A stretch of 64,000 bases of DNA from Prevotella sp. (GTDB lineage Bacteria; Bacteroidota; Bacteroidia; Bacteroidales; Bacteroidaceae): positions 155,503 through 219,502 of the forward strand of contig JAFZIZ010000005.1 of NCBI GenBank assembly GCA_017554145.1. The letters are read 5' to 3'. The translations under genes were made by a program, and so were the position numbers. This document shows positions 1-64,000 of the stretch, piece by piece (position 1 is the stretch's first letter; each line of letters starts with the position of its first letter). A model generated the notes under the pieces. That model had not been told where the DNA came from. It made no database searches and was given only the letters and a program-made list of their open reading frames with translations.

Positions 1-2
1 AT

Positions 3-1724
3 ACTATTTCGGCCGTGAAGCCCTACCCCAATTCCTATAGTATCATGATTGGACAAAGTGGTACATTCTTCGTGCATCCTGACACGACGAAACTATTCTA
101 TCAGACTATCTTTACCGAGACATTGGAAAAGCCTGATACCGCTATGACCAACCTCGGACATGCGATGCAGGCTGGCGAGGAAGGTATGCGTCAGATGGTG
201 ATGGATGGCAAAGACTGTTACGTATTCTACAAACCATTGGGAACTACGGGATGGAGCGTTGCCATCGTTTGTACAGAGAGTGATATCTTCGGAGGTTACC
301 ACCGATTGGTGAACATCGTTATTGCCATTATCGTCATCGGACTAGGTATCATGCTCTATGTATGCAGTCGTGTGATTACCAAAGAACTGAATCCACTCCA
401 ACAACTGGCACATGAGGCAGAAGCCATTGCTTCAGGACAATTTAACGAAACACTCCCACCGACCAATAGGACTGATGAGATAGGAAAGCTTAGTCAATCC
501 TTCAGTAACATGCAGCAGTCACTGAATAATTATATAGAGGAACTGAAAGAGACCACAGCATCAAAGGCGTTGATAGAAGGAGAGTTGCAGATTGCAAGCA
601 ATATCCAGATGTCGATGTTACCTAAGATATTCCCTCCCTACCCTGACCGTAATGATATTGACATCTTCGGACAACTGACTCCTGCCAAGGAAGTCGGTGG
701 CGACCTCTATGATTTCTATATCCGCGATGAAAAGCTGTTCTTCTGTATCGGTGACGTAAGTGGCAAGGGCGTTCCTGCCTCGTTGGTGATGGCGATGACA
801 CGTGCGATGTTCCGTACCGTTTCCGCTCATGAGAACCAACCTGCAAAGATTGTCAATGCTATCAATGGAGCCATGTCGGAGAGCAACGACTCCAATATGT
901 TTGTCACGTTCTTTGTCGGAGTGCTCGATTTGCCTACAGGACGACTGAGATATTGTAATGCAGGACATAATGCTCCCATTGCCATCACGCATGAGAATGC
1001 ACATTTCCTTGATATCATCCCCAACCTGCCCTTGGGTATTTTGGCTGATTTCCATTTTGAGGAACAGGAGGTACAGATACCTCATGGAGCCTCTATCTTC
1101 CTCTATACAGATGGACTCAACGAGGCAGAGGATATTAATCACGCACAATTGGGTGATGAGAAAATTTTAGAAGTCGCCCAACAAATGACTACCCTTTCTT
1201 CCAGAGAACAGATTAGTCTCATGGCTAAAGTCGTGACAGAGCATGCCAACGGTGCTGAGCAAAGTGATGATTTAACCATATTGAGCATCAGGTATCTCCA
1301 TCAGCAAGACGAAGATGCAAAGTCTCGCCGTCTCACTTTGAAAAACAATGTTGAAGAACTCACGAAACTACCTGAGTTCATCGATACTGTCTGCGAAGAG
1401 GCTGGTGTTGACATGGCACTGATTGCCAGTCTAAATCTTGCTGTAGAAGAGGCCGTCACCAATGTCGTACTCTATGCCTATGAAGGTGGAGAGGGAACCG
1501 TGGATATCGATGCTGTCATCACCGACAAACAACTCAGATTCATCCTCACAGACAGTGGTATTGCCTTCGACCCGACCAAGAAGGAAGAGGCAGATACGAC
1601 TCTGAGTGCGGAAGAACGTCCGATTGGCGGACTGGGCATCCATCTCGTCAGACAGATTATGGACTCTGTCAACTACGAGAGAATTGACGGCAAGAATATT
1701 CTAACCCTCATCAAGAAACTATAG
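3..1724 (+). CDS. Cache-HAMP-PP2C (SpoIIE/RsbU-type) phosphatase fused to an RsbW-like ATPase domain; 5' end outside the window
   Basis: The reading frame is open to the left edge, so the GTG at 15 is not the true start. Numbering from that GTG, residues 1-95 look like the distal half of an extracytoplasmic Cache sensor (a HPD motif and the YSIMIGQSGTFFVHP strand). A membrane helix (about 97-118) and a HAMP linker (about 120-173) follow. The PP2C/SpoIIE phosphatase domain (about 185-415) keeps its metal-binding acidic motifs: GGDLYDF, GDVSGKG, YTDGLNEA and SDDLTIL. Residues about 435-569 form a GHKL ATPase of the anti-sigma-kinase type, with an N-box (EEAVTNVV), a G1 box (DSGIAFDP) and a G2 box (GGLGIHLV). 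The family dephosphorylates STAS antagonists, and two STAS genes follow in the operon. Having antagonist phosphatase and kinase in one chain is inferred from the domains. The next gene starts 14 bp downstream. Confidence 0.9.
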   Translation, partial: TISAVKPYPNSYSIMIGQSGTFFVHPDTTKLFYQTIFTETLEKPDTAMTNLGHAMQAGEEGMRQMVMDGKDCYVFYKPLGTTGWSVAIVCTESDIFGGYHRLVNIVIAIIVIGLGIMLYVCSRVITKELNPLQQLAHEAEAIASGQFNETLPPTNRTDEIGKLSQSFSNMQQSLNNYIEELKETTASKALIEGELQIASNIQMSMLPKIFPPYPDRNDIDIFGQLTPAKEVGGDLYDFYIRDEKLFFCIGDVSGKGVPASLVMAMTRAMFRTVSAHENQPAKIVNAINGAMSESNDSNMFVTFFVGVLDLPTGRLRYCNAGHNAPIAITHENAHFLDIIPNLPLGILADFHFEEQEVQIPHGASIFLYTDGLNEAEDINHAQLGDEKILEVAQQMTTLSSREQISLMAKVVTEHANGAEQSDDLTILSIRYLHQQDEDAKSRRLTLKNNVEELTKLPEFIDTVCEEAGVDMALIASLNLAVEEAVTNVVLYAYEGGEGTVDIDAVITDKQLRFILTDSGIAFDPTKKEEADTTLSAEERPIGGLGIHLVRQIMDSVNYERIDGKNILTLIKKL

Positions 1725-1738
1725 TTTAGAATAAGAAA

Positions 1739-3529
1739 ATGGATCAGATCTTTTTCATAGGAATCAGCCTGCAGGGATGGATAACCCTCGTTACGGTGAT
1801 GAGCATCTTCATCGTGATGGCGCGTACCCGTATTCCTGCCGTAGTGGCATTCCTTGGTGCCCTGACAGTTCTGTTAGTTACAGGTATCGTCACTGAGGCA
1901 GAAGGTCTGGCAGGATTCGGCAGTGAGCCAGTTGTCGTACATGCTGCCTTCTTCGTCGTCATGGCGGGACTGATGCAGACAGGTGTGCTCTACTGGTTAA
2001 CCAAGCATTTGTTAGGCACCCCCAAGAACTACCAACAGGCCATCGTCAAGCTGATGGTACCTATCGCGTCGTTAGCAGCCTTCCTGAATTCCGTCAATGT
2101 CGTGGCATTGTTCATCGACGTAGTGAAGATATGGGCCCGTAAACTCAGTACACAGCCCTCGCGCCTGCTGATACCCTTGAGCTATGCTGCCACTTTGGGT
2201 GGTACGTGTACGTTGCTGGGTAACTCTTCCAATCTGGTGATTTCCGGCTTGTATGCCGACCAGACGGGAAAAGCATTGAATTTCTTTGACCCATTGATTC
2301 CCGGTCTGTTCTGTACCATCGTCGGAACCATTCTCGTCATTCTGTTCCGTAATATGATACCACGCAGAGAGTCACCCGAAACCTCCTTCGAATCGACCAG
2401 TGATTATACCGTCGAACTATTGGTACCCACCGAGAACGAAGCCGTAGGACTGACTACTGACGAGGCAGGGCTGCGTAACGTACGAGGCGGATCACTCATT
2501 GAAATTGTCCGTTTCGATAAGGAAATTATCGCACCCGTTCCCAAAGATGAGTTCATTCTTGGAGGTGACCGCCTCATCTATTCCGGACAGATCAATGAGA
2601 TTCTGGAACTGAAGCGCACGCATGGACTGGTGGCTGCCGACCATCATGTCTACAGTATCAGCGAGATAGACAACAACCGCAAGATGCGTACTGCCTATGT
2701 GGGCTTTGGCAGCGACCTGATTGGTTCACGCATGAGTAGCAATGAGTTTGAGCGTCGCACGGATATCACGCTGGTAGCCGTTGCCCGTCAGGGAAAGCGT
2801 GTTGACGAACAACCTCGTGAAGTAGAGTTGGAGGCCGGTGATACGTTGCTGTTGGAATGTCCGCCTAAGGACGACACAGAGATTGCCCAGATGACGAAAG
2901 GCAGTCTGACCTTCTTCGATTCCCACTTCATTCCGCAGTTGGGCAAGAAGACCATCTATTCCTCTGTCATCCTCATCGTGATGTTCCTCCTATCGATGTT
3001 ACATATCCTGCCGCTGATGGCTACTACGATGCTAGCTGCTGGTGCGATGCTAATCCTCAAATGCTGTCGTGCACAGAACGTGACGCGATATATTGAATGG
3101 GACCTCCTCTTGATACTCGGTGCAACGGTGGTATTCAGTACCGCCATCACCAAGACGGGTATCGCGGCTGTCATTGCTACGGGTGTCTTGGATATCTGCG
3201 GCCATCATCCGCTACTAATTATGGCGGTGTTGTGTATCCTCGCTTCATTGGTCAGTGAATTGGTCAGCGATGTCGGTGCGAGTGGTGTGTTCTTCCCTAT
3301 TGCTTATCAGGCAGCGATAGACCTGGGGTGCAACCCGATGCCGTTTGTCATCTCACTGATGCTTGCCGTAACGACGAGTTTCGCCTCGCCCATCGGTTCC
3401 AGTACCCACATGCTCATCTACGGTCCTGGTGGTTTTAAATTCACTGACTTCATGAAGATCGGTCTATGGATGCACCTCTTCCTGTTGGCCGCCAACCTGC
3501 TGATAGTAAACATTGTTTATCCATTGTAA
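1739..3529 (+). CDS. SLC13/DASS-like membrane protein with two RCK_C (TrkA-C) domains
   Basis: 596 residues. Hydrophobic helices flank a cytoplasmic insert (about 210-400) holding two RCK_C/TrkA-C modules of the kind that bind small ligands and gate transport. Homology to SLC13 carriers is clear from LGNSSNLVISGLY and SPIGSSTHMLIYGPGG. The DASS family normally has two Ser-Asn-Thr substrate/cation motifs. Here they read Asn-Ser-Val (117-119) and Ser-Asp-Val (510-512), while the paralogue at 28850-30364 keeps Ser-Asn-Thr at both sites. The gene sits between the phosphatase and the STAS genes, so it may be a sensor, or a carrier of changed specificity, feeding the partner-switching system. That role is inference; family membership is firm. 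Confidence 0.88.
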   Translation: MDQIFFIGISLQGWITLVTVMSIFIVMARTRIPAVVAFLGALTVLLVTGIVTEAEGLAGFGSEPVVVHAAFFVVMAGLMQTGVLYWLTKHLLGTPKNYQQAIVKLMVPIASLAAFLNSVNVVALFIDVVKIWARKLSTQPSRLLIPLSYAATLGGTCTLLGNSSNLVISGLYADQTGKALNFFDPLIPGLFCTIVGTILVILFRNMIPRRESPETSFESTSDYTVELLVPTENEAVGLTTDEAGLRNVRGGSLIEIVRFDKEIIAPVPKDEFILGGDRLIYSGQINEILELKRTHGLVAADHHVYSISEIDNNRKMRTAYVGFGSDLIGSRMSSNEFERRTDITLVAVARQGKRVDEQPREVELEAGDTLLLECPPKDDTEIAQMTKGSLTFFDSHFIPQLGKKTIYSSVILIVMFLLSMLHILPLMATTMLAAGAMLILKCCRAQNVTRYIEWDLLLILGATVVFSTAITKTGIAAVIATGVLDICGHHPLLIMAVLCILASLVSELVSDVGASGVFFPIAYQAAIDLGCNPMPFVISLMLAVTTSFASPIGSSTHMLIYGPGGFKFTDFMKIGLWMHLFLLAANLLIVNIVYPL

Positions 3530-3553
3530 TCATATAAACAAAATAACAGGCTT

Positions 3554-3862
3554 ATGAAAACTACATTCCGTGAGGAGAACGGCAAATACATTGCCACATT
3601 GGAGGGGCGACTGGATACAGTTGCCTCCGAGCAGACCGCAAAAGAGTTGTCAGTACTTGATGACTGTATGGGTCACGACATCGTGATCGATTGTACCAAA
3701 CTTGAATATATCAGCAGTTCTGGTTTGCGTATTCTGCTGAACATACGCAAGAATGCCGCTGCCAATCACAGCAAGGTTACTCTCATGAACATCAACGACG
3801 AAATTAGAAAAGTATTCCAGTTGACTGGATTCATTTCATTATTTGATATTAAAAACCAATAA
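3554..3862 (+). CDS. STAS-domain anti-sigma-factor antagonist, copy 1 (RsbV-like)
   Basis: 102 residues, a single STAS domain. The motif KLEYISSSGLRILL contains the serine loop that RsbW-type kinases phosphorylate and PP2C phosphatases restore. It follows the SLC13-like gene by 24 bp and precedes a second STAS gene by 11 bp. The two proteins share the KLEYISSSGLR core and the INDEI(R/K)KVF block, so they are a tandem duplication. Its likely partner is the kinase/phosphatase fusion that begins the operon. Its output is unknown: no SigB-type sigma factor or separate RsbW gene is nearby. Confidence 0.92.
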   Translation: MKTTFREENGKYIATLEGRLDTVASEQTAKELSVLDDCMGHDIVIDCTKLEYISSSGLRILLNIRKNAAANHSKVTLMNINDEIRKVFQLTGFISLFDIKNQ

Positions 3863-3873
3863 TATTTAGCATT

Positions 3874-4176
3874 ATGACAATTGAAATTAAAGAACAGAAT
3901 GGCGGTCTCATCGCTTTGATGGATGGTCGTCTCGACACTCCTGCTTCCGTACAGGCAGCAAAGGACATGCAACCCTTGATGGACAATGCAGACAAGGAAA
4001 TCACTCTCGACTGCACCAAGTTGGAATATATCAGCAGTTCCGGTCTCCGTCTCTTCCTGAGTCTCCGCAAAGAGACTTCCGCTAAGGGTGGTAAAGTTAT
4101 CATTGAGAACATCAATGATGAAATCAAGAAGGTCTTCATGATGACCGGTTTCTACAATCTCTTTGAGATTAAGTAA
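3874..4176 (+). CDS. STAS-domain anti-sigma-factor antagonist, copy 2 (RsbV-like)
   Basis: 100 residues, a single STAS domain and tandem paralogue of the gene at 3554-3862. It keeps the phospho-acceptor loop (KLEYISSSGLRLFL) and the C-terminal INDEIKKVFMMTGF helix. The first-strand region differs more (LMDGRLDTPASVQAAKDM), so the two antagonists may bind different partners. The stop codon is 3 bp before the alarmone synthetase-like start, which indicates tight co-transcription. Unlike copy 1 it lacks the final two or three polar residues after the FEIK end. Whether both copies are substrates of the same fused kinase cannot be told from sequence. Confidence 0.92.
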   Translation: MTIEIKEQNGGLIALMDGRLDTPASVQAAKDMQPLMDNADKEITLDCTKLEYISSSGLRLFLSLRKETSAKGGKVIIENINDEIKKVFMMTGFYNLFEIK

Positions 4177-4179
4177 ACG

Positions 4180-5274
4180 ATGGAAGACTACGGACTGGAT
4201 ATGCACTGCACACTGCTGATAGAAGACTATCGGGAGAAACTTCCCGTATATCGTCTTCTTCAGCAGGTTGTGATGAAGAAGCTTGCCGAATTGGTTAAGC
4301 AGGCCGGTATTGAACTGAACTCCATGGAGTCACGCATCAAGGGCGAGGCTTCGTTGGCTGGTAAACTGGAGCGGAAGGGTTCCAAGTATCAGTCCATCAT
4401 GGATATCACCGATATCTTCGGGGCTCGCATCATTACGTTCTATAACGAAGATGTAGACCGTATAGCTTCGCTGGCCGAGAACCTTTTCGATGTTGACTGG
4501 CCTAACTCCATCGACAAGCGCAAGATGCACCAGTTCGACAGTTTCGGCTATAACTCGTTGCACTACATCTGCCGCCTGCCCAAATCACTATATTACGATG
4601 AAAAGCATCCTGAGCTCAACGAGATAGCCTTCGAGTTGCAGATGCGTACAGCATTGCAGCATGTATGGTCTGCTATCCAACACGACATCGGCTACAAGAG
4701 CGAGATTGAGACTCCAATGGAGTATCACCGCGACCTCAGTCGTCTGGCTGGTATGTTGGAACTCGCCGACAATGAGTTCAGCCGTATCCGTGCTGACATC
4801 AGCGACTATCGACGACGCATACAGAGTCTGGTACAGGACGGTAAGTTAGAGGAAGTATCGCTCGACGGTGACACATTCCGTTCCTACATCGACATGCAAC
4901 CCTTCGACAAGTTGAACCGCCAGATAGCTGCCATCACGCAGGCCGAATTGCATCAAACCTCGCCGATGCCCTATCTACCGCTTCTCCGTTCGCTTGGTAT
5001 GAATACGTTAGGTGACGTAGAACGCATGATGGATGAGAACTACGATGACGCTTATCAGTTGGCGCTCTTCCAGTTGGGATCTACCGACATTGACATTCTC
5101 TCCTCCAACATTGGTTTACAGAACCTATGTATCGTCCGTATTTTAAAAGCTGGTGAAGGAATGCTAGGACTACGCAAGATGTTTGACATCATCAATGGTG
5201 CTTCAGAACAGAATGCTATTATGGCGGAGATGGTGATGCAACAGGCAGCGAAACTCTCCTTCATGAACCAATAA
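4180..5274 (+). CDS. RelA/SpoT-type small alarmone synthetase-like protein
   Basis: 364 residues, no HD hydrolase domain. Residues about 45-190 form a RelA/SpoT nucleotidyltransferase domain: RIKGEASLAGKLERKG, then DITDIFGARIITFY (the metal-binding Asp region), FGYNSLHYICRL, and ELQMRTALQHVWSAIQHDIGY, which corresponds to the family's E-x-Q-x-RT motif with the catalytic Glu. The C-terminal half (about 200-364) is helical and has no domain I can name. The core motifs suggest (p)ppGpp synthesis. The gene is fused into the STAS operon (3 bp after the second STAS gene and 6 bp before the LuxR gene), which links alarmone production to partner switching. That link is inference. Confidence 0.85.
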   Translation: MEDYGLDMHCTLLIEDYREKLPVYRLLQQVVMKKLAELVKQAGIELNSMESRIKGEASLAGKLERKGSKYQSIMDITDIFGARIITFYNEDVDRIASLAENLFDVDWPNSIDKRKMHQFDSFGYNSLHYICRLPKSLYYDEKHPELNEIAFELQMRTALQHVWSAIQHDIGYKSEIETPMEYHRDLSRLAGMLELADNEFSRIRADISDYRRRIQSLVQDGKLEEVSLDGDTFRSYIDMQPFDKLNRQIAAITQAELHQTSPMPYLPLLRSLGMNTLGDVERMMDENYDDAYQLALFQLGSTDIDILSSNIGLQNLCIVRILKAGEGMLGLRKMFDIINGASEQNAIMAEMVMQQAAKLSFMNQ

Positions 5275-5280
5275 TTGCCC

Positions 5281-5886
5281 ATGGAGCAGAAGCCACAACA
5301 TCGCCCCAAAATCGCTATCGTCGATGCTAACACCTTAGCGGTGTTGGGACTTAGGCAGTTATTGCAGAACGTCATGCCCATTATGACAGTAGACACCTAC
5401 GGCTCTTTCGCTGAACTATCGGCGAATCATCCCGACTGTTATTTCCACTACTTTGTCTCCATGAACATTGTACTGCAAAATCGCCAGTTCTTCCAAGAGC
5501 GACAACGCAAGACCATTGTGCTGACACTGCAATTAGAAGATACGGCACAACTACCCGACTTCCATAGCCTTTGCATCAACCAACCTGAATCACAACTCAT
5601 CCGTCAACTATTGGGGCTTGCCCAATACGCACACGGAGAAGGTAAACACCTGCCACCGATGCCACAAGTACTCCAGCAGAAAATACTGACCAATCGCGAG
5701 ATAGAGGTCATGTCGCTCATCGTACAGGGGTTTATCAATAAAGAAATTGCCGACCAGCTGAACATCGGACTTGCCACTGTTATCACCCATCGCAAGAATA
5801 TCATGGATAAACTCGGTTTGAAGAGCGTTTCCGCCCTCACCATCTATGCCGTGATGCACGGTTACGTGGACATCAACAAGATATAG
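5281..5886 (+). CDS. LuxR-type transcriptional regulator with degenerate receiver domain
   Basis: 201 residues from the ATG at 5281; a TTG two codons upstream is less likely. The C-terminal 65 residues are a standard LuxR/GerE helix-turn-helix (LTNREIEVMSLIVQG, NKEIADQLNIGLATVITHRK). The N-terminal about 110 residues have a receiver-like start (KIAIVDANTLAVLGLRQLLQ), but the strand where the phosphorylated Asp should lie reads YFHYFVSMNIVL and has no Asp. It is therefore probably a pseudo-receiver controlled by ligand or protein binding rather than by a histidine kinase. It is the last gene of the operon and the likely transcriptional output; its targets are unknown. Confidence 0.85.
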   Translation: MEQKPQHRPKIAIVDANTLAVLGLRQLLQNVMPIMTVDTYGSFAELSANHPDCYFHYFVSMNIVLQNRQFFQERQRKTIVLTLQLEDTAQLPDFHSLCINQPESQLIRQLLGLAQYAHGEGKHLPPMPQVLQQKILTNREIEVMSLIVQGFINKEIADQLNIGLATVITHRKNIMDKLGLKSVSALTIYAVMHGYVDINKI

Positions 5887-5930
5887 TTCGTGAAGATACT
5901 TCGTCTCGGCAAAAAAAAGAAACAAGTTTC

Positions 5931-5961
5931 TTTGTTTTGCGCTCGACTTTTCGTATCTTTG
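5931..5961 (+). promoter_or_regulatory. Bacteroidota-type promoter for the Rid-like gene
   Basis: A TTTG at 5931-5934 is followed after 19 nt by TATCTTTG at 5954-5961. This matches the Bacteroidota -33/-7 consensus. The ATG at 5980 lies 18 nt downstream, so this gene is transcribed separately from the signalling operon. Confidence 0.75.
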
Positions 5962-5979
5962 CACCCAAATTTAAAGATT

Positions 5980-7125
5980 ATGAACCTTCAATTGAAAACA
6001 TTACCCTTTGAAAACGCCCGTGCTGAAGTCTCTTGTTTCGACAACGGCACAGAGGTGAAAGAGTATCATGTGATGATTCATGTGGATGACGCCACACTGA
6101 CCTTTTCGGAACAATTAGACGCTATCATCAAGACATACAATGCTCTTCTGGACGGAGAACTGAAAGGAGCACGTAGCGTCTTCAAACGCTATTTCCTCAG
6201 CGATGCTGCCAATCAGGCAGACGAGATTATCGTGAACGATGTCACCGACTGCGCCAAGAGCATCATCCAGCAGGCACCGCTCGACGGTACAAAGGTGGCT
6301 CTCTGGGTCTATCTGATGACCAATGTACAGACCCGTCTTGGTAAGAGTGGACTCTATGAGGTGAGCCACGGCGACTTCCGCCACTTGTGGAACGGCAGTG
6401 CCCATAATATGGCTGCCAACTCAGAATATCAGATGCGTTTGCTCTTCAATGAATATAGTATGCAACTGTTGGAAGAGGAATGCACATTGAAGGACAACTG
6501 CATCCGCACTTGGATTTTCGTGAACGACGTCGATTTGAACTATGGTGGTGTGGTGCGTGCCCGCAACCAGTTCTTCTTCACTCAGGGATTGACCGTCAAT
6601 ACCCACTTCATCGCCTCAACGGGCATCGGTGGCAGACAAGCCGACCCCAACGTGCTGTCGCAGATGGACAACTACGCTATCGCAGGTATCCAACAGGAGC
6701 AGATACACTATCTCTATGCACCCACCCACCTCAACCGCACCAGTGACTATGGTGTGAGTTTTGAGCGTGGCACGTATATCGACTATGCCGACCGCCGTCA
6801 GGTGTATATCTCCGGTACAGCCAGCATCAACAACAAGGGTGAGATCATGTATCCGAAAGACATTCGCAAGCAGACCCAACGTATGTGGGAGAATGTCGAG
6901 ACACTGTTAGCAGAAGCCGACTGCAGCTACGAGGATGTTGGTTATATGATAGTCTATCTGCGTGACTTGGCAGACTATCAGGTAGTCCGTCAGCTCTTTG
7001 AGGAGCGCTTCCCAGGCTATCCCTACGTCATTGTCCACGCCCCTGTCTGCCGTTCTGGTTGGCTCGTAGAAATGGAATGTATGGCTGTTCGCAAAATACA
7101 GAATCCCTCTTTAAAGGCATTTTAG
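5980..7125 (+). CDS. Rid/YjgF superfamily protein, chorismatase-like architecture
   Basis: 381 residues from the ATG at 5980, which sits just downstream of a good promoter; in-frame upstream codons overlap that promoter and are rejected. Residues about 265-375 form a Rid/YjgF domain (RRQVYISGTASINNKGE, ETLLAEADCSYEDVGYMIVYLRD and a CRSGWLVEMECMAV end). The N-terminal 250 residues match the two-part layout seen in chorismatases of the FkbO/Hyg5/XanB2 type, where a divergent Rid-like half precedes a canonical one. The C-R-x-x-W-L-V-E-x-E segment resembles their chorismate-binding end. Family assignment is good; chorismate hydrolysis is only a suggestion, and imine/enamine deamination is the alternative. 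Confidence 0.7.
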   Translation: MNLQLKTLPFENARAEVSCFDNGTEVKEYHVMIHVDDATLTFSEQLDAIIKTYNALLDGELKGARSVFKRYFLSDAANQADEIIVNDVTDCAKSIIQQAPLDGTKVALWVYLMTNVQTRLGKSGLYEVSHGDFRHLWNGSAHNMAANSEYQMRLLFNEYSMQLLEEECTLKDNCIRTWIFVNDVDLNYGGVVRARNQFFFTQGLTVNTHFIASTGIGGRQADPNVLSQMDNYAIAGIQQEQIHYLYAPTHLNRTSDYGVSFERGTYIDYADRRQVYISGTASINNKGEIMYPKDIRKQTQRMWENVETLLAEADCSYEDVGYMIVYLRDLADYQVVRQLFEERFPGYPYVIVHAPVCRSGWLVEMECMAVRKIQNPSLKAF

Positions 7126-7143
7126 ACTACGTGGTATTATAGC

Positions 7144-7185
7144 AGCGAGTGCAGAATTCAAATTTTCTTGATTTCTGCACTCGCT
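7144..7185. terminator. Bidirectional terminator between convergent genes
   Basis: A perfect 13-bp stem (7144-7156 with 7173-7185) and a 16-nt loop, with a T-rich stretch on the + side and A-rich flanks. It sits between the Rid-like gene (+) and the lipoprotein gene (-). Confidence 0.75.
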
Positions 7186-7191
7186 ATTATT

Positions 7192-7989
7192 TTAGTTGAG
7201 TTTCACTGCATTGGGGATGGTATATAAGACACCTTTTGCAGCATCATAGTACTTCAGCGTAATCGACTCCCCTGCGCTACGACCATAGATGGTAAGTGAC
7301 GTACCGCCAGACGCTGAGAGCGTCGCCGTGCCACGGCACTCTTCATCTACGAAGGCACCTGCCAAGCCGGTCTGTCCAGCCGTGATACCCACCTTTGTCA
7401 GGATACTCTCCACACCCACAGTTTTCACCACGGGATACTTGGCAGAGCCGAGTGTGAACTCCGGGATGAAGTCCTCTTCAATGCCGGTCGTCTCGTCCGA
7501 GTTCAACACGATGTCATCAGACAGCGTGAAGATATGCTTCAACTTCTGGTTGTAGTATCTCAGCGAAACATTCACCTTTTCCGTGCCCGTCTCATTGCCC
7601 CAGGCCTTCATCAGGAACTGGGTGTTACCCGACTGCTCACCATCAACGATGACGGCTGGACTTGCCAAGCCGCGCAACTCGTCGTTCACAAACAGTGCCA
7701 GCAGGTCGTCCTCGGAAGCATAGGGTTGCAGCGTCTCCTCAATCTGAACCATCAGCGTGGTCCAGTTCTCATAGAGCGATCCGTCTGGCTCCGACCAGTT
7801 CGGACGCTCCTGGTTGTTGGTCCAGTCTATCTGCCACACGGGAGCCTCACTGACTTCGGTCTCCGTATAGGTAGCTCCGCCACCATTGCCGCCATTGCCG
7901 CCGTTGTTGTCATCGTCGCTGCTGCAAGCCCCCAGGAAGAGGCTTGCCAGCAAAACGAACATTAACTTTGTCTTATTCATAATCTTCAT
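7192..7989 (-). CDS. Surface lipoprotein built of two repeats shared with the adjacent giant protein
   Basis: 265 residues. A signal peptide ends in the lipobox LGAC (Cys22), followed by SSDDDNN and a Gly/Asn linker. The acidic residues after the Cys resemble the Bacteroidota surface-export signal, so surface exposure is likely. A downstream ATG (codon 4) is an alternative start. The mature part holds two copies of one beta-rich module: LALFVNDELRG...LRYYNQKLKHIFTL and AGAFVDEECRGTA...LKYYDAAKGVLYTI. The same pattern appears twice near the C-terminus of the giant protein encoded just upstream. The gene follows the giant by 43 bp and is probably its co-transcribed partner. No enzymatic motif is seen. 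Confidence 0.85.
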   Translation of the reverse strand: MKIMNKTKLMFVLLASLFLGACSSDDDNNGGNGGNGGGATYTETEVSEAPVWQIDWTNNQERPNWSEPDGSLYENWTTLMVQIEETLQPYASEDDLLALFVNDELRGLASPAVIVDGEQSGNTQFLMKAWGNETGTEKVNVSLRYYNQKLKHIFTLSDDIVLNSDETTGIEEDFIPEFTLGSAKYPVVKTVGVESILTKVGITAGQTGLAGAFVDEECRGTATLSASGGTSLTIYGRSAGESITLKYYDAAKGVLYTIPNAVKLN

Positions 7990-7996
7990 ATATTTT

Positions 7997-8028
7997 CGTT
8001 ATGACGTTATTCCGTTATCACGTTATTA
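7997..8028 (-). repeat. Four 8-bp ATAACG leader repeats
   Basis: On the minus strand ATAACG occurs four times at an exact 8-bp period (plus-strand CGTTAT at 7997, 8005, 8013 and 8021), ending 7 nt before the lipoprotein start. The same arrangement occurs upstream of trpD (52767-52796), and a shorter, degenerate one upstream of the oxidoreductase gene (30534-30555). Confidence 0.85.
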
Positions 8029-8032
8029 CAAG

Positions 8033-11000
8033 TTACTTAACAACTACCTTGCGGCCGTTGAAGATATACAGACCCTTCTTCGTCGGCTTCTGCTGTAGCT
8101 GGATACCGCCGATGGTGTACCACTTACCGTCCTCGTAGGCAGTGCGTGAGAAGTTGATGGTCGTCGGATTGTCAGGACTACCGACAACGGCATTCTTCTT
8201 GAAGGTCATGATCTCACCGGTAATAGCCACCATCTCACCATCACGCTCGATAGCGAAACAGATGGGCTGTTCGGTCTCACCGGCGATGCTCAGGTAGAAG
8301 ATGCTCTCCTCGTCGGCAGGAGTGAGGCTCTCACCCATTACCTCTCCGTCGACGTAAGCCACCAGCAGGTCGCCCTCCTCAGGCTCGAAGCCTTCCACGA
8401 TAGCGCTCACGGACATCGTGCTGCGCGACTCTGCGGCGCCACGGTTCGTGCTTTGTGTCTCGTCCTCACTGAAGTTGCTACCCAACTCGTAGTACGGATA
8501 GGTGAACGACGCCGTGTCGGCCTTGCACAACATCATGTAACCCTCACCAGGTTTCATGTACTGTAAGCTACCGCGCCAGCGTCCAGTATTACCCGACTTG
8601 GTGAAGTAGGCAAACTCGGTGTGACTCTTGATGACGTCACCCTCCTCAGCCTGATCGAAGTAGTCGCTCAGGGCAGTCTCCACGGTCAGGTTCGTCATCG
8701 GTGTGTAGCCGATGGCGTTCCAGCCCTTCTTCAGTTCGATGGTGCGTGCCTCTTCCTTCTTGATGACGGTGCCACCGATGGGGAATGTGCAATCCTTCTG
8801 CACCTTGATGGCATACGAATTCTTCGGTGAGATGACCACGTTCTTCGTGTTGCCTGATGCCAGCCACTTCTTGTTCTTATAGGTCAGCGTCAGGTTGCTG
8901 CCCAGGTCGGTCAGCATGTCGCCTTCCTTCCATGGCATGTTACTGAGTAGTTTGTTCACGTCACTCAGTTCCTCGCTCTGTACGTTGAACGATACCCAGT
9001 TCCATCCCTTCTTCAGACTGAAGTTCTGTACGAAACTGTCACCGCCGTCGAAGCGTACCGGTTTGTCTGTACCCAGGACAGCCGACTTATCGAACTTGAT
9101 TTTTTGATTTGGTGTCAGCACAATCTCACGTCCTGTGCTATACTGCCACAGGCGGAAGTTTAATTCGCGACCGCTGGTCTGACTGTCGTAGACGGTCAGG
9201 TACAGACCTGTCTCGCCCGTCTGAGCATTGTGACTGATGTTAGCATAGCCATGACATAAGTTCGCGTTGTCGAAGACACCCACGATGTCACGGGAATCGG
9301 TGTCAAGCTCGTCATACAGATAAACCAGACCGGAGATACTCATCGAGTTCTTCAAGAGGTCGCCACTAATAGTATTTGCCCAGTCGGGCTGCTCGCCCTC
9401 TACCGTCAGGTTCAGGTAGAACGGCTCCACGATGCCCTCCTCATCGGTCAGATAGATAATCTCATTATATGTACCGATGTTCAGGTCCTTGCTGACCGTC
9501 GCATTGACATAATCCATCGACTGCGGTGCCACCACATCGGTGTACTTGTTGAGCGTCAGCCAGCGCGGGCAATTCTCAATCGTGTAGGTATGGCTCGAAG
9601 CACCGTTGTTGTAGAACGGCAGTTCACAGCTCTCGCCGCTACCATACTTGATTGTAACGTCCAGTTTGTTCACTAACCACTGCAGGCTGCTGTTGGTCAC
9701 ATAGTAGCAGGCCGTCTGCGGCGATGCCATCGTATTACCATTCCTGTCCTCCACGTCACGCAGCGTCACATAGATGTTGCGGTGGTTCAATTTGGCAGCA
9801 GGCTCGTCGAGCTCTACCATGATCTGGTTGTCCCTGCCGATGAACGAGAAGTTCAGGTTCGTCACTTCCTCATACGGCACTACGGGAGCAGCCATAGTGG
9901 CATCGATGTGCGACAGGATTTCGTCAACGGAATTGACGAACACATAGTCGCGTGCAGGAATGTTCGTAGGTTCATGCGTCACGGGATCTTCCTGATAGCG
10001 CATATTGCCGTCGGCGTCTAAGTATATCTTCTTGCTGTAGGCGTATGGCGTCATGACAATCTCGTTCTTATCATTGCGCTCCTGGTGGTCGAAGCCTAAG
10101 TAGGTAATCAGACCCTTCTCATCACCGTTAGGACTCTTCGTCGCATAGGTGTTGATGAGCGTCTGCGGCAGTGCCTGACCGAAGAGAATCAGTTCGTCGA
10201 TGTTACCCTTCAGTGGTGTGTTGCCACCTTCTGTTGCACCGATGAACGAGTTGCCGCTCATGCCGCCAAGGCTGTCGACCTCGAAGGTCGTCACCTGTTC
10301 CTTATCCAAATAGATGTTTGCCACGTTACGGGCACGGTTCATCGTCATGGCGAAGTGGTGCCACTGTCCGTCGCTCCAGTCGCCGGCCACCTCGGTCTCG
10401 AAGCCATTCGAGCGGTACAGCAGCTTATCGCCATCGAATCCGATGTTGAACCGGTTCTTGGAATCGCTGTCCTCCTTCAGACCGTTGCCGTTGCTCAGCA
10501 GCGTGCCGCGACCGTCGGCATCCGTCTTGAACCAGAACATCAGTGTGTAGTCCTGCTCGGCGGTGCGGTTCAGGGCATCCTGCGTCAGTTCCAGACCCTT
10601 GTCGGCCTTCTCCAAATGCAGGGACATACCGTGTGGCATAGCCCACGAAGCACCCATCAGCTTGGCGTTGGCACCTTGGGTATGGTCGGTAGCATAGTCA
10701 CCCGAGCCTTCATTCATCGGGTAGTAGTCCACGAGGTCCTTCTCGTAGCCTGTCAGTCGGTGCAGGCCATAGGTACTGAAGAGTCCTACATCCAAAGCGC
10801 GATACCACAGACGAGCCTCCATCATGCGGCCCTCGTAGTACTGGCTCTCGTTGCGGTCGACTTCGTTGGTGCGACCGAAGATAAGCGGACCAGTACCCGT
10901 ATATAGGGCTTTGAGTTTGTAGCCCTTGCCGATAACCTCACCGTCGCAGTAGAACATCAGTGTGCTGTCCTTCTGATTGATGCTGACAGCCACCTGACGG

Positions 11001-14000
11001 AAGGCGCCTGGCTTAATGGCCTTCGTTGACGTGAAGGCCTGATCGTTGATAACAGCCTTTAGATACATATCAGAGGTCAGCCACAGCTGCAGCTCCTGTC
11101 CGTTGGTGCCGTGCGAGAACAGCGGCATATCGCGTCCCGTCTCGGCAGGCTTTATTCTCAGGTCGATAGTCAGGTCCTTACCGCTGAAGTTACGCTTAGC
11201 CTCGCTTTCCACGCTGGCCTTGCCTTCAAACTGCAGGCTCACCATTTCGGAGAGTTCGTTGTTATTCACCTCGCCCTTCACCTCGAAGTTGCTGATGGCA
11301 GAGAGGTTATTGTATTCAATGTCCTCCGAGAAGTTGAACACGATGTCGTCGCCCGAGGTTAGTAGGCCGCTCTTCGGTTCGGGTGTACCGAACAGTTGCG
11401 GACGGCGCGTATCTTTGATACCGCTAATGACCTTCGACGGTGAGGTAAGGAACGTGCCACCGTTGCGGCAGAAGAGCACGGCCCTCAGGTCGTAGCTGCG
11501 CTCTATCGTCCAGCCTTCACCGTAGAACTCGGTGATGATGTTGCCGTTCTCAGGAATCATCTCACATACACCATTGGCATTCGCCATCAGCAGTGAGTCG
11601 GTATAGTACGAACAGAGGTTCGTCCAAGCGTCGTCGCCACGCTGCGATTCCTTGTATTGGAACTCGATGTGGTCGAAGTTATGCTGGTGACGGTCGAAGT
11701 CGCTGATGGTAACAGGGATGTACCAGCCGCGCTTCGGGTCTTGCTGGGCATTGGTGTTCAGCACCCACTTGTCGGATGGAACCGAGATATTCACCGCTCC
11801 AGCCTCACGCAGGAAGTGCACGTCGAACGTAGTGGTTGCGATGGCGTGTTCAGCGTCACCAGGCGACATCAGACCGATGGTCAGACCTTCATAGTCGAAG
11901 CCCTTGCCAGCACGCACCTCCATTTCCAACTGGGTTGTCACACCCGGCACGAGGCTCACGGTCATGCCGGCGGTGGTCAGCGTCTGTCCGTTCACACTGA
12001 TCTTCGCACCGTTCGGATTCGCCTGGTCGGCAGCAAACAGCTGCATGGCGCTCAAGCCAAGCGTAGCCTCAGGCTTCTCGCTCTCGTTGGCGAGGAATAT
12101 CGTGAAGCGGGCGGGGTCGTTGATGGATACACCGCTTACGCTATGCTTGTCGAGGCTGATCGTCGGGTTGTCAATCTTCAGCGTACGCTCGTCAAGCAGT
12201 GAGCCGGCATTGTAGAAGTGCGTCTTGCGCTCGTCCTCCCAAGGATTGGAGGTATAACCGCCACGGGTGCGGAACACGAAGCTGCAAGGTTCACCATGAT
12301 CAGGAAGGTTACTCTCCTTCTTCAGATAGTGCAGTGTCGTGTCGTTCAGCTGCTGGAAATTGTAGTTGCTGAACACATCCTCTGGGTCGTACTTGCCTTT
12401 GCCATTGGTGGCATCTGCCATCGGCACACGATAGACGTCCACAGCCAGGCGGCTTGTCGGCGCAGCGGCGATAGTGAATGCTATCGAACGGTTGTACTCG
12501 TTGGCAATGCTGTTGGTGCCGATGGTCGTCGAGGTAAGCACGGGGGTCAGAGACCACCTGAAGTATGTACCGCTAAATTTGAGGGACGATTCTTGATTCT
12601 TCACTCCACCTTTAACCGTCGGGTCGAGTTTCTTCAGGGATTCCAGATAGCCAAAGATGCCACCGCCAACATAGTTGACAACAAGAGCGGCTACCGTAGT
12701 ACCGACGCCACTGCCCCTACTGAAGTAGTCGGGCTGTACGCCATAGGGGAAGTACATCGACGTAGCGTTAGAGTAGCTGCTGCTGAACGTCTCGCTATAG
12801 TTCACGCCTGCAGCGCCGGCAATGTCGAAGCTGTTCACCAGGTCGGTGGCGTTCAGTTTCTCGCGTTCATTCTGCGTGATCATCTTTGACCATGCATATA
12901 TAATCTCGCTCTTTTCAGCGATCTCGTCAGGACAGTCGGCCGGCGTCTTTCCGTCTGGCAGCACGATGACATAATGGGTATATTCGTCGGCCGTCATTTT
13001 TTCCGTATTATATTCCTTGTTCTTATAACCGAACTTCGAGTCGGAAGGCTCGCGCAGCGAGCGATAGATGGCCTTACCCGATGAGTTGGCAGCCCGCTTG
13101 GCTTCTTCCTGCGTACCTAAGAACATCAGGTCCATAATCTGCTTCGCCAATCCGGGGATAATCTCCTCGAGTATCTGCTTCTGCGAGTAGATGAACTGCT
13201 GCTTCAGCTTCGGACCGTAGCCTATCGAGATGTCGCGTACCAGATGATATATCTTACCATCGGCACCCACACCCGCGGCAATATGTGCCATCGTGCCGTA
13301 TTTAGCATATTGGGTCACATCACCAGTCGTGTTGAGCTGACCAATACCGCCTGCTGCCATTCGGGCTTTATATACACTGTCGGGAATCACGCAGATAGAT
13401 GATAACGGCTTTATCTGCACGTTCTGCACCATACCGATATAGAGGTCGGCATCGGCACCCACCATGGATGGGTCGCCACTGGTGCTGACAGCGTTAGAGA
13501 GCACCATCGTATGCGACCATGCCTTGCTACCGTTATAGTTGAATACCAGGTCTGTGTATGAGATATCTACCTTCTCTGCAGCATGCTCGACACCGTCGAA
13601 TATGCCATCAAATGTGTCGGTCAGGAATTGAGTATCGCCATCTACATAGCCTTGGAACCAGGTGAGCTTGTCGGCCAGCGAGAAGTTGAACATCACACCG
13701 CCTGACATCGACAGGTTCATGGCGTAGCTGTTGTTGAGCGTAGCACCCTTGGCAAGTGTCGATGAGCTGTAGGCTCCAGGCGGGTCGCGCAGGATGTCAA
13801 ACAACAGCGGCTGACCATCGGTCAGCAGATCCTTACCCTTACCGATGGGGTACATGTTGAGTATGTAGCCATGCAGAGGCGCTGCCTCGAAGTGGGTACC
13901 GTCCTGCTCTACGCTGAAGGTCACCGTCCTAAGCGCGTTCTCAATGCCTACCGGTTGTGCAACCTGGTCGGCTTGCAGCATGAAGGTGCACTGTCCGTTA

Positions 14001-17000
14001 GCGTCTAAGCTCAGCGTATCCTTCACCACACCGTTCTTAAAGCCGTTGTGCATGGTGGCGAGTCCGCCGCCAACTTTCACATAGTCAATCTTCTCGGATG
14101 ACAAGTCATTGTTGTACGGATAGCGCTCTGCTACCTGCAACTGGATATAGTACTTACGTTCCAGACTGAATACAGGGAAGCCGAAGGTGTAGGTGGCTGT
14201 TGTTGGGTTTTCAGGGTTCTTGTAAGCCAACGGCAACTGCACCTTGTCGCCACTCATCGTGGTGGAGTTGTAGTTCTTGTCGCCTAAGTAGTCGAACGAG
14301 TCGTAACTCAGCTGCTTATAGGTCAGCTCCACGGGGTTGTGATAGATGCGGTTATAGACAGCATTGTAGTTTGCTGTGGGCTTATAAATGGTATTGCCGT
14401 CTACATCCATGAAGCTGCCTTCGTAGGTGGTGTCCTTCGGGGCGAGGCAGTCGGTCAGGTCGATGACCTCACTCGCCTGTCCCTCCTGGAACAGGGTGGG
14501 ATAACCCTGGCAATATACTTGTTCCACCTTCCAACGCACGGGCGGCAGTTTCAGCACATACTCACCGGTAGCTGGGTCGGGTGTCACCTCCATACGCTTG
14601 CGCAGGGTCTTCACCTTTGTCTGGTGACCGCCGTCGCCGGCATGCTGATACGACTCCTCGCGCTCGGTGCGCTCCTTATTCAGGTTGTCATACACCAGCC
14701 ACGACTTGTCGTCGCCCTCCAAGGCGAGCACCATCTGCAGGTTGTCACCCAGATTGTTCTTCGACAGGTTGTTGCCCAATGGCAGGTTGCCCTGATCGTT
14801 ACCGCCGACGATGCGGCCTATCAGCTTCACCTTCGTATCGTCGTAGAAGTAGATACCTGCCACATCGCCGGTGAAATGCTTCGAGTACGAGCCGCCGTTC
14901 ACGAACTGGTGACCGTCCATGACCACCTGGATGGTGTTGTCGTCGGGCAGCACACGGAACGAGAATTGACCTTCCTCGTCGGTCTCCACGTATTTGCCTG
15001 TAGCATTGTGCAGTTTCTTACCGTTCAGGAGGAAGTTGGCACCCTTCACGGGGATGCTCGTGCCTTCGTACATCACGTAGCCCGAGAAGCGCTTGCCGTT
15101 GATGGCAGTGAACTCATGCACCGTCACGTCGTTGGTCTTGGCATCAAAAGTCACAGCATACTGCTGTACCTCGGCTTCTACCTTGCTTCCGGCAGTCACC
15201 TCGTATGTGATGCTCGTCTTTCCCTGGTAGGACAGCTCGTCGGCGACGTAATGACCGCTCTCGTCGGTGGTTGCACTGGTCTGTATGCTTCCACCTACGA
15301 TGTTCACCGTTACGCCGGGAATACCTGTACCGTCATTGAAACGCACATAGCCCTCCAGACGACCTGTATTCTTACATGCACCAGCCTTCACGTCAGTCTC
15401 AGTATAATACTTACCTTCGCAGTCGGAAGTCGCGCGTACCTTATATTCATATTGCTTCAGAGGCGACACCGTCTTGTCCTCGTAGGTCATTTGGTCGATG
15501 TTGGTAGCCACCTGCTCCCAAGCGTCATCGCCCTGACCCACTTCGCGGCGCAGCACGGTGAAGTAGTCGATGGGGTTGCCATCGGTATCCCATGTCAGCA
15601 CGACGCTGCTCTGATGGGTCTCCGTGATCAGGGTCTTGTCAATCTTACCCGTGCTCGTATGGTAGAAGTCGGGCAGAGTGGGTGTATTGATGGTCACTGT
15701 GGTTTCGGTAACCGTCGTGGTGGTGGGAACGACAGTGTCGCCATCCTTGGTCCAAGTGCCAAGGTTAGCCAGCACGTCGCCATCTGAGGTTGCCGCCGAT
15801 GCAGTCCGCATCTTGGGAACGGCCTTGCCGTCAACGACCTCCCAGTAGTCTTTGCCCAGGAGGCTGACCATCTCGCTGGCCGACATGGTAGCCCAAGGAT
15901 TTGCGGGAATCGTGGTCACAGACATCTTGGGAACAGCAATTCCGCCGGAAACCTCCCAGTTGTCGCTGCCCAGTTTCTTTACCAATTGCGCTAATGACAG
16001 ACTGGCGGTGCTGGTGGCTCCTGACATGCCTTTATAACTCCAGTTGTTTTTTGTCCATTCGTTCTCGCCATTACCCCACCATGTCCATGGCTTGATGTTG
16101 AAACCAAGATTTTCAATGTTGGAATAACTTCCTTGTTCCAGACAGTTTTGTACTGCGCAGGCAACGTCGCCATCTACGAAACCATAGAAAGCTCCTATAT
16201 AGCCAGCATATCGTGGGGTCTTGAGGGAGCCGTCGAAGCGGCAGTTCACGATATCGGCCCCATTTCCGCGTCCTACGAAACCACCTGTAAGATTACCGAC
16301 ACTCTCGATATTGGCCGAAACACGGCAGTTCAAGATTTTACTGCTTCCGTTCCAGTCATCGGCTTGACCGATGAGACCTGCCACGTGGGCACCGCCCTTG
16401 ATTTTGCCAGTTAGGTGCAGATTCTTGATCGTGCAACCTTTCGTATATTTGAACAGAGCAAAAGGTGAAACATCAGCACCAGCCTCATTGAGATTGGCAT
16501 TCAGCGTATGGCCGTTGCCGTCGAAGATGCCACGGAAGGTACCCTCGCCATTCCAAGCGACACATTCGGTAACCGTAAAGTCGGCAGCCATGATGGCGTT
16601 GGTATAGTCGTTGGTCTTCAGGGCTTCCTTGAACCTCATCCAGTCAGCATTGCTGCGCAACACCATGAAGGTCTTGCCATCGATGGTCCTGATATCGCAC
16701 GTACCATACTCTCTGGTGGCATGACAGTTGGTTACCGTCACTGTGCCTCTACTATCCTTGCGTGCCCACGTTTCACATTTATCAAGCTTGGTGTTGATAG
16801 CCGTTGGCGCAAAGAGACAGTTCTCAATGGTTGCCTTGCTCTCTTCATCAACCCAGCTGATGAAGCCACCGTTGCCGATACTATTGGCACCCTCAAAGCT
16901 TCCGTCGAACTTACAGTTGCGTATCGTGACATTGGATTTGGATACGCGTCCAACGATACCGGCGAGAGTACCTTCGCCATTCATAGTACCTTTCAGGGTG

Positions 17001-19627
17001 ACCGACGATTGGCAGTTCTCAATGGTTGCCGTACCATCTTTGACTTGTGCAGCGATACCAGCAGGATACATTTTACCGGACGTAACGGTACCGGCCACGT
17101 GCAAGTTCTTGATAGTGGCATTGCCTACATGTCGGAAGAGAGCAATGAACCTCTCGTTTGATGTCCAGTTCTTGTTGAAAGTTATCGTATGGCCATTGCC
17201 ATTGAAGGTGCCACGATACATGGCTCCTTCGGTTACACCCACGTGCTCACTGGTCGTGATGTCGGCTTCAAGGACGGCGTTCACGTCGTACTTGTTCACG
17301 GCTTCATTCACCATCACAGCGAACTTGTGCCAGTCGTCGGCAGTGCGGATGGTGAGAGCTGACGAATACTCCATCGTGGCATAGCTGTTCATCACCGTTA
17401 ACATGATGTTTGCGTCTTCCGACTTGTCCACACGTGCCCATGTTTCACATCCTATACCCTTGGTAGTGATGTGGTCGGGGGCGAAGAGGCAGTTATCGAT
17501 GACGACCTTGCTGTCCTTGGCTACCCAACCGATGAAACCGCCGTTTTCGTAGCTATTTTCTCCCTCAAAGTTGCCGTCGAACTTACAGTTACGGATCAAG
17601 AGTTTGGAATTATCGCCCAAACGGGAGACGATACCACCGTTAGTAAGGTTCGTCGAATTGATGGTCACCGATGACCGGCAGTTCTCAATAGTGACATCGC
17701 TGCCATTGATTATATAGGCTATCAGACCACTCGCATATTGTTCTTCGGTTTTGATGTTGCCAGCCGTGTGCAGGTTCTTGATAGTAGCATTGCCCACATA
17801 ACAGAATGGTGCCGAATATTTCTCATCGGCATGAGGAGATTTGTAGGTCAACGTATGACCGTTACCATCGAACATGCCTCGGAAAGGAAATGATTCATAG
17901 CCGATTGACTTATAGGTCTCAATGTCGGTATAAAGGCGGGCATTTACATCGTACTCACCCTTTGCTGCTTCCACTTTGTTGGCGAACGACACCCAGTCGT
18001 CGTACGTGCGGATGGAGAAGTAGTAGTCCTTCATCTTTTCCGCGTCATAGAGGTTGAGGGGCGACTTGTCGCGATCCACGTATAGTTTGATGTCATACTT
18101 CAGACAAGGACGGCTGAGGTTGATCACCTTATAGCACAGTTCGCGATCTTCCTTGTTTAGTTCGACATCTTTCTCCTCCACCACCTCACCGGCTGCGTTC
18201 ATCGAAGTGATATGTATCTTCATCTTGGCGCGGTCGTCCCATACGCCATTAGGTTCGTCGGCATACTGCCATGACACGCGGACGTTATAGGCATCGTCCT
18301 CCAACTTGGCAGAGTAGTCGGCAATACGCAGCAGGTGCAAGTTGTCCAACACGCACTTGGCAGTGCTGGCACAGGGGTTGTCCAAACCCCATCCCCAAGC
18401 CTGCGTCATGGTGCGGCGCACGCGGTAGGTCAGGTTCTCTAAGTTATAACCATCCGCCAGCATAGGCTCGGCGATGGCATCCACAAAGGTGCTGTCAACG
18501 AAGGTATAGACCGTCTTGGCGGTACTGCCGATACGGGCGAATGGTACCTGACCGATGGCGACGAAGTCTTCTTCCTTACCCGTCAGCGAGCGCTGAATCT
18601 CGAAGAAGTCAATCTCTGAAATATCCTCATCGGTGGTGCTGCCGATGTTCCACTTTACCTCCACCTTCGAATTGGCGCCACCCAAGGGAGTGACGGTGAG
18701 TCCGTGGGGCGCGTGTATCATGGTCAAGTCTTGCAGCTCTGACGCAGCGTCCTTGATAAGATACTCTCCTACGGTCTGTGCCTCATAGTAATCGGCAATG
18801 ATGCGGAAGTTACGGTGAGGCTCGTAGGCGTTGAGTTTGATAGAGCCGCTGTTCGCGGTGGTTGGCATATCCACGCTGACAAGTTTGTTGTTAGCGTCGG
18901 TATATTCATAGCGGAGCTTGCTGATCTTCTCCGGAATCATGGTCCAGGGCACTTCGATCTTACCCTTGCTGTCGTTGCTCGGTGTGGCAAGGCTGACGAA
19001 GGGCGGTGTCACTGCATTTGCCTCTGGCAGGGTGATTGGGTCGGGGTTCTTGAGACCACCAACTTCGTCCAAATATACCTTTTTACGGCCTGTACCGTTG
19101 CGCAGCACGCGCCATCTCAGCTTGATGGTCTTTCCCAGCAGCTCTTGTGGAAACACCCAAATGACATTGGCATTGAAAGTGCAGCCATCAGCGTTGCGAA
19201 CGATGTTGTATTTTTGAAAACCGGTATTAGGCTTCACTGTGTAATATGAGGTCGTATTGGTGCCTGAGGATATCTGTAAGTGACCCGGCACTTCCGATAA
19301 GAATTTGACAGGGCAGGAACTCTGGTCATTACTGATACTGGATTCGCCGACTCCCCAAGATAAGAGAATCTTCTCTGATTGGCCTTCCCATGAGGCATAG
19401 AGGACAGCGTCTTGAATCCACGCGTCGGCACCCTCCTGGTCGTAGCAGGGCACGGTAATCGTGACGGTGTTCGTTCCGCTCACAAAGACGTTGTACAAAT
19501 ACGACTGGTCAACGAATGTCTCGAAGCCGTCGTCAGCCGCCGCCGTCCGTGGCAGTAGCCATGCGAAGAGCGCCAGTAGCATCATGAGCCACGGCCGCCC
19601 TCGATAGATGTTAGTAGTTTGTTTCAT
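8033..19627 (-). CDS. Giant multidomain secreted surface protein (3864 aa) with type IX sorting C-terminus
   Basis: The signal peptide ends near residue 31 (RTAAADD). Residues about 540-1190 hold three large repeats of the GLUG/right-handed beta type, each with F-D/N-G-N-G-H-T, N-A-T-I-K-N-L-H and I-x-N-C motifs. About 1310-1410 is a fibronectin-III-like domain. About 1420-1575 holds two carboxypeptidase-regulatory-like folds. The centre (1575-2480) is unrecognised. Two LamG/concanavalin-like domains lie at about 2805-2950 and 2995-3160. C-terminal modules contain LKKGWNWVSFNV and LKKGWNAIGYTPM plus copies of the module found in the downstream lipoprotein. The end (KPTKKGLYIFNGRKVVVK) matches the sorting tail common in Prevotella. 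The role is probably adhesion or glycan binding; no catalytic motif was recognised. The gene is unbroken. Confidence 0.88.
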   Translation of the reverse strand: MKQTTNIYRGRPWLMMLLALFAWLLPRTAAADDGFETFVDQSYLYNVFVSGTNTVTITVPCYDQEGADAWIQDAVLYASWEGQSEKILLSWGVGESSISNDQSSCPVKFLSEVPGHLQISSGTNTTSYYTVKPNTGFQKYNIVRNADGCTFNANVIWVFPQELLGKTIKLRWRVLRNGTGRKKVYLDEVGGLKNPDPITLPEANAVTPPFVSLATPSNDSKGKIEVPWTMIPEKISKLRYEYTDANNKLVSVDMPTTANSGSIKLNAYEPHRNFRIIADYYEAQTVGEYLIKDAASELQDLTMIHAPHGLTVTPLGGANSKVEVKWNIGSTTDEDISEIDFFEIQRSLTGKEEDFVAIGQVPFARIGSTAKTVYTFVDSTFVDAIAEPMLADGYNLENLTYRVRRTMTQAWGWGLDNPCASTAKCVLDNLHLLRIADYSAKLEDDAYNVRVSWQYADEPNGVWDDRAKMKIHITSMNAAGEVVEEKDVELNKEDRELCYKVINLSRPCLKYDIKLYVDRDKSPLNLYDAEKMKDYYFSIRTYDDWVSFANKVEAAKGEYDVNARLYTDIETYKSIGYESFPFRGMFDGNGHTLTYKSPHADEKYSAPFCYVGNATIKNLHTAGNIKTEEQYASGLIAYIINGSDVTIENCRSSVTINSTNLTNGGIVSRLGDNSKLLIRNCKFDGNFEGENSYENGGFIGWVAKDSKVVIDNCLFAPDHITTKGIGCETWARVDKSEDANIMLTVMNSYATMEYSSALTIRTADDWHKFAVMVNEAVNKYDVNAVLEADITTSEHVGVTEGAMYRGTFNGNGHTITFNKNWTSNERFIALFRHVGNATIKNLHVAGTVTSGKMYPAGIAAQVKDGTATIENCQSSVTLKGTMNGEGTLAGIVGRVSKSNVTIRNCKFDGSFEGANSIGNGGFISWVDEESKATIENCLFAPTAINTKLDKCETWARKDSRGTVTVTNCHATREYGTCDIRTIDGKTFMVLRSNADWMRFKEALKTNDYTNAIMAADFTVTECVAWNGEGTFRGIFDGNGHTLNANLNEAGADVSPFALFKYTKGCTIKNLHLTGKIKGGAHVAGLIGQADDWNGSSKILNCRVSANIESVGNLTGGFVGRGNGADIVNCRFDGSLKTPRYAGYIGAFYGFVDGDVACAVQNCLEQGSYSNIENLGFNIKPWTWWGNGENEWTKNNWSYKGMSGATSTASLSLAQLVKKLGSDNWEVSGGIAVPKMSVTTIPANPWATMSASEMVSLLGKDYWEVVDGKAVPKMRTASAATSDGDVLANLGTWTKDGDTVVPTTTTVTETTVTINTPTLPDFYHTSTGKIDKTLITETHQSSVVLTWDTDGNPIDYFTVLRREVGQGDDAWEQVATNIDQMTYEDKTVSPLKQYEYKVRATSDCEGKYYTETDVKAGACKNTGRLEGYVRFNDGTGIPGVTVNIVGGSIQTSATTDESGHYVADELSYQGKTSITYEVTAGSKVEAEVQQYAVTFDAKTNDVTVHEFTAINGKRFSGYVMYEGTSIPVKGANFLLNGKKLHNATGKYVETDEEGQFSFRVLPDDNTIQVVMDGHQFVNGGSYSKHFTGDVAGIYFYDDTKVKLIGRIVGGNDQGNLPLGNNLSKNNLGDNLQMVLALEGDDKSWLVYDNLNKERTEREESYQHAGDGGHQTKVKTLRKRMEVTPDPATGEYVLKLPPVRWKVEQVYCQGYPTLFQEGQASEVIDLTDCLAPKDTTYEGSFMDVDGNTIYKPTANYNAVYNRIYHNPVELTYKQLSYDSFDYLGDKNYNSTTMSGDKVQLPLAYKNPENPTTATYTFGFPVFSLERKYYIQLQVAERYPYNNDLSSEKIDYVKVGGGLATMHNGFKNGVVKDTLSLDANGQCTFMLQADQVAQPVGIENALRTVTFSVEQDGTHFEAAPLHGYILNMYPIGKGKDLLTDGQPLLFDILRDPPGAYSSSTLAKGATLNNSYAMNLSMSGGVMFNFSLADKLTWFQGYVDGDTQFLTDTFDGIFDGVEHAAEKVDISYTDLVFNYNGSKAWSHTMVLSNAVSTSGDPSMVGADADLYIGMVQNVQIKPLSSICVIPDSVYKARMAAGGIGQLNTTGDVTQYAKYGTMAHIAAGVGADGKIYHLVRDISIGYGPKLKQQFIYSQKQILEEIIPGLAKQIMDLMFLGTQEEAKRAANSSGKAIYRSLREPSDSKFGYKNKEYNTEKMTADEYTHYVIVLPDGKTPADCPDEIAEKSEIIYAWSKMITQNEREKLNATDLVNSFDIAGAAGVNYSETFSSSYSNATSMYFPYGVQPDYFSRGSGVGTTVAALVVNYVGGGIFGYLESLKKLDPTVKGGVKNQESSLKFSGTYFRWSLTPVLTSTTIGTNSIANEYNRSIAFTIAAAPTSRLAVDVYRVPMADATNGKGKYDPEDVFSNYNFQQLNDTTLHYLKKESNLPDHGEPCSFVFRTRGGYTSNPWEDERKTHFYNAGSLLDERTLKIDNPTISLDKHSVSGVSINDPARFTIFLANESEKPEATLGLSAMQLFAADQANPNGAKISVNGQTLTTAGMTVSLVPGVTTQLEMEVRAGKGFDYEGLTIGLMSPGDAEHAIATTTFDVHFLREAGAVNISVPSDKWVLNTNAQQDPKRGWYIPVTISDFDRHQHNFDHIEFQYKESQRGDDAWTNLCSYYTDSLLMANANGVCEMIPENGNIITEFYGEGWTIERSYDLRAVLFCRNGGTFLTSPSKVISGIKDTRRPQLFGTPEPKSGLLTSGDDIVFNFSEDIEYNNLSAISNFEVKGEVNNNELSEMVSLQFEGKASVESEAKRNFSGKDLTIDLRIKPAETGRDMPLFSHGTNGQELQLWLTSDMYLKAVINDQAFTSTKAIKPGAFRQVAVSINQKDSTLMFYCDGEVIGKGYKLKALYTGTGPLIFGRTNEVDRNESQYYEGRMMEARLWYRALDVGLFSTYGLHRLTGYEKDLVDYYPMNEGSGDYATDHTQGANAKLMGASWAMPHGMSLHLEKADKGLELTQDALNRTAEQDYTLMFWFKTDADGRGTLLSNGNGLKEDSDSKNRFNIGFDGDKLLYRSNGFETEVAGDWSDGQWHHFAMTMNRARNVANIYLDKEQVTTFEVDSLGGMSGNSFIGATEGGNTPLKGNIDELILFGQALPQTLINTYATKSPNGDEKGLITYLGFDHQERNDKNEIVMTPYAYSKKIYLDADGNMRYQEDPVTHEPTNIPARDYVFVNSVDEILSHIDATMAAPVVPYEEVTNLNFSFIGRDNQIMVELDEPAAKLNHRNIYVTLRDVEDRNGNTMASPQTACYYVTNSSLQWLVNKLDVTIKYGSGESCELPFYNNGASSHTYTIENCPRWLTLNKYTDVVAPQSMDYVNATVSKDLNIGTYNEIIYLTDEEGIVEPFYLNLTVEGEQPDWANTISGDLLKNSMSISGLVYLYDELDTDSRDIVGVFDNANLCHGYANISHNAQTGETGLYLTVYDSQTSGRELNFRLWQYSTGREIVLTPNQKIKFDKSAVLGTDKPVRFDGGDSFVQNFSLKKGWNWVSFNVQSEELSDVNKLLSNMPWKEGDMLTDLGSNLTLTYKNKKWLASGNTKNVVISPKNSYAIKVQKDCTFPIGGTVIKKEEARTIELKKGWNAIGYTPMTNLTVETALSDYFDQAEEGDVIKSHTEFAYFTKSGNTGRWRGSLQYMKPGEGYMMLCKADTASFTYPYYELGSNFSEDETQSTNRGAAESRSTMSVSAIVEGFEPEEGDLLVAYVDGEVMGESLTPADEESIFYLSIAGETEQPICFAIERDGEMVAITGEIMTFKKNAVVGSPDNPTTINFSRTAYEDGKWYTIGGIQLQQKPTKKGLYIFNGRKVVVK

Positions 19628-19672
19628 ATTGATTAGTTTTTATTTATAATTTTAGTAACTTTCAGTTTATTG

Positions 19673-20230
19673 CTATGCCTTCTCCGATTCTGTCACGAAA
19701 CACGCCACCAGACCGTAGGTGATGGTGGGACGAATCCATATCTCGGTAAGCATGTAGTTGGTGTACTCGCTGTCGGGCTGCAGGAAGATGGCCCAGTTGT
19801 AGAGCGCGGCAATAAGCATGTCGATGATGCAGATCAACCACAGGTTACGCTTGGTGTAACTCTTCCAGTTCTTGCGCGCATAGAAATAGGTGAGCATACA
19901 GAGCAGCAGCACCGCGAGGGTGAGACACGACAGGTGGAGTGCATAAAAGGGCAACTGCGGAGGGAAAAGAATGTCGCGCAGCAACACCGTGATACCCACT
20001 GAGATAGAACACCAGTAGTTGAACCGGTGAGTGTCAAGTCGGTTGAAGAAGTACATCCAGATCATCACCAGACAAGCGATATAGAACAAATTAAGCACTA
20101 GTTCGGGCCAAGCCTCTTTCAATCCGAAATAGGCGATGCCATAGAGCATGACACCAACCGACACCATCGCTGCCACGGCAGTGATGACAATATCAAAAAT
20201 CTTAGCGTTTTTCTTAAATCTTGTTTGCAT
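19673..20230 (-). CDS. Integral membrane protein of unknown function
   Basis: 185 residues with about five hydrophobic helices (near 13-35, 43-62, 70-88, 97-118 and 128-150), short loops and a basic N-terminus (MQTRFKKNAK). I recognise no family motif. It is the first gene of the operon that continues with the giant surface protein (45 bp downstream) and a lipoprotein, and it lies directly after the regulatory repeat at 20277-20372. This context suggests a helper for surface assembly or an inner-membrane partner, but that is only inference. Confidence 0.75.
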   Translation of the reverse strand: MQTRFKKNAKIFDIVITAVAAMVSVGVMLYGIAYFGLKEAWPELVLNLFYIACLVMIWMYFFNRLDTHRFNYWCSISVGITVLLRDILFPPQLPFYALHLSCLTLAVLLLCMLTYFYARKNWKSYTKRNLWLICIIDMLIAALYNWAIFLQPDSEYTNYMLTEIWIRPTITYGLVACFVTESEKA

Positions 20231-20271
20231 AGGTTACAAATATTTTTTTAGGTTTCATCTATTTATGAAAA

Positions 20272-20303
20272 CAAAGATAAAACAAAATCTCAAAAAAAAC
20301 AAT
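20272..20303 (-). promoter_or_regulatory. Promoter of the membrane protein/giant protein/lipoprotein operon
   Basis: On the minus strand a TATCTTTG -7 box (20272-20279) is preceded after 20 nt by ATTG (20300-20303), an imperfect -33 element. The start codon of the membrane protein gene is about 40 nt downstream. The paired direct repeats at 20330-20362 lie just upstream, where an activator would bind. Confidence 0.65.
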
Positions 20304-20372
20304 AGCAAAATACCCCCTACATGCAGATTTTGCATATTTTGAAACAATTATTGCATATTTTGAAAGTCGAGG
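20277..20372 (-). repeat. Regulatory repeat, copy A (about 95 bp; copy B at 26224-26318)
   Basis: This stretch is nearly identical to 26224-26318, with a handful of differences clustered around 20310-20318. Both copies contain two TTGCATATTTTG elements exactly 21 bp apart (20330-20341 and 20351-20362 here), a related TGCAGATTTTG just beside them, and the upstream part of a minus-strand promoter. Spacing of 21 bp in direct orientation is the arrangement of AraC-family dimer sites such as araI1-I2. Confidence 0.9.
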
Positions 20373-20615
20373 GTAAGCGAACGCAGACGAAAACTCGTTT
20401 TCAGTCTGCTAAGCGAGAGCGACTTCGCAAGAAAATTGCAAAGTCGAGGGGGGAAAAAGGTTGCGCCTGGGGTTACACGTTGGAGTATTTCCTAGTACAC
20501 GTAGGAAAAATTACTAGTACACGTAGGAGAAATTACTAGTACACGTACCCGTAAATTTGTCATCAAAGACAATGCAAACGCGTTAGCGGGAATCAGTTCC
20601 CCTATGAGGCATTAT
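20373..20615. other. Remaining intergenic DNA upstream of the giant-protein operon
   Basis: With copy A this makes a 385-bp gene-free region. It holds an inverted repeat (20383-20394 with 20397-20409, one bulged base), a short direct repeat of AAGTCGAGGG (20364 and about 20441) and, nearest the phytase gene, three tandem 22-bp iterons at 20492-20557. No open reading frame with coding character was seen. Confidence 0.7.
20492..20557. repeat. Three tandem 22-bp iterons
   Basis: CTAGTACACGTA occurs at 20492, 20514 and 20536, an exact 22-bp period. The first two units continue GGARAAATTA and the third diverges. They lie about 220-280 bp upstream of the promoter of the giant-protein operon and just past the 3' end of the phytase gene. 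They are a possible multimeric protein-binding site. Confidence 0.85.
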
Positions 20616-21674
20616 TCATTTGAATTGCGTCTTCCACTGCGCCCAGGACATCCGAAAACCCTTGGGTTGGTTTTCCTGGATGTATTTGTAGACGAGCGGA
20701 ATCATCTCGGCTTTCTCCTTAGCGAGGGACACCTTGAAGGGATCCTCATTGGGTTTATCGCCCTGATAGTACATGAAGTTGCCACCCAGTTTGTAATGGC
20801 GGTAAATGACATCCTTCTCCGATACGTCAGGGTTACGCATAAAATCGAAGAACACCAGATACATTGTTGTTCGACCCCTACCCGCCAGGCAGTGGAAGTG
20901 CAGCCAGGTGTCGGCGGGCAATTGCTGGACAAAGGCGATAAAATCGTCAAGGCTGCGAGGGTCGGTGAAACAGTGGTCAAGTACTGTCAGTCGCACATAG
21001 CCCAAACCGCGTTTAGCACAGGCTTCGGCCTCGGTTTCGGCCGTCGTAACGTCAATTTTGATGGAATCAGAGGACTGGTAGCCGTTGGCACTGCCTAGGA
21101 TGACTGTTGATAGCTGCTGTCCCAGGGTGTTGTGAATCTGTTCAGCCTCCTCGGCAATGATTGTCTCATGGCTCAGACCGATGTTGGCCCAGTTCTGCTT
21201 GCCATAGATCGACACATGATTGCCGTTTATCAGGCCATGCGTCTCATTGCGGAGGTCAACGATGGTTATCGGGCCGGAGTGCAGTTTCCTGATTTCTTTG
21301 ACGAGTGTGTCCAGCTGAAGAGCGCTGAAGTCGGAACTGGCACTGGTTTTCAACTTGTCCAACCCTTTTCTCGAAGGCTCATAATCAGGGTCGTATCCGT
21401 TCAGCAAATCCCGCTCCACGAACTCGCTCATTGAGGTTCTCCAGTTGAGGGGCATCCCCGTCTTGTTCTCAAATTCCAGCCGCCAGGCATAGGGGGCATA
21501 TTCTTCCCGTTGCTCCTTGGTGACATTCTCACGTTCCTCAGCAGCATATAGGTATTTGTAATGCTGCTGGTTGTCCGCTGCTTTTTCAACGTCACTCGAC
21601 GAACATGCTGTGAATACATTTACACCGCAGGTTGTCAGGATGGCGAGCATCCAAAAGAAAATCTTCTTTTGCAT
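20616..21674 (-). CDS. PTP-like inositol polyphosphatase (cysteine phytase), lipoprotein
   Basis: 352 residues. The lipoprotein signal ends FTAC (Cys24), followed by SSSDVEK. The catalytic P-loop HCLAGRGRTTM (Cys262, Arg268) has the CX5R form, and the following Thr-Thr is typical of the PTP-like phytases of Selenomonas type. The flanking family signatures are present: an Asp-His pair in VLDHCFTDP (general-acid region), a DLRNETHGLING segment and NWANIGLS. The usual reaction is stepwise dephosphorylation of myo-inositol hexakisphosphate outside the inner membrane; a lipid or protein phosphatase role is less likely. It is the last gene of the amidohydrolase/iPGM operon, 11 bp after the APH-like gene. 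Confidence 0.87.
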   Translation of the reverse strand: MQKKIFFWMLAILTTCGVNVFTACSSSDVEKAADNQQHYKYLYAAEERENVTKEQREEYAPYAWRLEFENKTGMPLNWRTSMSEFVERDLLNGYDPDYEPSRKGLDKLKTSASSDFSALQLDTLVKEIRKLHSGPITIVDLRNETHGLINGNHVSIYGKQNWANIGLSHETIIAEEAEQIHNTLGQQLSTVILGSANGYQSSDSIKIDVTTAETEAEACAKRGLGYVRLTVLDHCFTDPRSLDDFIAFVQQLPADTWLHFHCLAGRGRTTMYLVFFDFMRNPDVSEKDVIYRHYKLGGNFMYYQGDKPNEDPFKVSLAKEKAEMIPLVYKYIQENQPKGFRMSWAQWKTQFK

Positions 21675-21685
21675 ATCTTATACGT

Positions 21686-22534
21686 TTATCCGATGACCTT
21701 CGGCAGTTGCTGGAGCGCTTCTTCGGGGAGGCGGCCCTGAACCTGCATGTCTACCATATAGGGCAGTCTGACGGCATAGTAGGCCATGAGTCGTCTGGTG
21801 TAATCGCCAATCGCCGCTTTGTCGTCCGTTCCCAAGTAGGCAGCGAGGAAGATGTTCCAGTGGGCTTTGAGCGTCTCGGGGGTGACATGGAGGATGAAGT
21901 CGGTCCGTTTGCCGTCCATCCGGTTGCAGATAGTCCACATCCACCCCAAGTCCCACTCTGGCTCACCATAACTGAACTGCCCCAGGTCAATCCAGAGGTT
22001 GCGCTGTCCGTCGGTGATGACGTTGCCGATATGCAGGTCGCCGTGCAGACAGGTGTCAGCATCGGGCGTCTTGTCGATGAAGTTCAACGCACGCTCCTTG
22101 TACTCTTCCGTCACCTTGTCGCCTTTCTCCTGATAGAAGCGGCGGAGCGTCTCCTTGATGGACGTGAAACGCAAGGTATTTGCCTTGATGTCGTGCAGTT
22201 CCCGCGCCATGCGGGCGAAAGCCAGCGAAATCTCCTCCAGTCTTTCCGGTTCTTGCGAGATGATGCGCGTAAACGAGCGCTTGTTCCTAATCAGTTCGTA
22301 TTCTACTCCTTGGCGCTGACCGTCGGTTACTAACTGGAGAGGTTCAGGCGTTGGTATGCCCATCTCGAAGACAGCGCGGGCGGTCAGGAATTCCTTTTTT
22401 GCCAACTCAGCCTCGTTACCAGGATTGAAGAGTTTGGCCATCGTGGGGCGCGTCTTGTGTGTGTAGGTAAGGGCTGTTCCACCCTCGCCTGTCTGAACAT
22501 AGTCGTTCAAATCAATGGTTTCGTAAGTCTTCAT
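21686..22534 (-). CDS. Aminoglycoside/choline kinase-like phosphotransferase
   Basis: 282 residues from the ATG at 22534, 11 bp after the preceding stop; an upstream GTG at 22564 would overlap the iPGM gene. The APH-fold catalytic loop CLHGDLHIGNV and the metal-binding segment WIDLGQFSYGEPEWDLGW are intact, as is an ATP-site Lys region (GGTALTYTHKTRPTMAKLF). There is no signal peptide, so it is cytoplasmic. The family phosphorylates hydroxyls on aminoglycosides, choline, sugars or other small molecules. Set between a phytase and a phosphoglycerate mutase, a small-molecule kinase in a phosphate-ester pathway is more likely than drug resistance. The substrate is unknown. Confidence 0.8.
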   Translation of the reverse strand: MKTYETIDLNDYVQTGEGGTALTYTHKTRPTMAKLFNPGNEAELAKKEFLTARAVFEMGIPTPEPLQLVTDGQRQGVEYELIRNKRSFTRIISQEPERLEEISLAFARMARELHDIKANTLRFTSIKETLRRFYQEKGDKVTEEYKERALNFIDKTPDADTCLHGDLHIGNVITDGQRNLWIDLGQFSYGEPEWDLGWMWTICNRMDGKRTDFILHVTPETLKAHWNIFLAAYLGTDDKAAIGDYTRRLMAYYAVRLPYMVDMQVQGRLPEEALQQLPKVIG

Positions 22535-22545
22535 AATATATTGTT

Positions 22546-24183
22546 TTATTCGTTTATGAGGCACTGGCCGGTCATTTCCTTGGGCTGTTGCAGGCCCATG
22601 ATGTGGAGGATGGAAGGAGCCACGTCGGCCAGGATGCCGCTGCGCACCGTCGCGTTCTTGTTCGCGGTCACGTAGATGAAAGGGACGGGGTTGACGGAGT
22701 GTGCCGTGTTGGGCGAACCGTCGGCATTGATGGCATGGTCGGCGTTGCCGTGGTCGGCGGTGATGATGGTCTCATAGCCCATCGCCTTGGCCGTTTCCAC
22801 GACCTCGTTCAGGCATTGGTCGATCACTATCACGGCCTGTTCGATGGCGGTATAGACGCCCGTGTGACCCACCATGTCGGCGTTGGCGAAATTCACCACG
22901 ATCCAGTCGTACTTGTCGGTTTTGAGCGCCTCGATGAGCTTGTCCTTCACCTCGTAGGCCGACATCTCGGGCTTCAGGTCGTAGGTGGCCACCTTGGGCG
23001 AGGCAACCAGGATGCGGTCCTCGCCCGAGAACGGCTCCTCAAGGCCGCCATTGATGAAGGAGGTGACGTGGGCATATTTCTCCGTCTCGGCGATGTGTAA
23101 CTGCTTCAGACCCTTGCTGGCGATGTATTCGCCGAGGGTATTTTCCAGGTTATCCTTGGGGAAGATGATGTGTACGCCCGTGAAAGTGTCGTCGTAGGGC
23201 GTCATGCAGTAGTACTGCAGGTTGGGGATGGTCGTCATGCCCTGCTCCGGCATGTCCTGCTGCGTGAGCACGATGGTCAGTTCCTTGGCGCGGTCGCTGC
23301 GGAAGTTGAAGAAGATGACCACGTCGCCCTCCTTGATGCGACCATCGACCGTGCTATTGACCAGCGGCTCCATGAACTCGTCGGTGTTCTTGTGCTCCTC
23401 GGTATGGCTGTCGTAGCAAGACTGTACGCCCGCCACCATGTCGGTCACCTCGCGCCCCTTGCCGCCGACAAGCAGGTCGTAGGCCAGCTTGATACGGTCC
23501 CAGTTCTTGTCGCGGTCCATGGCGTAGAAGCGTCCGATGACAGAGGCAATGGCACCTGTGCCCACCTTGTCGATGTGCTGCTGCACGTCAGCAATAAAGC
23601 CCTTGCCCGCTCTTGGGTCGGTGTCACGGCCGTCCATGAAGCAGTGTACGTAGCAGTTCTGGATGTCGTACATCTTGGCGATGTCAATGAGCTTCAACAG
23701 GTGGTCAAGCGAGGAGTGGACGCCGCCCGTGGAGGTCAGGCCCATCAGGTGCAGGCTCTTGCCGCTGGTCTTGGCATAGCTGTAAGCCGCCTTAATCTCT
23801 GGATTCTCCAAGATGGAGTTGTCGGCACAGGCATGGTTGATCTTCACCAGGTCCTGATAGACGATGCGCCCGGCACCGATATTCAGGTGGCCTGTCTCCG
23901 AGTTGCCCATCTGTCCGTCGGGCAGCCCCACGTACTCGCCCGAGGCCTGCAACTCGGTGTGCGGATAGTTCGTTTTCAGGTAGTCTATGTAAGGCGTGGC
24001 TGTCTGTGCTATCACATCCCCCTGACCCTTGTCCCCGATGCCCCAGCCGTCGAGAATAATCAGCAGCGCCTTCTTGGCATGGCCATCGTCCTTCGTCCCG
24101 CCGTTATCCTCGTTCGACGTACACGCCGTTAACGCAATTGCACTGCAAACGATGGCGGCGAACAGCCATTGGCTTATTTTCAT
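22546..24183 (-). CDS. gpmI: 2,3-bisphosphoglycerate-independent phosphoglycerate mutase carrying a lipoprotein signal
   Basis: 545 residues: a full-length iPGM core of about 510 residues preceded by a clear lipoprotein signal (LTAC, Cys21, then TSNEDN). Active-site motifs are intact: LDGWGIG with metal Asp45, [17 protein letters not shown] with nucleophile Ser95, [36 protein letters not shown] and TADHGNADH. iPGM is normally a cytoplasmic glycolytic enzyme, so an exported, lipid-anchored form is odd. Acidic residues after the Cys suggest outer-leaflet display. It may dephosphorylate or isomerise external phosphoglycerate-like esters, together with the adjacent phytase. The signal is in frame with no break, and the start has the same leader as the amidohydrolase gene. 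Confidence 0.9.
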
Positions 24184-24214
24184 CGTTAGCTATGTTTTAA
24201 GTTATTTCTTTTTG
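24181..24214 (-). repeat. Duplicated translation leader, copy 1
   Basis: The 34 nt ending at the iPGM start are almost identical to the 35 nt before the amidohydrolase start (26153-26187), with one substitution and one indel. A shorter version precedes the gene starting at 24492. The core is ACTTAAAACATARCTAACG. In copy 1 the upstream part also encodes the KKK-stop end of the preceding gene. Confidence 0.85.
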
Positions 24215-24492
24215 TATAATCGACGTTTCCCGTAAAGGCAGAAAAGTAACAGGGCTACAAAGAGGACTGCGAGGCATACCTTTTTGAGAATAGGGAAATG
24301 ACGCACAGCATCGTCCATTACCTTTACCCGTGATGCTTCAGTAATGCCATCAATACCCCGTGCTGAGTTTTCCAACTCAGCAATCCATAGATAGATGCCT
24401 TGCAGCCAATCAGTACCGCCCCATAGTAGCAGAAGAACGGCTACGACAACTAGAGAAAGAATGATGAAAAAAGAATAAATCTTCTTTTTCAT
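24202..24492 (-). CDS. Small two-helix membrane protein, unknown function
   Basis: 96 residues. Hydrophobic helices at about 6-25 and 70-88 flank a polar loop of some 45 residues (WLQGIYLWIAELENSARG and on), probably extracytoplasmic, and both ends are Lys-rich (MKKK and YKKK). No family is recognised. It lies between the amidohydrolase (25 bp upstream) and the lipoprotein iPGM (18 bp downstream), and its start region shares sequence with the cupin and phytase genes. It could anchor or assist one of the neighbouring exported proteins; nothing in the sequence proves this. Confidence 0.65.
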   Translation of the reverse strand: MKKKIYSFFIILSLVVVAVLLLLWGGTDWLQGIYLWIAELENSARGIDGITEASRVKVMDDAVRHFPILKKVCLAVLFVALLLFCLYGKRRLYKKK

Positions 24493-24517
24493 TATTAGTT
24501 ATGTTTTAAGTTGTTTC

Positions 24518-26155
24518 TTACGCTTTATAAACCTCTTTGCCATCAACGATGGTGGCAACGATATTGGCCTGGGCAACCTTCTCGATGTCGTCGTGCAGGA
24601 AGTCGCAATCAAACACCGTCATATTGGCAATCTTACCGAACTCGATGGAACCAATGCGATGCTCCTGATGCCACTGACGAGCCACATTGATGGTCATCGC
24701 ACGCAACGACTGTTCGCGGGTAATGGCCTCCTTGACATTACGCGGTTGGCACAGATCGCCATACAAATCCTTTGGAGTCGTGCGTTTTTCTGCCATGTAA
24801 ATGCTGTATTTGACATTCATCATCGGGGAAACGGGGAAGTCGGAATGGAACACCACGTTGGCACCTGCATCATAGAACGACTTGATGGGATAGGCCTGAT
24901 CTGTCAGTTCCTTACCAACGTAAGAAACTTCCTGTTCGTAAGGACCTCCAGAAATCTTCGCAGTCCAAAGTGGTGCAACCGCCGGAACGGAGCCTGTCGC
25001 TCCCATACGGCGGATATCCTCATCGGTGACGAAGTGCAGGTGCGCCAGCACGTTGCGCTGGTCCTTGTCGCCGGTAATCTTTTCAGCATCCTCGATGCAG
25101 CCTAGCATGAAATGGGTAGCGCCGCCTCCTTCAGAGTGGACATGGACAGCGAGTCCCTCCTTGTCGGCCTCAACAATCAGTTGAACCATCTTATCGTGGT
25201 CGTTAAAGCGCTCCACACCATGATAACCGGGCTGGTCGAGATAGTCCTGATTCTGCCAACCTGTATGTGCCTCGGTCACACCGTCGAGGAATGCCTTCAG
25301 GCCGACAATCTGGAAATATTCACCGTTATACTCGGCACGCTCTGCGGCAACACGGGCCACCTCTGCCTTCGGGTCGGCAACATTGTCGGGCACCAGCATA
25401 TAGGCATAGGTGCGCATTTTCAACTTGCCTTCCTTTTCCAACTCATGGTACGCTTTGCCACAATCCTTGAAGAAAATCTCCACACCGGCGTCAGCGACTC
25501 CGGTAAAGCCGCTGCTGAGGGCAAAATCCTGCCATGCCAGCAGATAGTTTTTGGCATACTCCAATGAAGTGGGAAGCTTGGGCATGATTTCCATCACCGG
25601 ATTTTCACAGATATAGCCGTCAGGTTCGCCATTGGCATCAACGTGTACCATGTCATAGCCGATTCTCTTGGCGTATGCCGCATCGATACCTGCCCATTCC
25701 AGTGCCTTGGTGTTGAGTAGCATGGAGTGTCCGCCGCCTGTTTGCATGAGGAGTGGCTTATCAGAGCATATCTCATCCAAATACGCCTTGGTGACGTATT
25801 CCTCACTTTCCACCCATCCTGCTGCAAGGTAGAGCTCGCGCTGTGGGTTGTTAGCAATGAATTCCTTGATGATTTTGCGGTATTTGGCGTAGTCGGTCAA
25901 GCCCACCTGCATGAGGTTTGCCTGTCCGATAAAGCGATCACCGGCAAAATAGCCGTGACAATGGGACTCGAGGAAACCAGGATAGATGAAGTTCTCACCG
26001 TAATCCAGCACCTGCGCATCCGTGCCTGCAAGCTTCTTCGCTTCTTCTACACTGCCGATATAGGCAAATACACCGTTCTTCACTAATGCGGCCTTGGCAA
26101 AGGGTCGCTTTTCATCCATCGTGATGATGTTGCCAAGAATAATCGCTTGTTTCAT
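24518..26155 (-). CDS. Amidohydrolase of the YtcJ type (amidohydrolase family 3)
   Basis: 545 residues without a signal peptide. Metal and catalytic motifs of the amidohydrolase superfamily are visible in order: PGFLESHCHGYF (HxH), KAFLDGVTEAHTG (bridging Lys region), AVHVHSEGG, NVLAHLHFVTDED and VVFHSDFPVSP (catalytic Asp). The C-terminal strand GKIANMTVFDCDFL closes the composite beta domain. YtcJ-like enzymes hydrolyse N-acyl or imide bonds, and the substrates are mostly unknown. It is the first gene of the operon that continues with the small membrane protein, iPGM, kinase and phytase. Regulatory repeat B and a promoter lie directly upstream. Confidence 0.87.
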   Translation of the reverse strand: MKQAIILGNIITMDEKRPFAKAALVKNGVFAYIGSVEEAKKLAGTDAQVLDYGENFIYPGFLESHCHGYFAGDRFIGQANLMQVGLTDYAKYRKIIKEFIANNPQRELYLAAGWVESEEYVTKAYLDEICSDKPLLMQTGGGHSMLLNTKALEWAGIDAAYAKRIGYDMVHVDANGEPDGYICENPVMEIMPKLPTSLEYAKNYLLAWQDFALSSGFTGVADAGVEIFFKDCGKAYHELEKEGKLKMRTYAYMLVPDNVADPKAEVARVAAERAEYNGEYFQIVGLKAFLDGVTEAHTGWQNQDYLDQPGYHGVERFNDHDKMVQLIVEADKEGLAVHVHSEGGGATHFMLGCIEDAEKITGDKDQRNVLAHLHFVTDEDIRRMGATGSVPAVAPLWTAKISGGPYEQEVSYVGKELTDQAYPIKSFYDAGANVVFHSDFPVSPMMNVKYSIYMAEKRTTPKDLYGDLCQPRNVKEAITREQSLRAMTINVARQWHQEHRIGSIEFGKIANMTVFDCDFLHDDIEKVAQANIVATIVDGKEVYKA

Positions 26156-26187
26156 CGTTAGTTATCGTTTTAAGTTATTTCTTTTTG
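26153..26187 (-). repeat. Duplicated translation leader, copy 2
   Basis: The amidohydrolase leader matches the iPGM leader (24181-24214) at all but two positions. It sits about 31 nt downstream of the -7 box at 26219-26226. Confidence 0.85.
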
Positions 26188-26218
26188 CTAGGTTTTCGCA
26201 GCTTTGTTGCTTTAGTTG

Positions 26219-26249
26219 CAAATATAAAACAAAATCTCCAAAAAACAAT
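26219..26249 (-). promoter_or_regulatory. Promoter of the amidohydrolase/iPGM/phytase operon
   Basis: On the minus strand TATATTTG (26219-26226) is preceded after 19 nt by ATTG (26246-26249), the same arrangement as in front of the giant-protein operon. The -33 region lies inside regulatory repeat B. Confidence 0.62.
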
Positions 26250-26318
26250 AGCAAAACCTGCACTACATGCAGATTTTGCATATTTTGAAACAATTATTGC
26301 ATATTTTGCAAGTCGAGG
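26224..26318 (-). repeat. Regulatory repeat, copy B (copy A at 20277-20372)
   Basis: Contains the two TTGCATATTTTG elements at 26276-26287 and 26297-26308, offset by 21 bp, and the neighbouring TGCAGATTTTG. It ends exactly at the stop codon of the nucleoside-hydrolase-like gene, while copy A ends in non-coding DNA. The two copies control two different operons in the same orientation. Confidence 0.9.
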
Positions 26319-27164
26319 TTATTTATCAAGGAGAGAGGAGTAAATTTTGTTTGCTCTGCGTATCTTCTCCAGCATTTGCGCTGCCCACTCTTTGGTGCCG
26401 GGCAGTTGGTAGCGGCAATTACCTGTGACTGAGGGTGCGAAGATCGTCTGGGCCTTGTCAGTGAAGGTTACCGTGCCACGTCCGGAGAGAGAGAACAGGG
26501 CATCGCCCTCCACGGCCTGTACGACGGGCATCACATCCCACATGCGCTGTCCCGTGTTGCAGTCGCACTGCATATAAACCTGCTTGATAGGATGTGCATC
26601 GGTCCACGAGACGTCGGCAATGACCTGCTCAGGCGTATATTCCACATCCTGTCCTGCCTCCATCGGTGAGAACACCATATCGACCTCCTGCGGCCAGTTC
26701 TGGAAGAAGGTCTTGGCGAACGTGATGCCTTGGGCAAAGTTGAAATCAGGCTCCTCGGCCTCACCGAACACGCCGCCCTGCAGATAGATACATTTCACCT
26801 TGCGGCGCACTAGTTCCACGCCTGAAAGCGATGAATACTCGTCGGCCCCGGATGCCAGCAACTGTGCCAGACAAGTGACGAAGCCCTCGCTCACGATGCT
26901 CACTGAGTGGTCGGGCTGTGTGACCAGCAGACGGCAACGCCCCTCATCCTCGTAGCGATAGAGCATCTCCAAGGCAAAGAGGTCATCGGTCGATGACCCG
27001 ATGTCGGTGTCGTATATGATGAGCGGCACACCCGTATACTCCTGCGGTTCCAACGCATTATCGTCGTTGGAGCAGGAGCTAAGCACGCTTGCACCACAAA
27101 AGACAATAGTGAGTACTAATTGTCCGAGGATGGCTGCGAGCACCCTTTTCATCATCTTTTGCAT
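26319..27164 (-). CDS. Nucleoside-hydrolase-like lipoprotein
   Basis: 281 residues. The signal ends LSSC (Cys31), followed by SNDDN, an acidic run that fits surface export. The mature protein starts with VPLIIYDTDIGSSTDDLFAL, a clear relative of the calcium-binding DTDxGxDDxxAL motif of inosine-uridine nucleoside hydrolases (Asp52, Asp54, Asp60 and Asp61). A two-residue insertion separates the Asp clusters compared with classical IUNH. The length is slightly short for the family (usually about 310) because of the exported form. Probable activity: cleavage of N-glycosidic bonds of nucleosides outside the inner membrane; the substrate is unproven. It lies 19 bp after the cupin gene. Confidence 0.78.
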   Translation of the reverse strand: MQKMMKRVLAAILGQLVLTIVFCGASVLSSCSNDDNALEPQEYTGVPLIIYDTDIGSSTDDLFALEMLYRYEDEGRCRLLVTQPDHSVSIVSEGFVTCLAQLLASGADEYSSLSGVELVRRKVKCIYLQGGVFGEAEEPDFNFAQGITFAKTFFQNWPQEVDMVFSPMEAGQDVEYTPEQVIADVSWTDAHPIKQVYMQCDCNTGQRMWDVMPVVQAVEGDALFSLSGRGTVTFTDKAQTIFAPSVTGNCRYQLPGTKEWAAQMLEKIRRANKIYSSLLDK

Positions 27165-27183
27165 AATGTTTTTTTTCGTTGTT

Positions 27184-27642
27184 TTACTCCAACGGAATCT
27201 CTGGATGCTGCACGGCCAGTGGCATGTCCTTCTGCGAGAGGTAGAACATGTAGAGGATGACGGGTACGGAGCCAGTGTTCTCGCCGTGGTGGATGGTGTT
27301 CACCATCTCGACGACGGGCTCGCCCTCATGCACCACCTTCTTCTTGCCATCCTGTCCGATGATGGTCAGCTCGCCCTGCATCAGCACGCCGTAATTCATT
27401 ACCGGGTGGTGGTGCCAGCCCAGCTTCTGGCCCACGGGGAACACATATTTCACGGCCACCAGCTCGGGGCGTCCCTGCAGGTAGTCGGGCAGTTCCACGC
27501 CGTCCCAGCTCTTGTCGGTACGTATCAGTTCTGTGCTTTGCACCGACTTAATGTCGTCACCAAGCGTTTTTGTTGTTTTGCAGGCCGTCATGCCGCAAAT
27601 TAAGGTGGCGGTTATCACCCAATAGAAAATCTTCTTTTTCAT
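27184..27642 (-). CDS. Cupin-domain lipoprotein
   Basis: 152 residues from the ATG at 27642; a start 11 codons further up lacks any support. The signal ends MTAC (Cys21), followed by KTTKTL, so it lacks the acidic surface-export signature and may stay periplasmic. The mature part is a single cupin barrel: a metal-binding first motif GWHHHPVMNYGVLMQGE and a second motif with HHGENTGSVPVIL. The fold is used for small-molecule binding or isomerase/oxygenase chemistry, and the ligand cannot be told. The first eight codons nearly match those of the phytase gene. It lies between the AraC regulator and the nucleoside-hydrolase-like gene. Confidence 0.8.
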   Translation of the reverse strand: MKKKIFYWVITATLICGMTACKTTKTLGDDIKSVQSTELIRTDKSWDGVELPDYLQGRPELVAVKYVFPVGQKLGWHHHPVMNYGVLMQGELTIIGQDGKKKVVHEGEPVVEMVNTIHHGENTGSVPVILYMFYLSQKDMPLAVQHPEIPLE

Positions 27643-27714
27643 CGTTGTTTGTCGTTTTATTATGTATCCCTGCATTATAGCCGCCCCTTATCAAGGGGCT
27701 CTAAATGTTTTAAG

Positions 27715-28830
27715 TTACTTTTCCACACTGCGCATCCAAGCCGTTACGGACTGACCCATGCGCTGCTTGAAGGCGAGGCTGAAGGTGCTATAACTGCGAT
27801 AGCCGCTTTCACTCGCCAGTCGCTGGGCGACGACGGTCTGTCCAGTAGATGCGACCTCTTGGTAGAGGTTGATGAAGTGGTTGATGCGCAAATTATTAAT
27901 ATAAGTATTGTAAGTGATGCTCTGACGGGAGAAATACTGGCTGAGATAGAAACGGTTGGTACCAATGGTTTGTGCCAGTTGCTGAAGGGTTAGGTCATGC
28001 TGCAGGTAAAGCTGCGTGTCCTGGCAACGCTCTTTCAACAGTTGTTCAATTTGGATAAGGTCGATATTGGAAATGATCGGTGTGGGATTAGAGTCCTCTG
28101 GCTCAGATGATGTATCCGTTTGCTCCAAGACGTTTTTCTCCGCCAACAGCGGTAGTGTCTCCACACGCCACAACAGCAGAACGACAAGCACAAGCTCGAA
28201 GATATGGATGAGCCAGATAAAGACCATGTCAGTAGCGAGTGCATAAATCATGAACAGTAGCATGCAGATGAGCGAGACTGCCTGACACAGCCATACCTTC
28301 TTGTTCTCCAGATCGGCATAGTTGTCGTTCAGCCACCGTTCGTACCGTCTGATGGAAAATATCATATATCCGGTAAAGATCAAGCCGAGCAACACAATGT
28401 AAGCAGCGGCGATATGATCGAGCTGACTATTAGGATAGGCCATGTACGCTCCCACAAGCAAAACGAACGGTATCATGGCCACCAGGGCAGGCCACACGGG
28501 GCGGCGACGATCCTGCAACATGGCAAACAGCATGCCGGAAAAGGTGACGAACAGCAACACGTAGTCAAGCATGGCAAGCACCAAATAGCTTACGGAATGC
28601 AGGTCGCCGGAGTAGATGTAGAACAGCAGCCACCACACGTGCGCCAATGACACGACGGCAAAGAACGCCGCCGTCCAGCGGCGCAACCGCACCGGCGGTG
28701 TAACGCCTGGCGCAATAGCATTGCCTCGGCGCAGCAGCAGGTAAACGGCAGCAATGAGTGGCACCACTCCTGTTATGCCATAGAGGATGAAAAACAGTAT
28801 AACCTCAGATGATATTTGTTCGAGAAACAT
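27715..28830 (-). CDS. Membrane-embedded AraC-family transcriptional regulator
   Basis: 371 residues. The N-terminal 225 residues hold about seven hydrophobic helices with short loops. A polar linker (about 228-265, rich in Asp, Glu, Ser and Pro) follows, then an AraC double helix-turn-helix (about 270-368) with DLTLQQLAQTIGTNRFYLSQ and the second-HTH signature SGYRSYSTFSLAFKQRMGQS. The membrane part would sense an external or membrane signal. The gene heads the block of lipoprotein genes and lies 19 bp after the SLC13 carrier. The two 21-bp-spaced direct-repeat sites at 20330-20362 and 26276-26308 have the geometry of AraC targets, so it is the prime candidate to control both operons. That link is inference. 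Confidence 0.88.
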   Translation of the reverse strand: MFLEQISSEVILFFILYGITGVVPLIAAVYLLLRRGNAIAPGVTPPVRLRRWTAAFFAVVSLAHVWWLLFYIYSGDLHSVSYLVLAMLDYVLLFVTFSGMLFAMLQDRRRPVWPALVAMIPFVLLVGAYMAYPNSQLDHIAAAYIVLLGLIFTGYMIFSIRRYERWLNDNYADLENKKVWLCQAVSLICMLLFMIYALATDMVFIWLIHIFELVLVVLLLWRVETLPLLAEKNVLEQTDTSSEPEDSNPTPIISNIDLIQIEQLLKERCQDTQLYLQHDLTLQQLAQTIGTNRFYLSQYFSRQSITYNTYINNLRINHFINLYQEVASTGQTVVAQRLASESGYRSYSTFSLAFKQRMGQSVTAWMRSVEK

Positions 28831-28849
28831 GGATTCTAAAAATTTAGTT

Positions 28850-30364
28850 TCATTGCAATGGTGTTAATGGATACACGATATTGACGATGAAGATGTTAGC
28901 GGCAAGGATGATGAGATTCATCAGCAGACCGATGCGCATGAAGTCGCTGAAGCGGTAGCCACCAGGACCATAGACCAACATGTGGGTGGGTGAGCCAATA
29001 GGTGTGGCAAAACTGCTGCTGACGCTGATCATCAGGGCGATGAGGAAGGGATAAGGCTCATAGCCCAGTTTCTCAGCAGCATCGTACATGATGGGGAAGA
29101 ACATGGCACCCGCCGCCGTATTCGAGATGAACTCGGTGATAAACGTGCCGACAAAGCAGATGGCAGTCATCACCACAATGGGATTACTGCCACAGACATC
29201 AAGGATACCAAATGCCAATCGCTCGGCAATGCCCGTCTTCTGGATGGCGAGTCCCAGCACAACCGAGCCGGCAAATACCATGAGGATATCCCAGTTGATG
29301 GCTTTCATAGCCTGATTCGGACTACAGCAACGGAACAGCAGCATGGCGGCAGCGGCGATGAAAGCACACTGCAACAGCGGCATCACATTGAGTGCCGACA
29401 GCACTACCATCGCTATCATGATGATGGTGGATATCAGCGTCTTACTGCCTACATTGATGACCTCTTCGCCTTTTACCAGTCCGTGAGTGTTCTGCAGTTC
29501 CAGGATATCCTTGATACTTCCTGCAAACACCAGATGGTCGCCACCCATGATGAACTCGCCTTCGTTGATGGGTACTGGCACATTGTCGAAGTGGTGCATC
29601 TTGATGAGTCTGCCACCTTTGACATCAAGCAGTCCGGCATAACCGAGTGTCTCACCGATATACTTGTTGTTTGACGGCACTAGCATTTCAACGGTATACT
29701 CTACCGTGTCCTCGAAATTGGATTCAGGAGCCTTACGGTCGGGCAAGAGTCGGCGCATGGCGATGATACTCAGCACACCAATAGCCAGACAGAACAAACC
29801 CGGTATCGTCGTTGCCAGCACGTTCATCGCTGTACCCGTATGGTCGGCATAGAGTCCCGAGATAATCAGGTTCGGTGGCGTACCGATCAGCGTACAGACA
29901 CCTCCCATGCCCGAGGCATAACTCAACGGTATCAGCAGTTTGGAAGGGGATACACCCAGTTTCTTGGACCACATCTTGACGATGCCTACGAAAAGTGCCA
30001 CTACCGTCGTGTTGCTGAGAAACGAACTGAGACCTGCCACTGGCAACATCAGGCGGGCAACGGCCTTGGCGTACGTCTTCGGCTGACCCAGCAGGTTTTT
30101 CACAATCCACTGTAAAACACCCGTATGCGTCAGACCAGCCACAACCACGAACAGCACACCTATCACGATGACGGAGGTACTGCTGAAGCCCGAGAAAGCT
30201 TCTTTGGCATCCAATACTCCTGTCACATAGAGGATACCGATGGCACCCAGAAACACCAAGTCAGCGCGCAGCTTCGTAAACAACAGCACGGTGAACATTG
30301 TGAACACCGTAACAATAGTAATCCAAGCGTACAGGCTAAAGCCTAAAAATTCAATTGTTTCCAT
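28850..30364 (-). CDS. SLC13/DASS-family anion transporter with an RCK_C domain
   Basis: 504 residues from the ATG at 30364; a TTG five codons upstream is possible. Canonical DASS features are present: LSNTTVVALF (Ser-Asn-Thr, first motif), GTPPNLIISGLY, FISNTAAGAMFFP (second Ser-Asn-Thr) and TPIGSPTHMLVYGPGG. One cytoplasmic RCK_C-like domain (about 205-285) is inserted between the halves, against two in the paralogue at 1739. The family moves dicarboxylates, sulfate or similar anions with sodium or protons. It lies directly upstream of the AraC regulator and may import what the accessory operon releases; its own promoter is at 30435-30466. Confidence 0.9.
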   Translation of the reverse strand: METIEFLGFSLYAWITIVTVFTMFTVLLFTKLRADLVFLGAIGILYVTGVLDAKEAFSGFSSTSVIVIGVLFVVVAGLTHTGVLQWIVKNLLGQPKTYAKAVARLMLPVAGLSSFLSNTTVVALFVGIVKMWSKKLGVSPSKLLIPLSYASGMGGVCTLIGTPPNLIISGLYADHTGTAMNVLATTIPGLFCLAIGVLSIIAMRRLLPDRKAPESNFEDTVEYTVEMLVPSNNKYIGETLGYAGLLDVKGGRLIKMHHFDNVPVPINEGEFIMGGDHLVFAGSIKDILELQNTHGLVKGEEVINVGSKTLISTIIMIAMVVLSALNVMPLLQCAFIAAAAMLLFRCCSPNQAMKAINWDILMVFAGSVVLGLAIQKTGIAERLAFGILDVCGSNPIVVMTAICFVGTFITEFISNTAAGAMFFPIMYDAAEKLGYEPYPFLIALMISVSSSFATPIGSPTHMLVYGPGGYRFSDFMRIGLLMNLIILAANIFIVNIVYPLTPLQ

Positions 30365-30434
30365 ATATTGCTCTGTCAACAGTTCTTCGAAAACATGGAT
30401 TCAAAAAAAATAAAATTACGTCTTTTGGACAATG

Positions 30435-30466
30435 CAAAGATACCAATAAGCGGACGAAATACCAAA
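30435..30466 (-). promoter_or_regulatory. Promoter of the SLC13 transporter/AraC block
   Basis: On the minus strand TATCTTTG (30435-30442) is preceded after 20 nt by TTTG (30463-30466), a full Bacteroidota consensus. The transporter start is about 70 nt downstream. Confidence 0.75.
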
Positions 30467-30570
30467 AGAATCTGTAAAAAAATAGGAACCAAACAACTCC
30501 TTTTTCATTTTTTATTTGTATCTTCGCAGCAGAATAACAACATAACGAACTAACAAACAACACTAAAACT

Positions 30571-31560
30571 ATGGAACAAACAGATTTAAGAGTAGGCATC
30601 ATTGCCACAGGATGGATTGCCGAAAAGGCTGCGTATACCCTACAACGACTGGAGGGCGTGACTTGTCGGGCGGTAGCGTCACGTTCGTTAGAGCGCGCGG
30701 AGGCTTTCGCTAAGCAGTGGGACATCCCTTGCGCCTATGGCTCCTACGCCGAACTGATTGCAGCAGAGGATATCGACCTGATTTATGTGGGTACACCCCA
30801 CTCTCACCATTTCGACGTGACGATGGAAGCGATACAGCACGGGAAGCCCTGTCTGGTAGAGAAGGCTTTCATGGCGAACTATGAGCAGAGCATTGCTATC
30901 GTCAATGCAGCACGGGAAAAGAAGGTCTTCTTAGCAGAAGCGATATGGACGCGCTATCAACCCATCGTACAGACCATCCGTAACATCATCAAGGAGGGAC
31001 GACTGGGTGAGTTACGCCTGCTGACGGCAAGTATCGGCTACAGCATGGGCGACAAGCCGCGTATCATGCGGGCTGACCTTTGCGGTGGTGCCCTGTTGGA
31101 CCTCGGCGTCTATGGCATTAATTTCGTCAGGATGTTCTGTGATGCGGAGATTGAGCATATCGAGTCACAATGTATGAAGTCCGAAACAGGTATGGATCTC
31201 ACCAACACCATTTCCTTTAATATGAAAGGTGGTATCATGGCGAATATCCAGTCGTCCGCCTGCTGCGTGAACGACAACCAAGGAACCATCTGCGGCACAG
31301 AGGGCTATCTCATCGTGGACAATATCAACAATCCACAGACGGTCAAGGTGTATAAGCGCGACCGTATCTTCGTGGAGGAAATCAAGGTACCTCAGCAGAT
31401 TACAGGTTATGAATACCAGTTCTTGGCTTGTAAGGAAGCCATCAACAACGGATGGACGGAAGCACCTGCAATGCCACTGGACGAGACGCTGTATATCATG
31501 AAGATGATGGACGACCTGCGTTATTCATGGGGCGTCTATTATCCGATGGACAAAAGATAA
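30571..31560 (+). CDS. Gfo/Idh/MocA-family NAD(P)-dependent oxidoreductase
   Basis: 329 residues. The N-terminal Rossmann fold has a dinucleotide-binding turn in slightly altered form (GIIATGWIAEKAAYTLQ), then the family motifs YVGTPHSHHF and CLVEKAFMAN (the E-K-P motif reads E-K-A). The C-terminal substrate domain includes GGALLDLGVYGINFV with the conserved Asp/His-region substitution to Asp-x-Gly-x-Tyr. The family oxidises or reduces sugars, inositols or trans-dihydrodiols; the substrate is unknown. It is a single gene with an ATAACG-repeat leader (30534-30555), a weak promoter (TATCTTCG at 30519-30526) and a terminator downstream. Confidence 0.88.
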   Translation: MEQTDLRVGIIATGWIAEKAAYTLQRLEGVTCRAVASRSLERAEAFAKQWDIPCAYGSYAELIAAEDIDLIYVGTPHSHHFDVTMEAIQHGKPCLVEKAFMANYEQSIAIVNAAREKKVFLAEAIWTRYQPIVQTIRNIIKEGRLGELRLLTASIGYSMGDKPRIMRADLCGGALLDLGVYGINFVRMFCDAEIEHIESQCMKSETGMDLTNTISFNMKGGIMANIQSSACCVNDNQGTICGTEGYLIVDNINNPQTVKVYKRDRIFVEEIKVPQQITGYEYQFLACKEAINNGWTEAPAMPLDETLYIMKMMDDLRYSWGVYYPMDKR

Positions 31561-31570
31561 ATGGAAAGGA

Positions 31571-31598
31571 AAAAGGCTTGGAAAAATCCAAGCCTTTT
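31571..31598. terminator. Bidirectional terminator
   Basis: An 11-12-bp stem (AAAAGGCTTGG with its complement) around a short A-rich loop, with T-runs on both strands. It is shared by the convergent oxidoreductase and rny genes. Confidence 0.85.
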
Positions 31599-31602
31599 CT
31601 TT

Positions 31603-33138
31603 TTATTTTGCATAAGCCACAGAGCGCGTCTCTCGAATGACGGTGATCTTCACCTGTCCAGGATACGTCATCTCGTTCTGAATCTTCGTAGCTATCTCAC
31701 CGCTCAAAGCCTCGGTCTCGGCATCATCCATCTTGTCAGCTCCCACAATCACACGGAGTTCACGACCAGCCTGGATAGCATAGGTTTTGGTGACACCTGG
31801 ATAACTCATGGCAATAGCTTCCAAATCGTTCAGACGCTTGATATAAGCCTCAACAATCTCACGACGGGCACCAGGACGGGCACCACTGATAGCATCACAA
31901 ATCTGTACGATAGGAGCCAGCAGCGTCTGCATCTCCATCTCGTCGTGGTGAGCACCAATGGCATTACAGATATCAGGTTTCTCCTTAAACTTCTCGGCGA
32001 TCTTGGCACCGTAGAGTGCGTGTGGATCCTCCGTGTCCTCATCGGGCACCTTACCAATATCATGCAACAGTCCGGCACGCTTAGCCTTCTTCGGGTTCAA
32101 TCCCAACTCAGCAGCCATCACTGCACAAAGATTGGCAGTCTCACGAGCATGCTGCAACAGATTCTGACCGTAAGAAGAACGGTATTTCATCTTACCGATG
32201 ATACGAATCAGTTCAGGATGCAAGCCATGAATACCGAGGTCGATAGCCGTACGCTTACCCGTCTCAATGACCTCGTTCTCCAACTGCTTCTTTACCTTAG
32301 CTACCACTTCCTCAATACGGGCAGGGTGGATACGGCCATCAGCTACCAACTGGTGAAGGGCAAGACGGCAGGTCTCACGACGGATAGGATCAAAGGCGGA
32401 GATAACAATGGCCTCAGGGGTATCGTCAACGACAATCTCCACACCGCAGGCAGCCTCCAAAGCACGAATGTTACGACCCTCACGACCGATGATACGACCC
32501 TTCACATCGTCGTTGTCGATATGGAAGACACTGACAGAGTTCTCTATGGCCGTTTCCGTAGCCACACGCTGAATGGTCTGGATCACAATCTTCTTGGCCT
32601 GGGCATTGGCATTTAGCTTTGCCTCATCCATAATCTCATTGATGTAGCTGGCAGCGGCAGTCTTAGCCTCATCCTTCATGGTTTCCACCAAACGGGCCTT
32701 GGCCTCCTCGGCACTCAGTCCAGAGAGTTCTTCCAACTTCGTACGCTCCTGCATCTGCATCTTCTCCAGTTCCTCGGTCTTGATGACAAGCAGTTTCTTC
32801 TCGTTGTCAATACGATTCTGCAGGTTGTCGAGTTCGTTCTTGCGGCGACCCAGTTCCTCCTGACGCTGGTTCAGGGAGATCTCCCTCTGCTTCAGTTTGT
32901 TCTCATTCTGCTGGATAGCATGGTTGCGCTGCTGCACTTCCTTCTCCAACTCACTCTTTTTGTTCAGGAATTTCTCCTTTACCTCCAGAAGTTTCTTTTC
33001 TTTGATAACCTCGGCTTCCTTATTGGCAGCCTTTACCATCTCATTATATTTTCCCTTAATGACAAAGCGGAAAATCAAAAATCCGATGAGCCCTCCGATA
33101 ATGAGTGCTACAACGGCTGTGATAAGTACAATAAGCAT
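31603..33138 (-). CDS. rny: Ribonuclease Y
   Basis: 511 residues with the full family layout: an N-terminal membrane anchor (about 2-24), a long charged coiled coil (about 35-190, Glu/Lys/Gln-rich), a KH domain (about 205-265, [19 protein letters not shown]) and an HD domain (about 330-425, [17 protein letters not shown] and [13 protein letters not shown]). It is an endoribonuclease that starts mRNA decay at the membrane. It is the third gene after the coiled-coil protein and zapA on the minus strand, 33 bp after zapA. A frame-neutral start at the ATG is unambiguous. Confidence 0.96.
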
Positions 33139-33171
33139 AAATATATATATTGAGTTAATGTTCTTACACCA

Positions 33172-33474
33172 TCACTTGTGCTCGCCGAGAGCATCCTCAA
33201 TCTCAGCGGTCAAGCGGGCAAGAACATTATCATAAGGGGCAGTATCATTATGGGTACGCTCTTTCTGATACAACAAAGCGATGTCGACAAGCGTCATCAA
33301 CGATATTGTATGCTCACTCTTGCGCCCTTTGTATGCCTGTGCATAAGCATTATAGCGCTCGGTGATGAGCTTGGCTGCAGAACGATAGAATTCCTCGTCC
33401 TCTCGATTTATGACGACTTCTATCTCCTCGTCATATACATGCAACCTGATATGTAGTTTGTTCTGATCTGCCAT
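33172..33474 (-). CDS. zapA: Cell division protein ZapA
   Basis: 100 residues, typical for ZapA. The N-terminal HIRLHVYDEEIEVVINRED strand region is followed by an AAKLITERYNAYAQ helix and a C-terminal coiled-coil helix (LMTLVDIALLYQKER). ZapA binds FtsZ filaments and cross-links them at the Z-ring. It sits between a 99-residue coiled-coil gene and rny, an order that supports a division role for the coiled-coil partner. Confidence 0.9.
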   Translation of the reverse strand: MADQNKLHIRLHVYDEEIEVVINREDEEFYRSAAKLITERYNAYAQAYKGRKSEHTISLMTLVDIALLYQKERTHNDTAPYDNVLARLTAEIEDALGEHK

Positions 33475-33488
33475 CTTGCCTGTTTTCC

Positions 33489-33788
33489 TTATTGCTTTTC
33501 GTCACTGAGGATTGCAATGCATTTATTGACGTCACGTATCAGCTTCGACAATCGCTCCTTGGCACCGTCCAGGTCACCATCGGTAATCTCAATCATCTTG
33601 GCCATCTTAAGTGAGTTATAGTCATTCTGCCCTTGTTCCAACCTCTCCTGCAGTTGCTTGATGTCCTGCGAGTTCTTTTCGATGACCGCAGAAAGTTCTT
33701 CATTCTCCTTTTTCAGCTCTTGAAAACGGAGAATCAATTGCCTCATACGGGTCTCAAACGTAGCGATGGTTTTCTCATTAGGCGTCAT
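33489..33788 (-). CDS. Small coiled-coil protein, probable division-associated partner of ZapA
   Basis: 99 residues, almost all one amphipathic helix: FETRMRQLILRFQELKKENEELS with heptad leucines, followed by more coiled coil and a C-terminal LSKLIRDVNKCIAILSDE helix. Length, coiled-coil nature and position 14 bp upstream of zapA resemble ZapB-like factors, but I see no sequence signature that proves it. The operon promoter is probably TACCTTTG on the minus strand at 33808-33815, about 20 nt before the start. Confidence 0.75.
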   Translation of the reverse strand: MTPNEKTIATFETRMRQLILRFQELKKENEELSAVIEKNSQDIKQLQERLEQGQNDYNSLKMAKMIEITDGDLDGAKERLSKLIRDVNKCIAILSDEKQ

Positions 33789-33865
33789 AACAGTTCACTT
33801 TGTTTTACAAAGGTAGTATATATTTTTCTAATTACCTTTGCTTCAAGTATATATTTAACGTTTTT

Positions 33866-34504
33866 TTATTTCGTATCAGTATTAGCGGTGCGTTTTTCCT
33901 TCTTTGCAAGCATCACAACACGATAAACGAAATCCGTTACCCACTGCTGGGAGAAACCTAATTTCTGATCATACTGGCGTATGGCGACAACGGTTTTCAT
34001 CACGCCCGCATCTTTGAAGTCGTTCTTGTTGAAGATATCGTTCACGGTTTTCTCCGTCATCGAATAAATCGCCTTTTTGAAGAAACTCGGAACACGGAGT
34101 TTGAACTTCATCAGATTGCCAGCCAGCATCATCAGGTCCTGTGAGAAAGCAGAGAACTGGACCATATAAACCTGAATATCCTGTGGCTTCTTGCAACGCT
34201 TGCGAATGCTCTGATCAATCTCCTTCGTAAAGTTCTCGTCCATGCCATAGAGTCCCATGAGCATTTTCTTACAACGCGACTTCTCTGCCAATCCCAGCTT
34301 GTTATTCTGAGTGGGCACGTGAAGCGTTGCCTTGAACATACGCAGATCAGGCATTGCAGCCAGATTTGTGATACCAAGATCCGCAGCCATTACTGCCTGA
34401 AAATATACACGGACGAGGGTCATAAAATCCTCCATACCGCCCGCTTTCTGTTTTTCTTCGTCGTTTTTCCGACCGAATAATTTTGAAAAAATTCCCATAG
34501 TCAT
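33866..34504 (-). CDS. Conserved protein of unknown function
   Basis: 212 residues from the first ATG; codon 3 ([12 protein letters not shown]) at 34498 is an equally good start. It is soluble and mainly helical, with a basic, hydrophobic N-terminus that could touch the membrane, followed by an [20 protein letters not shown] helix and a Lys-rich tail ([15 protein letters not shown]). It has no signal peptide, no membrane helix and no catalytic motif I can name. It lies alone between the zap/rny operon and the divergent rfbA gene. A minus-strand -7 box (TAATTTTG, 34520-34527) precedes it. Confidence 0.75.
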
Positions 34505-34533
34505 TATATTTTAGCGCTGCAAAATTACAAAAT

Positions 34534-34566
34534 AATTATCAATTATCAATTGTCAATTATCAATTA
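34534..34566. repeat. Short tandem repeat AATTATC
   Basis: Four and a half copies of a 7-bp unit (the third reads AATTGTC) in the divergent intergenic region, ending 5 nt before the rfbA -7 box. Copy-number change here would alter the rfbA -33 region. Confidence 0.8.
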
Positions 34567-34571
34567 TTTAC

Positions 34572-34579
34572 TATCTTTG
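34572..34579 (+). promoter_or_regulatory. rfbA promoter, -7 element
   Basis: TATCTTTG is a perfect Bacteroidota -7 box, about 27 nt before the start. No TTTG is found at -33; the AATTATC tandem repeat occupies that position. Confidence 0.65.
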
Positions 34580-34608
34580 CAACGAAAATATATTTAAAAA
34601 CGAATATG

Positions 34609-35481
34609 ATGAAAGGTATTGTATTAGCCGGCGGTAGTGGTACGCGCCTCTACCCTATCACCAAAGGAATCAGCAAGCAACTCATTCCAATTTTTGACAA
34701 GCCCATGATTTACTACCCCATCTCGGCTTTGATGCTGGCGGGTATCCGTGAAATTCTGATTATCTCAACACCATACGATTTGCCTGGATTCAAGAGACTC
34801 TTAGGCGACGGTTCAGAGTTGGGTGTTCACTTCGAATATGCCGAGCAACCTTCACCCGATGGTCTCGCACAAGCTTTCATCATCGGAGAGCAGTTTATCG
34901 GTGACGACTGTGCATGCCTTGTATTAGGCGACAACATTTTCTACGGAAGCGGTTTCTCTGGACTACTCAAGCAGAGTGTGGAGAATGCTGAGAAATACGG
35001 ACAGGCAACGGTCTTCGGCTATTATGTAAACGACCCAGAGCGATATGGCGTTGCTGAGTTTGATGCGGAAGGTAATTGCTTGAGTATCGAGGAGAAGCCC
35101 GCCAAGCCAAAATCCAACTATGCGGTAGTAGGACTCTATTTCTATCCCAACAGTGTGGTGGATATAGCCAAGCATATCAAACCCAGTGCACGTGGTGAAT
35201 TAGAGATCACAACCGTTAATCAGGAATACCTCAAACAGAAGAACCTGAAGGTACAGACCTTGCAGCGTGGCTTTGCCTGGCTCGATACAGGAACGCACGA
35301 TTCACTTTCAGAAGCCTCTACATTCATCGAAGTCATCGAGAAGCGACAAGGCTTGAAAGTCGCCTGTTTAGAAGAGATCGCCTTCAAACGCGGCTGGATT
35401 ACGAAAGAACAACTCCGAACCATTGCCGAGCCCATGGCAAAGAATGATTACGGAAAATACTTATTACAGTTGGCAAAATAA
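34609..35481 (+). CDS. rfbA: Glucose-1-phosphate thymidylyltransferase
   Basis: 290 residues from the second of two adjacent ATGs, which gives the usual family start [16 protein letters not shown]. It has the nucleotidyltransferase signature [18 protein letters not shown] with the catalytic Arg and Lys, then [23 protein letters not shown] and the family end [17 protein letters not shown]. It makes dTDP-glucose for dTDP-L-rhamnose synthesis. rfbD is at 45958-46812; rfbB and rfbC are not in this window. Confidence 0.95.
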
Positions 35482-35483
35482 GA

Positions 35484-35515
35484 AACAGCGGCGATTCTCT
35501 CGCCGCTGTTCTTTT
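35484..35515. terminator. Bidirectional terminator
   Basis: An 11-bp stem (35484-35494 with 35500-35510), a five-base loop and a T-run (CTTTTTATTT), directly after rfbA and before the 3' end of the convergent kinase/nucleotidyltransferase gene. Confidence 0.85.
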
Positions 35516-37449
35516 TATTTAGAGTATTGTTCCACACACTTACACAAAGCCCTCGGATTACCCATGTCATACATGACGCCATCCAATCGGACGCCCATCA
35601 TACCACTCTTCTGACGGACAGCTTCCAAGGCAGATGTCAACTCGATTTCCCGTTGGTTGTCCCCATCAGCATCTGCCTGTTCGATATCTTTCTCCAACTG
35701 AGTGAAAACATCTGGTGTCAAAATATACTGACCGAAAACACTATAATATTCTTTCTCGCCATCCTTGTTACGCACACCCAAAAAATCCTCTGCATAACTG
35801 GATTTGGGTTTCTCATTCATACAAGAGACATTGAGTATGGTATGGTCTTTATCCTCCCATACGCCACTCAGAATGCCGTAATGACTGACTTTCGAGAGGG
35901 GTACAGGATGAATACTTACCATCAACGAGTTATACCGTTCATACTCTTCTATCATCTGCAAAGCACAAGGTTTGTTGGACTTGCTATGATAAATCGTGTC
36001 GCCCAACAGCAACAGCACTGGCTCGTTGTTGGCAAATTCTGCAGCCTGATAAACAGCATGTCCAAAACCGCGCTTCTCATGCTGGTAGACATAGCGTAAG
36101 CGCTTGCCGATATCGAGAATACGGTTTTCATACTCCTGTGCTTCCTTGTTCAACTTACGTAAGTGTTCCTCAGACAACTGTCGTTCGAAGAAGTCCGTAT
36201 ACTGGATGCGCTCTTCCTCTGAACCGAGAACAAGACAAATCTCTTCGACACCGCTCTTCACCAGTTCCTCTAACAAGATAAGGATAACCGGACGGACCAT
36301 ACCATCAGGACATGGTATCGGGAAGAAGTCTTTCTTCAAACCTCGTGTGGCAGGATATAGACGGGTTCCGAAGCCAGCTACAGGGATGATGGCACGGCGC
36401 ACCGTATGAACAGGATTTAATGTCAACTGATATGCACGCATCCCTTGTGCATTCAGATATTCCACCAAGTGACGCTGGTCTTCCTCTGAACGAGTCAGGA
36501 ACTGTACACTGCCGTCACCATGAGAACCGACACCCTTGCCGCCATATACCATCGGGTGAATCTGAGGATCCTGTAATACCTGATGGAGCTTGGGAGCCCA
36601 TAAGGCAGGCGACATCGGAGCGACATATTTGTCAAACATATCCTCTGCCTCCGTCATCAACTTACCAAGAGCCTCCACCTTACCCTCTGCCATATACTTG
36701 ATGGCACGATTGACAATATCATGGTTCCATTCACCCAATGCTTTTTGTAAGTTCTTCTCCTCTTCTGTCGTTGCAAAGGGATATGATTTGTTCAGGTCGG
36801 AAAGAATCTTAATCGTATCCTTTGCAGCACACAAATCCGCAAAGACCCAATATAAAGGTTTCTTCACGTTCAGGGAACGGACTTCAATCTCATCGCCATC
36901 AAAAGTCATCAGGTTAGGTTTCACGCCGAAAGCACACGCCTGATCCAGACGACCGCAACGAGAGGAAGTACGCAACTCACCCACATAGGCAATATTCATC
37001 TCACCCAACGTATTGAGGTTGAGGTTATATAATAAATTGAACGCACGCGCGACCAAGACACAGATAGCTGCCGAAGAAGACAATCCACTCTTCATCGGTA
37101 AAGTCATATCAGTAATCCTAATACGAACGCCACCTACCTTATACCATTCCAACATATAACTGGCAACACCGGCACAATAGCAGAAGAAGGAACCTGACTT
37201 AGCGACACGTTTCAATTCTTTTTCCGTCATTCGGCAGGAGAAGTCACGCCATTCTTTCTCCATTACAGGAGCTTCACTATGAACTTCAAAGATAGACGAT
37301 TTCTCTACTTCAGCGTAGATACCCTGCTCAATACCTGTCACAATGGCTGCACCAGGCAGGATATCAGCATTCATCGTACGATAGTGGCCTGCCCAGTCTG
37401 TATGCTCTCCGAATAGGCAAAGACGCCCAGGAACAAATAGTTTCAGCAT
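35515..37449 (-). CDS. Bifunctional GHMP-family sugar kinase / NDP-sugar pyrophosphorylase fusion
   Basis: 644 residues in one uninterrupted frame. Residues 1-350 are a GHMP kinase: PGRLCLFGEHTDWAG (galactokinase-like substrate motif), PMKSGLSSSAAICVLVARA (ATP loop) and GGKGVGSHGDGSVQF (third motif, unlike the usual G-G-G-F-G-G). Residues about 353-644 are a GalU-like nucleotidyltransferase: RAIIPVAGFGTRLYPATRG, FFPI, LLLLGDTIYH and VRLDGVMYDMGNP. The architecture implies sugar to sugar-1-phosphate to NDP-sugar on one protein, analogous to fucokinase/GDP-fucose pyrophosphorylase but in the opposite domain order and with a UDP-glucose-pyrophosphorylase-type module. Substrate (galactose, a uronic acid or another sugar) is not decided. 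A minus-strand TATCTTTG at 37484-37491 precedes it. Confidence 0.85.
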   Translation of the reverse strand: MLKLFVPGRLCLFGEHTDWAGHYRTMNADILPGAAIVTGIEQGIYAEVEKSSIFEVHSEAPVMEKEWRDFSCRMTEKELKRVAKSGSFFCYCAGVASYMLEWYKVGGVRIRITDMTLPMKSGLSSSAAICVLVARAFNLLYNLNLNTLGEMNIAYVGELRTSSRCGRLDQACAFGVKPNLMTFDGDEIEVRSLNVKKPLYWVFADLCAAKDTIKILSDLNKSYPFATTEEEKNLQKALGEWNHDIVNRAIKYMAEGKVEALGKLMTEAEDMFDKYVAPMSPALWAPKLHQVLQDPQIHPMVYGGKGVGSHGDGSVQFLTRSEEDQRHLVEYLNAQGMRAYQLTLNPVHTVRRAIIPVAGFGTRLYPATRGLKKDFFPIPCPDGMVRPVILILLEELVKSGVEEICLVLGSEEERIQYTDFFERQLSEEHLRKLNKEAQEYENRILDIGKRLRYVYQHEKRGFGHAVYQAAEFANNEPVLLLLGDTIYHSKSNKPCALQMIEEYERYNSLMVSIHPVPLSKVSHYGILSGVWEDKDHTILNVSCMNEKPKSSYAEDFLGVRNKDGEKEYYSVFGQYILTPDVFTQLEKDIEQADADGDNQREIELTSALEAVRQKSGMMGVRLDGVMYDMGNPRALCKCVEQYSK

Positions 37450-37531
37450 ATGCTTATTTCCTTTTTAGGTTACAAATATTGCACAAAGATATAACAAAAT
37501 ATCGGAAAATCCTCAATTTTATTGCATTTTA

Positions 37532-37563
37532 TTTGGTCGAAAAAATATTTTTACTTATTTTTG
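37532..37563 (+). promoter_or_regulatory. Promoter of the ECF sigma factor gene
   Basis: TTTG (37532-37535), 20 nt, then TATTTTTG (37556-37563). The start codon is 86 nt downstream, so the transcript has a long leader. The divergent kinase-fusion gene has its own -7 box at 37484-37491. Confidence 0.7.
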
Positions 37564-37649
37564 CAGGCGAATTAATAAATATTGTTAATAACTTAAAAGA
37601 AATTGCCTATCGAAACAGCTTCTACCTCAGAATAAAAAATTATTTGAGT

Positions 37650-38249
37650 ATGAAGACATATGCAAGTCACACTGATGAGGAGTTAGCTCTTCTCTATTCA
37701 GCTGGTGATAATAAGGCATTCGATGAGTTGTTGGCAAGAAACCAGCAAAAGTTATTTAGTTATATTCTGTTTATGGTCGGTGACCATGAATTGGCGAATG
37801 ATGTGTTCCAAGACACCTTTGTCAAGATCATCATCAAGCTACAGGAAGGCAAGTACACTGATTCAGGAAAGTTCTCTTTCTGGTCGACACGTATTGCCCA
37901 TAATGTCATCATGGACCGCTATCGTCGACAGAAAAGCGAGCATATCGTGGAGCCCAATAGTGAAAACGATCTAAGTCATCTGCGTAACGACGCTCTCACA
38001 GAAGGCAACAGAGAAAGCGAATATGTCAATACACAAATTATGGACGATGTGCGCCACATGATGGACAGTCTTCCTGCCACCCAACGCGAGGTAGTCTATA
38101 TGCGCTACTACCAAGACCTTTCATTCAAGGAGATTGCGGAAATCACAGGCGTTAGCATCAACACCTCATTAGGACGTATGCGCTATGCCCTGATTAATAT
38201 GCGCCGTATGGCAAAACAGTACCATATCTTCTTGGATATGGAGCTATAG
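37650..38249 (+). CDS. ECF-type RNA polymerase sigma factor
   Basis: 199 residues from the ATG at 37650; an upstream in-frame extension overlaps the promoter and is rejected. Region 2 (about 28-95) has LFSYILFMVGDHELANDVFQ and KFSFWSTRIAHNVIMDRYR. Region 4 (about 135-190) has LPATQREVVYMRYYQDLSF and EIAEITGVSINTSLGRM. No anti-sigma factor gene is adjacent, unlike many Bacteroidota ECF systems that control nutrient uptake. Whether it responds to the partner-switching proteins at 0-6 kb is unknown; those act on SigB-type factors in other bacteria. Confidence 0.92.
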   Translation: MKTYASHTDEELALLYSAGDNKAFDELLARNQQKLFSYILFMVGDHELANDVFQDTFVKIIIKLQEGKYTDSGKFSFWSTRIAHNVIMDRYRRQKSEHIVEPNSENDLSHLRNDALTEGNRESEYVNTQIMDDVRHMMDSLPATQREVVYMRYYQDLSFKEIAEITGVSINTSLGRMRYALINMRRMAKQYHIFLDMEL

Positions 38250-38251
38250 GG

Positions 38252-38274
38252 GCTGTTGGCCATTGGCTGTTAGC
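38252..38274. repeat. Short dispersed repeat (second copy inside miaA)
   Basis: The 23 bp starting GCTGTTGGCCATTGGCTGTT match 63232-63254 with one mismatch. Here it is non-coding, between the convergent sigma factor and rpe genes; the other copy is inside the miaA reading frame. Confidence 0.8.
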
Positions 38275-38276
38275 TA

Positions 38277-38930
38277 TTAGCGAGTAAGGGATTTAAGGTC
38301 TTTAATCGTTTGTTCGGGAGTGGGACTCTTGAACACGTAACTGCCACTCACCAGCACGTCTACACCTGCTGCAACAAGGCGCGGTGCTGTCTCTCCTTGT
38401 ACACCACCATCTACCTCTATCAAAGTCTGACAGCCTTTCTCCTGAATCATGCGGCGCAGACATTGAACCTTCTGGATAGTGTTCTCGATGAACTTCTGAC
38501 CACCAAACCCTGGATTGACACTCATCAGCAACACCATATCCACATCACAGAGGATGTCTTCTAACATTGATACGGGCGTAGAAGGATTCAAAGTAACTCC
38601 TGCTTTCATCCCTGCATCGTGGATTTCCTGAACGGTACGATGCAGATGGGTACAAGCTTCATAATGCACGTTCATCATCATGGCACCCAGTTTAGCCGTC
38701 CGCTGAACATACTTCTCAGGCTGTACAATCATGTAATGCACATCAAGGGGTTTCGTACATTTAGCAGCAACTGCCTCCAAAACGGGGAAGCCAAAGGAGA
38801 TGTTAGGTACAAACACACCATCCATCACATCCAGATGAAGCCAGTCGGCCTCACTACGATTAATCATTTCAATGTCGCGGTCGAGATGCAGGAAATCGGC
38901 AGCGAGTAAAGAAGGAGATACTTTCGTCAT
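38277..38930 (-). CDS. rpe: Ribulose-phosphate 3-epimerase
   Basis: 217 residues, the normal length. TIM-barrel signatures: SLLAADFLHLDRDIE, HLDVMDGVFVPNISFG (metal His and catalytic Asp), LDVHYMIVQPE, VMLNPST-like VTLNPSTPVS, SVNPGFGGQKFIE and EVDGGVQ with the second Asp. It interconverts D-ribulose-5-phosphate and D-xylulose-5-phosphate in the pentose phosphate pathway. It is the last gene of a minus-strand run after clc, fmt and a 43-codon gene, which ends 9 bp upstream. Confidence 0.96.
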   Translation of the reverse strand: MTKVSPSLLAADFLHLDRDIEMINRSEADWLHLDVMDGVFVPNISFGFPVLEAVAAKCTKPLDVHYMIVQPEKYVQRTAKLGAMMMNVHYEACTHLHRTVQEIHDAGMKAGVTLNPSTPVSMLEDILCDVDMVLLMSVNPGFGGQKFIENTIQKVQCLRRMIQEKGCQTLIEVDGGVQGETAPRLVAAGVDVLVSGSYVFKSPTPEQTIKDLKSLTR

Positions 38931-38939
38931 ATACGTTCT

Positions 38940-39071
38940 TTAATTCAGACCTTGTACCATAAAGGTATTGTCTGGGTTCTTAACTGTCCTGTACATTCGA
39001 GCCATCTGCTTAATAAAAAGGATGGTCGACTCTTTGGGCTGAATTAAGTTGTCTTGAGTAAAAATTTGCAT
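38940..39071 (-). CDS. 43-residue small protein between fmt and rpe
   Basis: ATG at 39071 (minus), stop at 38940, 9 bp before the rpe start. The peptide begins MQIFTQDNLIQPKESTI, then has an amphipathic, basic FIKQMARMYRTVKNP helix and ends FMVQGLN. The composition looks like a real small soluble protein rather than translated spacer. It fills most of the 213-bp gap between fmt and rpe on the coding strand of that operon. No function is known to me. I vaguely recall similar short proteins in Prevotella genomes but cannot verify this. Confidence 0.55.
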   Translation of the reverse strand: MQIFTQDNLIQPKESTILFIKQMARMYRTVKNPDNTFMVQGLN

Positions 39072-39143
39072 AGGCATTCTGCTTTATTAATTCCTACTTT
39101 AGAAACGAACAGCCCTTTTTATTTATTATATAATTAACATTAT

Positions 39144-40109
39144 TTATTTTAAATGATACGATTCGATATCTTTCATACCGTTCAGGAAGTCGCGCACTGC
39201 CATGCGTTTCTTGCCTGCCAGTTGCAGTTCCTCGACACTCAACCACTCGTCAGCAGTAGCCACAAGCAGTCTTTTGCCGTCTATCTTCAATTGACCAGCC
39301 TCCGCATGACAAGCATTACCCGTCTTACTGGTCTTATAGATTTTCAATACTGTTTTCTTGCCGTCTGGTGCTACCAACGTCGTCCATGCACCAGGATAGG
39401 GACTCAGTCCACGTACAAAGTCATACACCTGTTTGGCCGTCTTTGTCCAGTCAATCTCACAGGTCTCCTTAAAAATTTTGGGAGCGGATTTCAAATCGCC
39501 ATTATCTTCTTGAGGCATACACTCAGGATGTCCGTCTGCTGCCATGATACGCTCTAAGGTCTCCAGACATATCTTCGCACCGAGATGCATCAGTCCGTCA
39601 TAGACATACTCCACATCGGCATCATCTGGGATATCGAAGGGCAGTTTCATGATGATGCGTCCCGTATCGATATCATGATCGAGGAAGAAGGTAGTCACAC
39701 CTGTCTGTGTCTCGCCGTTGATGACTGCCCAGTTGATGGGTGCTGCCCCACGATATTGCGGCAGTAGCGCTGCATGGACATTAAACGTACCGTATTCTGG
39801 CATCGCCCATACGATCTCGGGCAACATACGGAAAGCAACCACCACCTGCAGGTTTGCGTGATAAGAACGCAACAGTTCCACAAACTCAGGATCTTTCATC
39901 TTCTCGGGTTGCAACACAGGAAGACCTTGCGACAAAGCGTATTGCTTCACGGCTGACGGCTGCGTCTCTGTTTGATGTCGCCCTACTGGTTTGTCGGGCT
40001 GTGTCACCACTGCCACCACGTTATAGTCGTTCTCCACCAAAGCCTGTAAAGTTTCTACCGCAAACTCCGGTGTACCCATGAACACGATTCGTATATCTGA
40101 TTTTTTCAT
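39144..40109 (-). CDS. fmt: Methionyl-tRNA formyltransferase
   Basis: 321 residues. The N-terminal formyltransferase domain has IVFMGTPEFAVETLQAL, NVHAALLPQYRGAAPINWAV (the catalytic Asn-His and the S/A-L-L-P-x-Y-R-G-A-A-P motif) and TTFFLDHDIDTGRII with the catalytic Asp. The C-terminal OB-like tRNA-binding domain begins near residue 205 (RGLSPYPGAWT). It formylates initiator Met-tRNA. The start codon is 2 bp after the stop of the ClC channel gene. Confidence 0.96.
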   Translation of the reverse strand: MKKSDIRIVFMGTPEFAVETLQALVENDYNVVAVVTQPDKPVGRHQTETQPSAVKQYALSQGLPVLQPEKMKDPEFVELLRSYHANLQVVVAFRMLPEIVWAMPEYGTFNVHAALLPQYRGAAPINWAVINGETQTGVTTFFLDHDIDTGRIIMKLPFDIPDDADVEYVYDGLMHLGAKICLETLERIMAADGHPECMPQEDNGDLKSAPKIFKETCEIDWTKTAKQVYDFVRGLSPYPGAWTTLVAPDGKKTVLKIYKTSKTGNACHAEAGQLKIDGKRLLVATADEWLSVEELQLAGKKRMAVRDFLNGMKDIESYHLK

Positions 40110-40111
40110 AC

Positions 40112-41920
40112 CTAATCTTGGCTAAAGTCGTGAACCATCTTACGATACATATCATACATACGCTTTCTGGAGATATACCCCTTCAGGTTACGCTCTCCAT
40201 CCAGCACAGGAAGCCAGTCGGCATGCGTCCTTTCAAACGTCCGCATCACATCAGCCATCGGAGTACCGTCGGTCAGTACGGCAGCAGGAGCCGTCATCAA
40301 CTGGCTGGCTTTGAAATGATGGTATAGTTCCGTACGGAACACCACATGGCGAATCTTTGTAATATTGACCTCTCCAAGCAACATACCTGCAGCATCCACC
40401 ACAGGCAGCACACTGTTTTTCGAACGACTAATCTTATGCACCATCTGTCCCAGTTCCATATCAGGGTCTACTGCCTGATAGTCGCGGTCGATGACGGAGT
40501 CGAGACTCATCAGGGTCAACACGGCATGGTCGGTATGATGGGTAATCAGTTTTCCCTGACGTGCAAGGCGCATACCATAGATGCTATGCGGCTCAAAGAT
40601 GATGATGGTAAGATAGGCAAAGACCGAGACTATCATCAACGGCATGAAGAGATCATAGCCACTGGTAATCTCTGCAATCAGGAAGATGCCCGTCAGCGGG
40701 GCGTGCATCACACCCGACATCACTCCTGCCATTCCCAACAGCGCAAAGTTCTTCTCCGGAACATACACCCCAATCTGATGCATGTTCCACAAACGGGAGA
40801 ACAGGAAGCCCGTAAAGCAACCGATGAACAGCGAGGGGGCGAACGTACCACCACAACCGCCGCCTCCGTTCGTAGCACTGGTGGCAAACACCTTCGTGAA
40901 AAGCACCAACGCCAGATAACTTATCAGGAACCCATGATGCCCATAGAAGAGCGAGTTGTCCAGTATCTCGTGCCAATCGGCTTCCGTCCTACCATTCAGC
41001 AGCAGGTTGATGGAGTGATAACCCTCACCATAGAGCGCCGGGAAGAGGAAAATCAGCGTACTCAGGATAGCACCGCCTATCAGCAGTCGCACGTATGGTT
41101 TATCTTTGAAACGGGCAAACAGGTCCTCGCAGGCATTCATCGTACGGATAAAGTAAAGGCTCACCAGTCCACAACAAACGCCCAACAATATCGAGGCAGG
41201 CACTTGCTGCACCGTCCAGTCGCTGTCCAAATGGAACGAGAACAGTGCGCTGTCGCCTCTGAAGATATAGGTGAAGCATGTTGCCGTCACACACGAGATA
41301 AGAATGGGCAACAAGGACGCCATCGTCAGGTCGATCATCAACACCTCCAACGTGAACACCAGTCCTGCTATCGGGGCTTTAAAGATACCGGCTATGGCAC
41401 CAGCAGCACCACAGCCCACCAGTGTCATCAGCGTCTTACTGTCAAGTTTGAACAACTGTCCCAGATTCGAGCCAATGGCAGAACCCGTCAATACGATAGG
41501 TGCCTCGGCTCCCACTGATCCGCCAAAACCGATGGTCAATGCCGAAGCGATGACCGACGACCACGTGTTATGGGGCTTCAGCCTTGATTTCTTCGAAGAG
41601 ATGGCATAGAGGATACGGGTAATACCGTGCGAGATATTGTCCTTTACGATATGGCGCACGAAGAGCGATGTCAGATAGATACCGATGACGGGATAGACCA
41701 GATACAGCCAGTTGTAGCTCGTCACAGAGAACTGTCCTGTGAGTAGGGCGACAATCTGGTTGATCATCCCATGAAGCACATAGGCGGCAACGGCTGCAAA
41801 CAAACCCACAAAGAAGGCAAGGACCAACAGAAACATCCTGTCGCTCACATGTTCCACGCGCCATTCATGCAGGCGCTCAATCCATGTCGGTCTCTCTATT
41901 CTTACTGCTTGTTGTTCCAT
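40112..41920 (-). CDS. ClC-family chloride channel/transporter with CBS domains
   Basis: 602 residues from the ATG at 41920; the upstream extension would overlap the promoters. The ClC pore domain (about 1-420) has GFGGSVGAEAPIVLTGSAIG, where the gating-glutamate motif reads GAEAP rather than GREGP, and NGGGGCGGTFAPSLFIG (G-x-F-x-P). Two C-terminal CBS domains (about 455-595) follow, with VLPVVDAAGMLLGEV and WLPVLDGERNLKGYI. Such proteins move chloride, or fluoride in some clades, and CBS pairs usually bind adenine nucleotides. A minus-strand TACCTTTG box at 41930-41937 lies only 9 nt before the ATG, suggesting a near-leaderless message. Confidence 0.92.
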   Translation of the reverse strand: MEQQAVRIERPTWIERLHEWRVEHVSDRMFLLVLAFFVGLFAAVAAYVLHGMINQIVALLTGQFSVTSYNWLYLVYPVIGIYLTSLFVRHIVKDNISHGITRILYAISSKKSRLKPHNTWSSVIASALTIGFGGSVGAEAPIVLTGSAIGSNLGQLFKLDSKTLMTLVGCGAAGAIAGIFKAPIAGLVFTLEVLMIDLTMASLLPILISCVTATCFTYIFRGDSALFSFHLDSDWTVQQVPASILLGVCCGLVSLYFIRTMNACEDLFARFKDKPYVRLLIGGAILSTLIFLFPALYGEGYHSINLLLNGRTEADWHEILDNSLFYGHHGFLISYLALVLFTKVFATSATNGGGGCGGTFAPSLFIGCFTGFLFSRLWNMHQIGVYVPEKNFALLGMAGVMSGVMHAPLTGIFLIAEITSGYDLFMPLMIVSVFAYLTIIIFEPHSIYGMRLARQGKLITHHTDHAVLTLMSLDSVIDRDYQAVDPDMELGQMVHKISRSKNSVLPVVDAAGMLLGEVNITKIRHVVFRTELYHHFKASQLMTAPAAVLTDGTPMADVMRTFERTHADWLPVLDGERNLKGYISRKRMYDMYRKMVHDFSQD

Positions 41921-41929
41921 TATAGAATG

Positions 41930-41937
41930 CAAAGGTA
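41930..41937 (-). promoter_or_regulatory. clc/fmt/rpe promoter, -7 element very close to the ATG
   Basis: Minus-strand TACCTTTG ends 9 nt before the channel start codon, so transcription would begin within a few bases of the ATG. The LysE gene (48037-48044) and miaA (63427-63434) show the same short spacing. Confidence 0.6.
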
Positions 41938-41977
41938 CGAAAAAGGTATGAATAAGTGAGTAAAAATCAAAGAAAAA

Positions 41978-42009
41978 CTTGGGTTTTCTCTTTTCTTTCA
42001 TTATCTTTG
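41978..42009 (+). promoter_or_regulatory. Promoter of the ATP-grasp gene
   Basis: TATCTTTG at 42002-42009 with a CTTG 20 nt upstream (41978-41981). The start codon is 45 nt downstream. Confidence 0.65.
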
Positions 42010-42054
42010 CAACTAAATAAGAAGAGAAAACCGGATTGACATAAACATATCATA

Positions 42055-43734
42055 ATGAAAAAGCATATTGTCATAGTAGAGATTCTTTCCACGGGATTCA
42101 ATTACGTGGAGGATGTATTGGCTCGCGGCTATCAGCCCGTAGTAGTAGAAGCGATGTATCCTGGAACAGAGGAGGATCGCGCCATTTTTCAGGAGGCTCA
42201 GGAGATGGCACGTCAGCGACTTCCTGAGGGCATACCCTGTATTAAGGCGAATAAGGATTACAACGTTATTCTGGAACAGGTACGTGCCTACGATCCTGTA
42301 ATCGTTGTGGCAGGCAGCGAGTTCGGTGTCGAACTTGCCACCCGCCTGAGTTCCGACCTCGGTCTTCTAGGCAACCCATGGTCTATCATCGGTAAGATGA
42401 CGCGGAAAAACGAGATGCAGCAGGCCCTCGCCGACTATGGCATACGCTACATCCGCGGACGGATTATCCGTAGCGAAGCAGAGGCAGAGGCTTTCTATCA
42501 GGAACTTGACACCAAGCACACCGTCATCAAGCGTGCCCGTGGTTCTGGTACGTTGGGCTTACATTTCTGTGAAGGGTACGACGAGTTGATGGATGCCGTG
42601 CACGCAGAACTCGCCCAGTCAGAGAACGACGAGAACGTGGGTGACATTCTCATGCAGGAGCGTATCGTCGGAAGGGAATACATCGTCAACACCGTATCGT
42701 GCGCTGGTAAGCACCGTCTGGTATCGATGTGTTTCTATGACAAGTTGCAAATGAACGGTAGTAATATCTACAATTACATGGAAACGGTAAACCGTCTGGA
42801 CGTTGGCAATTCCGCCATCGTGCGCTATGCCTACGATGTACTGGATGCCATAGGTATCCAGTATGGTCCCGTACATGGAGAATATATGGTAGACGAGAAA
42901 GGACCTGTGCTTATTGAAGTCAACTGCCGTCCTATGGGTGCCGGTCAGACACGTCAGTACCTGGAAAAGATATTTGGTCAGCATGAGACGGATTCCGCCC
43001 TCGATGCATACCTTGATCCTGTCAAGTTCGAGCAGGAACGCCTGAAGCCGTACCGTCCGCTACGCAAGGGTATGATCAAATCGTTTATCCTGCCCAACGA
43101 TGTCACGCTGGAGTCGGCTCCTGTCCTTCAATTGGTACGTCAGTTACCAAGTTACTTCTACAGTGTATTCGAGCGACTGGGGCGTGATCCTTTCCTGTCC
43201 CATACACGTGATTTAGAGACCACTGGTGGTATGGTCTATCTTGTTCATGACGATGAACGTGTGGTAAAGGAGGATTGTGCCTTCCTACACATGCTTGAGA
43301 TGAAATATCCTGAGATGCTGTTCAACCAATTAAAGCCAGAGACTTCTATCCATGCTCCACGCATTCCGCTCGATGTACTCATGAAAGAAACCGACTGCCA
43401 TGGTTCCACACTGGTGTTTAGCGACACGGAGACGGAAGCTCCTGATGCTGTCGTTATTGACAGCAAAGGTCTGTCTTCCGCATACGACTGTTACAACAAC
43501 ATCCTTCTTGACCTCAGTCGTCCTGAAACCTTTGCAGACATGGAGAGTGTCAGCCAACAGATTTTTATGTTCCTGAGTAAAGTGCGTGAAGGCGGTCGGG
43601 TACTGGTGCCAGAGAGTACATACTGCCACCTGCCTTACGGTGCGGCAGGCATGGAAATCCTACTCCGTGCCCATGGTCTGCGGATCGAAGTCCCTCTTGC
43701 CGGCAAAGGCAGGTTGCTTATTGCCTCTGCTTGA
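42055..43734 (+). CDS. ATP-grasp carboxylate-amine ligase-like protein with an extra C-terminal domain
   Basis: 559 residues. Residues about 95-330 form an ATP-grasp domain: KRARGSGTLGLHFC (phosphate-binding loop), ILMQERIVGREYIVNTVSC and GPVHGEYMVDEKGPVLIEVNCRPMG (metal-binding E...E/N triad). The N-terminal part resembles the BacD/LysX-type pre-ATP-grasp fold. Residues about 430-559 add a domain ending GGRVLVPESTYCHL and GRLLIASA, like the second half of a Rossmann methyltransferase but lacking its glycine-rich cofactor motif. It is a single gene with its own promoter. The product is probably an amide or dipeptide, but the substrates are unknown. Confidence 0.8.
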   Translation: MKKHIVIVEILSTGFNYVEDVLARGYQPVVVEAMYPGTEEDRAIFQEAQEMARQRLPEGIPCIKANKDYNVILEQVRAYDPVIVVAGSEFGVELATRLSSDLGLLGNPWSIIGKMTRKNEMQQALADYGIRYIRGRIIRSEAEAEAFYQELDTKHTVIKRARGSGTLGLHFCEGYDELMDAVHAELAQSENDENVGDILMQERIVGREYIVNTVSCAGKHRLVSMCFYDKLQMNGSNIYNYMETVNRLDVGNSAIVRYAYDVLDAIGIQYGPVHGEYMVDEKGPVLIEVNCRPMGAGQTRQYLEKIFGQHETDSALDAYLDPVKFEQERLKPYRPLRKGMIKSFILPNDVTLESAPVLQLVRQLPSYFYSVFERLGRDPFLSHTRDLETTGGMVYLVHDDERVVKEDCAFLHMLEMKYPEMLFNQLKPETSIHAPRIPLDVLMKETDCHGSTLVFSDTETEAPDAVVIDSKGLSSAYDCYNNILLDLSRPETFADMESVSQQIFMFLSKVREGGRVLVPESTYCHLPYGAAGMEILLRAHGLRIEVPLAGKGRLLIASA

Positions 43735-43757
43735 CAGCATCAAGCAAAATGATTTGA

Positions 43758-44339
43758 CTATTTACGGATGATGGCTACCTCACCGTTCTCCTTCAGGCGG
43801 ATGATACTCGAAGGTTGGTGAGGCTTATGCTCCTGACGACGCGACCAACATACATAGTCGACCGCCTCGATGATGCGCGGGTCGATGTCACAATAGTTCT
43901 GAGCGGCAGGCTCGCCACTGATATTCGCCGAGGTGGATACCAAAGCCTTCTGGAAACGGTAGCAGAGTTCCTTCGAGAAGGGCTCGTTAGTGATACGGAG
44001 CGCGATACTGCCATCCTCCGCAATGAGGTTCTTCGCGAGATTCACCGCACCGTCAAGAATCAGAGTCGTAGGCTTACTGTCTGTCTCTTTTAGGCTGTCG
44101 ATGAGTTGCCACGCCACCTCAGGTACTTGGCGGACATACCGCTGCAGACGGGCATCGCTGTCGACCAGACAGATCATCGCCTTCGAGTCGTCACGCTGCT
44201 TGATGTCATATACTCGCTTCACAGCCTCCTCGTTGGTGGCATCACAACCGATGCCCCACACCGTATCCGTCGGATAGAGGATCACCCCACCCTTTCGCAG
44301 CACTTCCACTGCATTCTTGATATCTTGTTCTTTCGTCAT
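43758..44339 (-). CDS. tsaC: L-threonylcarbamoyladenylate synthase (Sua5/YrdC/YwlC family)
   Basis: 193 residues, the short YrdC form without the Sua5 C-terminal domain. Signatures: GGVILYPTDTVWGIGCDATN, KQRDDSKAMICLV (the KxR + S/T-K motif) and ALVSTSANISGEPA. It makes threonylcarbamoyl-AMP for the t6A modification of ANN-decoding tRNAs. Its start overlaps the prfC stop by one base (TAATG), so the two are translationally coupled. Confidence 0.93.
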   Translation of the reverse strand: MTKEQDIKNAVEVLRKGGVILYPTDTVWGIGCDATNEEAVKRVYDIKQRDDSKAMICLVDSDARLQRYVRQVPEVAWQLIDSLKETDSKPTTLILDGAVNLAKNLIAEDGSIALRITNEPFSKELCYRFQKALVSTSANISGEPAAQNYCDIDPRIIEAVDYVCWSRRQEHKPHQPSSIIRLKENGEVAIIRK

Positions 44340-45925
44340 TAAAACTCTGAAGTGAAATGGAACTTGATATGTTTGAAGTCCTCCTGCGCCATCGAGAGCA
44401 CATAGCCGGAGTCGGCAAGGAAGACATCACGCCCCTCCTTGTCCTTCGCCATATACTGGTACTTGCGCTTCTTGAAATTCTCCAACTCCTTATCGTCGTC
44501 GCTCTCTATCCAGCACGCCTTATAGAGATGAACGGGTTCCCAACGACACTTGGCATTGTATTCGTTCTCCAAGCGATACTGGATGACCTCAAACTGAAGT
44601 TGTCCGACGGTTCCCACAATCTTGCGACCGTTGAACTGGTTGACGAACAACTGGGCAACACCCTCGTCCATTAACTGGTCGATACCCTTCTGCAACTGCT
44701 TTGCCTTCATCGGGTCGTCGTTCTCGATATACTTGAAGAGTTCTGGCGAGAACGAGGGCAGTCCACGGAAATGTAACTGCTCACCCTCAGTGAGCGTGTC
44801 ACCAATCTTGAAGATGCCATTGTCGGGCAGACCAACGATATCTCCTGGCCAAGCCTCATCAATGGTAGACTTACGTTGCGCCATAAACTGCGTAGGCGAC
44901 GAGAAGCGCAGCGTCTTACCTTGACGTACATGCAGGTAAGGTTGGTTACGTACGAACTTACCTGAACACACCTTGCAAAAGGCGATACATGAACGGTGGT
45001 TGGGGTCGATATTGGCAGTAATCTTGAAGATGAAACCAGTGAACTTCGGCTCGTCGGGCTTCACCATACGCTCCTCTGCCTTCGTATCACGAGGACTCGG
45101 GGCTATCTCCACGAAACAGTTCAGCAGTTCCTGTACACCGAAATTATTCAGCGCAGAACCAAAGAACACAGGAGCCACCTCAGCAGAACGATAGGTATCC
45201 ACCTCGAAGGCGGGATAAACGCCATCTACTAACTCTAAGTCTTCACGGAGCTTAGCGGCATCCTGCTCACCTACCCTTTCGTCAAGCTCACTACTGTTGA
45301 TGTCAATCTCAACTTTCTCCGTCACGCGCTGCTTATCAGGCGTAAACAAATCGAGTTTCTGCTCATAGATATTATAGACACCCTTGAACTTGGCACCTTG
45401 GTTGATAGGCCACGACAGAGGACGTACTTTGATTTCCAGTTCCTGTTCCAGTTCGTCCAACAAGTCGAACGGATCGCGTCCTTCACGGTCCATCTTATTG
45501 ATGAAAATAATCACTGGTGTATTACGCATGCGACAGACATTCATCAACTTGCGCGTCTGCGTCTCCACACCTTTGGCACCATCCACCACGATAATCGCCG
45601 AATCGACGGCCGTCAACGTACGGTAGGTATCCTCGGCAAAGTCCTGGTGACCCGGAGTATCGAGGATGTTCACCTTATATTCTATATCTGAACCATCGGG
45701 GATATAGTCGAACTCCATGACAGAAGTAGACACTGAGATACCACGTTGCTTCTCAATATCCATCCAGTCGGAAGTTGCTGTTTTCTTGATTTTATTGTTC
45801 TTGACGGCACCAGCCACCTGTATCTGACCTCCAAACAACAGGAACTTCTCCGTCAGTGTTGTCTTACCGGCATCCGGGTGACTGATAATGGCGAATGTTC
45901 TTCTTCTTTCAATCTCCTGATTCAT
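44339..45925 (-). CDS. prfC: Peptide chain release factor 3
   Basis: 528 residues, full length. GTPase motifs: [19 protein letters not shown] (P-loop), a G2 segment with [27 protein letters not shown] (G3) and [12 protein letters not shown] (NKxD). The C-terminal domains include FQVIQ-like [18 protein letters not shown]3 recycles RF1 and RF2 after termination. The gene follows rfbD by 32 bp, a gap filled by a 16-bp tandem repeat, and overlaps tsaC by one base. Confidence 0.97.
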
Positions 45926-45927
45926 TC

Positions 45928-45975
45928 AATCCTTCAATTTTTCAATTCTTCAATTTTTCAATCCTTCAATTTTTC
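45928..45975. repeat. Tandem 16-bp repeat spanning the rfbD 3' end and the prfC leader
   Basis: Three exact-length units at 45928-45943, 45944-45959 and 45960-45975. The outer two are identical and the middle one differs at one base (plus strand AATYCTTCAATTTTTC). The rfbD stop codon (45958-45960) lies at the junction of units 2 and 3, and the prfC ATG is 2 bp beyond unit 1. Because 16 is not a multiple of 3, gain or loss of units would leave the rfbD stop intact but change prfC leader length. Confidence 0.9.
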
Positions 45976-46812
45976 AATACAATCTTCGAGACTCTCTTCC
46001 CAATAAGGCACCTCAATACCATAGGTCTGTTTAATCTTCGTCTTATCCAATACCGAATAGTGTGGACGGTTGGCGGGTGTGGGATACTCTGAGGTATGCA
46101 ACGGACGGACATGACAGGTGGTAATGCCTGCAATACGATGAATCGCCTTCGTGAAGTCATACCACGAAATGACACCCTCGTTGGAATAATGATAGACACC
46201 CGGAACAATCCCCTTATTGATGGCGGTCATGATTACCGCAGCAAGGTCACGGGCATAGGTTGGTGTACCAATCTGGTCGAAGATAACGCCCAACTCAGGC
46301 TTCTCTTTGCCCAAACGGATCATCGTTTTCACGAAGTTATTACCGAAAGAGGAATACAACCATGCCGTTCGGATAATCATCGACTTCTTGCAGAACTTCG
46401 TCACTCCTAATTCGCCAGCCAGTTTGGTAGAGCCATAGACGCTGTCTGGACTGGGGGTATCTGTTTCGACATAGGGTGTATGTTTGGTTCCGTCAAACAC
46501 GTAATCCGTGGAAATCTGAACCATCCATCCACCACGTTTCTCCACGGCAGCAGCCAAATAGGCAGGAGCAATAGTATTCAGTGTAGTACACAGTTCCTTG
46601 TTCTCTTCAGCCTTGTCGACAGCAGTATAGGCAGCACAGTTGACGATACCGTCAATCTTGTTTTCGGCAATAAACTGCTCGACGGCAAGTTGGTTGCTGA
46701 TATCCAATTCCTGAACATCGGTATTGAACCACACGTGCTGGGGATTCTCTTTCTCCAGCAACTGCATTTCGTTTCCCAACTGACCATTACAGCCCGTAAT
46801 CAATATGTTCAT
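45958..46812 (-). CDS. rfbD: dTDP-4-dehydrorhamnose reductase
   Basis: 284 residues from the ATG at 46812 (1 bp after the preceding stop); a TTG three codons up would overlap that gene. SDR-type Rossmann signature ITGCNGQLGNEM, NCAAYTAVDKAE (NAAAYT-like), STDYVFDG with the catalytic Thr-Asp, and VYGSTKLAGE with Tyr and Lys. It catalyses the last step of dTDP-L-rhamnose synthesis. The C-terminal codons EKLKD run into the 16-bp tandem repeat. Confidence 0.94.
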   Translation of the reverse strand: MNILITGCNGQLGNEMQLLEKENPQHVWFNTDVQELDISNQLAVEQFIAENKIDGIVNCAAYTAVDKAEENKELCTTLNTIAPAYLAAAVEKRGGWMVQISTDYVFDGTKHTPYVETDTPSPDSVYGSTKLAGELGVTKFCKKSMIIRTAWLYSSFGNNFVKTMIRLGKEKPELGVIFDQIGTPTYARDLAAVIMTAINKGIVPGVYHYSNEGVISWYDFTKAIHRIAGITTCHVRPLHTSEYPTPANRPHYSVLDKTKIKQTYGIEVPYWEESLEDCIEKLKD

Positions 46813-46813
46813 A

Positions 46814-47359
46814 CTACACAAATTCTAAAGGTTCCTGTTTGTCTTTCAGATAATAATCATTCAGCATACCGATAAAAGTACTGATTTCTTTGACAGCATG
46901 CTGCGTATCCGGAGAGATATCCTTCTTCTGTAAGCGGAGCATCATCACGCCATACAAGGCGTTAAAGCAGGTCTCTACCTCGTTCTCCTCCTTGTTGGCA
47001 CCATGGTTGCGCAACTCAACAATATAGGGTAGCACCTTATAGTACTCAGCGTTATAGAAAGGAAACTTAGAGGATGAGAGCAACTGGGCATGCAACTCCT
47101 CCAACTGCTGCAACACTACTTTATTAATCTGCAAATGTCCTTTCTCACGACATCCCTCGCCGTTCATCATACGAATGAGATTACCATACCAGTCCGCCTC
47201 GTCTTCTTTCTGCTCGTCGGTATAGTCAAAACGGTCGATATACTCTCGGCGAATACGGCTCAGCGAGCAGTCAAAAGCCCGGATGGTATCCTCTACCTGC
47301 CACATATACAGCAAGTATTCGGCAATATTCTTACGTCTTAATTCCTGTGCAATCAACAT
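46814..47359 (-). CDS. DUF4924-family protein
   Basis: 181 residues, predicted all-helical and soluble: MLIAQELRRKNIAEYLLYMWQ at the start, a central KFPFYNAEYYKVLPYIVELR segment and an end at YYLKDKQEPLEFV. I recognise it as the Bacteroidales family DUF4924; no biochemical function is known to me. It starts 6 bp after the LysE-type gene and ends 1 bp before rfbD, so these three form one operon with prfC and tsaC. Confidence 0.8.
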   Translation of the reverse strand: MLIAQELRRKNIAEYLLYMWQVEDTIRAFDCSLSRIRREYIDRFDYTDEQKEDEADWYGNLIRMMNGEGCREKGHLQINKVVLQQLEELHAQLLSSSKFPFYNAEYYKVLPYIVELRNHGANKEENEVETCFNALYGVMMLRLQKKDISPDTQHAVKEISTFIGMLNDYYLKDKQEPLEFV

Positions 47360-47365
47360 AGCCTA

Positions 47366-48028
47366 CTAAAAACGATAAAGATTGGTGAAGGTTCCGAAAA
47401 GGAATATCACGGAGAAAATAATAACGATGGCACCGATAATCTGGTTGATGATACGAATGCCTGAATCATCAAAGATACCACGAATCTTATCCACCAACCA
47501 TGTCAGTCCATACCACCATAACAAGGCACCTCCTACAATACTGGCAAAACCAATCAGCATCTCAAACGGACGGTCGGGAATGACGAAGGCGAACTGGGCG
47601 AAAAGACCCATGAAAAGGAAGATAATCAACGGATTGGAGAAGGTCACCAAGAACGCCGTCCACATATTATACCATAATGTACCACGCTGCACACCCGAAC
47701 GGTGCATATTCTTCGTAGGATCACTGCGCCAGGTAAAGATACCGAAAGCCAGCAAAACAACACTACCTATAATCTGAAGATAAAACTTGTTCTGGTCATT
47801 GTTGATAAAGTCCATGACAAAAGCCATGCCAAAACCAGTAACTCCTGCATAGAGAATATCACTGATAGCCGCTCCTATACCTGTCACAAAACCATACCAA
47901 CGTCCTTTGTTCAGCGTACGCTGTACACAAAGCACGCCAACAGGTCCCATCGGTGCCGAGGCAATCATTCCAATCAGCATGCCCTTGAACACCAAATCTA
48001 CAATATTTATATGTATAGGAAATGCCAT
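47366..48028 (-). CDS. LysE/RhtB-family amino-acid exporter-like membrane protein
   Basis: 220 residues from the ATG at 48028; an earlier in-frame start would overlap the promoter. Six hydrophobic helices, with the family start segment GMLIGMIASAPMGPVGVLC and the conserved helix TGIGAAISDILYAGVTGFG, then SNPLIIFLFMGL. The family exports amino acids or related metabolites. It heads the operon LysE-DUF4924-rfbD-prfC-tsaC. The promoter (minus TACCTTTG at 48037-48044, TTTG at 48065-48068) ends only 8 nt before the ATG. Confidence 0.88.
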   Translation of the reverse strand: MAFPIHINIVDLVFKGMLIGMIASAPMGPVGVLCVQRTLNKGRWYGFVTGIGAAISDILYAGVTGFGMAFVMDFINNDQNKFYLQIIGSVVLLAFGIFTWRSDPTKNMHRSGVQRGTLWYNMWTAFLVTFSNPLIIFLFMGLFAQFAFVIPDRPFEMLIGFASIVGGALLWWYGLTWLVDKIRGIFDDSGIRIINQIIGAIVIIFSVIFLFGTFTNLYRF

Positions 48029-48036
48029 TACGGATG

Positions 48037-48068
48037 CAAAGGTACAAATAAGTGAGCAAAATGCCAAA
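48037..48068 (-). promoter_or_regulatory. Promoter of the LysE/DUF4924/rfbD/prfC/tsaC operon
   Basis: Minus-strand TTTG (48065-48068), 20 nt, TACCTTTG (48037-48044). The ATG begins 8 nt after the -7 box, so the message is near-leaderless. Confidence 0.7.
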
Positions 48069-48102
48069 TTTTAACGAAATATTCAGTTTTTCATCATAAA
48101 AC

Positions 48103-48133
48103 TTTGCCATATCATACTTTTTTCATATCTTTG
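48103..48133 (+). promoter_or_regulatory. Promoter of the ROK kinase gene
   Basis: TTTG (48103-48106), 19 nt, TATCTTTG (48126-48133), matching the full consensus. The start codon is 47 nt downstream. Confidence 0.78.
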
Positions 48134-48180
48134 TGGCTGTCTTATTCTAAAAGTCAAATAACAATATAAACTACAAAATT

Positions 48181-49161
48181 ATGAACGACCAAGCAAACAT
48201 CAAACCGTATGTTATCGGCTTAGACTTAGGAGGAACCAACTCCGTATTCGGCATTGTAGATGCACGTGGTGAAATCAAAGCAACAACGGCCATTAAGACG
48301 GGAAGTTACGAAAAGGCAGAAGACTATGTAGCAGCCTGCGTGGAGGCCTTACAAGTGATTATTGAACAAGTAGGCGGCATTAGCAAAATCAAAGCAATGG
48401 GCATCGGCGCCCCCAACGGTAATTACTACAACGGCACTATAGAGTTTGCCCCCAACCTCTCATGGGCAAAGAATGGGGTCGTCCCCTTGGCAAAATTGTT
48501 TAGTGATGCACTTGGCATTCCCGTAGCACTAACCAATGATGCCAATGCTGCAGCCATCGGCGAAATGGTATACGGTGTAGCACGCGGCATGAAGAACTTC
48601 ATTGTCATCACACTGGGAACGGGCGTTGGCTCTGGTATCGTCGTTAATGGACAGTTACTATATGGCCACGACGGCTTTGCAGGTGAATTAGGCCATGTCA
48701 TCATGGTACGCGGCAAGGATGGTCGTAGTTGTGGTTGCGGACGTACAGGGTGTCTAGAGGCATATTGTTCTGCCACAGGCGTTGCCCGCACGGCTCGTGA
48801 AATGCTGGCAAAGACTGACCGTCCGTCACTGCTTCGTGAGATGAATCCCGAAGACATCACATCACTCGATGTCAGCATTGCGGCTAGCAAGGGCGACGAA
48901 TTAGCCAAAGAAATCTATGAGTTTACAGGCAAGATGCTGGGTGAGGCTTGTGCTGACTTCGCTGCATTCTCAAGTCCTGAGGCATTTATCTTCTTCGGTG
49001 GAATGGTAAAAGCAGGTGACCTCATTATGAACCCCATCAAGAAGGCATATGAAGAGTCTGTCATGAACATCTTCAAGGGCAAGGCGCAGTTCCTCATCAG
49101 CGGACTTGATGGCGCCTCTGCCGCTGTTCTTGGTGCTTCTGCCATTGGCTGGGAAGTGTAA
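48181..49161 (+). CDS. ROK-family sugar kinase (probable glucokinase)
   Basis: 326 residues. ATP-binding GLDLGGTNSVFGIVD, catalytic LTNDANAAAIGE with the base Asp, LGTGVGSGIVVNGQ, GELGHVIM and the zinc-binding CGCGRTGCLEAYCSATG. This combination is typical of ROK glucokinases. Phosphorylation of glucose fits; N-acetylmannosamine or allose kinases share the same motifs. It is monocistronic with a strong promoter and a strong terminator. Confidence 0.9.
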   Translation: MNDQANIKPYVIGLDLGGTNSVFGIVDARGEIKATTAIKTGSYEKAEDYVAACVEALQVIIEQVGGISKIKAMGIGAPNGNYYNGTIEFAPNLSWAKNGVVPLAKLFSDALGIPVALTNDANAAAIGEMVYGVARGMKNFIVITLGTGVGSGIVVNGQLLYGHDGFAGELGHVIMVRGKDGRSCGCGRTGCLEAYCSATGVARTAREMLAKTDRPSLLREMNPEDITSLDVSIAASKGDELAKEIYEFTGKMLGEACADFAAFSSPEAFIFFGGMVKAGDLIMNPIKKAYEESVMNIFKGKAQFLISGLDGASAAVLGASAIGWEV

Positions 49162-49188
49162 GAAATCTCTCCCAGTTCACAATTCAAT

Positions 49189-49224
49189 AAATATGTCCAA
49201 TCTTGTGATTGGACATATTTTATA
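49189..49224 (+). terminator. Terminator of the ROK kinase gene
   Basis: A perfect 14-bp stem (49189-49202 with 49207-49220), a four-base loop and a TTTTATAT tail. Confidence 0.85.
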
Positions 49225-49310
49225 TAAAGAGGTTGGTGCAGGACGCTACCAACCTCACTTCATAATCTTGTGTGATAAGATAGTCCGGCAATTGCCGACA
49301 AAGGCTTATC
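49222..49310 (-). ncRNA. Candidate small RNA, about 85-90 nt, antisense to the glk-trp spacer
   Basis: On the minus strand a consensus promoter (TTTG 49344-49347, 20 nt, TATATTTG 49316-49323) precedes a short transcript that folds well. It has a 5' hairpin with GATAAG/CTTATC arms enclosing the palindrome CGGCAATTGCCG, about 17 unpaired bases, then a 9-bp hairpin (49229-49237 with 49248-49256) followed by TTTATAT as terminator. No open reading frame of interest lies inside. I do not recognise a known family. Confidence 0.5.
49229..49256 (-). terminator. Hairpin likely ending the minus-strand small RNA
   Basis: A perfect 9-bp stem (GAGGTTGGT with its complement) and a ten-base loop, followed on the minus strand by TTTATAT. 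Confidence 0.55.
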
Positions 49311-49393
49311 GGGGGCAAATATAGTATTTAATCATCAAATATGCAAATTTTTTGCTATTTTTATTTCAAAACGTAAAAAATATCACAAAAAAA

Positions 49394-49425
49394 TTTGCAG
49401 ATTATCATAATTATATGTACTTTTG
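49394..49425 (+). promoter_or_regulatory. trp operon promoter
   Basis: TTTG (49394-49397), 20 nt, TACTTTTG (49418-49425). It lies about 30 nt before the leader peptide start. Confidence 0.8.
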
Positions 49426-49456
49426 CAGCCGTAAACTTAAAAATAAAAGTTATAAG

Positions 49457-49504
49457 ATGACAAGATTGATGAATGCATGGTGGTGGCGTAACTCGAGATT
49501 GTAA
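49457..49504 (+). CDS. trpL: trp operon leader peptide
   Basis: A 15-codon reading frame, MTRLMNAWWWRNSRL, with three consecutive TGG codons at 49478-49486. It sits between the trp promoter and an intrinsic terminator. When charged tRNA-Trp is scarce the ribosome should stall on these codons and allow an antiterminator to form. Too short for usual gene finders, but the arrangement is unmistakable. Confidence 0.92.
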   Translation: MTRLMNAWWWRNSRL

Positions 49505-49580
49505 TAGTCGCGAGGTACGAAGCCGTGTGTTGATCATTGACATAGAGAGGCTCGTCGTTAACGCGACGAGCCTCTTTTTA
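49505..49580 (+). promoter_or_regulatory. trp attenuator (antiterminator and intrinsic terminator)
   Basis: The terminator is a perfect 11-12-bp stem (49546-49557 with 49564-49575), loop TTAACG, followed by five T. An upstream segment, ACGAAGCC at 49517-49524, can pair with GGCTCGT at 49549-49555 (one bulged base) and would break the terminator stem. ACTCG near 49491 can pair with CGAGGT at 49511-49516 as the protective first hairpin. This gives the classical 1:2, 2:3, 3:4 alternatives of ribosome-mediated attenuation. Confidence 0.88.
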
Positions 49581-49605
49581 ATAGATAATCAAAAACAAGA
49601 AATAT

Positions 49606-50814
49606 ATGAAGAAAACATTTTTAGTTGACGAGAAAGGATTCTACGGGGAGTTTGGAGGTGCCTACGTACCAGAGATTCTCTATGCGACTGTCAAGAAGTT
49701 GCAGGAAGAATACCTGCCAATTATTGAATCAGAAGAATTCAAAAAAGAGTACATGGAGTTACTCCGTGATTATGTAGGACGTCCCTCACCCCTCTATCTG
49801 GCAAAACGCATGAGTGAGAAATACGGTTGTCAACTCTATTTGAAGCGAGAAGACTTGAATCACACTGGTGCCCACAAGATCAACAACACCATCGGACAAA
49901 TCCTGCTGGCAAAGAAGATGGGTAAAAAACGTATCATTGCCGAGACGGGTGCAGGACAACATGGCGTAGCAACAGCAACTGTCTGTGCACTGATGGATAT
50001 GCCCTGTGTCGTCTATCAAGGTGCCCTGGATGTGGAACGCCAACACGTCAATGTGGAACGCATGAAGATGTTGGGAGCAGAAGTCCGTCCTGTAAAGACA
50101 GGTAACTGGACATTGAAAGACGCTACTAACGAAGCCATCCGCGACTGGTGCTGTCATCCCGCCGACACCTTTTATATCATTGGATCCACCGTTGGTCCTC
50201 ATCCCTACCCCGATATGGTGGCCCGTCTGCAAAGTATCATTTCCGCAGAAATCAAGGAACAGTTACAGGAGAAAATCGGTCGTGACTATCCTGATGTCCT
50301 CATGGCATGCGTAGGAGGCGGCAGTAATGCAGCAGGAACCATCTACCACTACATCGACGACGAACGTGTGAAGATTATCCTTGCTGAAGCAGGTGGACAA
50401 GGTGCCGATACCGGCCATACGGCTGCAACTATCCACGCCGGACGCTTAGGTATCCTACATGGTTCGAAAACCCTGGTCATGCAAACCCCCGACGGACAAA
50501 TCATTGAGGCTGAGTCTATCTCCGCAGGATTAGATTACCCTGGCATCGGTCCCATGCATGCCAATCTCGCCTCACAACATCGTGCTACTGTTTATTCCAT
50601 CAATGATGACGAGGCAGTAAAAGCCGCTTATGAACTCACTCGGATGGAAGGTATTATCCCCGCTTTGGAGAGTGCCCATGCAATTGCTGCACTCAGCAAA
50701 GTGTCGTTTAAGAAAGACGACGTCGTTGTGCTGACAGTCAGTGGTCGTGGAGACAAGGATGTAGAGACTTATTTGAACAATAAACAAATGGCTGGAGAAT
50801 ATGGAAACTTTTAA
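49606..50814 (+). CDS. trpB: Tryptophan synthase beta chain
   Basis: 402 residues, TrpB1 type. GFYGEFGGAYVPEIL start, the PLP lysine in HTGAHKINNTIGQ, AETGAGQHGVATAT, and the phosphate-binding GGGSNAAGTI. It condenses indole with serine in a complex with TrpA. It is the first structural gene after the attenuator, the usual position in Bacteroidota, and its 3' end overlaps trpE by 14 bp. Confidence 0.97.
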   Translation: MKKTFLVDEKGFYGEFGGAYVPEILYATVKKLQEEYLPIIESEEFKKEYMELLRDYVGRPSPLYLAKRMSEKYGCQLYLKREDLNHTGAHKINNTIGQILLAKKMGKKRIIAETGAGQHGVATATVCALMDMPCVVYQGALDVERQHVNVERMKMLGAEVRPVKTGNWTLKDATNEAIRDWCCHPADTFYIIGSTVGPHPYPDMVARLQSIISAEIKEQLQEKIGRDYPDVLMACVGGGSNAAGTIYHYIDDERVKIILAEAGGQGADTGHTAATIHAGRLGILHGSKTLVMQTPDGQIIEAESISAGLDYPGIGPMHANLASQHRATVYSINDDEAVKAAYELTRMEGIIPALESAHAIAALSKVSFKKDDVVVLTVSGRGDKDVETYLNNKQMAGEYGNF

Positions 50815-52192
50815 ATATACAACAAGCAGTAAAACGATTCTCGCAGATCTCTATACGCCAGTAGGAGTATATATGCGGTTGCGCGACATCTATCCGCAGA
50901 GTGCACTGATGGAGAGTTCCGATTATCATGAAAAAGATAATTCCCGTTCATTCATCGGTATCAACCCGATAGCAAGTGTCGCTATCAGTCACGGTGAAGC
51001 GATGGTTTTATTCCCTAATGGTAAGAACGAACGCCATCAGATAGACAAGGACTTTGGGACAGCGGAAGCCATCCACTCACTTATTGACTATATCAAGGTA
51101 GAAGGTGACTATTCCAACTATTGTGGTCTATACGGCTATACTTCCTTCAACGCCATTCGCTATTTTGAGAACATTGCTGTCAAGGACGAGACGCAGGAGA
51201 AAAACGATGCTCCTGATATGCTATATATATTATATAAGGTGGTGATTGTGTTCGACCATTTCAACAACACCTTGACGATTGTCTCACTCGACGGAAAATC
51301 AGAACTCGATAACGTTTTCCGTGCAATGAACAAGGCTAACGTACAGGCCTATGATTTCCATCCTGTTGGAGAGACGACGAGTCCGTTGACAGACAAGCAG
51401 CACAAGGAGAATATCCGCCGCGGCATTAAGCATTGTCTGCGCGGCGATGTATTCCAGATCGTGCTCTCACGACGTTTTATCCAGAAATACGAGGGTGACG
51501 ATTTCAAACTCTATCGCGCCCTGCGCAGTATCAACCCCTCACCCTATCTGTTTTATTTTGACTTTGGCGGTTTCCGCATCTTCGGATCGTCACCCGAGAC
51601 GCACTGCCGCATTGAGGGCAATAAAGCCTATATAGATCCTATCGCTGGTACTACTAAACGTACTGGTGATGCAGAGGCAGATCGCAAAGGAGCAGAGTAT
51701 CTGCGTAATGATCCAAAAGAGAATGCCGAACACGTAATGCTGGTAGACTTGGCACGCAACGACCTGAGTCGCAACTGTCACGGCGTGAAGGTCGACTTCT
51801 ATAAGGATCTGCAATATTACTCTCATGTCATCCACCTCGTCAGCCGCGTCAGTGGAGAGCTGAACGAGGGAGCCGACCCTATCAAGGCATTTATCGATAC
51901 ATTCCCTGCCGGTACGCTAAGCGGTGCACCGAAGGTACGTGCTATGCAACTCATTAGCGAATATGAGCCTCACAACCGCGGAGCCTACGGCGGATGTATC
52001 GGCTACATCGGACTGAATGGCGACCTCAACCAAGCCATCACTATCCGCACGTTCGTATCACGCAACGGCGAGCTCTGGTTCCAAGCTGGCGGTGGTATCG
52101 TAGCAAAGAGTAACGAAGACTATGAGCTTCAAGAAGTGAATAACAAACTTGGTGCGCTGCGTCGCGCTATACTTATGGCTGAAAAAATGTAA
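50801..52192 (+). CDS. trpE: Anthranilate synthase component I
   Basis: 463 residues. The N-terminal feedback region has ALMESSDYHEK (the L-x-E-S tryptophan site, here M-E-S-S). The chorismate-binding domain has GDVFQIVLSRRF, SPYLFYFDF, DPIAGTTKRT, ENAEHVMLVDLARNDLSR and GAPKVRAMQLISEYE, ending YGGCIGYIGLNGD. It makes anthranilate from chorismate with TrpG. It overlaps trpB and lies 4 bp before trpG. Confidence 0.97.
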   Translation: METFKYTTSSKTILADLYTPVGVYMRLRDIYPQSALMESSDYHEKDNSRSFIGINPIASVAISHGEAMVLFPNGKNERHQIDKDFGTAEAIHSLIDYIKVEGDYSNYCGLYGYTSFNAIRYFENIAVKDETQEKNDAPDMLYILYKVVIVFDHFNNTLTIVSLDGKSELDNVFRAMNKANVQAYDFHPVGETTSPLTDKQHKENIRRGIKHCLRGDVFQIVLSRRFIQKYEGDDFKLYRALRSINPSPYLFYFDFGGFRIFGSSPETHCRIEGNKAYIDPIAGTTKRTGDAEADRKGAEYLRNDPKENAEHVMLVDLARNDLSRNCHGVKVDFYKDLQYYSHVIHLVSRVSGELNEGADPIKAFIDTFPAGTLSGAPKVRAMQLISEYEPHNRGAYGGCIGYIGLNGDLNQAITIRTFVSRNGELWFQAGGGIVAKSNEDYELQEVNNKLGALRRAILMAEKM

Positions 52193-52196
52193 GATT

Positions 52197-52760
52197 ATGA
52201 AGATAGTTATTATTGACAATTACGACTCGTTTACCTACAATCTAGCGCATTTGGTCAAAGAACTGGGTGCAGAGGTGACCGTATATAGAAACGATCAGTT
52301 CGAACTGTCGCAACTGGAAGGATTCCACAAGATTATCCTTTCGCCCGGACCTGGCATTCCCTCTGAGGCTGGTCTGCTGATGGATGTCATTCGTACCTAT
52401 GCCGGGAAGAAGCCTATCCTTGGTGTCTGCTTAGGTCATCAGGCTATCGGAGAAGTATTCGGCGGAAAACTGGAGAATCTCAGTGATGTATTCCATGGTG
52501 TAGCCACCGAAGGAACGCAACTGGGCAACGATGAGATCTTCGCAGGGCTACCCAATCGCATCACGATGGGTCGCTACCACTCGTGGGTGGTTTCGAAAGA
52601 GAATTTTCCAGACTGTCTCGAAATTACTGCTGAGAGCGATGAGGGTCAGATTATGGCACTGAAACACAAGACACTCAACGTCCGCGGCATCCAGTTCCAC
52701 CCCGAGAGTGTACTGACTCCCGACGGTAAGAAGATGCTGCAGAACTGGCTTTTTCTTTAG
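52197..52760 (+). CDS. trpG: Anthranilate synthase component II (glutamine amidotransferase)
   Basis: 187 residues from the ATG at 52197, which gives the standard MKIVIIDNYDSFTYN start; an upstream in-frame start lies inside trpE and is rejected. Class I amidotransferase triad: GVCLGHQAIGE (nucleophile Cys) and IQFHPESVLT (His, Glu), with LSPGPGIPSEAG. It supplies ammonia to TrpE. Confidence 0.97.
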   Translation: MKIVIIDNYDSFTYNLAHLVKELGAEVTVYRNDQFELSQLEGFHKIILSPGPGIPSEAGLLMDVIRTYAGKKPILGVCLGHQAIGEVFGGKLENLSDVFHGVATEGTQLGNDEIFAGLPNRITMGRYHSWVVSKENFPDCLEITAESDEGQIMALKHKTLNVRGIQFHPESVLTPDGKKMLQNWLFL

Positions 52761-52766
52761 GGCGTA

Positions 52767-52796
52767 ATAACGATATAACGTAATAACGACATAACG
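52767..52796 (+). repeat. Four 8-bp ATAACG leader repeats before trpD
   Basis: ATAACG at 52767, 52775, 52783 and 52791, an exact 8-bp period, ending 15 nt before the trpD ATG. The same array occurs before the lipoprotein gene at 7997-8028. Confidence 0.88.
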
Positions 52797-52811
52797 AAAA
52801 AAATAAATTAT

Positions 52812-53822
52812 ATGGCACAGACAATGAAAGACATCCTAAACAGGATGCTGAACCACGAGGAACTCTCTCGTGAAGAAATGAAGAATATTCTGATTGGTAT
52901 CACTCAGAGTGAGTATCCCACGGAGCAGATTACGGCACTTTTGACGGCTCTGCAGATGCGCGGCGTAACGGTCGACGAACTGCTCGGTTTCCGCGATGGT
53001 ATTCTCGAAACCGGTGTTCCCGCTATCCTAAATGCCGACCGCTACATCGACGTCGTCGGTACAGGTGGCGACCGCAAGAACACTTTTAACATCTCAACAA
53101 CTTCGTGTTTCGTCATAGCCGGAGCAGGCTATAAGGTAGCGAAGCATGGTAACTACGCTGCTACTTCTGTCAGCGGTGCTTCAAACGTGATTGCTCATCA
53201 TGGTATTAAATTCACCGACGATATCGACAAGTTGAATCGCTCGCTCGACGAGGCCGGCATCGTCTATCTCCACGCCCAGCTTTTCGCGAAAGCCATGAAG
53301 TTTGTCGGTCCGATTCGTAAGGCTTTGCAATTCCCCACAATCTTCAACCTGCTTGGTCCGTTGGTAAACCCCAGTCAACCGAAATGTCAGCTGCTCGGTG
53401 TCGCCAACCTAGACCAGATGCGCCTCTATCATCAAGTGTATCAGAAGATCGGCATCGACTATGGTATTGTGAACTCAATCGACGGTTACGATGAGATTTC
53501 ACTAACAGGCGACTTCAAGGTGACTACCAAGAACTACGAGCGTATTTTCAAGCCTAGCGATCTCGGTTTCGAGATAGCCAAGCCCGAGGAGCTTGTTGGC
53601 GGTGCTACTGAAGAGGAGGCTGCTCAAATCTTTGACTCTGTGCTCGAGAATCGTGCCCTGCCCGCTCAGAAGAACATTGTTTTGGCGAATGCCGCCTTCG
53701 GTATTCAAGTGCTCGAAAAAGGCGAGAAGACCATTGAGGAGTGTATCGAAATTGCCCGCGAGAGTATCAACAGCGGCAGTGCACTGAAGACCTTCAAGAA
53801 GTTCGTGGAACTCAATTCATAA
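52812..53822 (+). CDS. trpD: Anthranilate phosphoribosyltransferase
   Basis: 336 residues. VVGTGGDRKNTFNISTTS (PRPP site), KHGNYAATSVSGASNVIAHHG, FNLLGPLVNPSQP and the metal-binding DEISLTG region. It transfers phosphoribose from PRPP to anthranilate. A 51-bp spacer with the ATAACG repeats separates it from trpG, the largest gap inside the operon. Confidence 0.97.
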   Translation: MAQTMKDILNRMLNHEELSREEMKNILIGITQSEYPTEQITALLTALQMRGVTVDELLGFRDGILETGVPAILNADRYIDVVGTGGDRKNTFNISTTSCFVIAGAGYKVAKHGNYAATSVSGASNVIAHHGIKFTDDIDKLNRSLDEAGIVYLHAQLFAKAMKFVGPIRKALQFPTIFNLLGPLVNPSQPKCQLLGVANLDQMRLYHQVYQKIGIDYGIVNSIDGYDEISLTGDFKVTTKNYERIFKPSDLGFEIAKPEELVGGATEEEAAQIFDSVLENRALPAQKNIVLANAAFGIQVLEKGEKTIEECIEIARESINSGSALKTFKKFVELNS

Positions 53823-53825
53823 GCT

Positions 53826-54560
53826 ATGGATATCCTACAGGAAATCGTTACCCATAAGCATAAGGAGACGGAACGGCTTTATGCCAAAAAGTCATCGCTG
53901 CGCGAGGCGCTACTGGCATCCGACAGCGGTATCATCGCTGAGTTCAAGCGTCGCTCACCCTCCAAAGGTTGGATTAAGGAAGACGGACGTGCCGACATCA
54001 TCCCTCTCACTTATCAGCAGAACGGTGCCGCTGCACTCAGCATCCTTACTGATGAACATTATTTCGGCGGTTCCGATGACTTCATCCGCACTGCCCGAAA
54101 GAGCGGCGTGACCCTCCCGATTCTCTACAAGAATTTCGTCATCGACGAGTCACAACTCTACGCTGCAGCCCTCTGTGGAGCCTCTGCCGTACTGCTCATT
54201 GCTGCTTGTCTCACGAAGCAAGAGTGCAAAACACTCTTGAACAAGGCGCATGAGTTAGGGTTGGAGGTATTACTCGAGATGCACTCTGAGCCCGAACTCG
54301 AATACGCCGAACTCGGTCCTGACCTCTGTGGCATCAACAACCGCAATCTTGGTTCTTTCATCACAGACGTTGAAAACAGCTTCCGTCTAGCCGAGAAGCT
54401 ACCGAAAAACGCAGTAAAAGTCAGCGAAAGCGGTATCTCTAATCCCGAAACTGTCAAGGCTCTTCGTCAGGCCGGCTTCCGTGGTTTCCTCATCGGTGAG
54501 AACTTCATGAAAACAGCCAACCCAGGTCTGGCACTTAAAGAATTCATATCAAAGCTATGA
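53826..54560 (+). CDS. trpC: Indole-3-glycerol-phosphate synthase
   Basis: 244 residues, slightly shorter than the usual 255-265. Signatures: IAEFKRRSPSKGWIKED (catalytic Lys), VLYKNFVIDESQLYAA, LEVLLEMHSEPELE, CGINNRNLGSF and SESGISNPETV. It closes the indole ring from CdRP. It starts 3 bp after trpD and overlaps trpF by the ATGA tetranucleotide. Confidence 0.96.
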   Translation: MDILQEIVTHKHKETERLYAKKSSLREALLASDSGIIAEFKRRSPSKGWIKEDGRADIIPLTYQQNGAAALSILTDEHYFGGSDDFIRTARKSGVTLPILYKNFVIDESQLYAAALCGASAVLLIAACLTKQECKTLLNKAHELGLEVLLEMHSEPELEYAELGPDLCGINNRNLGSFITDVENSFRLAEKLPKNAVKVSESGISNPETVKALRQAGFRGFLIGENFMKTANPGLALKEFISKL

Positions 54561-55159
54561 TAGTAAAAGTTTGTGGAATGAGGGAAGCGGAGAATATCCG
54601 TGAGGTAGAGGCTCTTGGTGTCGACTTGATGGGCTTTATTTTCTGGCCGAAATCTAAGCGCTATGTGTCTGAGCCTCCCACCTATCTGCCTACAAAATGT
54701 AAGCGCGTCGGTGTCTTCGTAGATGCCGACATCCTGGAGGTGAAGCAGAAGGTGAAGGAATACGGATTGGATATCATCCAGCTCCACGGCAACGAGAGCC
54801 CTGGCTATTGCACCCAACTGAAGAACTATACTCTCATCAAGGCCTTCAATATCGCTACTGTTGACGACTTAGAGGCGACCAAACCCTACGAGGGAATTGT
54901 CGACTACTTCCTGTTCGACACGAAAGCGAAGATGGTGGGAGGTAATGGAACAAAGTTTGACTGGCATGTGCTCACCGATTACGTTGGAGAGACCTCTTTC
55001 CTTCTCAGCGGTGGCATTGGTCCAGATGATGCAGAAAACATCAAAACGTTCCATCATTCGCAATGTATCGGCATTGACCTGAACTCCCGTTTCGAGAGTC
55101 TGCCAGCCCTTAAAGACATCAAACAATTAAAAGCATTCATTAAAAAGATACGATTATGA
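54557..55159 (+). CDS. trpF: Phosphoribosylanthranilate isomerase
   Basis: 200 residues. KVCGMREAENIREVE with the catalytic Cys, GFIFWPKSKRYV, IQLHGNESPGY, LFDTKAKMVGGNGTKFDW with the catalytic Asp, and LLSGGIGPDDA. It overlaps trpC by 4 bp (ATGA) and trpA by 4 bp (ATGA), a sign of translational coupling. The monofunctional TrpC and TrpF differ from the fused form of enterobacteria. Confidence 0.96.
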   Translation: MIVKVCGMREAENIREVEALGVDLMGFIFWPKSKRYVSEPPTYLPTKCKRVGVFVDADILEVKQKVKEYGLDIIQLHGNESPGYCTQLKNYTLIKAFNIATVDDLEATKPYEGIVDYFLFDTKAKMVGGNGTKFDWHVLTDYVGETSFLLSGGIGPDDAENIKTFHHSQCIGIDLNSRFESLPALKDIKQLKAFIKKIRL

Positions 55160-55932
55160 ACAAAATCAATAAACTCTTCTCGGAGAACAAGGACCGTAAG
55201 CTCCTCAGTCTCTATTTCTGTGCTGGTGCCCCAACACTTGACGGTACTGCCGATGTGATTAAAACAATGGAGAAGCGTGGCATCTCCATGATTGAAGTAG
55301 GTATCCCCTTCAGCGATCCTATGGCCGATGGCCCCGTCATCCAGAACGCTGCCACTACTGCCCTCAAGAACGGTATGACACTCAGTAAACTCTTTGCCCA
55401 ACTTAAGGATATCAAAGACGATGTTCAGATTCCTCTCGTATTAATGGGCTATCTGAACCCTATTATGCAATATGGTATCGAAGCATTCTGCCAGAGTTGT
55501 GTAGATAGTGGCGTTAGTGGAGCCATCATTCCCGACCTGCCCTTCAAAGATTATCAAGAAGTCGTCAAACCAGTGGCTGACAAATACGACATCCGTATTA
55601 TCATGCTCATCACTCCTGAAACCAGTGAGGAGCGCATCCGTTTCATTGACGAGCATACCGACGGTTTCATCTACATGGTCAGTTCTGCCGCCATCACTGG
55701 TGCTCAAAAGAGTTTCGACGATGCCAAACAAGAATACTTCCGTCGCATCAATGCAATGAACCTACGCAACCCTCGTATGATAGGGTTTGGCATTAGTAAT
55801 GCACAGACACTCAAAGCCGCTCAGGACAATGCTGCCGGTGCCATCATCGGTTCCAAATTTGTTACACTGCTCAACGAAACGAAAGATGCTAATAAGGCTT
55901 TGGATATTCTATTCGATGACCTGAAGAAATAA
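55156..55932 (+). CDS. trpA: Tryptophan synthase alpha chain
   Basis: 258 residues. Catalytic Glu and Asp in MIEVGIPFSDPMADGPVIQ and IPDLPFKDYQE, then MVSSAAITGAQ and GFGISNAQTLKA. It cleaves indole-glycerol phosphate to indole for TrpB. It is the last gene of trpBEGDCFA and ends at a strong bidirectional terminator. Confidence 0.97.
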   Translation: MNKINKLFSENKDRKLLSLYFCAGAPTLDGTADVIKTMEKRGISMIEVGIPFSDPMADGPVIQNAATTALKNGMTLSKLFAQLKDIKDDVQIPLVLMGYLNPIMQYGIEAFCQSCVDSGVSGAIIPDLPFKDYQEVVKPVADKYDIRIIMLITPETSEERIRFIDEHTDGFIYMVSSAAITGAQKSFDDAKQEYFRRINAMNLRNPRMIGFGISNAQTLKAAQDNAAGAIIGSKFVTLLNETKDANKALDILFDDLKK

Positions 55933-55968
55933 AAGAAATCCTTCCTAAAACAGGAAGGATTTCTTTTT
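55931..55968. terminator. Bidirectional terminator after trpA
   Basis: A perfect 16-bp stem (55931-55946 with 55952-55967) around AAAAC, with A- and T-runs at its two ends. It is shared with the convergent GH57 gene. Confidence 0.92.
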
Positions 55969-55977
55969 ATTCATTGT

Positions 55978-57381
55978 TTATTTCTTATCCTCTATTTTCT
56001 CTTCCGCCACTTTCCTGGCTGCGGGTTTCTTCACAGCAGGTTTCTTGGCAGGAGCTTTCTTAATTGCAGGTTTCTCCTCCGAAGACTCATATTTCTCCAA
56101 GCGGGCACGCAAACGAGTAATCTCTTCATCCTTATACTCAATCTCGTCACCCTGGTTACGGATTGTTGTCAACAAAGCATTCAACTCTTCATTGTCAATC
56201 TCTGCAGGATAGAGCGCATTAACCCTATTAATGAAATCACCAAGGATATTCATATAGTTAGTGAACGCATCAAACGGTCCGCTATAGATTCCACGGTCAA
56301 GACCTACATTCGACGGTTTGGTAGTCATAAAGCGGAAGTTATTGGATGCCTGCAAGTAGTCCCAATCCTGATTGATACGTGGATCATTAGCAATACGTAC
56401 ACGGTCAGCCACACTATAAAGCTTATTGAAAGCCTCACGCTGCATAGCATTACCCAACCAGCAGGAAACGTCACGCTCTTCATCAACCCATGACAAGGTG
56501 TCAGGCACATCAAGATTGCTTACACTCTTCACCTTCATACAAATCTCAGTCGGTGTAGAGAAGGTTATACCTTTCTCCTTGGCGCATGCTGGTAAAGCCT
56601 TCAAGAAGTCAAGGATATTACTTGACAGCGGTTGGGCGATACCTAGTGCCGACAATTCCATGAAGATGTTGATAATCTGTTCTTCCTCCGGGAGACGAGC
56701 AATACGGTCAATATAGGCATCTGCAAATAAAGGATAACCTTCCCAGTCCGCATTATTAAAACGCAAGGAGATATCGTCAGACAACTCCACATCACGAAGC
56801 AATAACTTCAGATTGGGAGCAATATTACAATGATAGACATAGTGAGGAGATTTCCATCCTAATACATGCTTAGCACCCTCGGTCAGCATACCTTTAAAGC
56901 CCATCGCTGCCACCTGACCGCCGATATCATCACTATAAATCAAAGATGAGTTACGGAGAACTGTGGGCTTCTTACCAAAATACTCCTCTATCTTCTGGCA
57001 CTGTTTCTTCACATCCATTGCGAAAGTCTCTTCATTAGCAAGTGAAGACAAGCCATGAGAATAAGGCTCTGCCAGAAATTCCACACACCCCGTATTATTC
57101 AACTCCTGCAGTTTCTCCAATACCTGTGGAGCATGCATCTCCAACTGCTCAATACCAACACCCGACAGAGAGAAGGCTACTTTGAAAGCCTTGCCATTCT
57201 CACGAATCATATCACCGATAGCATTCAGGGCAGGTATATAACTGCGCTCTGCAATATCACTGATACTACGCTCATTCTCATAATCATCATAGTAATAATG
57301 ATCTGTACCAATATCAAAGAAACGATAACGCTTCAGATGGATAATCTGATGTATTTCGAAATATAAACAAATCGTTTTCAT
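55978..57381 (-). CDS. Glycoside hydrolase family 57 (alpha-amylase-like)
   Basis: 467 residues. The GH57 barrel (about 1-400) begins MKTICLYFEIHQIIHLKRY and has FSLSGVGIEQLEMHAP, EFLAEPYSHGLSSLAN (nucleophile Glu region) and WVDEERDVSCWLGNAMQ. A coiled coil (about 395-435) and a Lys/Ala/Pro-rich tail (436-467, APAKKPAVKKPAARK) follow. The tail is not part of the catalytic family and may bind nucleic acid, glycan or partner proteins. It is the last gene of the glycogen operon, 34 bp after the glycosyltransferase. It probably cleaves or transfers alpha-1,4 glucans inside the cell, since there is no signal peptide. Confidence 0.9.
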   Translation of the reverse strand: MKTICLYFEIHQIIHLKRYRFFDIGTDHYYYDDYENERSISDIAERSYIPALNAIGDMIRENGKAFKVAFSLSGVGIEQLEMHAPQVLEKLQELNNTGCVEFLAEPYSHGLSSLANEETFAMDVKKQCQKIEEYFGKKPTVLRNSSLIYSDDIGGQVAAMGFKGMLTEGAKHVLGWKSPHYVYHCNIAPNLKLLLRDVELSDDISLRFNNADWEGYPLFADAYIDRIARLPEEEQIINIFMELSALGIAQPLSSNILDFLKALPACAKEKGITFSTPTEICMKVKSVSNLDVPDTLSWVDEERDVSCWLGNAMQREAFNKLYSVADRVRIANDPRINQDWDYLQASNNFRFMTTKPSNVGLDRGIYSGPFDAFTNYMNILGDFINRVNALYPAEIDNEELNALLTTIRNQGDEIEYKDEEITRLRARLEKYESSEEKPAIKKAPAKKPAVKKPAARKVAEEKIEDKK

Positions 57382-57415
57382 AACTATAAACTTTTATCTT
57401 TAAACAGTAAACTAA

Positions 57416-58687
57416 TCATTGTTCCCAACCGAGGGTTCTCTTATAGAGAGTGGCAATCCATGCGCCAACTTTCTCCCAAGTAATCTGATCAACCTCTTTC
57501 TTTCCTTCTTCTTTCAGATACTGGAAGAGAGAGTCGTTGGCACAGATACTGTAGATAGCATCAGCCAAAGCGTGAATATCCCAATAGTCCACCTTAATAC
57601 AATTATTAAGGATCTCAGCACAACCAGACTGCTTTGAAATAATTGACGGCGTTCCACATTGCATCGCCTCCAGAGGTGAGATTCCGAACGGCTCTGAAAC
57701 AGAAGGCATCACGTAGACATCAGAATCCTTCAAACACTCATAAACCTGCTTACCACGCATAAAGCCTGGGAAATGGAAGCGATCGGCAATACCACGTTCT
57801 GCTGCCAGATAAATCATTGCGTCCATCATATCACCCGAACCTGCCATACAGAAACGGACATTACGCGTACGTCGGATGACCATATTGGCGGCCTCCACGA
57901 AATACTCAGGTCCTTTCTGCATCGTGATACGTCCGAGGAATGTTACTACCTTATCCTTGTTCGTATGGTCAGGACGAGGTATTGCATCATATTCCTCTGG
58001 CAGTGGATATACAGCATTATGTACTGTATAACATTTACGAGGATCCTGATGATATTGATGTATCACTGTCTGACGGGTCAGTTCAGAAACACACATGATG
58101 CAGTCAGCCCAGTCCATACCATTCTTCTCTATGGAATAAACCGTCGGGTTCACCTTACCACGAGAACGATCAAAGTCCGTTGCATGTACATGGATACATA
58201 ATGGTTTCCCACTAACCTGCTTAGCATGAATACCTGCAGGATAGGTTAACCAGTCGTGTGCATGGATGATATCAAAATCAATGGTACGAGCCACCACACC
58301 TGCAATAATCGAATAGTTATTGATTTCCTCATGCAGATTACCCGGATAACCACCAGCAAACTCCATCGCACCCAAATCATTGACGTGCATATAGTTGAAG
58401 TCGGCATAGATATGATCCCGTAACTTAAAATAAAGATCCGGATCCATGATATTACCTACACGGTCACGAACATAGTCATAATTGACATCACGCCATGCGA
58501 TAGGCACTGCATTCATTGCAACAATATTACATGCATTACGCTCTTCATCGCCAAAAGGCTTTGGCAGACAAAGTGTAATATCCATATCTCCCTGAGCATG
58601 AAGTCCCTGAGAGATACCGTAGTTAGCGGTAGCAAGTCCGCCGAAAACGTGAGGAGGATACTCCCATCCAAACATTAGTACTTTCAT
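57416..58687 (-). CDS. GT4-family glycosyltransferase, glycogen synthase-like
   Basis: 423 residues. The N-terminus MLKVLMF-like start MKVLMFGWEYPPHVFGGLA carries the K-x-G-G-like sugar nucleotide site of the GT4/GT5 fold. Further motifs: IHAHDWLTYPAGI, VTFLGRITMQKGPEYFVEA, FHFPGFMRGKQV and the E-x7-E motif in SVSEPFGISPLEAMQCGTP. It is thought to extend alpha-1,4-glucan or glycogen from a nucleotide sugar. It sits 17 bp after the debranching enzyme gene and is flanked by GH57, a set that supports storage-glucan metabolism. Confidence 0.9.
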   Translation of the reverse strand: MKVLMFGWEYPPHVFGGLATANYGISQGLHAQGDMDITLCLPKPFGDEERNACNIVAMNAVPIAWRDVNYDYVRDRVGNIMDPDLYFKLRDHIYADFNYMHVNDLGAMEFAGGYPGNLHEEINNYSIIAGVVARTIDFDIIHAHDWLTYPAGIHAKQVSGKPLCIHVHATDFDRSRGKVNPTVYSIEKNGMDWADCIMCVSELTRQTVIHQYHQDPRKCYTVHNAVYPLPEEYDAIPRPDHTNKDKVVTFLGRITMQKGPEYFVEAANMVIRRTRNVRFCMAGSGDMMDAMIYLAAERGIADRFHFPGFMRGKQVYECLKDSDVYVMPSVSEPFGISPLEAMQCGTPSIISKQSGCAEILNNCIKVDYWDIHALADAIYSICANDSLFQYLKEEGKKEVDQITWEKVGAWIATLYKRTLGWEQ

Positions 58688-58704
58688 TGTCTTCTCCTCC
58701 TATT

Positions 58705-60654
58705 TTACTTTTGATAAGTATATTTCTCCAACAATTTCAACGTGCGTAGAATCTCAGCGACATTCATGGCAAACGCCATAGCACCACGACCATGGAACGG
58801 CGGGTTACCATCGAATAGTTCACTGATTGTTCCCAACGCATGATAGTTGATCTCATCTTCATAGCCTACCATTTGACGCTCTATAAAACTCAGACGAGTA
58901 CGCTTGTAGAGTTTCAGACAGGCTTCCATGTAGAATCCACCCAGCCACGGCCACGCCGTACCCTGGTGATATGCATAGTCTCGCTGAGTCTGTGGACCGA
59001 CATACATTGGATTATAGCCTCCACTCTTCGGAGAAAGGGAGCGCAATCCTTTCGGAGTGAGCAACTCACGAGTGCAGACATCCAAAACGCTCTTCTTCTG
59101 ATCCTGTGATAGAGGAGAGTAATCAAAGGCAACTGGGAAAATCATATTCGGTCGAACACTCCAGTCCATCATATTGCCATCCACATAGTCCAACAAGTAA
59201 CCGTATTCATTAAGGAATGTCTCTACAAATGACTGTTTACATAGTTCTGCGCGTTTCTCCAACTTCTCGGCAAACTTCTTGCTTCCAAACTCAGACTCTA
59301 ATGATGCACAGAACTTCAGCGCATTATACCACAAAGCATTGAACTCAACAATATAACCTGAACGAGGCACTACAGGATGACCGTTTGCGGTTGAGTTCAT
59401 CCATGTAATTGCTTTTTCACGGCCATTGGCATAAAGCAGTCCATTGTCATCCAGACGCATGATAGGATTTCCACCTTCAATGATATACTCAACAATATCA
59501 CGGACCAATTTACCATACATCTTATAACCCTGTTCCTTACCTGCATCCTTGGTATATTGCTGAATAGCCCATACGGCCCACAGAGGAACATCAGGTTGTT
59601 CTATCTCGTAAATCTTCACTGACAGCGGTTTGTCTTCCATATACTCACGAAGTCCTCTCTCTGCCGTCTTCATCACCAGTTCAAAATAATCTCGCTCACC
59701 GATAGAAAGCGTCAATCCCGGAAGAGCAATGAATGTATCACGGGCACGAGCCTTAAACCAAGGATAACCTGCCAACAGATAACGATCGTCGTTCTTTTGA
59801 CGATTATGGAACTGATGGGCAGCCGTTACCAGACAATGATAGAAATTATCGCGTGGAACGCGATCTGCCACTTCCTTATCAAACAACGCCTTTAGTGTAT
59901 TCGTCTTGATGGCAGAAGTAGAAGCAGAAAAGACTATCGTCTCACCTTTCTTAATATGCATCTCAAAGTATCCGGGAACGTAAAGGTCTTCGTTGGAAGC
60001 ATAACCACGTTCTTGTTCTTTCGGATACTCCACTCCACGATACCAGTCAGGCTGGAAGATAAACTCATTTTTCTTGTTAAATTGCATGTAAAGATCAGGA
60101 TAACCTGCATACATACATGTCTTGATACCATTATCCACAGGATGGAATTCACGGGATGCCGTCGAGTTCTCATGTGTGAACTGGCGAACCGAACGGAATG
60201 CGAGGAATGGGCGGAAGCGCAATGTTGTAGCAGAATGTGCATCCACCAAAGTATAACGAATCAAGATGCGGTCCTCATAATGCTGAAAAACCACTTCTTT
60301 TCTTAATAACACGCCACCGACACGATATAGTGTGGTAGGCACTACGTCACAAGTAAACTCACGAATGTACTTATGACCCTTGGGGCTGAAATTGTTTCCC
60401 TGATACTTGTGTAGCCCGAGGTTGAATTCTGCACCATGCTGAATCACCGTACAATCGAGCGACGATAACAGCACATGATTCTCATCATCGAGTTCTGGCA
60501 CAGGAACCACAAGCAGTCCATGATACTTACGCGTATTACAATCGACAAGTGTCGAACTACTATAAGCACCTGAACGGTTTGTTCGTAGGAATTCACGACG
60601 GAGCGAGTCTTCCAGGTTAGTCATTACAGCTTTTTCTAATCGCAAATAACTCAT
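58705..60654 (-). CDS. Glycogen debranching enzyme (amylo-alpha-1,6-glucosidase type)
   Basis: 649 residues. The N-terminal domain (about 1-250) has LRREFLRTNRSGAYSSSTL and CNTRKYHGLLVVPVPE, typical of bacterial GDE_N. The C-terminal (alpha/alpha)6 domain has LLAGYPWFKARARDTFIALPG with the catalytic Asp, TWMNSTANGHPVVPRSGY and AYHQGTAWPWLGGFYMEA. It hydrolyses alpha-1,6 branch points. It is the first gene of the operon, with a consensus promoter on the minus strand (60699-60706 and 60726-60729). Confidence 0.93.
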   Translation of the reverse strand: MSYLRLEKAVMTNLEDSLRREFLRTNRSGAYSSSTLVDCNTRKYHGLLVVPVPELDDENHVLLSSLDCTVIQHGAEFNLGLHKYQGNNFSPKGHKYIREFTCDVVPTTLYRVGGVLLRKEVVFQHYEDRILIRYTLVDAHSATTLRFRPFLAFRSVRQFTHENSTASREFHPVDNGIKTCMYAGYPDLYMQFNKKNEFIFQPDWYRGVEYPKEQERGYASNEDLYVPGYFEMHIKKGETIVFSASTSAIKTNTLKALFDKEVADRVPRDNFYHCLVTAAHQFHNRQKNDDRYLLAGYPWFKARARDTFIALPGLTLSIGERDYFELVMKTAERGLREYMEDKPLSVKIYEIEQPDVPLWAVWAIQQYTKDAGKEQGYKMYGKLVRDIVEYIIEGGNPIMRLDDNGLLYANGREKAITWMNSTANGHPVVPRSGYIVEFNALWYNALKFCASLESEFGSKKFAEKLEKRAELCKQSFVETFLNEYGYLLDYVDGNMMDWSVRPNMIFPVAFDYSPLSQDQKKSVLDVCTRELLTPKGLRSLSPKSGGYNPMYVGPQTQRDYAYHQGTAWPWLGGFYMEACLKLYKRTRLSFIERQMVGYEDEINYHALGTISELFDGNPPFHGRGAMAFAMNVAEILRTLKLLEKYTYQK

Positions 60655-60698
60655 AGTTCCTATTATAAGGTTTTAGTTTCGAAATAACATTTGATTTT

Positions 60699-60729
60699 CA
60701 AAAGTACGTAATTTTGTCGTGATTACAAA
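60699..60729 (-). promoter_or_regulatory. Promoter of the glycogen operon
   Basis: Minus-strand TTTG (60726-60729), 19 nt, TACTTTTG (60699-60706), about 45 nt before the debranching enzyme start. The divergent crp-like gene has a -7 box TAACTTTG at 60822-60829. Confidence 0.72.
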
Positions 60730-60855
60730 ATAAAAATCACTTTTTTTAATAAAAACAACAGTTTTTTTACTCCGTAGAATAATATTAACGAGAAAAAACT
60801 TAATATTTTACACCTTTTTAGTAACTTTGCATGATTTAATGAAGGTCATTTGAGT

Positions 60856-61563
60856 ATGGCATTATTGGAAAAAGAAACAGATAAGAATCAGTTTATCCAA
60901 GCGATGAAGGAACTGTGGAGTCTTCTCAGTGAAAAGCATCGTTGTCTTTTATTAGATCATATCTCCATTGAGAGATTCAAAAAGAATGATTTCATCTATC
61001 ATGAGAATGAAACACCCAAATATCTTTTCTGTCTTGTCAAAGGAAAAGTAAAGATTTTCAAAGAAGGAATAGGTGGACGCCCACAGATTGTCCGAATGGT
61101 AAAGCCCGAAGGTTTCTTCGGTTATCGTGCAGGATTTGCAGGAGACCAATACAGTACCTCTGCTTCTGCTTTTGAAACCGTTACTATTTGCCAGATACCC
61201 TTACTCATCATTGATAAGATTATCCGTGAGAATAGCAATGTCGCCATCTATTTTATCAAACAATTGGCAAACCTGTTAAGACATGCTGATGAACAAACTG
61301 TGAATCTCACGCAGAAGCATATCCGCGGACGACTGGCTGATGCCTTGCTACGACTCAAGGAAAAATATGGAATGGAAGACGATAAAATGACGCTCTCCAT
61401 CCATCTTAGTCGTGAAGACCTTGCCAATTTGTCAAATATGACAACCAGCAATGCCATTCGTACTTTGTCGGCCTTTGCCACAGAAAATCTGATTGCCATT
61501 GACGGTCGACAAATCAAGATTCTTGAAGAAGCCGAACTCCATAAGATTTCCAAATACGGTTAA
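60856..61563 (+). CDS. Crp/Fnr-family transcriptional regulator
   Basis: 235 residues from the ATG at 60856; a TTG two codons up is unlikely. The cyclic-nucleotide-binding-like beta roll (about 20-140) has FIYHENETPKYLFCLVKGKVKIF. There is no cysteine cluster for an FeS centre and no clear cAMP-binding R-S pair. The HTH (about 160-225) has LSREDLANLSNMTTSNAIRTL. Lying divergent to the glycogen operon, it may regulate it. Its last 4 bp overlap the end of the convergent lipid-kinase-like gene. Confidence 0.9.
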   Translation: MALLEKETDKNQFIQAMKELWSLLSEKHRCLLLDHISIERFKKNDFIYHENETPKYLFCLVKGKVKIFKEGIGGRPQIVRMVKPEGFFGYRAGFAGDQYSTSASAFETVTICQIPLLIIDKIIRENSNVAIYFIKQLANLLRHADEQTVNLTQKHIRGRLADALLRLKEKYGMEDDKMTLSIHLSREDLANLSNMTTSNAIRTLSAFATENLIAIDGRQIKILEEAELHKISKYG

Positions 61564-62486
61564 TCGGGAATCAAGAAATTAATCACTTCCTGTTCTACAT
61601 TAATCTGATAGGCACCCACTGGTGTTCCCATCAGTCTGCCATCGATACTTACCATTGCATGTTTTGCCTCTTCAACCTGAATTTCCCTGGTACGATAGGG
61701 ATGTACACTGTGATGATTCAGAAAACGTCCTGTCACCAATAGCCATAAACCGGCAAACACCTGTAAGATTCCCGTCTGATAGACAAGAGATACATCCAAC
61801 AAACCATTATACGGCACAGCATTTGGTGTCTGTCCATAACCAGGTCCACTACCTACACACATCGTCATGATTTTACGATTAACCGTATCGGCATTGATTT
61901 TCACATGCATTTTATAGTCCATACGATGGAAAATCATCAAGAAGAAAGAGACGATAAATGACAGAGTACGCGAACCTAACACAGAACGCGTTTGGCGACG
62001 CATATTCATCACATCGGCAATAAGACCGATATTGATGCAGTTTAGGAAATAGCGATGACATTGCTCTCCTTTTTTATTGGTATAACGGATGCAACCAAGG
62101 TCAACAGGACGGACACGACGCTTCACAAGCCAATCGACCGTCTGTTCAAGATTTCCTTCCTTGAAGTCCCAATAACGGGCAAAGTCATTCATCACCCCAT
62201 TCGGAATCACACCCAATGCTATCGTCTCACGCACTTGTTTTTCCTCTTTCATCAAACAGTTCACGGCATCATTCAATGCCGAGTCACCCCCCATAATGAT
62301 GATGGTCTTATAACCGTTATGAATCAGCATGGTCATCAGACGTTCCACACTATCCGTTGACTCACTCTGCACGAAGTCATACTGCACTTGACGGTCATTT
62401 AGCACCCGCTGAATCTTCTCACGTTGCTTACTTGAACGTCCTTTCGGGCAATATAATATGCCCCACCTTGTCTCTTCTATTGCCAT
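61560..62486 (-). CDS. Diacylglycerol/lipid kinase-like protein with altered GGDGT motif
   Basis: 308 residues of the YegS/DagK catalytic family: RWGILYCPKGRSSKQ start, TIIIMGGDSALNDAVN, ALGVIPNGVMNDFARYWD, VDLGCIRY, NCINIGLIADVM, and the C-terminal beta domain. The hallmark G-G-D-G-T reads G-G-D-S-A here and the G-T-G-N-D loop reads N-G-V-M-N-D, so nucleotide binding may be changed or lost. The rest is well conserved. The start is 10 bp inside the 3' end of miaA, and the end overlaps crp by 4 bp. Confidence 0.8.
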   Translation of the reverse strand: MAIEETRWGILYCPKGRSSKQREKIQRVLNDRQVQYDFVQSESTDSVERLMTMLIHNGYKTIIIMGGDSALNDAVNCLMKEEKQVRETIALGVIPNGVMNDFARYWDFKEGNLEQTVDWLVKRRVRPVDLGCIRYTNKKGEQCHRYFLNCINIGLIADVMNMRRQTRSVLGSRTLSFIVSFFLMIFHRMDYKMHVKINADTVNRKIMTMCVGSGPGYGQTPNAVPYNGLLDVSLVYQTGILQVFAGLWLLVTGRFLNHHSVHPYRTREIQVEEAKHAMVSIDGRLMGTPVGAYQINVEQEVINFLIPD

Positions 62487-63418
62487 ATATTCATTATCTC
62501 TTTTACTTTCTCTTCCATCGGTCGCATCGCATCAATCCAGTGAATGGTAAATCCACGACGCTCCATTCCCCTAAACCATGTCATCTGTCGCTTGGCAAAC
62601 TGGTGAATAGCTATCTCCAAGCGAGTAAACATCTCGTCGTATGAGGTCTTTCCCAACAGGTATTCTGTCACGAACTTATATTCCAGTCCGTAATAGATCA
62701 GATCATCGGCAGAGATACCTTCATCTAAGAGGGCCTTTACCTCTTCAACCATTCCCCCTTCCAAACGAGTCTTCAGGCGATTGGTGATCTTACGACGCCG
62801 TTCCTCACGGTCGATATTCACACCGATAATTAACGAGTCGACTGGAGGCAGTTCACGCTTTGCCGTTGGTTGATGCAGATTATACTCCTCTATCTCAATG
62901 GCACGAATGGCACGCTGACATGAATCCACATCGGTCTTGTTGTGCATATTCGACCCATTCTTTGCTTTCAGTTCCACCAACATCTGCGTCAGTTCCTCTA
63001 AAGATTTCCCTTCCAATTGTTGGCGTAACGCTGGATTCTGAGGTACAGGTGAGAGTTGATAGCCTTTCAATACCGCTTCGATATAGAGCCCCGTTCCACC
63101 ACAAAGTATCGGTATTACTCCCTTACCTATTAAATTATTATAAACCTCAAAGAAATCCTGCTGATACTGAAACAAGTTATATTTTGTTCCCGGCTCTGCG
63201 ATGTCTATCAAATGATAGGGAATGGCTATCAGCTGTTGGCCATTGGCTGTTGGCAACAGATAATCGGCGAGGTCTTTGCCTGTTCCGATATCCATACGTC
63301 GGTAAACTTGTCGAGAATCAGCAGAGATAATCTCTCCACCAATCTCTTTTGCCAATGCCGCAGCCAAAGAAGTCTTTCCACTTGCTGTGGGTCCGAGTAT
63401 GGTAATCATTTGTTTCAT
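62477..63418 (-). CDS. miaA: tRNA dimethylallyltransferase
   Basis: 313 residues. P-loop ILGPTASGKTSLAAALA, EIISADSRQVYRRMDIGTGK, IPYHLIDIAEPG, GGTGLYIEAVLKGY and RYGLEYK-like YYGLEYKFVTEYL. It puts the dimethylallyl group on A37 of UNN-decoding tRNAs. Between GKDLADY and IPYHL it carries extra residues (LLPTANGQQLIA) where the family usually has about five; that DNA is the dispersed repeat at 63232-63254. A minus -7 box (TATTTTTG, 63427-63434) sits 8 nt before the start, suggesting a near-leaderless message. Confidence 0.95.
   Translation of the reverse strand: MKQMITILGPTASGKTSLAAALAKEIGGEIISADSRQVYRRMDIGTGKDLADYLLPTANGQQLIAIPYHLIDIAEPGTKYNLFQYQQDFFEVYNNLIGKGVIPILCGGTGLYIEAVLKGYQLSPVPQNPALRQQLEGKSLEELTQMLVELKAKNGSNMHNKTDVDSCQRAIRAIEIEEYNLHQPTAKRELPPVDSLIIGVNIDREERRRKITNRLKTRLEGGMVEEVKALLDEGISADDLIYYGLEYKFVTEYLLGKTSYDEMFTRLEIAIHQFAKRQMTWFRGMERRGFTIHWIDAMRPMEEKVKEIMNIWQ
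63232..63254. repeat. Short dispersed repeat inside miaA
   Basis: Matches 38252-38274 at 22 of 23 positions. It is in frame in miaA and adds a short loop to the protein without disturbing the motifs on either side. Confidence 0.8.
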
Positions 63419-63443
63419 ATCGGCTACAAAAATAGCAAAAAAA

Positions 63444-63468
63444 AGCCGTTCGGCAATACCGAACGGCT
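63444..63468 (-). terminator. Terminator of the gap gene
   Basis: A 10-bp stem (63444-63453 with 63459-63468) and a five-base loop. On the minus strand it is followed by a run of eight T. Confidence 0.85.
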
Positions 63469-63490
63469 AATTTATTATATCAAAGTGATA

Positions 63491-64000
<510 letters not shown>

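Follow-up and report, generated by a model that had tools for sequence, protein, structure and literature searches.

The locus and its tandem repeats

The window, by which we mean the whole stretch of 64,000 nucleotides analyzed here, contains two near-identical non-coding stretches of about 95 bp, the genes that lie behind them, and a gene for a predicted membrane-bound AraC-type regulator. The relevant features are as follows:

7192-7989, minus strand: 265-aa lipoprotein-like protein, third gene behind putative operator 1; a homologue adjoins the giant protein in locus L033 of a relative
8033-19627, minus strand: 3864-aa giant protein, second gene behind putative operator 1; probable surface location
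19673-20230, minus strand: 185-aa multi-TM protein, first gene behind putative operator 1; other genomes have homologues close to the operator
20272-20279, minus strand: TATCTTTG, presumed Bacteroidetes-type -7 box, 83 bp from the distal repeat start; spacing fixed in relatives
20330-20362, minus strand: putative operator 1, two CAAAATATGCAA repeats, 21-bp period (distal 20351-20362, proximal 20330-20341)
20616-21674, minus strand: PTP-like phytase, lipoprotein-like N terminus, operator 2 operon
21686-22564, minus strand: APH-type phosphotransferase family protein, operator 2 operon
22546-24183, minus strand: iPGM-family metalloenzyme, lipoprotein-like N terminus, operator 2 operon
24202-24492, minus strand: 96-aa protein with two hydrophobic segments, operator 2 operon
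24518-26155, minus strand: amidohydrolase (PF07969), first gene behind putative operator 2
26219-26226, minus strand: TATATTTG, presumed -7 box, 82 bp from the distal repeat start; spacing fixed in relatives
26276-26308, minus strand: putative operator 2, two CAAAATATGCAA repeats, 21-bp period (distal 26297-26308, proximal 26276-26287)
26319-27164, minus strand: 281-aa lipoprotein-like protein, between the regulator cluster and operator 2
27184-27675, minus strand: cupin protein encoded immediately after the regulator; 4 of 41 motif loci have a homologue
27715-28830, minus strand: 371-aa regulator with seven predicted TM helices and an AraC DNA-binding domain (HTH1 residue F294; HTH2 residues S348 and L352)

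On the plus strand, TTGCATATTTTG is found at 20330-20341 and 20351-20362 (site 1) and at 26276-26287 and 26297-26308 (site 2), with a start-to-start spacing of 21 bp at both sites; read on the minus strand, each copy of about 95 bp holds CAAAATATGCAA twice, 21 bp apart. An earlier note on this DNA had described near-identical stretches with this arrangement, and we recover both: the copies align as direct repeats over 82 nt at 91% identity, with an overlapping 27 nt at 93% in a one-base offset, and blastn between them gives 90% over query positions 3-106 of 111. Each copy also has a TAnnTTTG box, which begins 82-83 bp from the start of the distal repeat, and we take TATCTTTG and TATATTTG to be -7 boxes on the basis of the Bacteroidetes consensus. 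The minus-strand boxes are thus present downstream of the repeats as the note had proposed, but they fall partly or wholly outside the spans that it gave for the two stretches. Similarly, the giant-protein operon does lie behind site 1, but its first gene encodes the 185-aa membrane protein and the giant protein comes second. Site 2 starts immediately after the stop codon of the 281-aa gene.

Allowing up to two mismatches, the 12-mer has 15 matches in the window versus 6.24 expected, a count reached by 0 of 100 shuffles. The exact 12-mer occurs five times in the whole genome of origin, four of them in the window sites (control, 0), and the repeat pair with up to three mismatches occurs only twice. 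Because the assembly is 83.5% complete (contamination 5.1%), these genome-wide counts are lower bounds. The search for scattered copies that the note had suggested yields two good sites, both in the window, and two weaker ones, and with only two good sites a genome-wide repeat is rejected. One weaker site, on C3, stands before the gene of an AraC-like protein of 231 aa with a single TM segment.

Pfam offers no family for the 185-, 281-, and 96-aa proteins, and NCBIfam gives nothing above its curated cut-offs for these three or for the TM part of the regulator. Models for SusC and SusD have no match among the 35 proteins scanned. A truncated protein at locus L034 begins with a CarboxypepD_reg domain, which is also carried by TonB-dependent receptors.

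The regulator is predicted to join seven TM helices to an AraC domain

The C-terminal region of the regulator matches PF12833 (HTH_18; 37.5 bits versus a cut-off of 33.6, residues 285-367) and PF00165 (HTH_AraC; 37.2 bits versus 26.6), and its two HTH motifs are also seen as helices in the structure model. In that model, seven TM helices are joined directly to the AraC DNA-binding domain; a hydropathy scan detects six of the seven segments. The best-scoring solved relative of the DNA-binding domain is ToxT. The predicted recognition helices span residues 293-302 and 347-358, with residues 294 and 348 near their starts. Pfam returned only HTH_18 and HTH_AraC for the 371 residues, with no histidine kinase or receiver domain, and no match outside the HTH region at E ≤ 0.001; the TM part thus matches none of the 7TM receptor families in Pfam. 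The VIA list contains only proteins aligned to residues 1-259 of the regulator.

The repeats and the regulator co-occur in relatives

We searched relatives for the motif, as the earlier note had proposed, and found it together with homologues of the regulator. A scan of GTDB with the motif only, using one genome per species, returned 43 exact sites, spread over 41 loci, and every one carries the label of Prevotella or a close relative. Of the 41 loci, 18 include a regulator homologue within the fetched stretch, counting one partial sequence and one 21-residue fragment at a slice edge; the other 23 have none in the fetched stretch, which counts against the association. Homologues of the presumed targets, some of them distant or fragmentary, recur in these loci (giant protein, 9; amidohydrolase, 8; 185-aa protein, 7; iPGM, 4; cupin, 4). 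When a motif profile was run on 100 genomes of the genus, 12 genomes contained 18 sites, versus one for the reversed control, and all 12 encode the regulator, versus 30 of the 100 overall (hypergeometric p ≈ 8e-8). The TAnnTTTG box stands at an offset of 81-83 in 35 of 45 sites, and any other three-base window holds at most one. Across genomes, the repeats, a few adjoining letters, and the distance to the -7 box are conserved, and little else.

Starting from the regulator, de novo analysis of the 3' flanks of its genes finds period-21 repeats in 47 of 146, and any other period in at most eight. Period-20 repeats at first resembled noise, and on analysis most proved to be real variants. An adjacent 20- or 21-bp tandem repeat with a -7 box at a fixed promoter distance is present in 97 of 155 regulator loci; under the same criteria 58 lack one, which counts against the operator reading. 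Other periods and the reversed pattern served as controls for these searches. Many related Prevotella regulators have their own version of the operator alongside, and paralogous regulators of one genome have differing repeats.

Operator letters co-vary with recognition-helix residues

Co-variation was computed over 96 regulator loci. Among approximately 5,340 residue-operator pairs, HTH1 residue 294 with operator position 11 ranks first and HTH2 residue 348 with position 2 ranks second, and both persist when the TCTCAG clade is removed. A proximal A is present in 13 of 15 loci with T294 versus 4 of 77 otherwise (Fisher, 1e-10). The top 40 pairs also include 16 in the TM part and nine in the linker, mostly a clade effect. 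On a tree built from the TM part only, one test gives 8 independent pairs, of which 6.4 change the same way and 0 the opposite way, and another gives 12, with 9.5 and 0, for residue-operator pairs that were chosen after seeing the data. For residue 294 the tree test yields a p value no better than about 0.03, and the pairs involving residues 344 and 352 do not reach significance.

A prediction rule fixed before testing was then applied to held-out loci, where it was correct for position 11 in 6 of 6 and for position 2 in 6 of 7 testable cases. One position-11 success (L240) depends on a doubtful low-complexity repeat. Ten of the 18 new held-out loci have no such repeat, which counts against the operator reading, and 2 of 14 motif loci with a readable HTH1 carry T294 despite a GCAA operator (L043, with the gene adjacent to the operator, and L038, with two genes between). 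The co-variation supports a link between the 7TM-AraC family and the repeats, and lends indirect support to DNA binding and transcriptional control by the protein.

Proposed mechanism and alternatives

We propose, with a probability of roughly 0.83, that the two repeats are tandem operators bound and activated by the membrane AraC protein encoded at 27715-28830. The note had assigned such a regulator by inference, and co-occurrence, recurring target genes, and residue-letter co-variation now support that assignment well. The protein would act as a one-component receptor for a presumed membrane or lipophilic signal, with an AraC-type DNA-binding domain on the cytoplasmic side after its seven TM helices. 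Two protomers would sit side by side on the two repeats, on the same face of the DNA, approximately 66 and 87 bp upstream of the presumed start point, and would activate the core promoter behind them. HTH1 may read the promoter-proximal GCAA part of each repeat and HTH2 the TTTCAAAAT part. Operator 1 would then control the 185-aa membrane protein, the giant protein, and the lipoprotein, and operator 2 the amidohydrolase, the 96-aa protein, iPGM, APH, and phytase.

A different regulator, for instance the small single-TM AraC-like protein on C3, could instead be the main binder of the operator, with the 7TM-AraC a mere neighbor. The small protein lies behind a weaker operator copy in its own genome, and homologues (73% and 61%) lie behind the operator in L038 and L044, but such a position suits a target. 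The co-variation of operator letters with 7TM-AraC residues, the different operators of paralogous 7TM-AraCs in one genome, and the presence of the 7TM-AraC in every motif genome among the 100 make this reading quite improbable. Alternatively, the 7TM-AraC might bind the repeats but repress, or only anchor the locus at the membrane, since the direction of control is not readable from sequence. In 35 of 45 sites the repeats stand a fixed distance upstream of the core promoter and do not overlap it, the position in which an activator would touch RNA polymerase, and we therefore regard repression or anchoring as unlikely.

If the repeats were a small promoter block, mobile or lately duplicated and with no specific regulator, this would account for the 91% identity of the window copies, for the five exact sites on one contig of a relative (NZ_CAMJFM010000012.1), and for the missing -7 box in two of that contig's loci (L023 and L033) and in L032 of another genome. 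A promoter block was likely duplicated inside the window cluster, as a working promoter. A mobile element is rejected as the main explanation, however, because genomes have little in common here apart from the repeats and their distance to the -7 box; the repeat letters also shift along with the regulator, and a block of this kind is very hard to credit. Activation by the 7TM-AraC through tandem operators is the reading we retain.

On this reading, a family of unnamed Prevotella membrane regulators gains likely operators, and therefore target genes that can be read from sequence; likely targets include giant surface proteins, RND pumps, Na/H exchangers, lipases, and PAP2 proteins. A recognition code for AraC domains could begin to be tested from the co-variation, and the system as a whole suggests how, in a genus abundant in gut and rumen, membrane sensing may be wired directly to DNA. 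A broader picture, which we advance tentatively and hold to be somewhat doubtful, is that Prevotella has a receptor-type transcription factor family in which a 7-TM bundle of GPCR topology responds to a lipophilic or membrane signal and contacts DNA from within the membrane, without a relay. Each genome might hold several insulated channels with their own tandem operators and a simple residue-to-base code, one of which would serve the giant surface protein and periplasmic enzymes. Among the titles and abstract openings listed by searches of open-licence papers for membrane or 7TM AraC regulators in Bacteroidetes or Prevotella, or for such operators, none describes this family; an earlier account is possible.

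Comparison with known systems

Against microbial rhodopsins and GPCRs, compared for fold only, the TM bundle shows 6-14% identity, and helical bundles score high by chance. Microbial rhodopsin carries its retinal-binding lysine in the seventh TM helix, whereas residues 202-225, the last TM helix of the regulator, contain no lysine for a retinal link. Regulators of the ToxR/CadC type are membrane proteins that bind DNA directly without phosphotransfer, as we propose for the window regulator, but they have one TM helix and another type of HTH in place of seven TM helices and an AraC domain.

AraC, MarA, and ToxT are soluble proteins that have either a ligand-binding domain or no such part; in the window regulator a 7-TM bundle replaces that domain. 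At araBAD I1/I2, the HTH orientation is opposite to the arrangement suggested here, where co-variation sets HTH1 on the promoter side. Like AraC-family members, which bind direct repeats according to PMC9723621, the regulator has a two-HTH domain and presumably binds direct-repeat sites about two helical turns apart (21 bp here).

The distance of 67 or 77 bp given for SusR-type operators in PMC3878776 differs from the 21 bp found here, and that class was rejected. The closer parallel is with the hybrid two-component systems (HTCS) of Bacteroides, whose predicted operators, in the same source, are direct repeats at an average distance of 21 bp (12+9, 16+5, and 14+6 bp in the examples), and which occur as numerous paralogues beside their target genes, members of one clade having similar motifs, as described in PMC3878776 and PMC11253607. 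Both systems place an AraC-type DNA-binding domain on a membrane protein and share the 21-bp direct-repeat operator geometry. HTCS proteins carry a histidine kinase and a receiver along with a periplasmic sensor; in the 371 residues of the window protein there are only the AraC domain and seven predicted TM helices. The operator geometry in the window is thus the known HTCS geometry, and the 7TM-AraC regulator is a variant architecture.

Paired repeats in the window and its genome

The two non-coding stretches singled out in the earlier note each contain an operator; these operators and the regulator gene lie as follows.
20330..20362, minus strand: operator 1, two 12-mer repeats
26276..26308, minus strand: operator 2, two 12-mer repeats
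27715..28830, minus strand: regulator gene; 371 aa, seven predicted TM helices and an AraC DNA-binding domain (HTH1, HTH2), here 7TM-AraC

Comparison within the window sequence bears out the near-identity claimed for the two stretches, and the 21-bp distance between paired 12-mers holds at both. Read on the minus strand, each runs GACTT(T/G)CAAAATATGCAATAATTGTTTCAAAATATGCAAAATCTGCATGTAG, then a core promoter with the Bacteroidetes-type -7 box, TAnnTTTG, at its end. The exact 12-mer occurs five times in the genome of origin, four of them in these stretches, and the pair occurs only twice at up to three mismatches. A profile built from the sequences alone of 43 sites scores the window sites at 61.5 and 59.1 bits, followed by a third site on contig C3 (C3:172502, 31.9 bits) and a fourth on C18 (C18:84697, 14.8 bits, E 0.06), with noise starting at E 0.26. 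The C18 site adjoins the second 7TM-AraC gene of this genome. The C3 site precedes a gene for a 231-aa AraC-like protein with one TM segment (L005 729-1424); because homologues of this protein lie behind the operator in two other loci (L038 and L044), a second regulator may be a conserved operator target.

The window also contains three tandem 22-bp units (20474-20547; TACACGTAGGA..CTAG), located between operator 1 and the phytase gene. Their core, CTAGTACACGTA, recurs at C11:80087, C15:69460, and C37:71385, in tandem at two of the three.

Conservation of the motif, its promoter, and its genes

An exact motif scan covering 84,980 species, each represented by one genome, yielded 43 sites in 41 loci, all labeled Prevotella, Prevotellaceae, Bacteroidaceae, or Bacteroidales; many record titles carry ruminant names. 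Conservation extends outside the 24 searched letters, with GACTTT before repeat 1, GTTT before repeat 2, and mostly A after each. With the two window sites included, TAnnTTTG starts 81-83 bases past the start of the first repeat at 35 of 45 sites (36 with a looser box), and any other 3-base window from 34 to 397 holds at most one, two sites having short flanks. Nine sites lack even the looser box at the expected distance. Three of these (L020, L025, and L028) show extra repeats by eye, which makes a different pair the proximal one; the box is shifted or altered in L041 and L052, L045 ends at the slice edge, and inspection of the flanks found no -7 box behind the operator in L023, L032, and L033. 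The first three carry three- or four-repeat arrays ahead of the promoter. In the last three a start codon follows close behind the operator, and L023 resembles L030 minus ~70 bp of promoter, by eye.

By tblastn, in which some matches are fragments at slice edges, at least one of six window protein families is found at 29 of the 41 motif loci: the AraC protein at 18, the giant protein at 9, the amidohydrolase at 8 (six distant or fragmentary), the 185-aa protein at 7, and the iPGM and cupin at 4 each. The site often lies directly 3' of the regulator gene end. Further proteins behind it, from 17 of 20 hand-picked proteins minus one that precedes its site (L053), include Na/H exchangers, HlyD and AcrB-type pumps, PAP2 proteins, a carboxylesterase, a secretory lipase, and fimbrillin-like and PLP decarboxylase-like proteins.

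Within the window, the iPGM-family enzyme (22546-24183) has a lipoprotein-like signal sequence, which is unusual in a glycolytic enzyme; its homologues in L025, L030, L044, and L054 are 72-89% identical over matched pieces. A 34-nt stretch is repeated (68-88%) at 24177-24210, 24486-24519, and 26149-26182, around the start codons of the iPGM, 96-aa protein, and amidohydrolase genes, a pattern that looks like copying of leader regions inside the operon. The giant protein gene contains internal 134-nt repeats (16806-16939 and 17478-17611, 73%).

The regulator accompanies the motif

The co-occurrence of motif and AraC gene that the earlier note proposed to check was examined in 100 genus genomes: the motif pair (≤2 mismatches) is present in 12 (18 sites; reversed control, 1), the regulator (E≤1e-40) in 30, and all 12 motif genomes encode the regulator. 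A regulator gene is on the same contig as 13 of the 18 sites and within 1.5 kb of seven of them. More broadly, the regulator is found in 124 of 398 genus genomes at E≤1e-60 (two to five copies in many, with at most five candidates per genome scored), in 3 of 247 sampled from the order at E≤1e-40, the genome of origin included, and in 1 of 296 phylum genomes at E≤1e-30, namely that same genome. These counts point to a family that is mostly Prevotella.

We also approached the operator from the regulator side, using 156 loci (155 once one duplicate was removed) that are the best matches among those listed and so a non-random sample. A de novo search that made no use of the motif (13-mers, ≤1 mismatch, 900 bases behind the gene) recovered period 21 in 47 of 146 loci, and no other period from 13 to 44 exceeded 8 loci; before the gene, the counts were 15 of 145 for period 21, 10 for period 20, and 9 for period 22. 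In a second search (11/15 repeat plus a correctly spaced -7 box), period 21 appears at 62 same-strand loci behind the gene and at 10 divergent ones ahead of it, period 20 at 13 and 14, and the remaining periods at 0-3 per class; by eye, the period-20 cases are mostly genuine variants. Altogether, 97 of 155 loci bear a tandem repeat and -7 box in the two placements (period 21 in 70, period 20 in 27; 74 behind the gene, 23 divergent), and 58 lack this combination by the same criteria. Such repeats also occur in other families of the order, at two loci: L213 (21 bp), where a 185-aa protein homologue follows, and L212 (22 bp), where an imperfect 21-bp pair is also visible by eye.

Matched changes in regulator and operator

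Operators differ among paralogues. Among 42 genomes grouped by hand, 23 have at least two operator-bearing loci, and their 44 paralogue pairs include no identical half-site. We compared about 356 protein columns with 15 operator positions in 96 loci, leaving out L082 as a chance repeat. The strongest pair joins residue 294 (GTNR[X]YL, HTH1) with position 11 (the G of GCAA), and the next residue 348 (HTH2) with position 2; both keep their ranks without the TCTCAG clade (77 loci). The proximal repeat has A in 13 of 15 loci with threonine at residue 294, against 4 of 77 with other residues (p 1e-10 over 92 distinct loci, uncorrected for relatedness). Independent-pair tests on a quick TM-only tree gave 6.4 of 8 pairs in the same direction and 0 opposite for residue 294 (p about 0.03), and 9.5 of 12 and 0 for residue 348 (p about 0.004); on this tree, the pairs of residue 352 (positions 5 and 2) and of residue 344 (position 5) did not reach significance. 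The top 40 pairs include 16 in the TM part and 9 in the linker, and we take these lower-ranked pairs for clade effects. Residues 294 and 348 fall at the starts of helices predicted by a model (293-302 and 347-358), and their pairing with positions 11 and 2 suggests that HTH1 probably faces the promoter.

The resulting residue-letter rule, fixed in advance, was applied to 18 new loci (20 fetched, 2 duplicates), of which 8 have an operator and 10 do not. It was correct for position 11 in all 6 with a predicted residue and for position 2 in 6 of the 7 whose residue could be read, failing at L232; one tested locus, L240, has a doubtful low-complexity repeat. Also consistent are L212 (S294; ACAA and GTAAA), L213 (F294; GCAA), and the second regulator of the genome of origin (T294; TTTACAA). 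At the motif loci, which were chosen for having GCAA, readable regulators have F, Y, or L at 294 in 12 of 14 and T in 2; L043, with a regulator gene adjoining, is a plain exception.

A probable one-component regulator with HTCS-like operators

Motif and regulator thus co-occur, adjoin one another, keep a fixed spacing, and change in matched fashion. From these observations we infer binding, activation, and a signal: most likely, the 7TM-AraC protein would sense something in or across the membrane, on sensing bind both repeats as a pair, and so recruit polymerase to the promoter behind them. The likely targets (pumps, lipases, PAP2 proteins, exchangers, and surface proteins) hint, speculatively, at envelope or lipophilic signals.

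In a study of Bacteroides hybrid two-component system (HTCS) regulators (PMC3878776), predicted operators are direct repeats at an average distance of 21 bp, taken as dimer sites on one side of the DNA. The window operators resemble the repeats described there. The window regulator is not an HTCS, because the kinase and receiver are missing, and we class it as a new, lineage-restricted AraC one-component regulator with a 7-TM input part.
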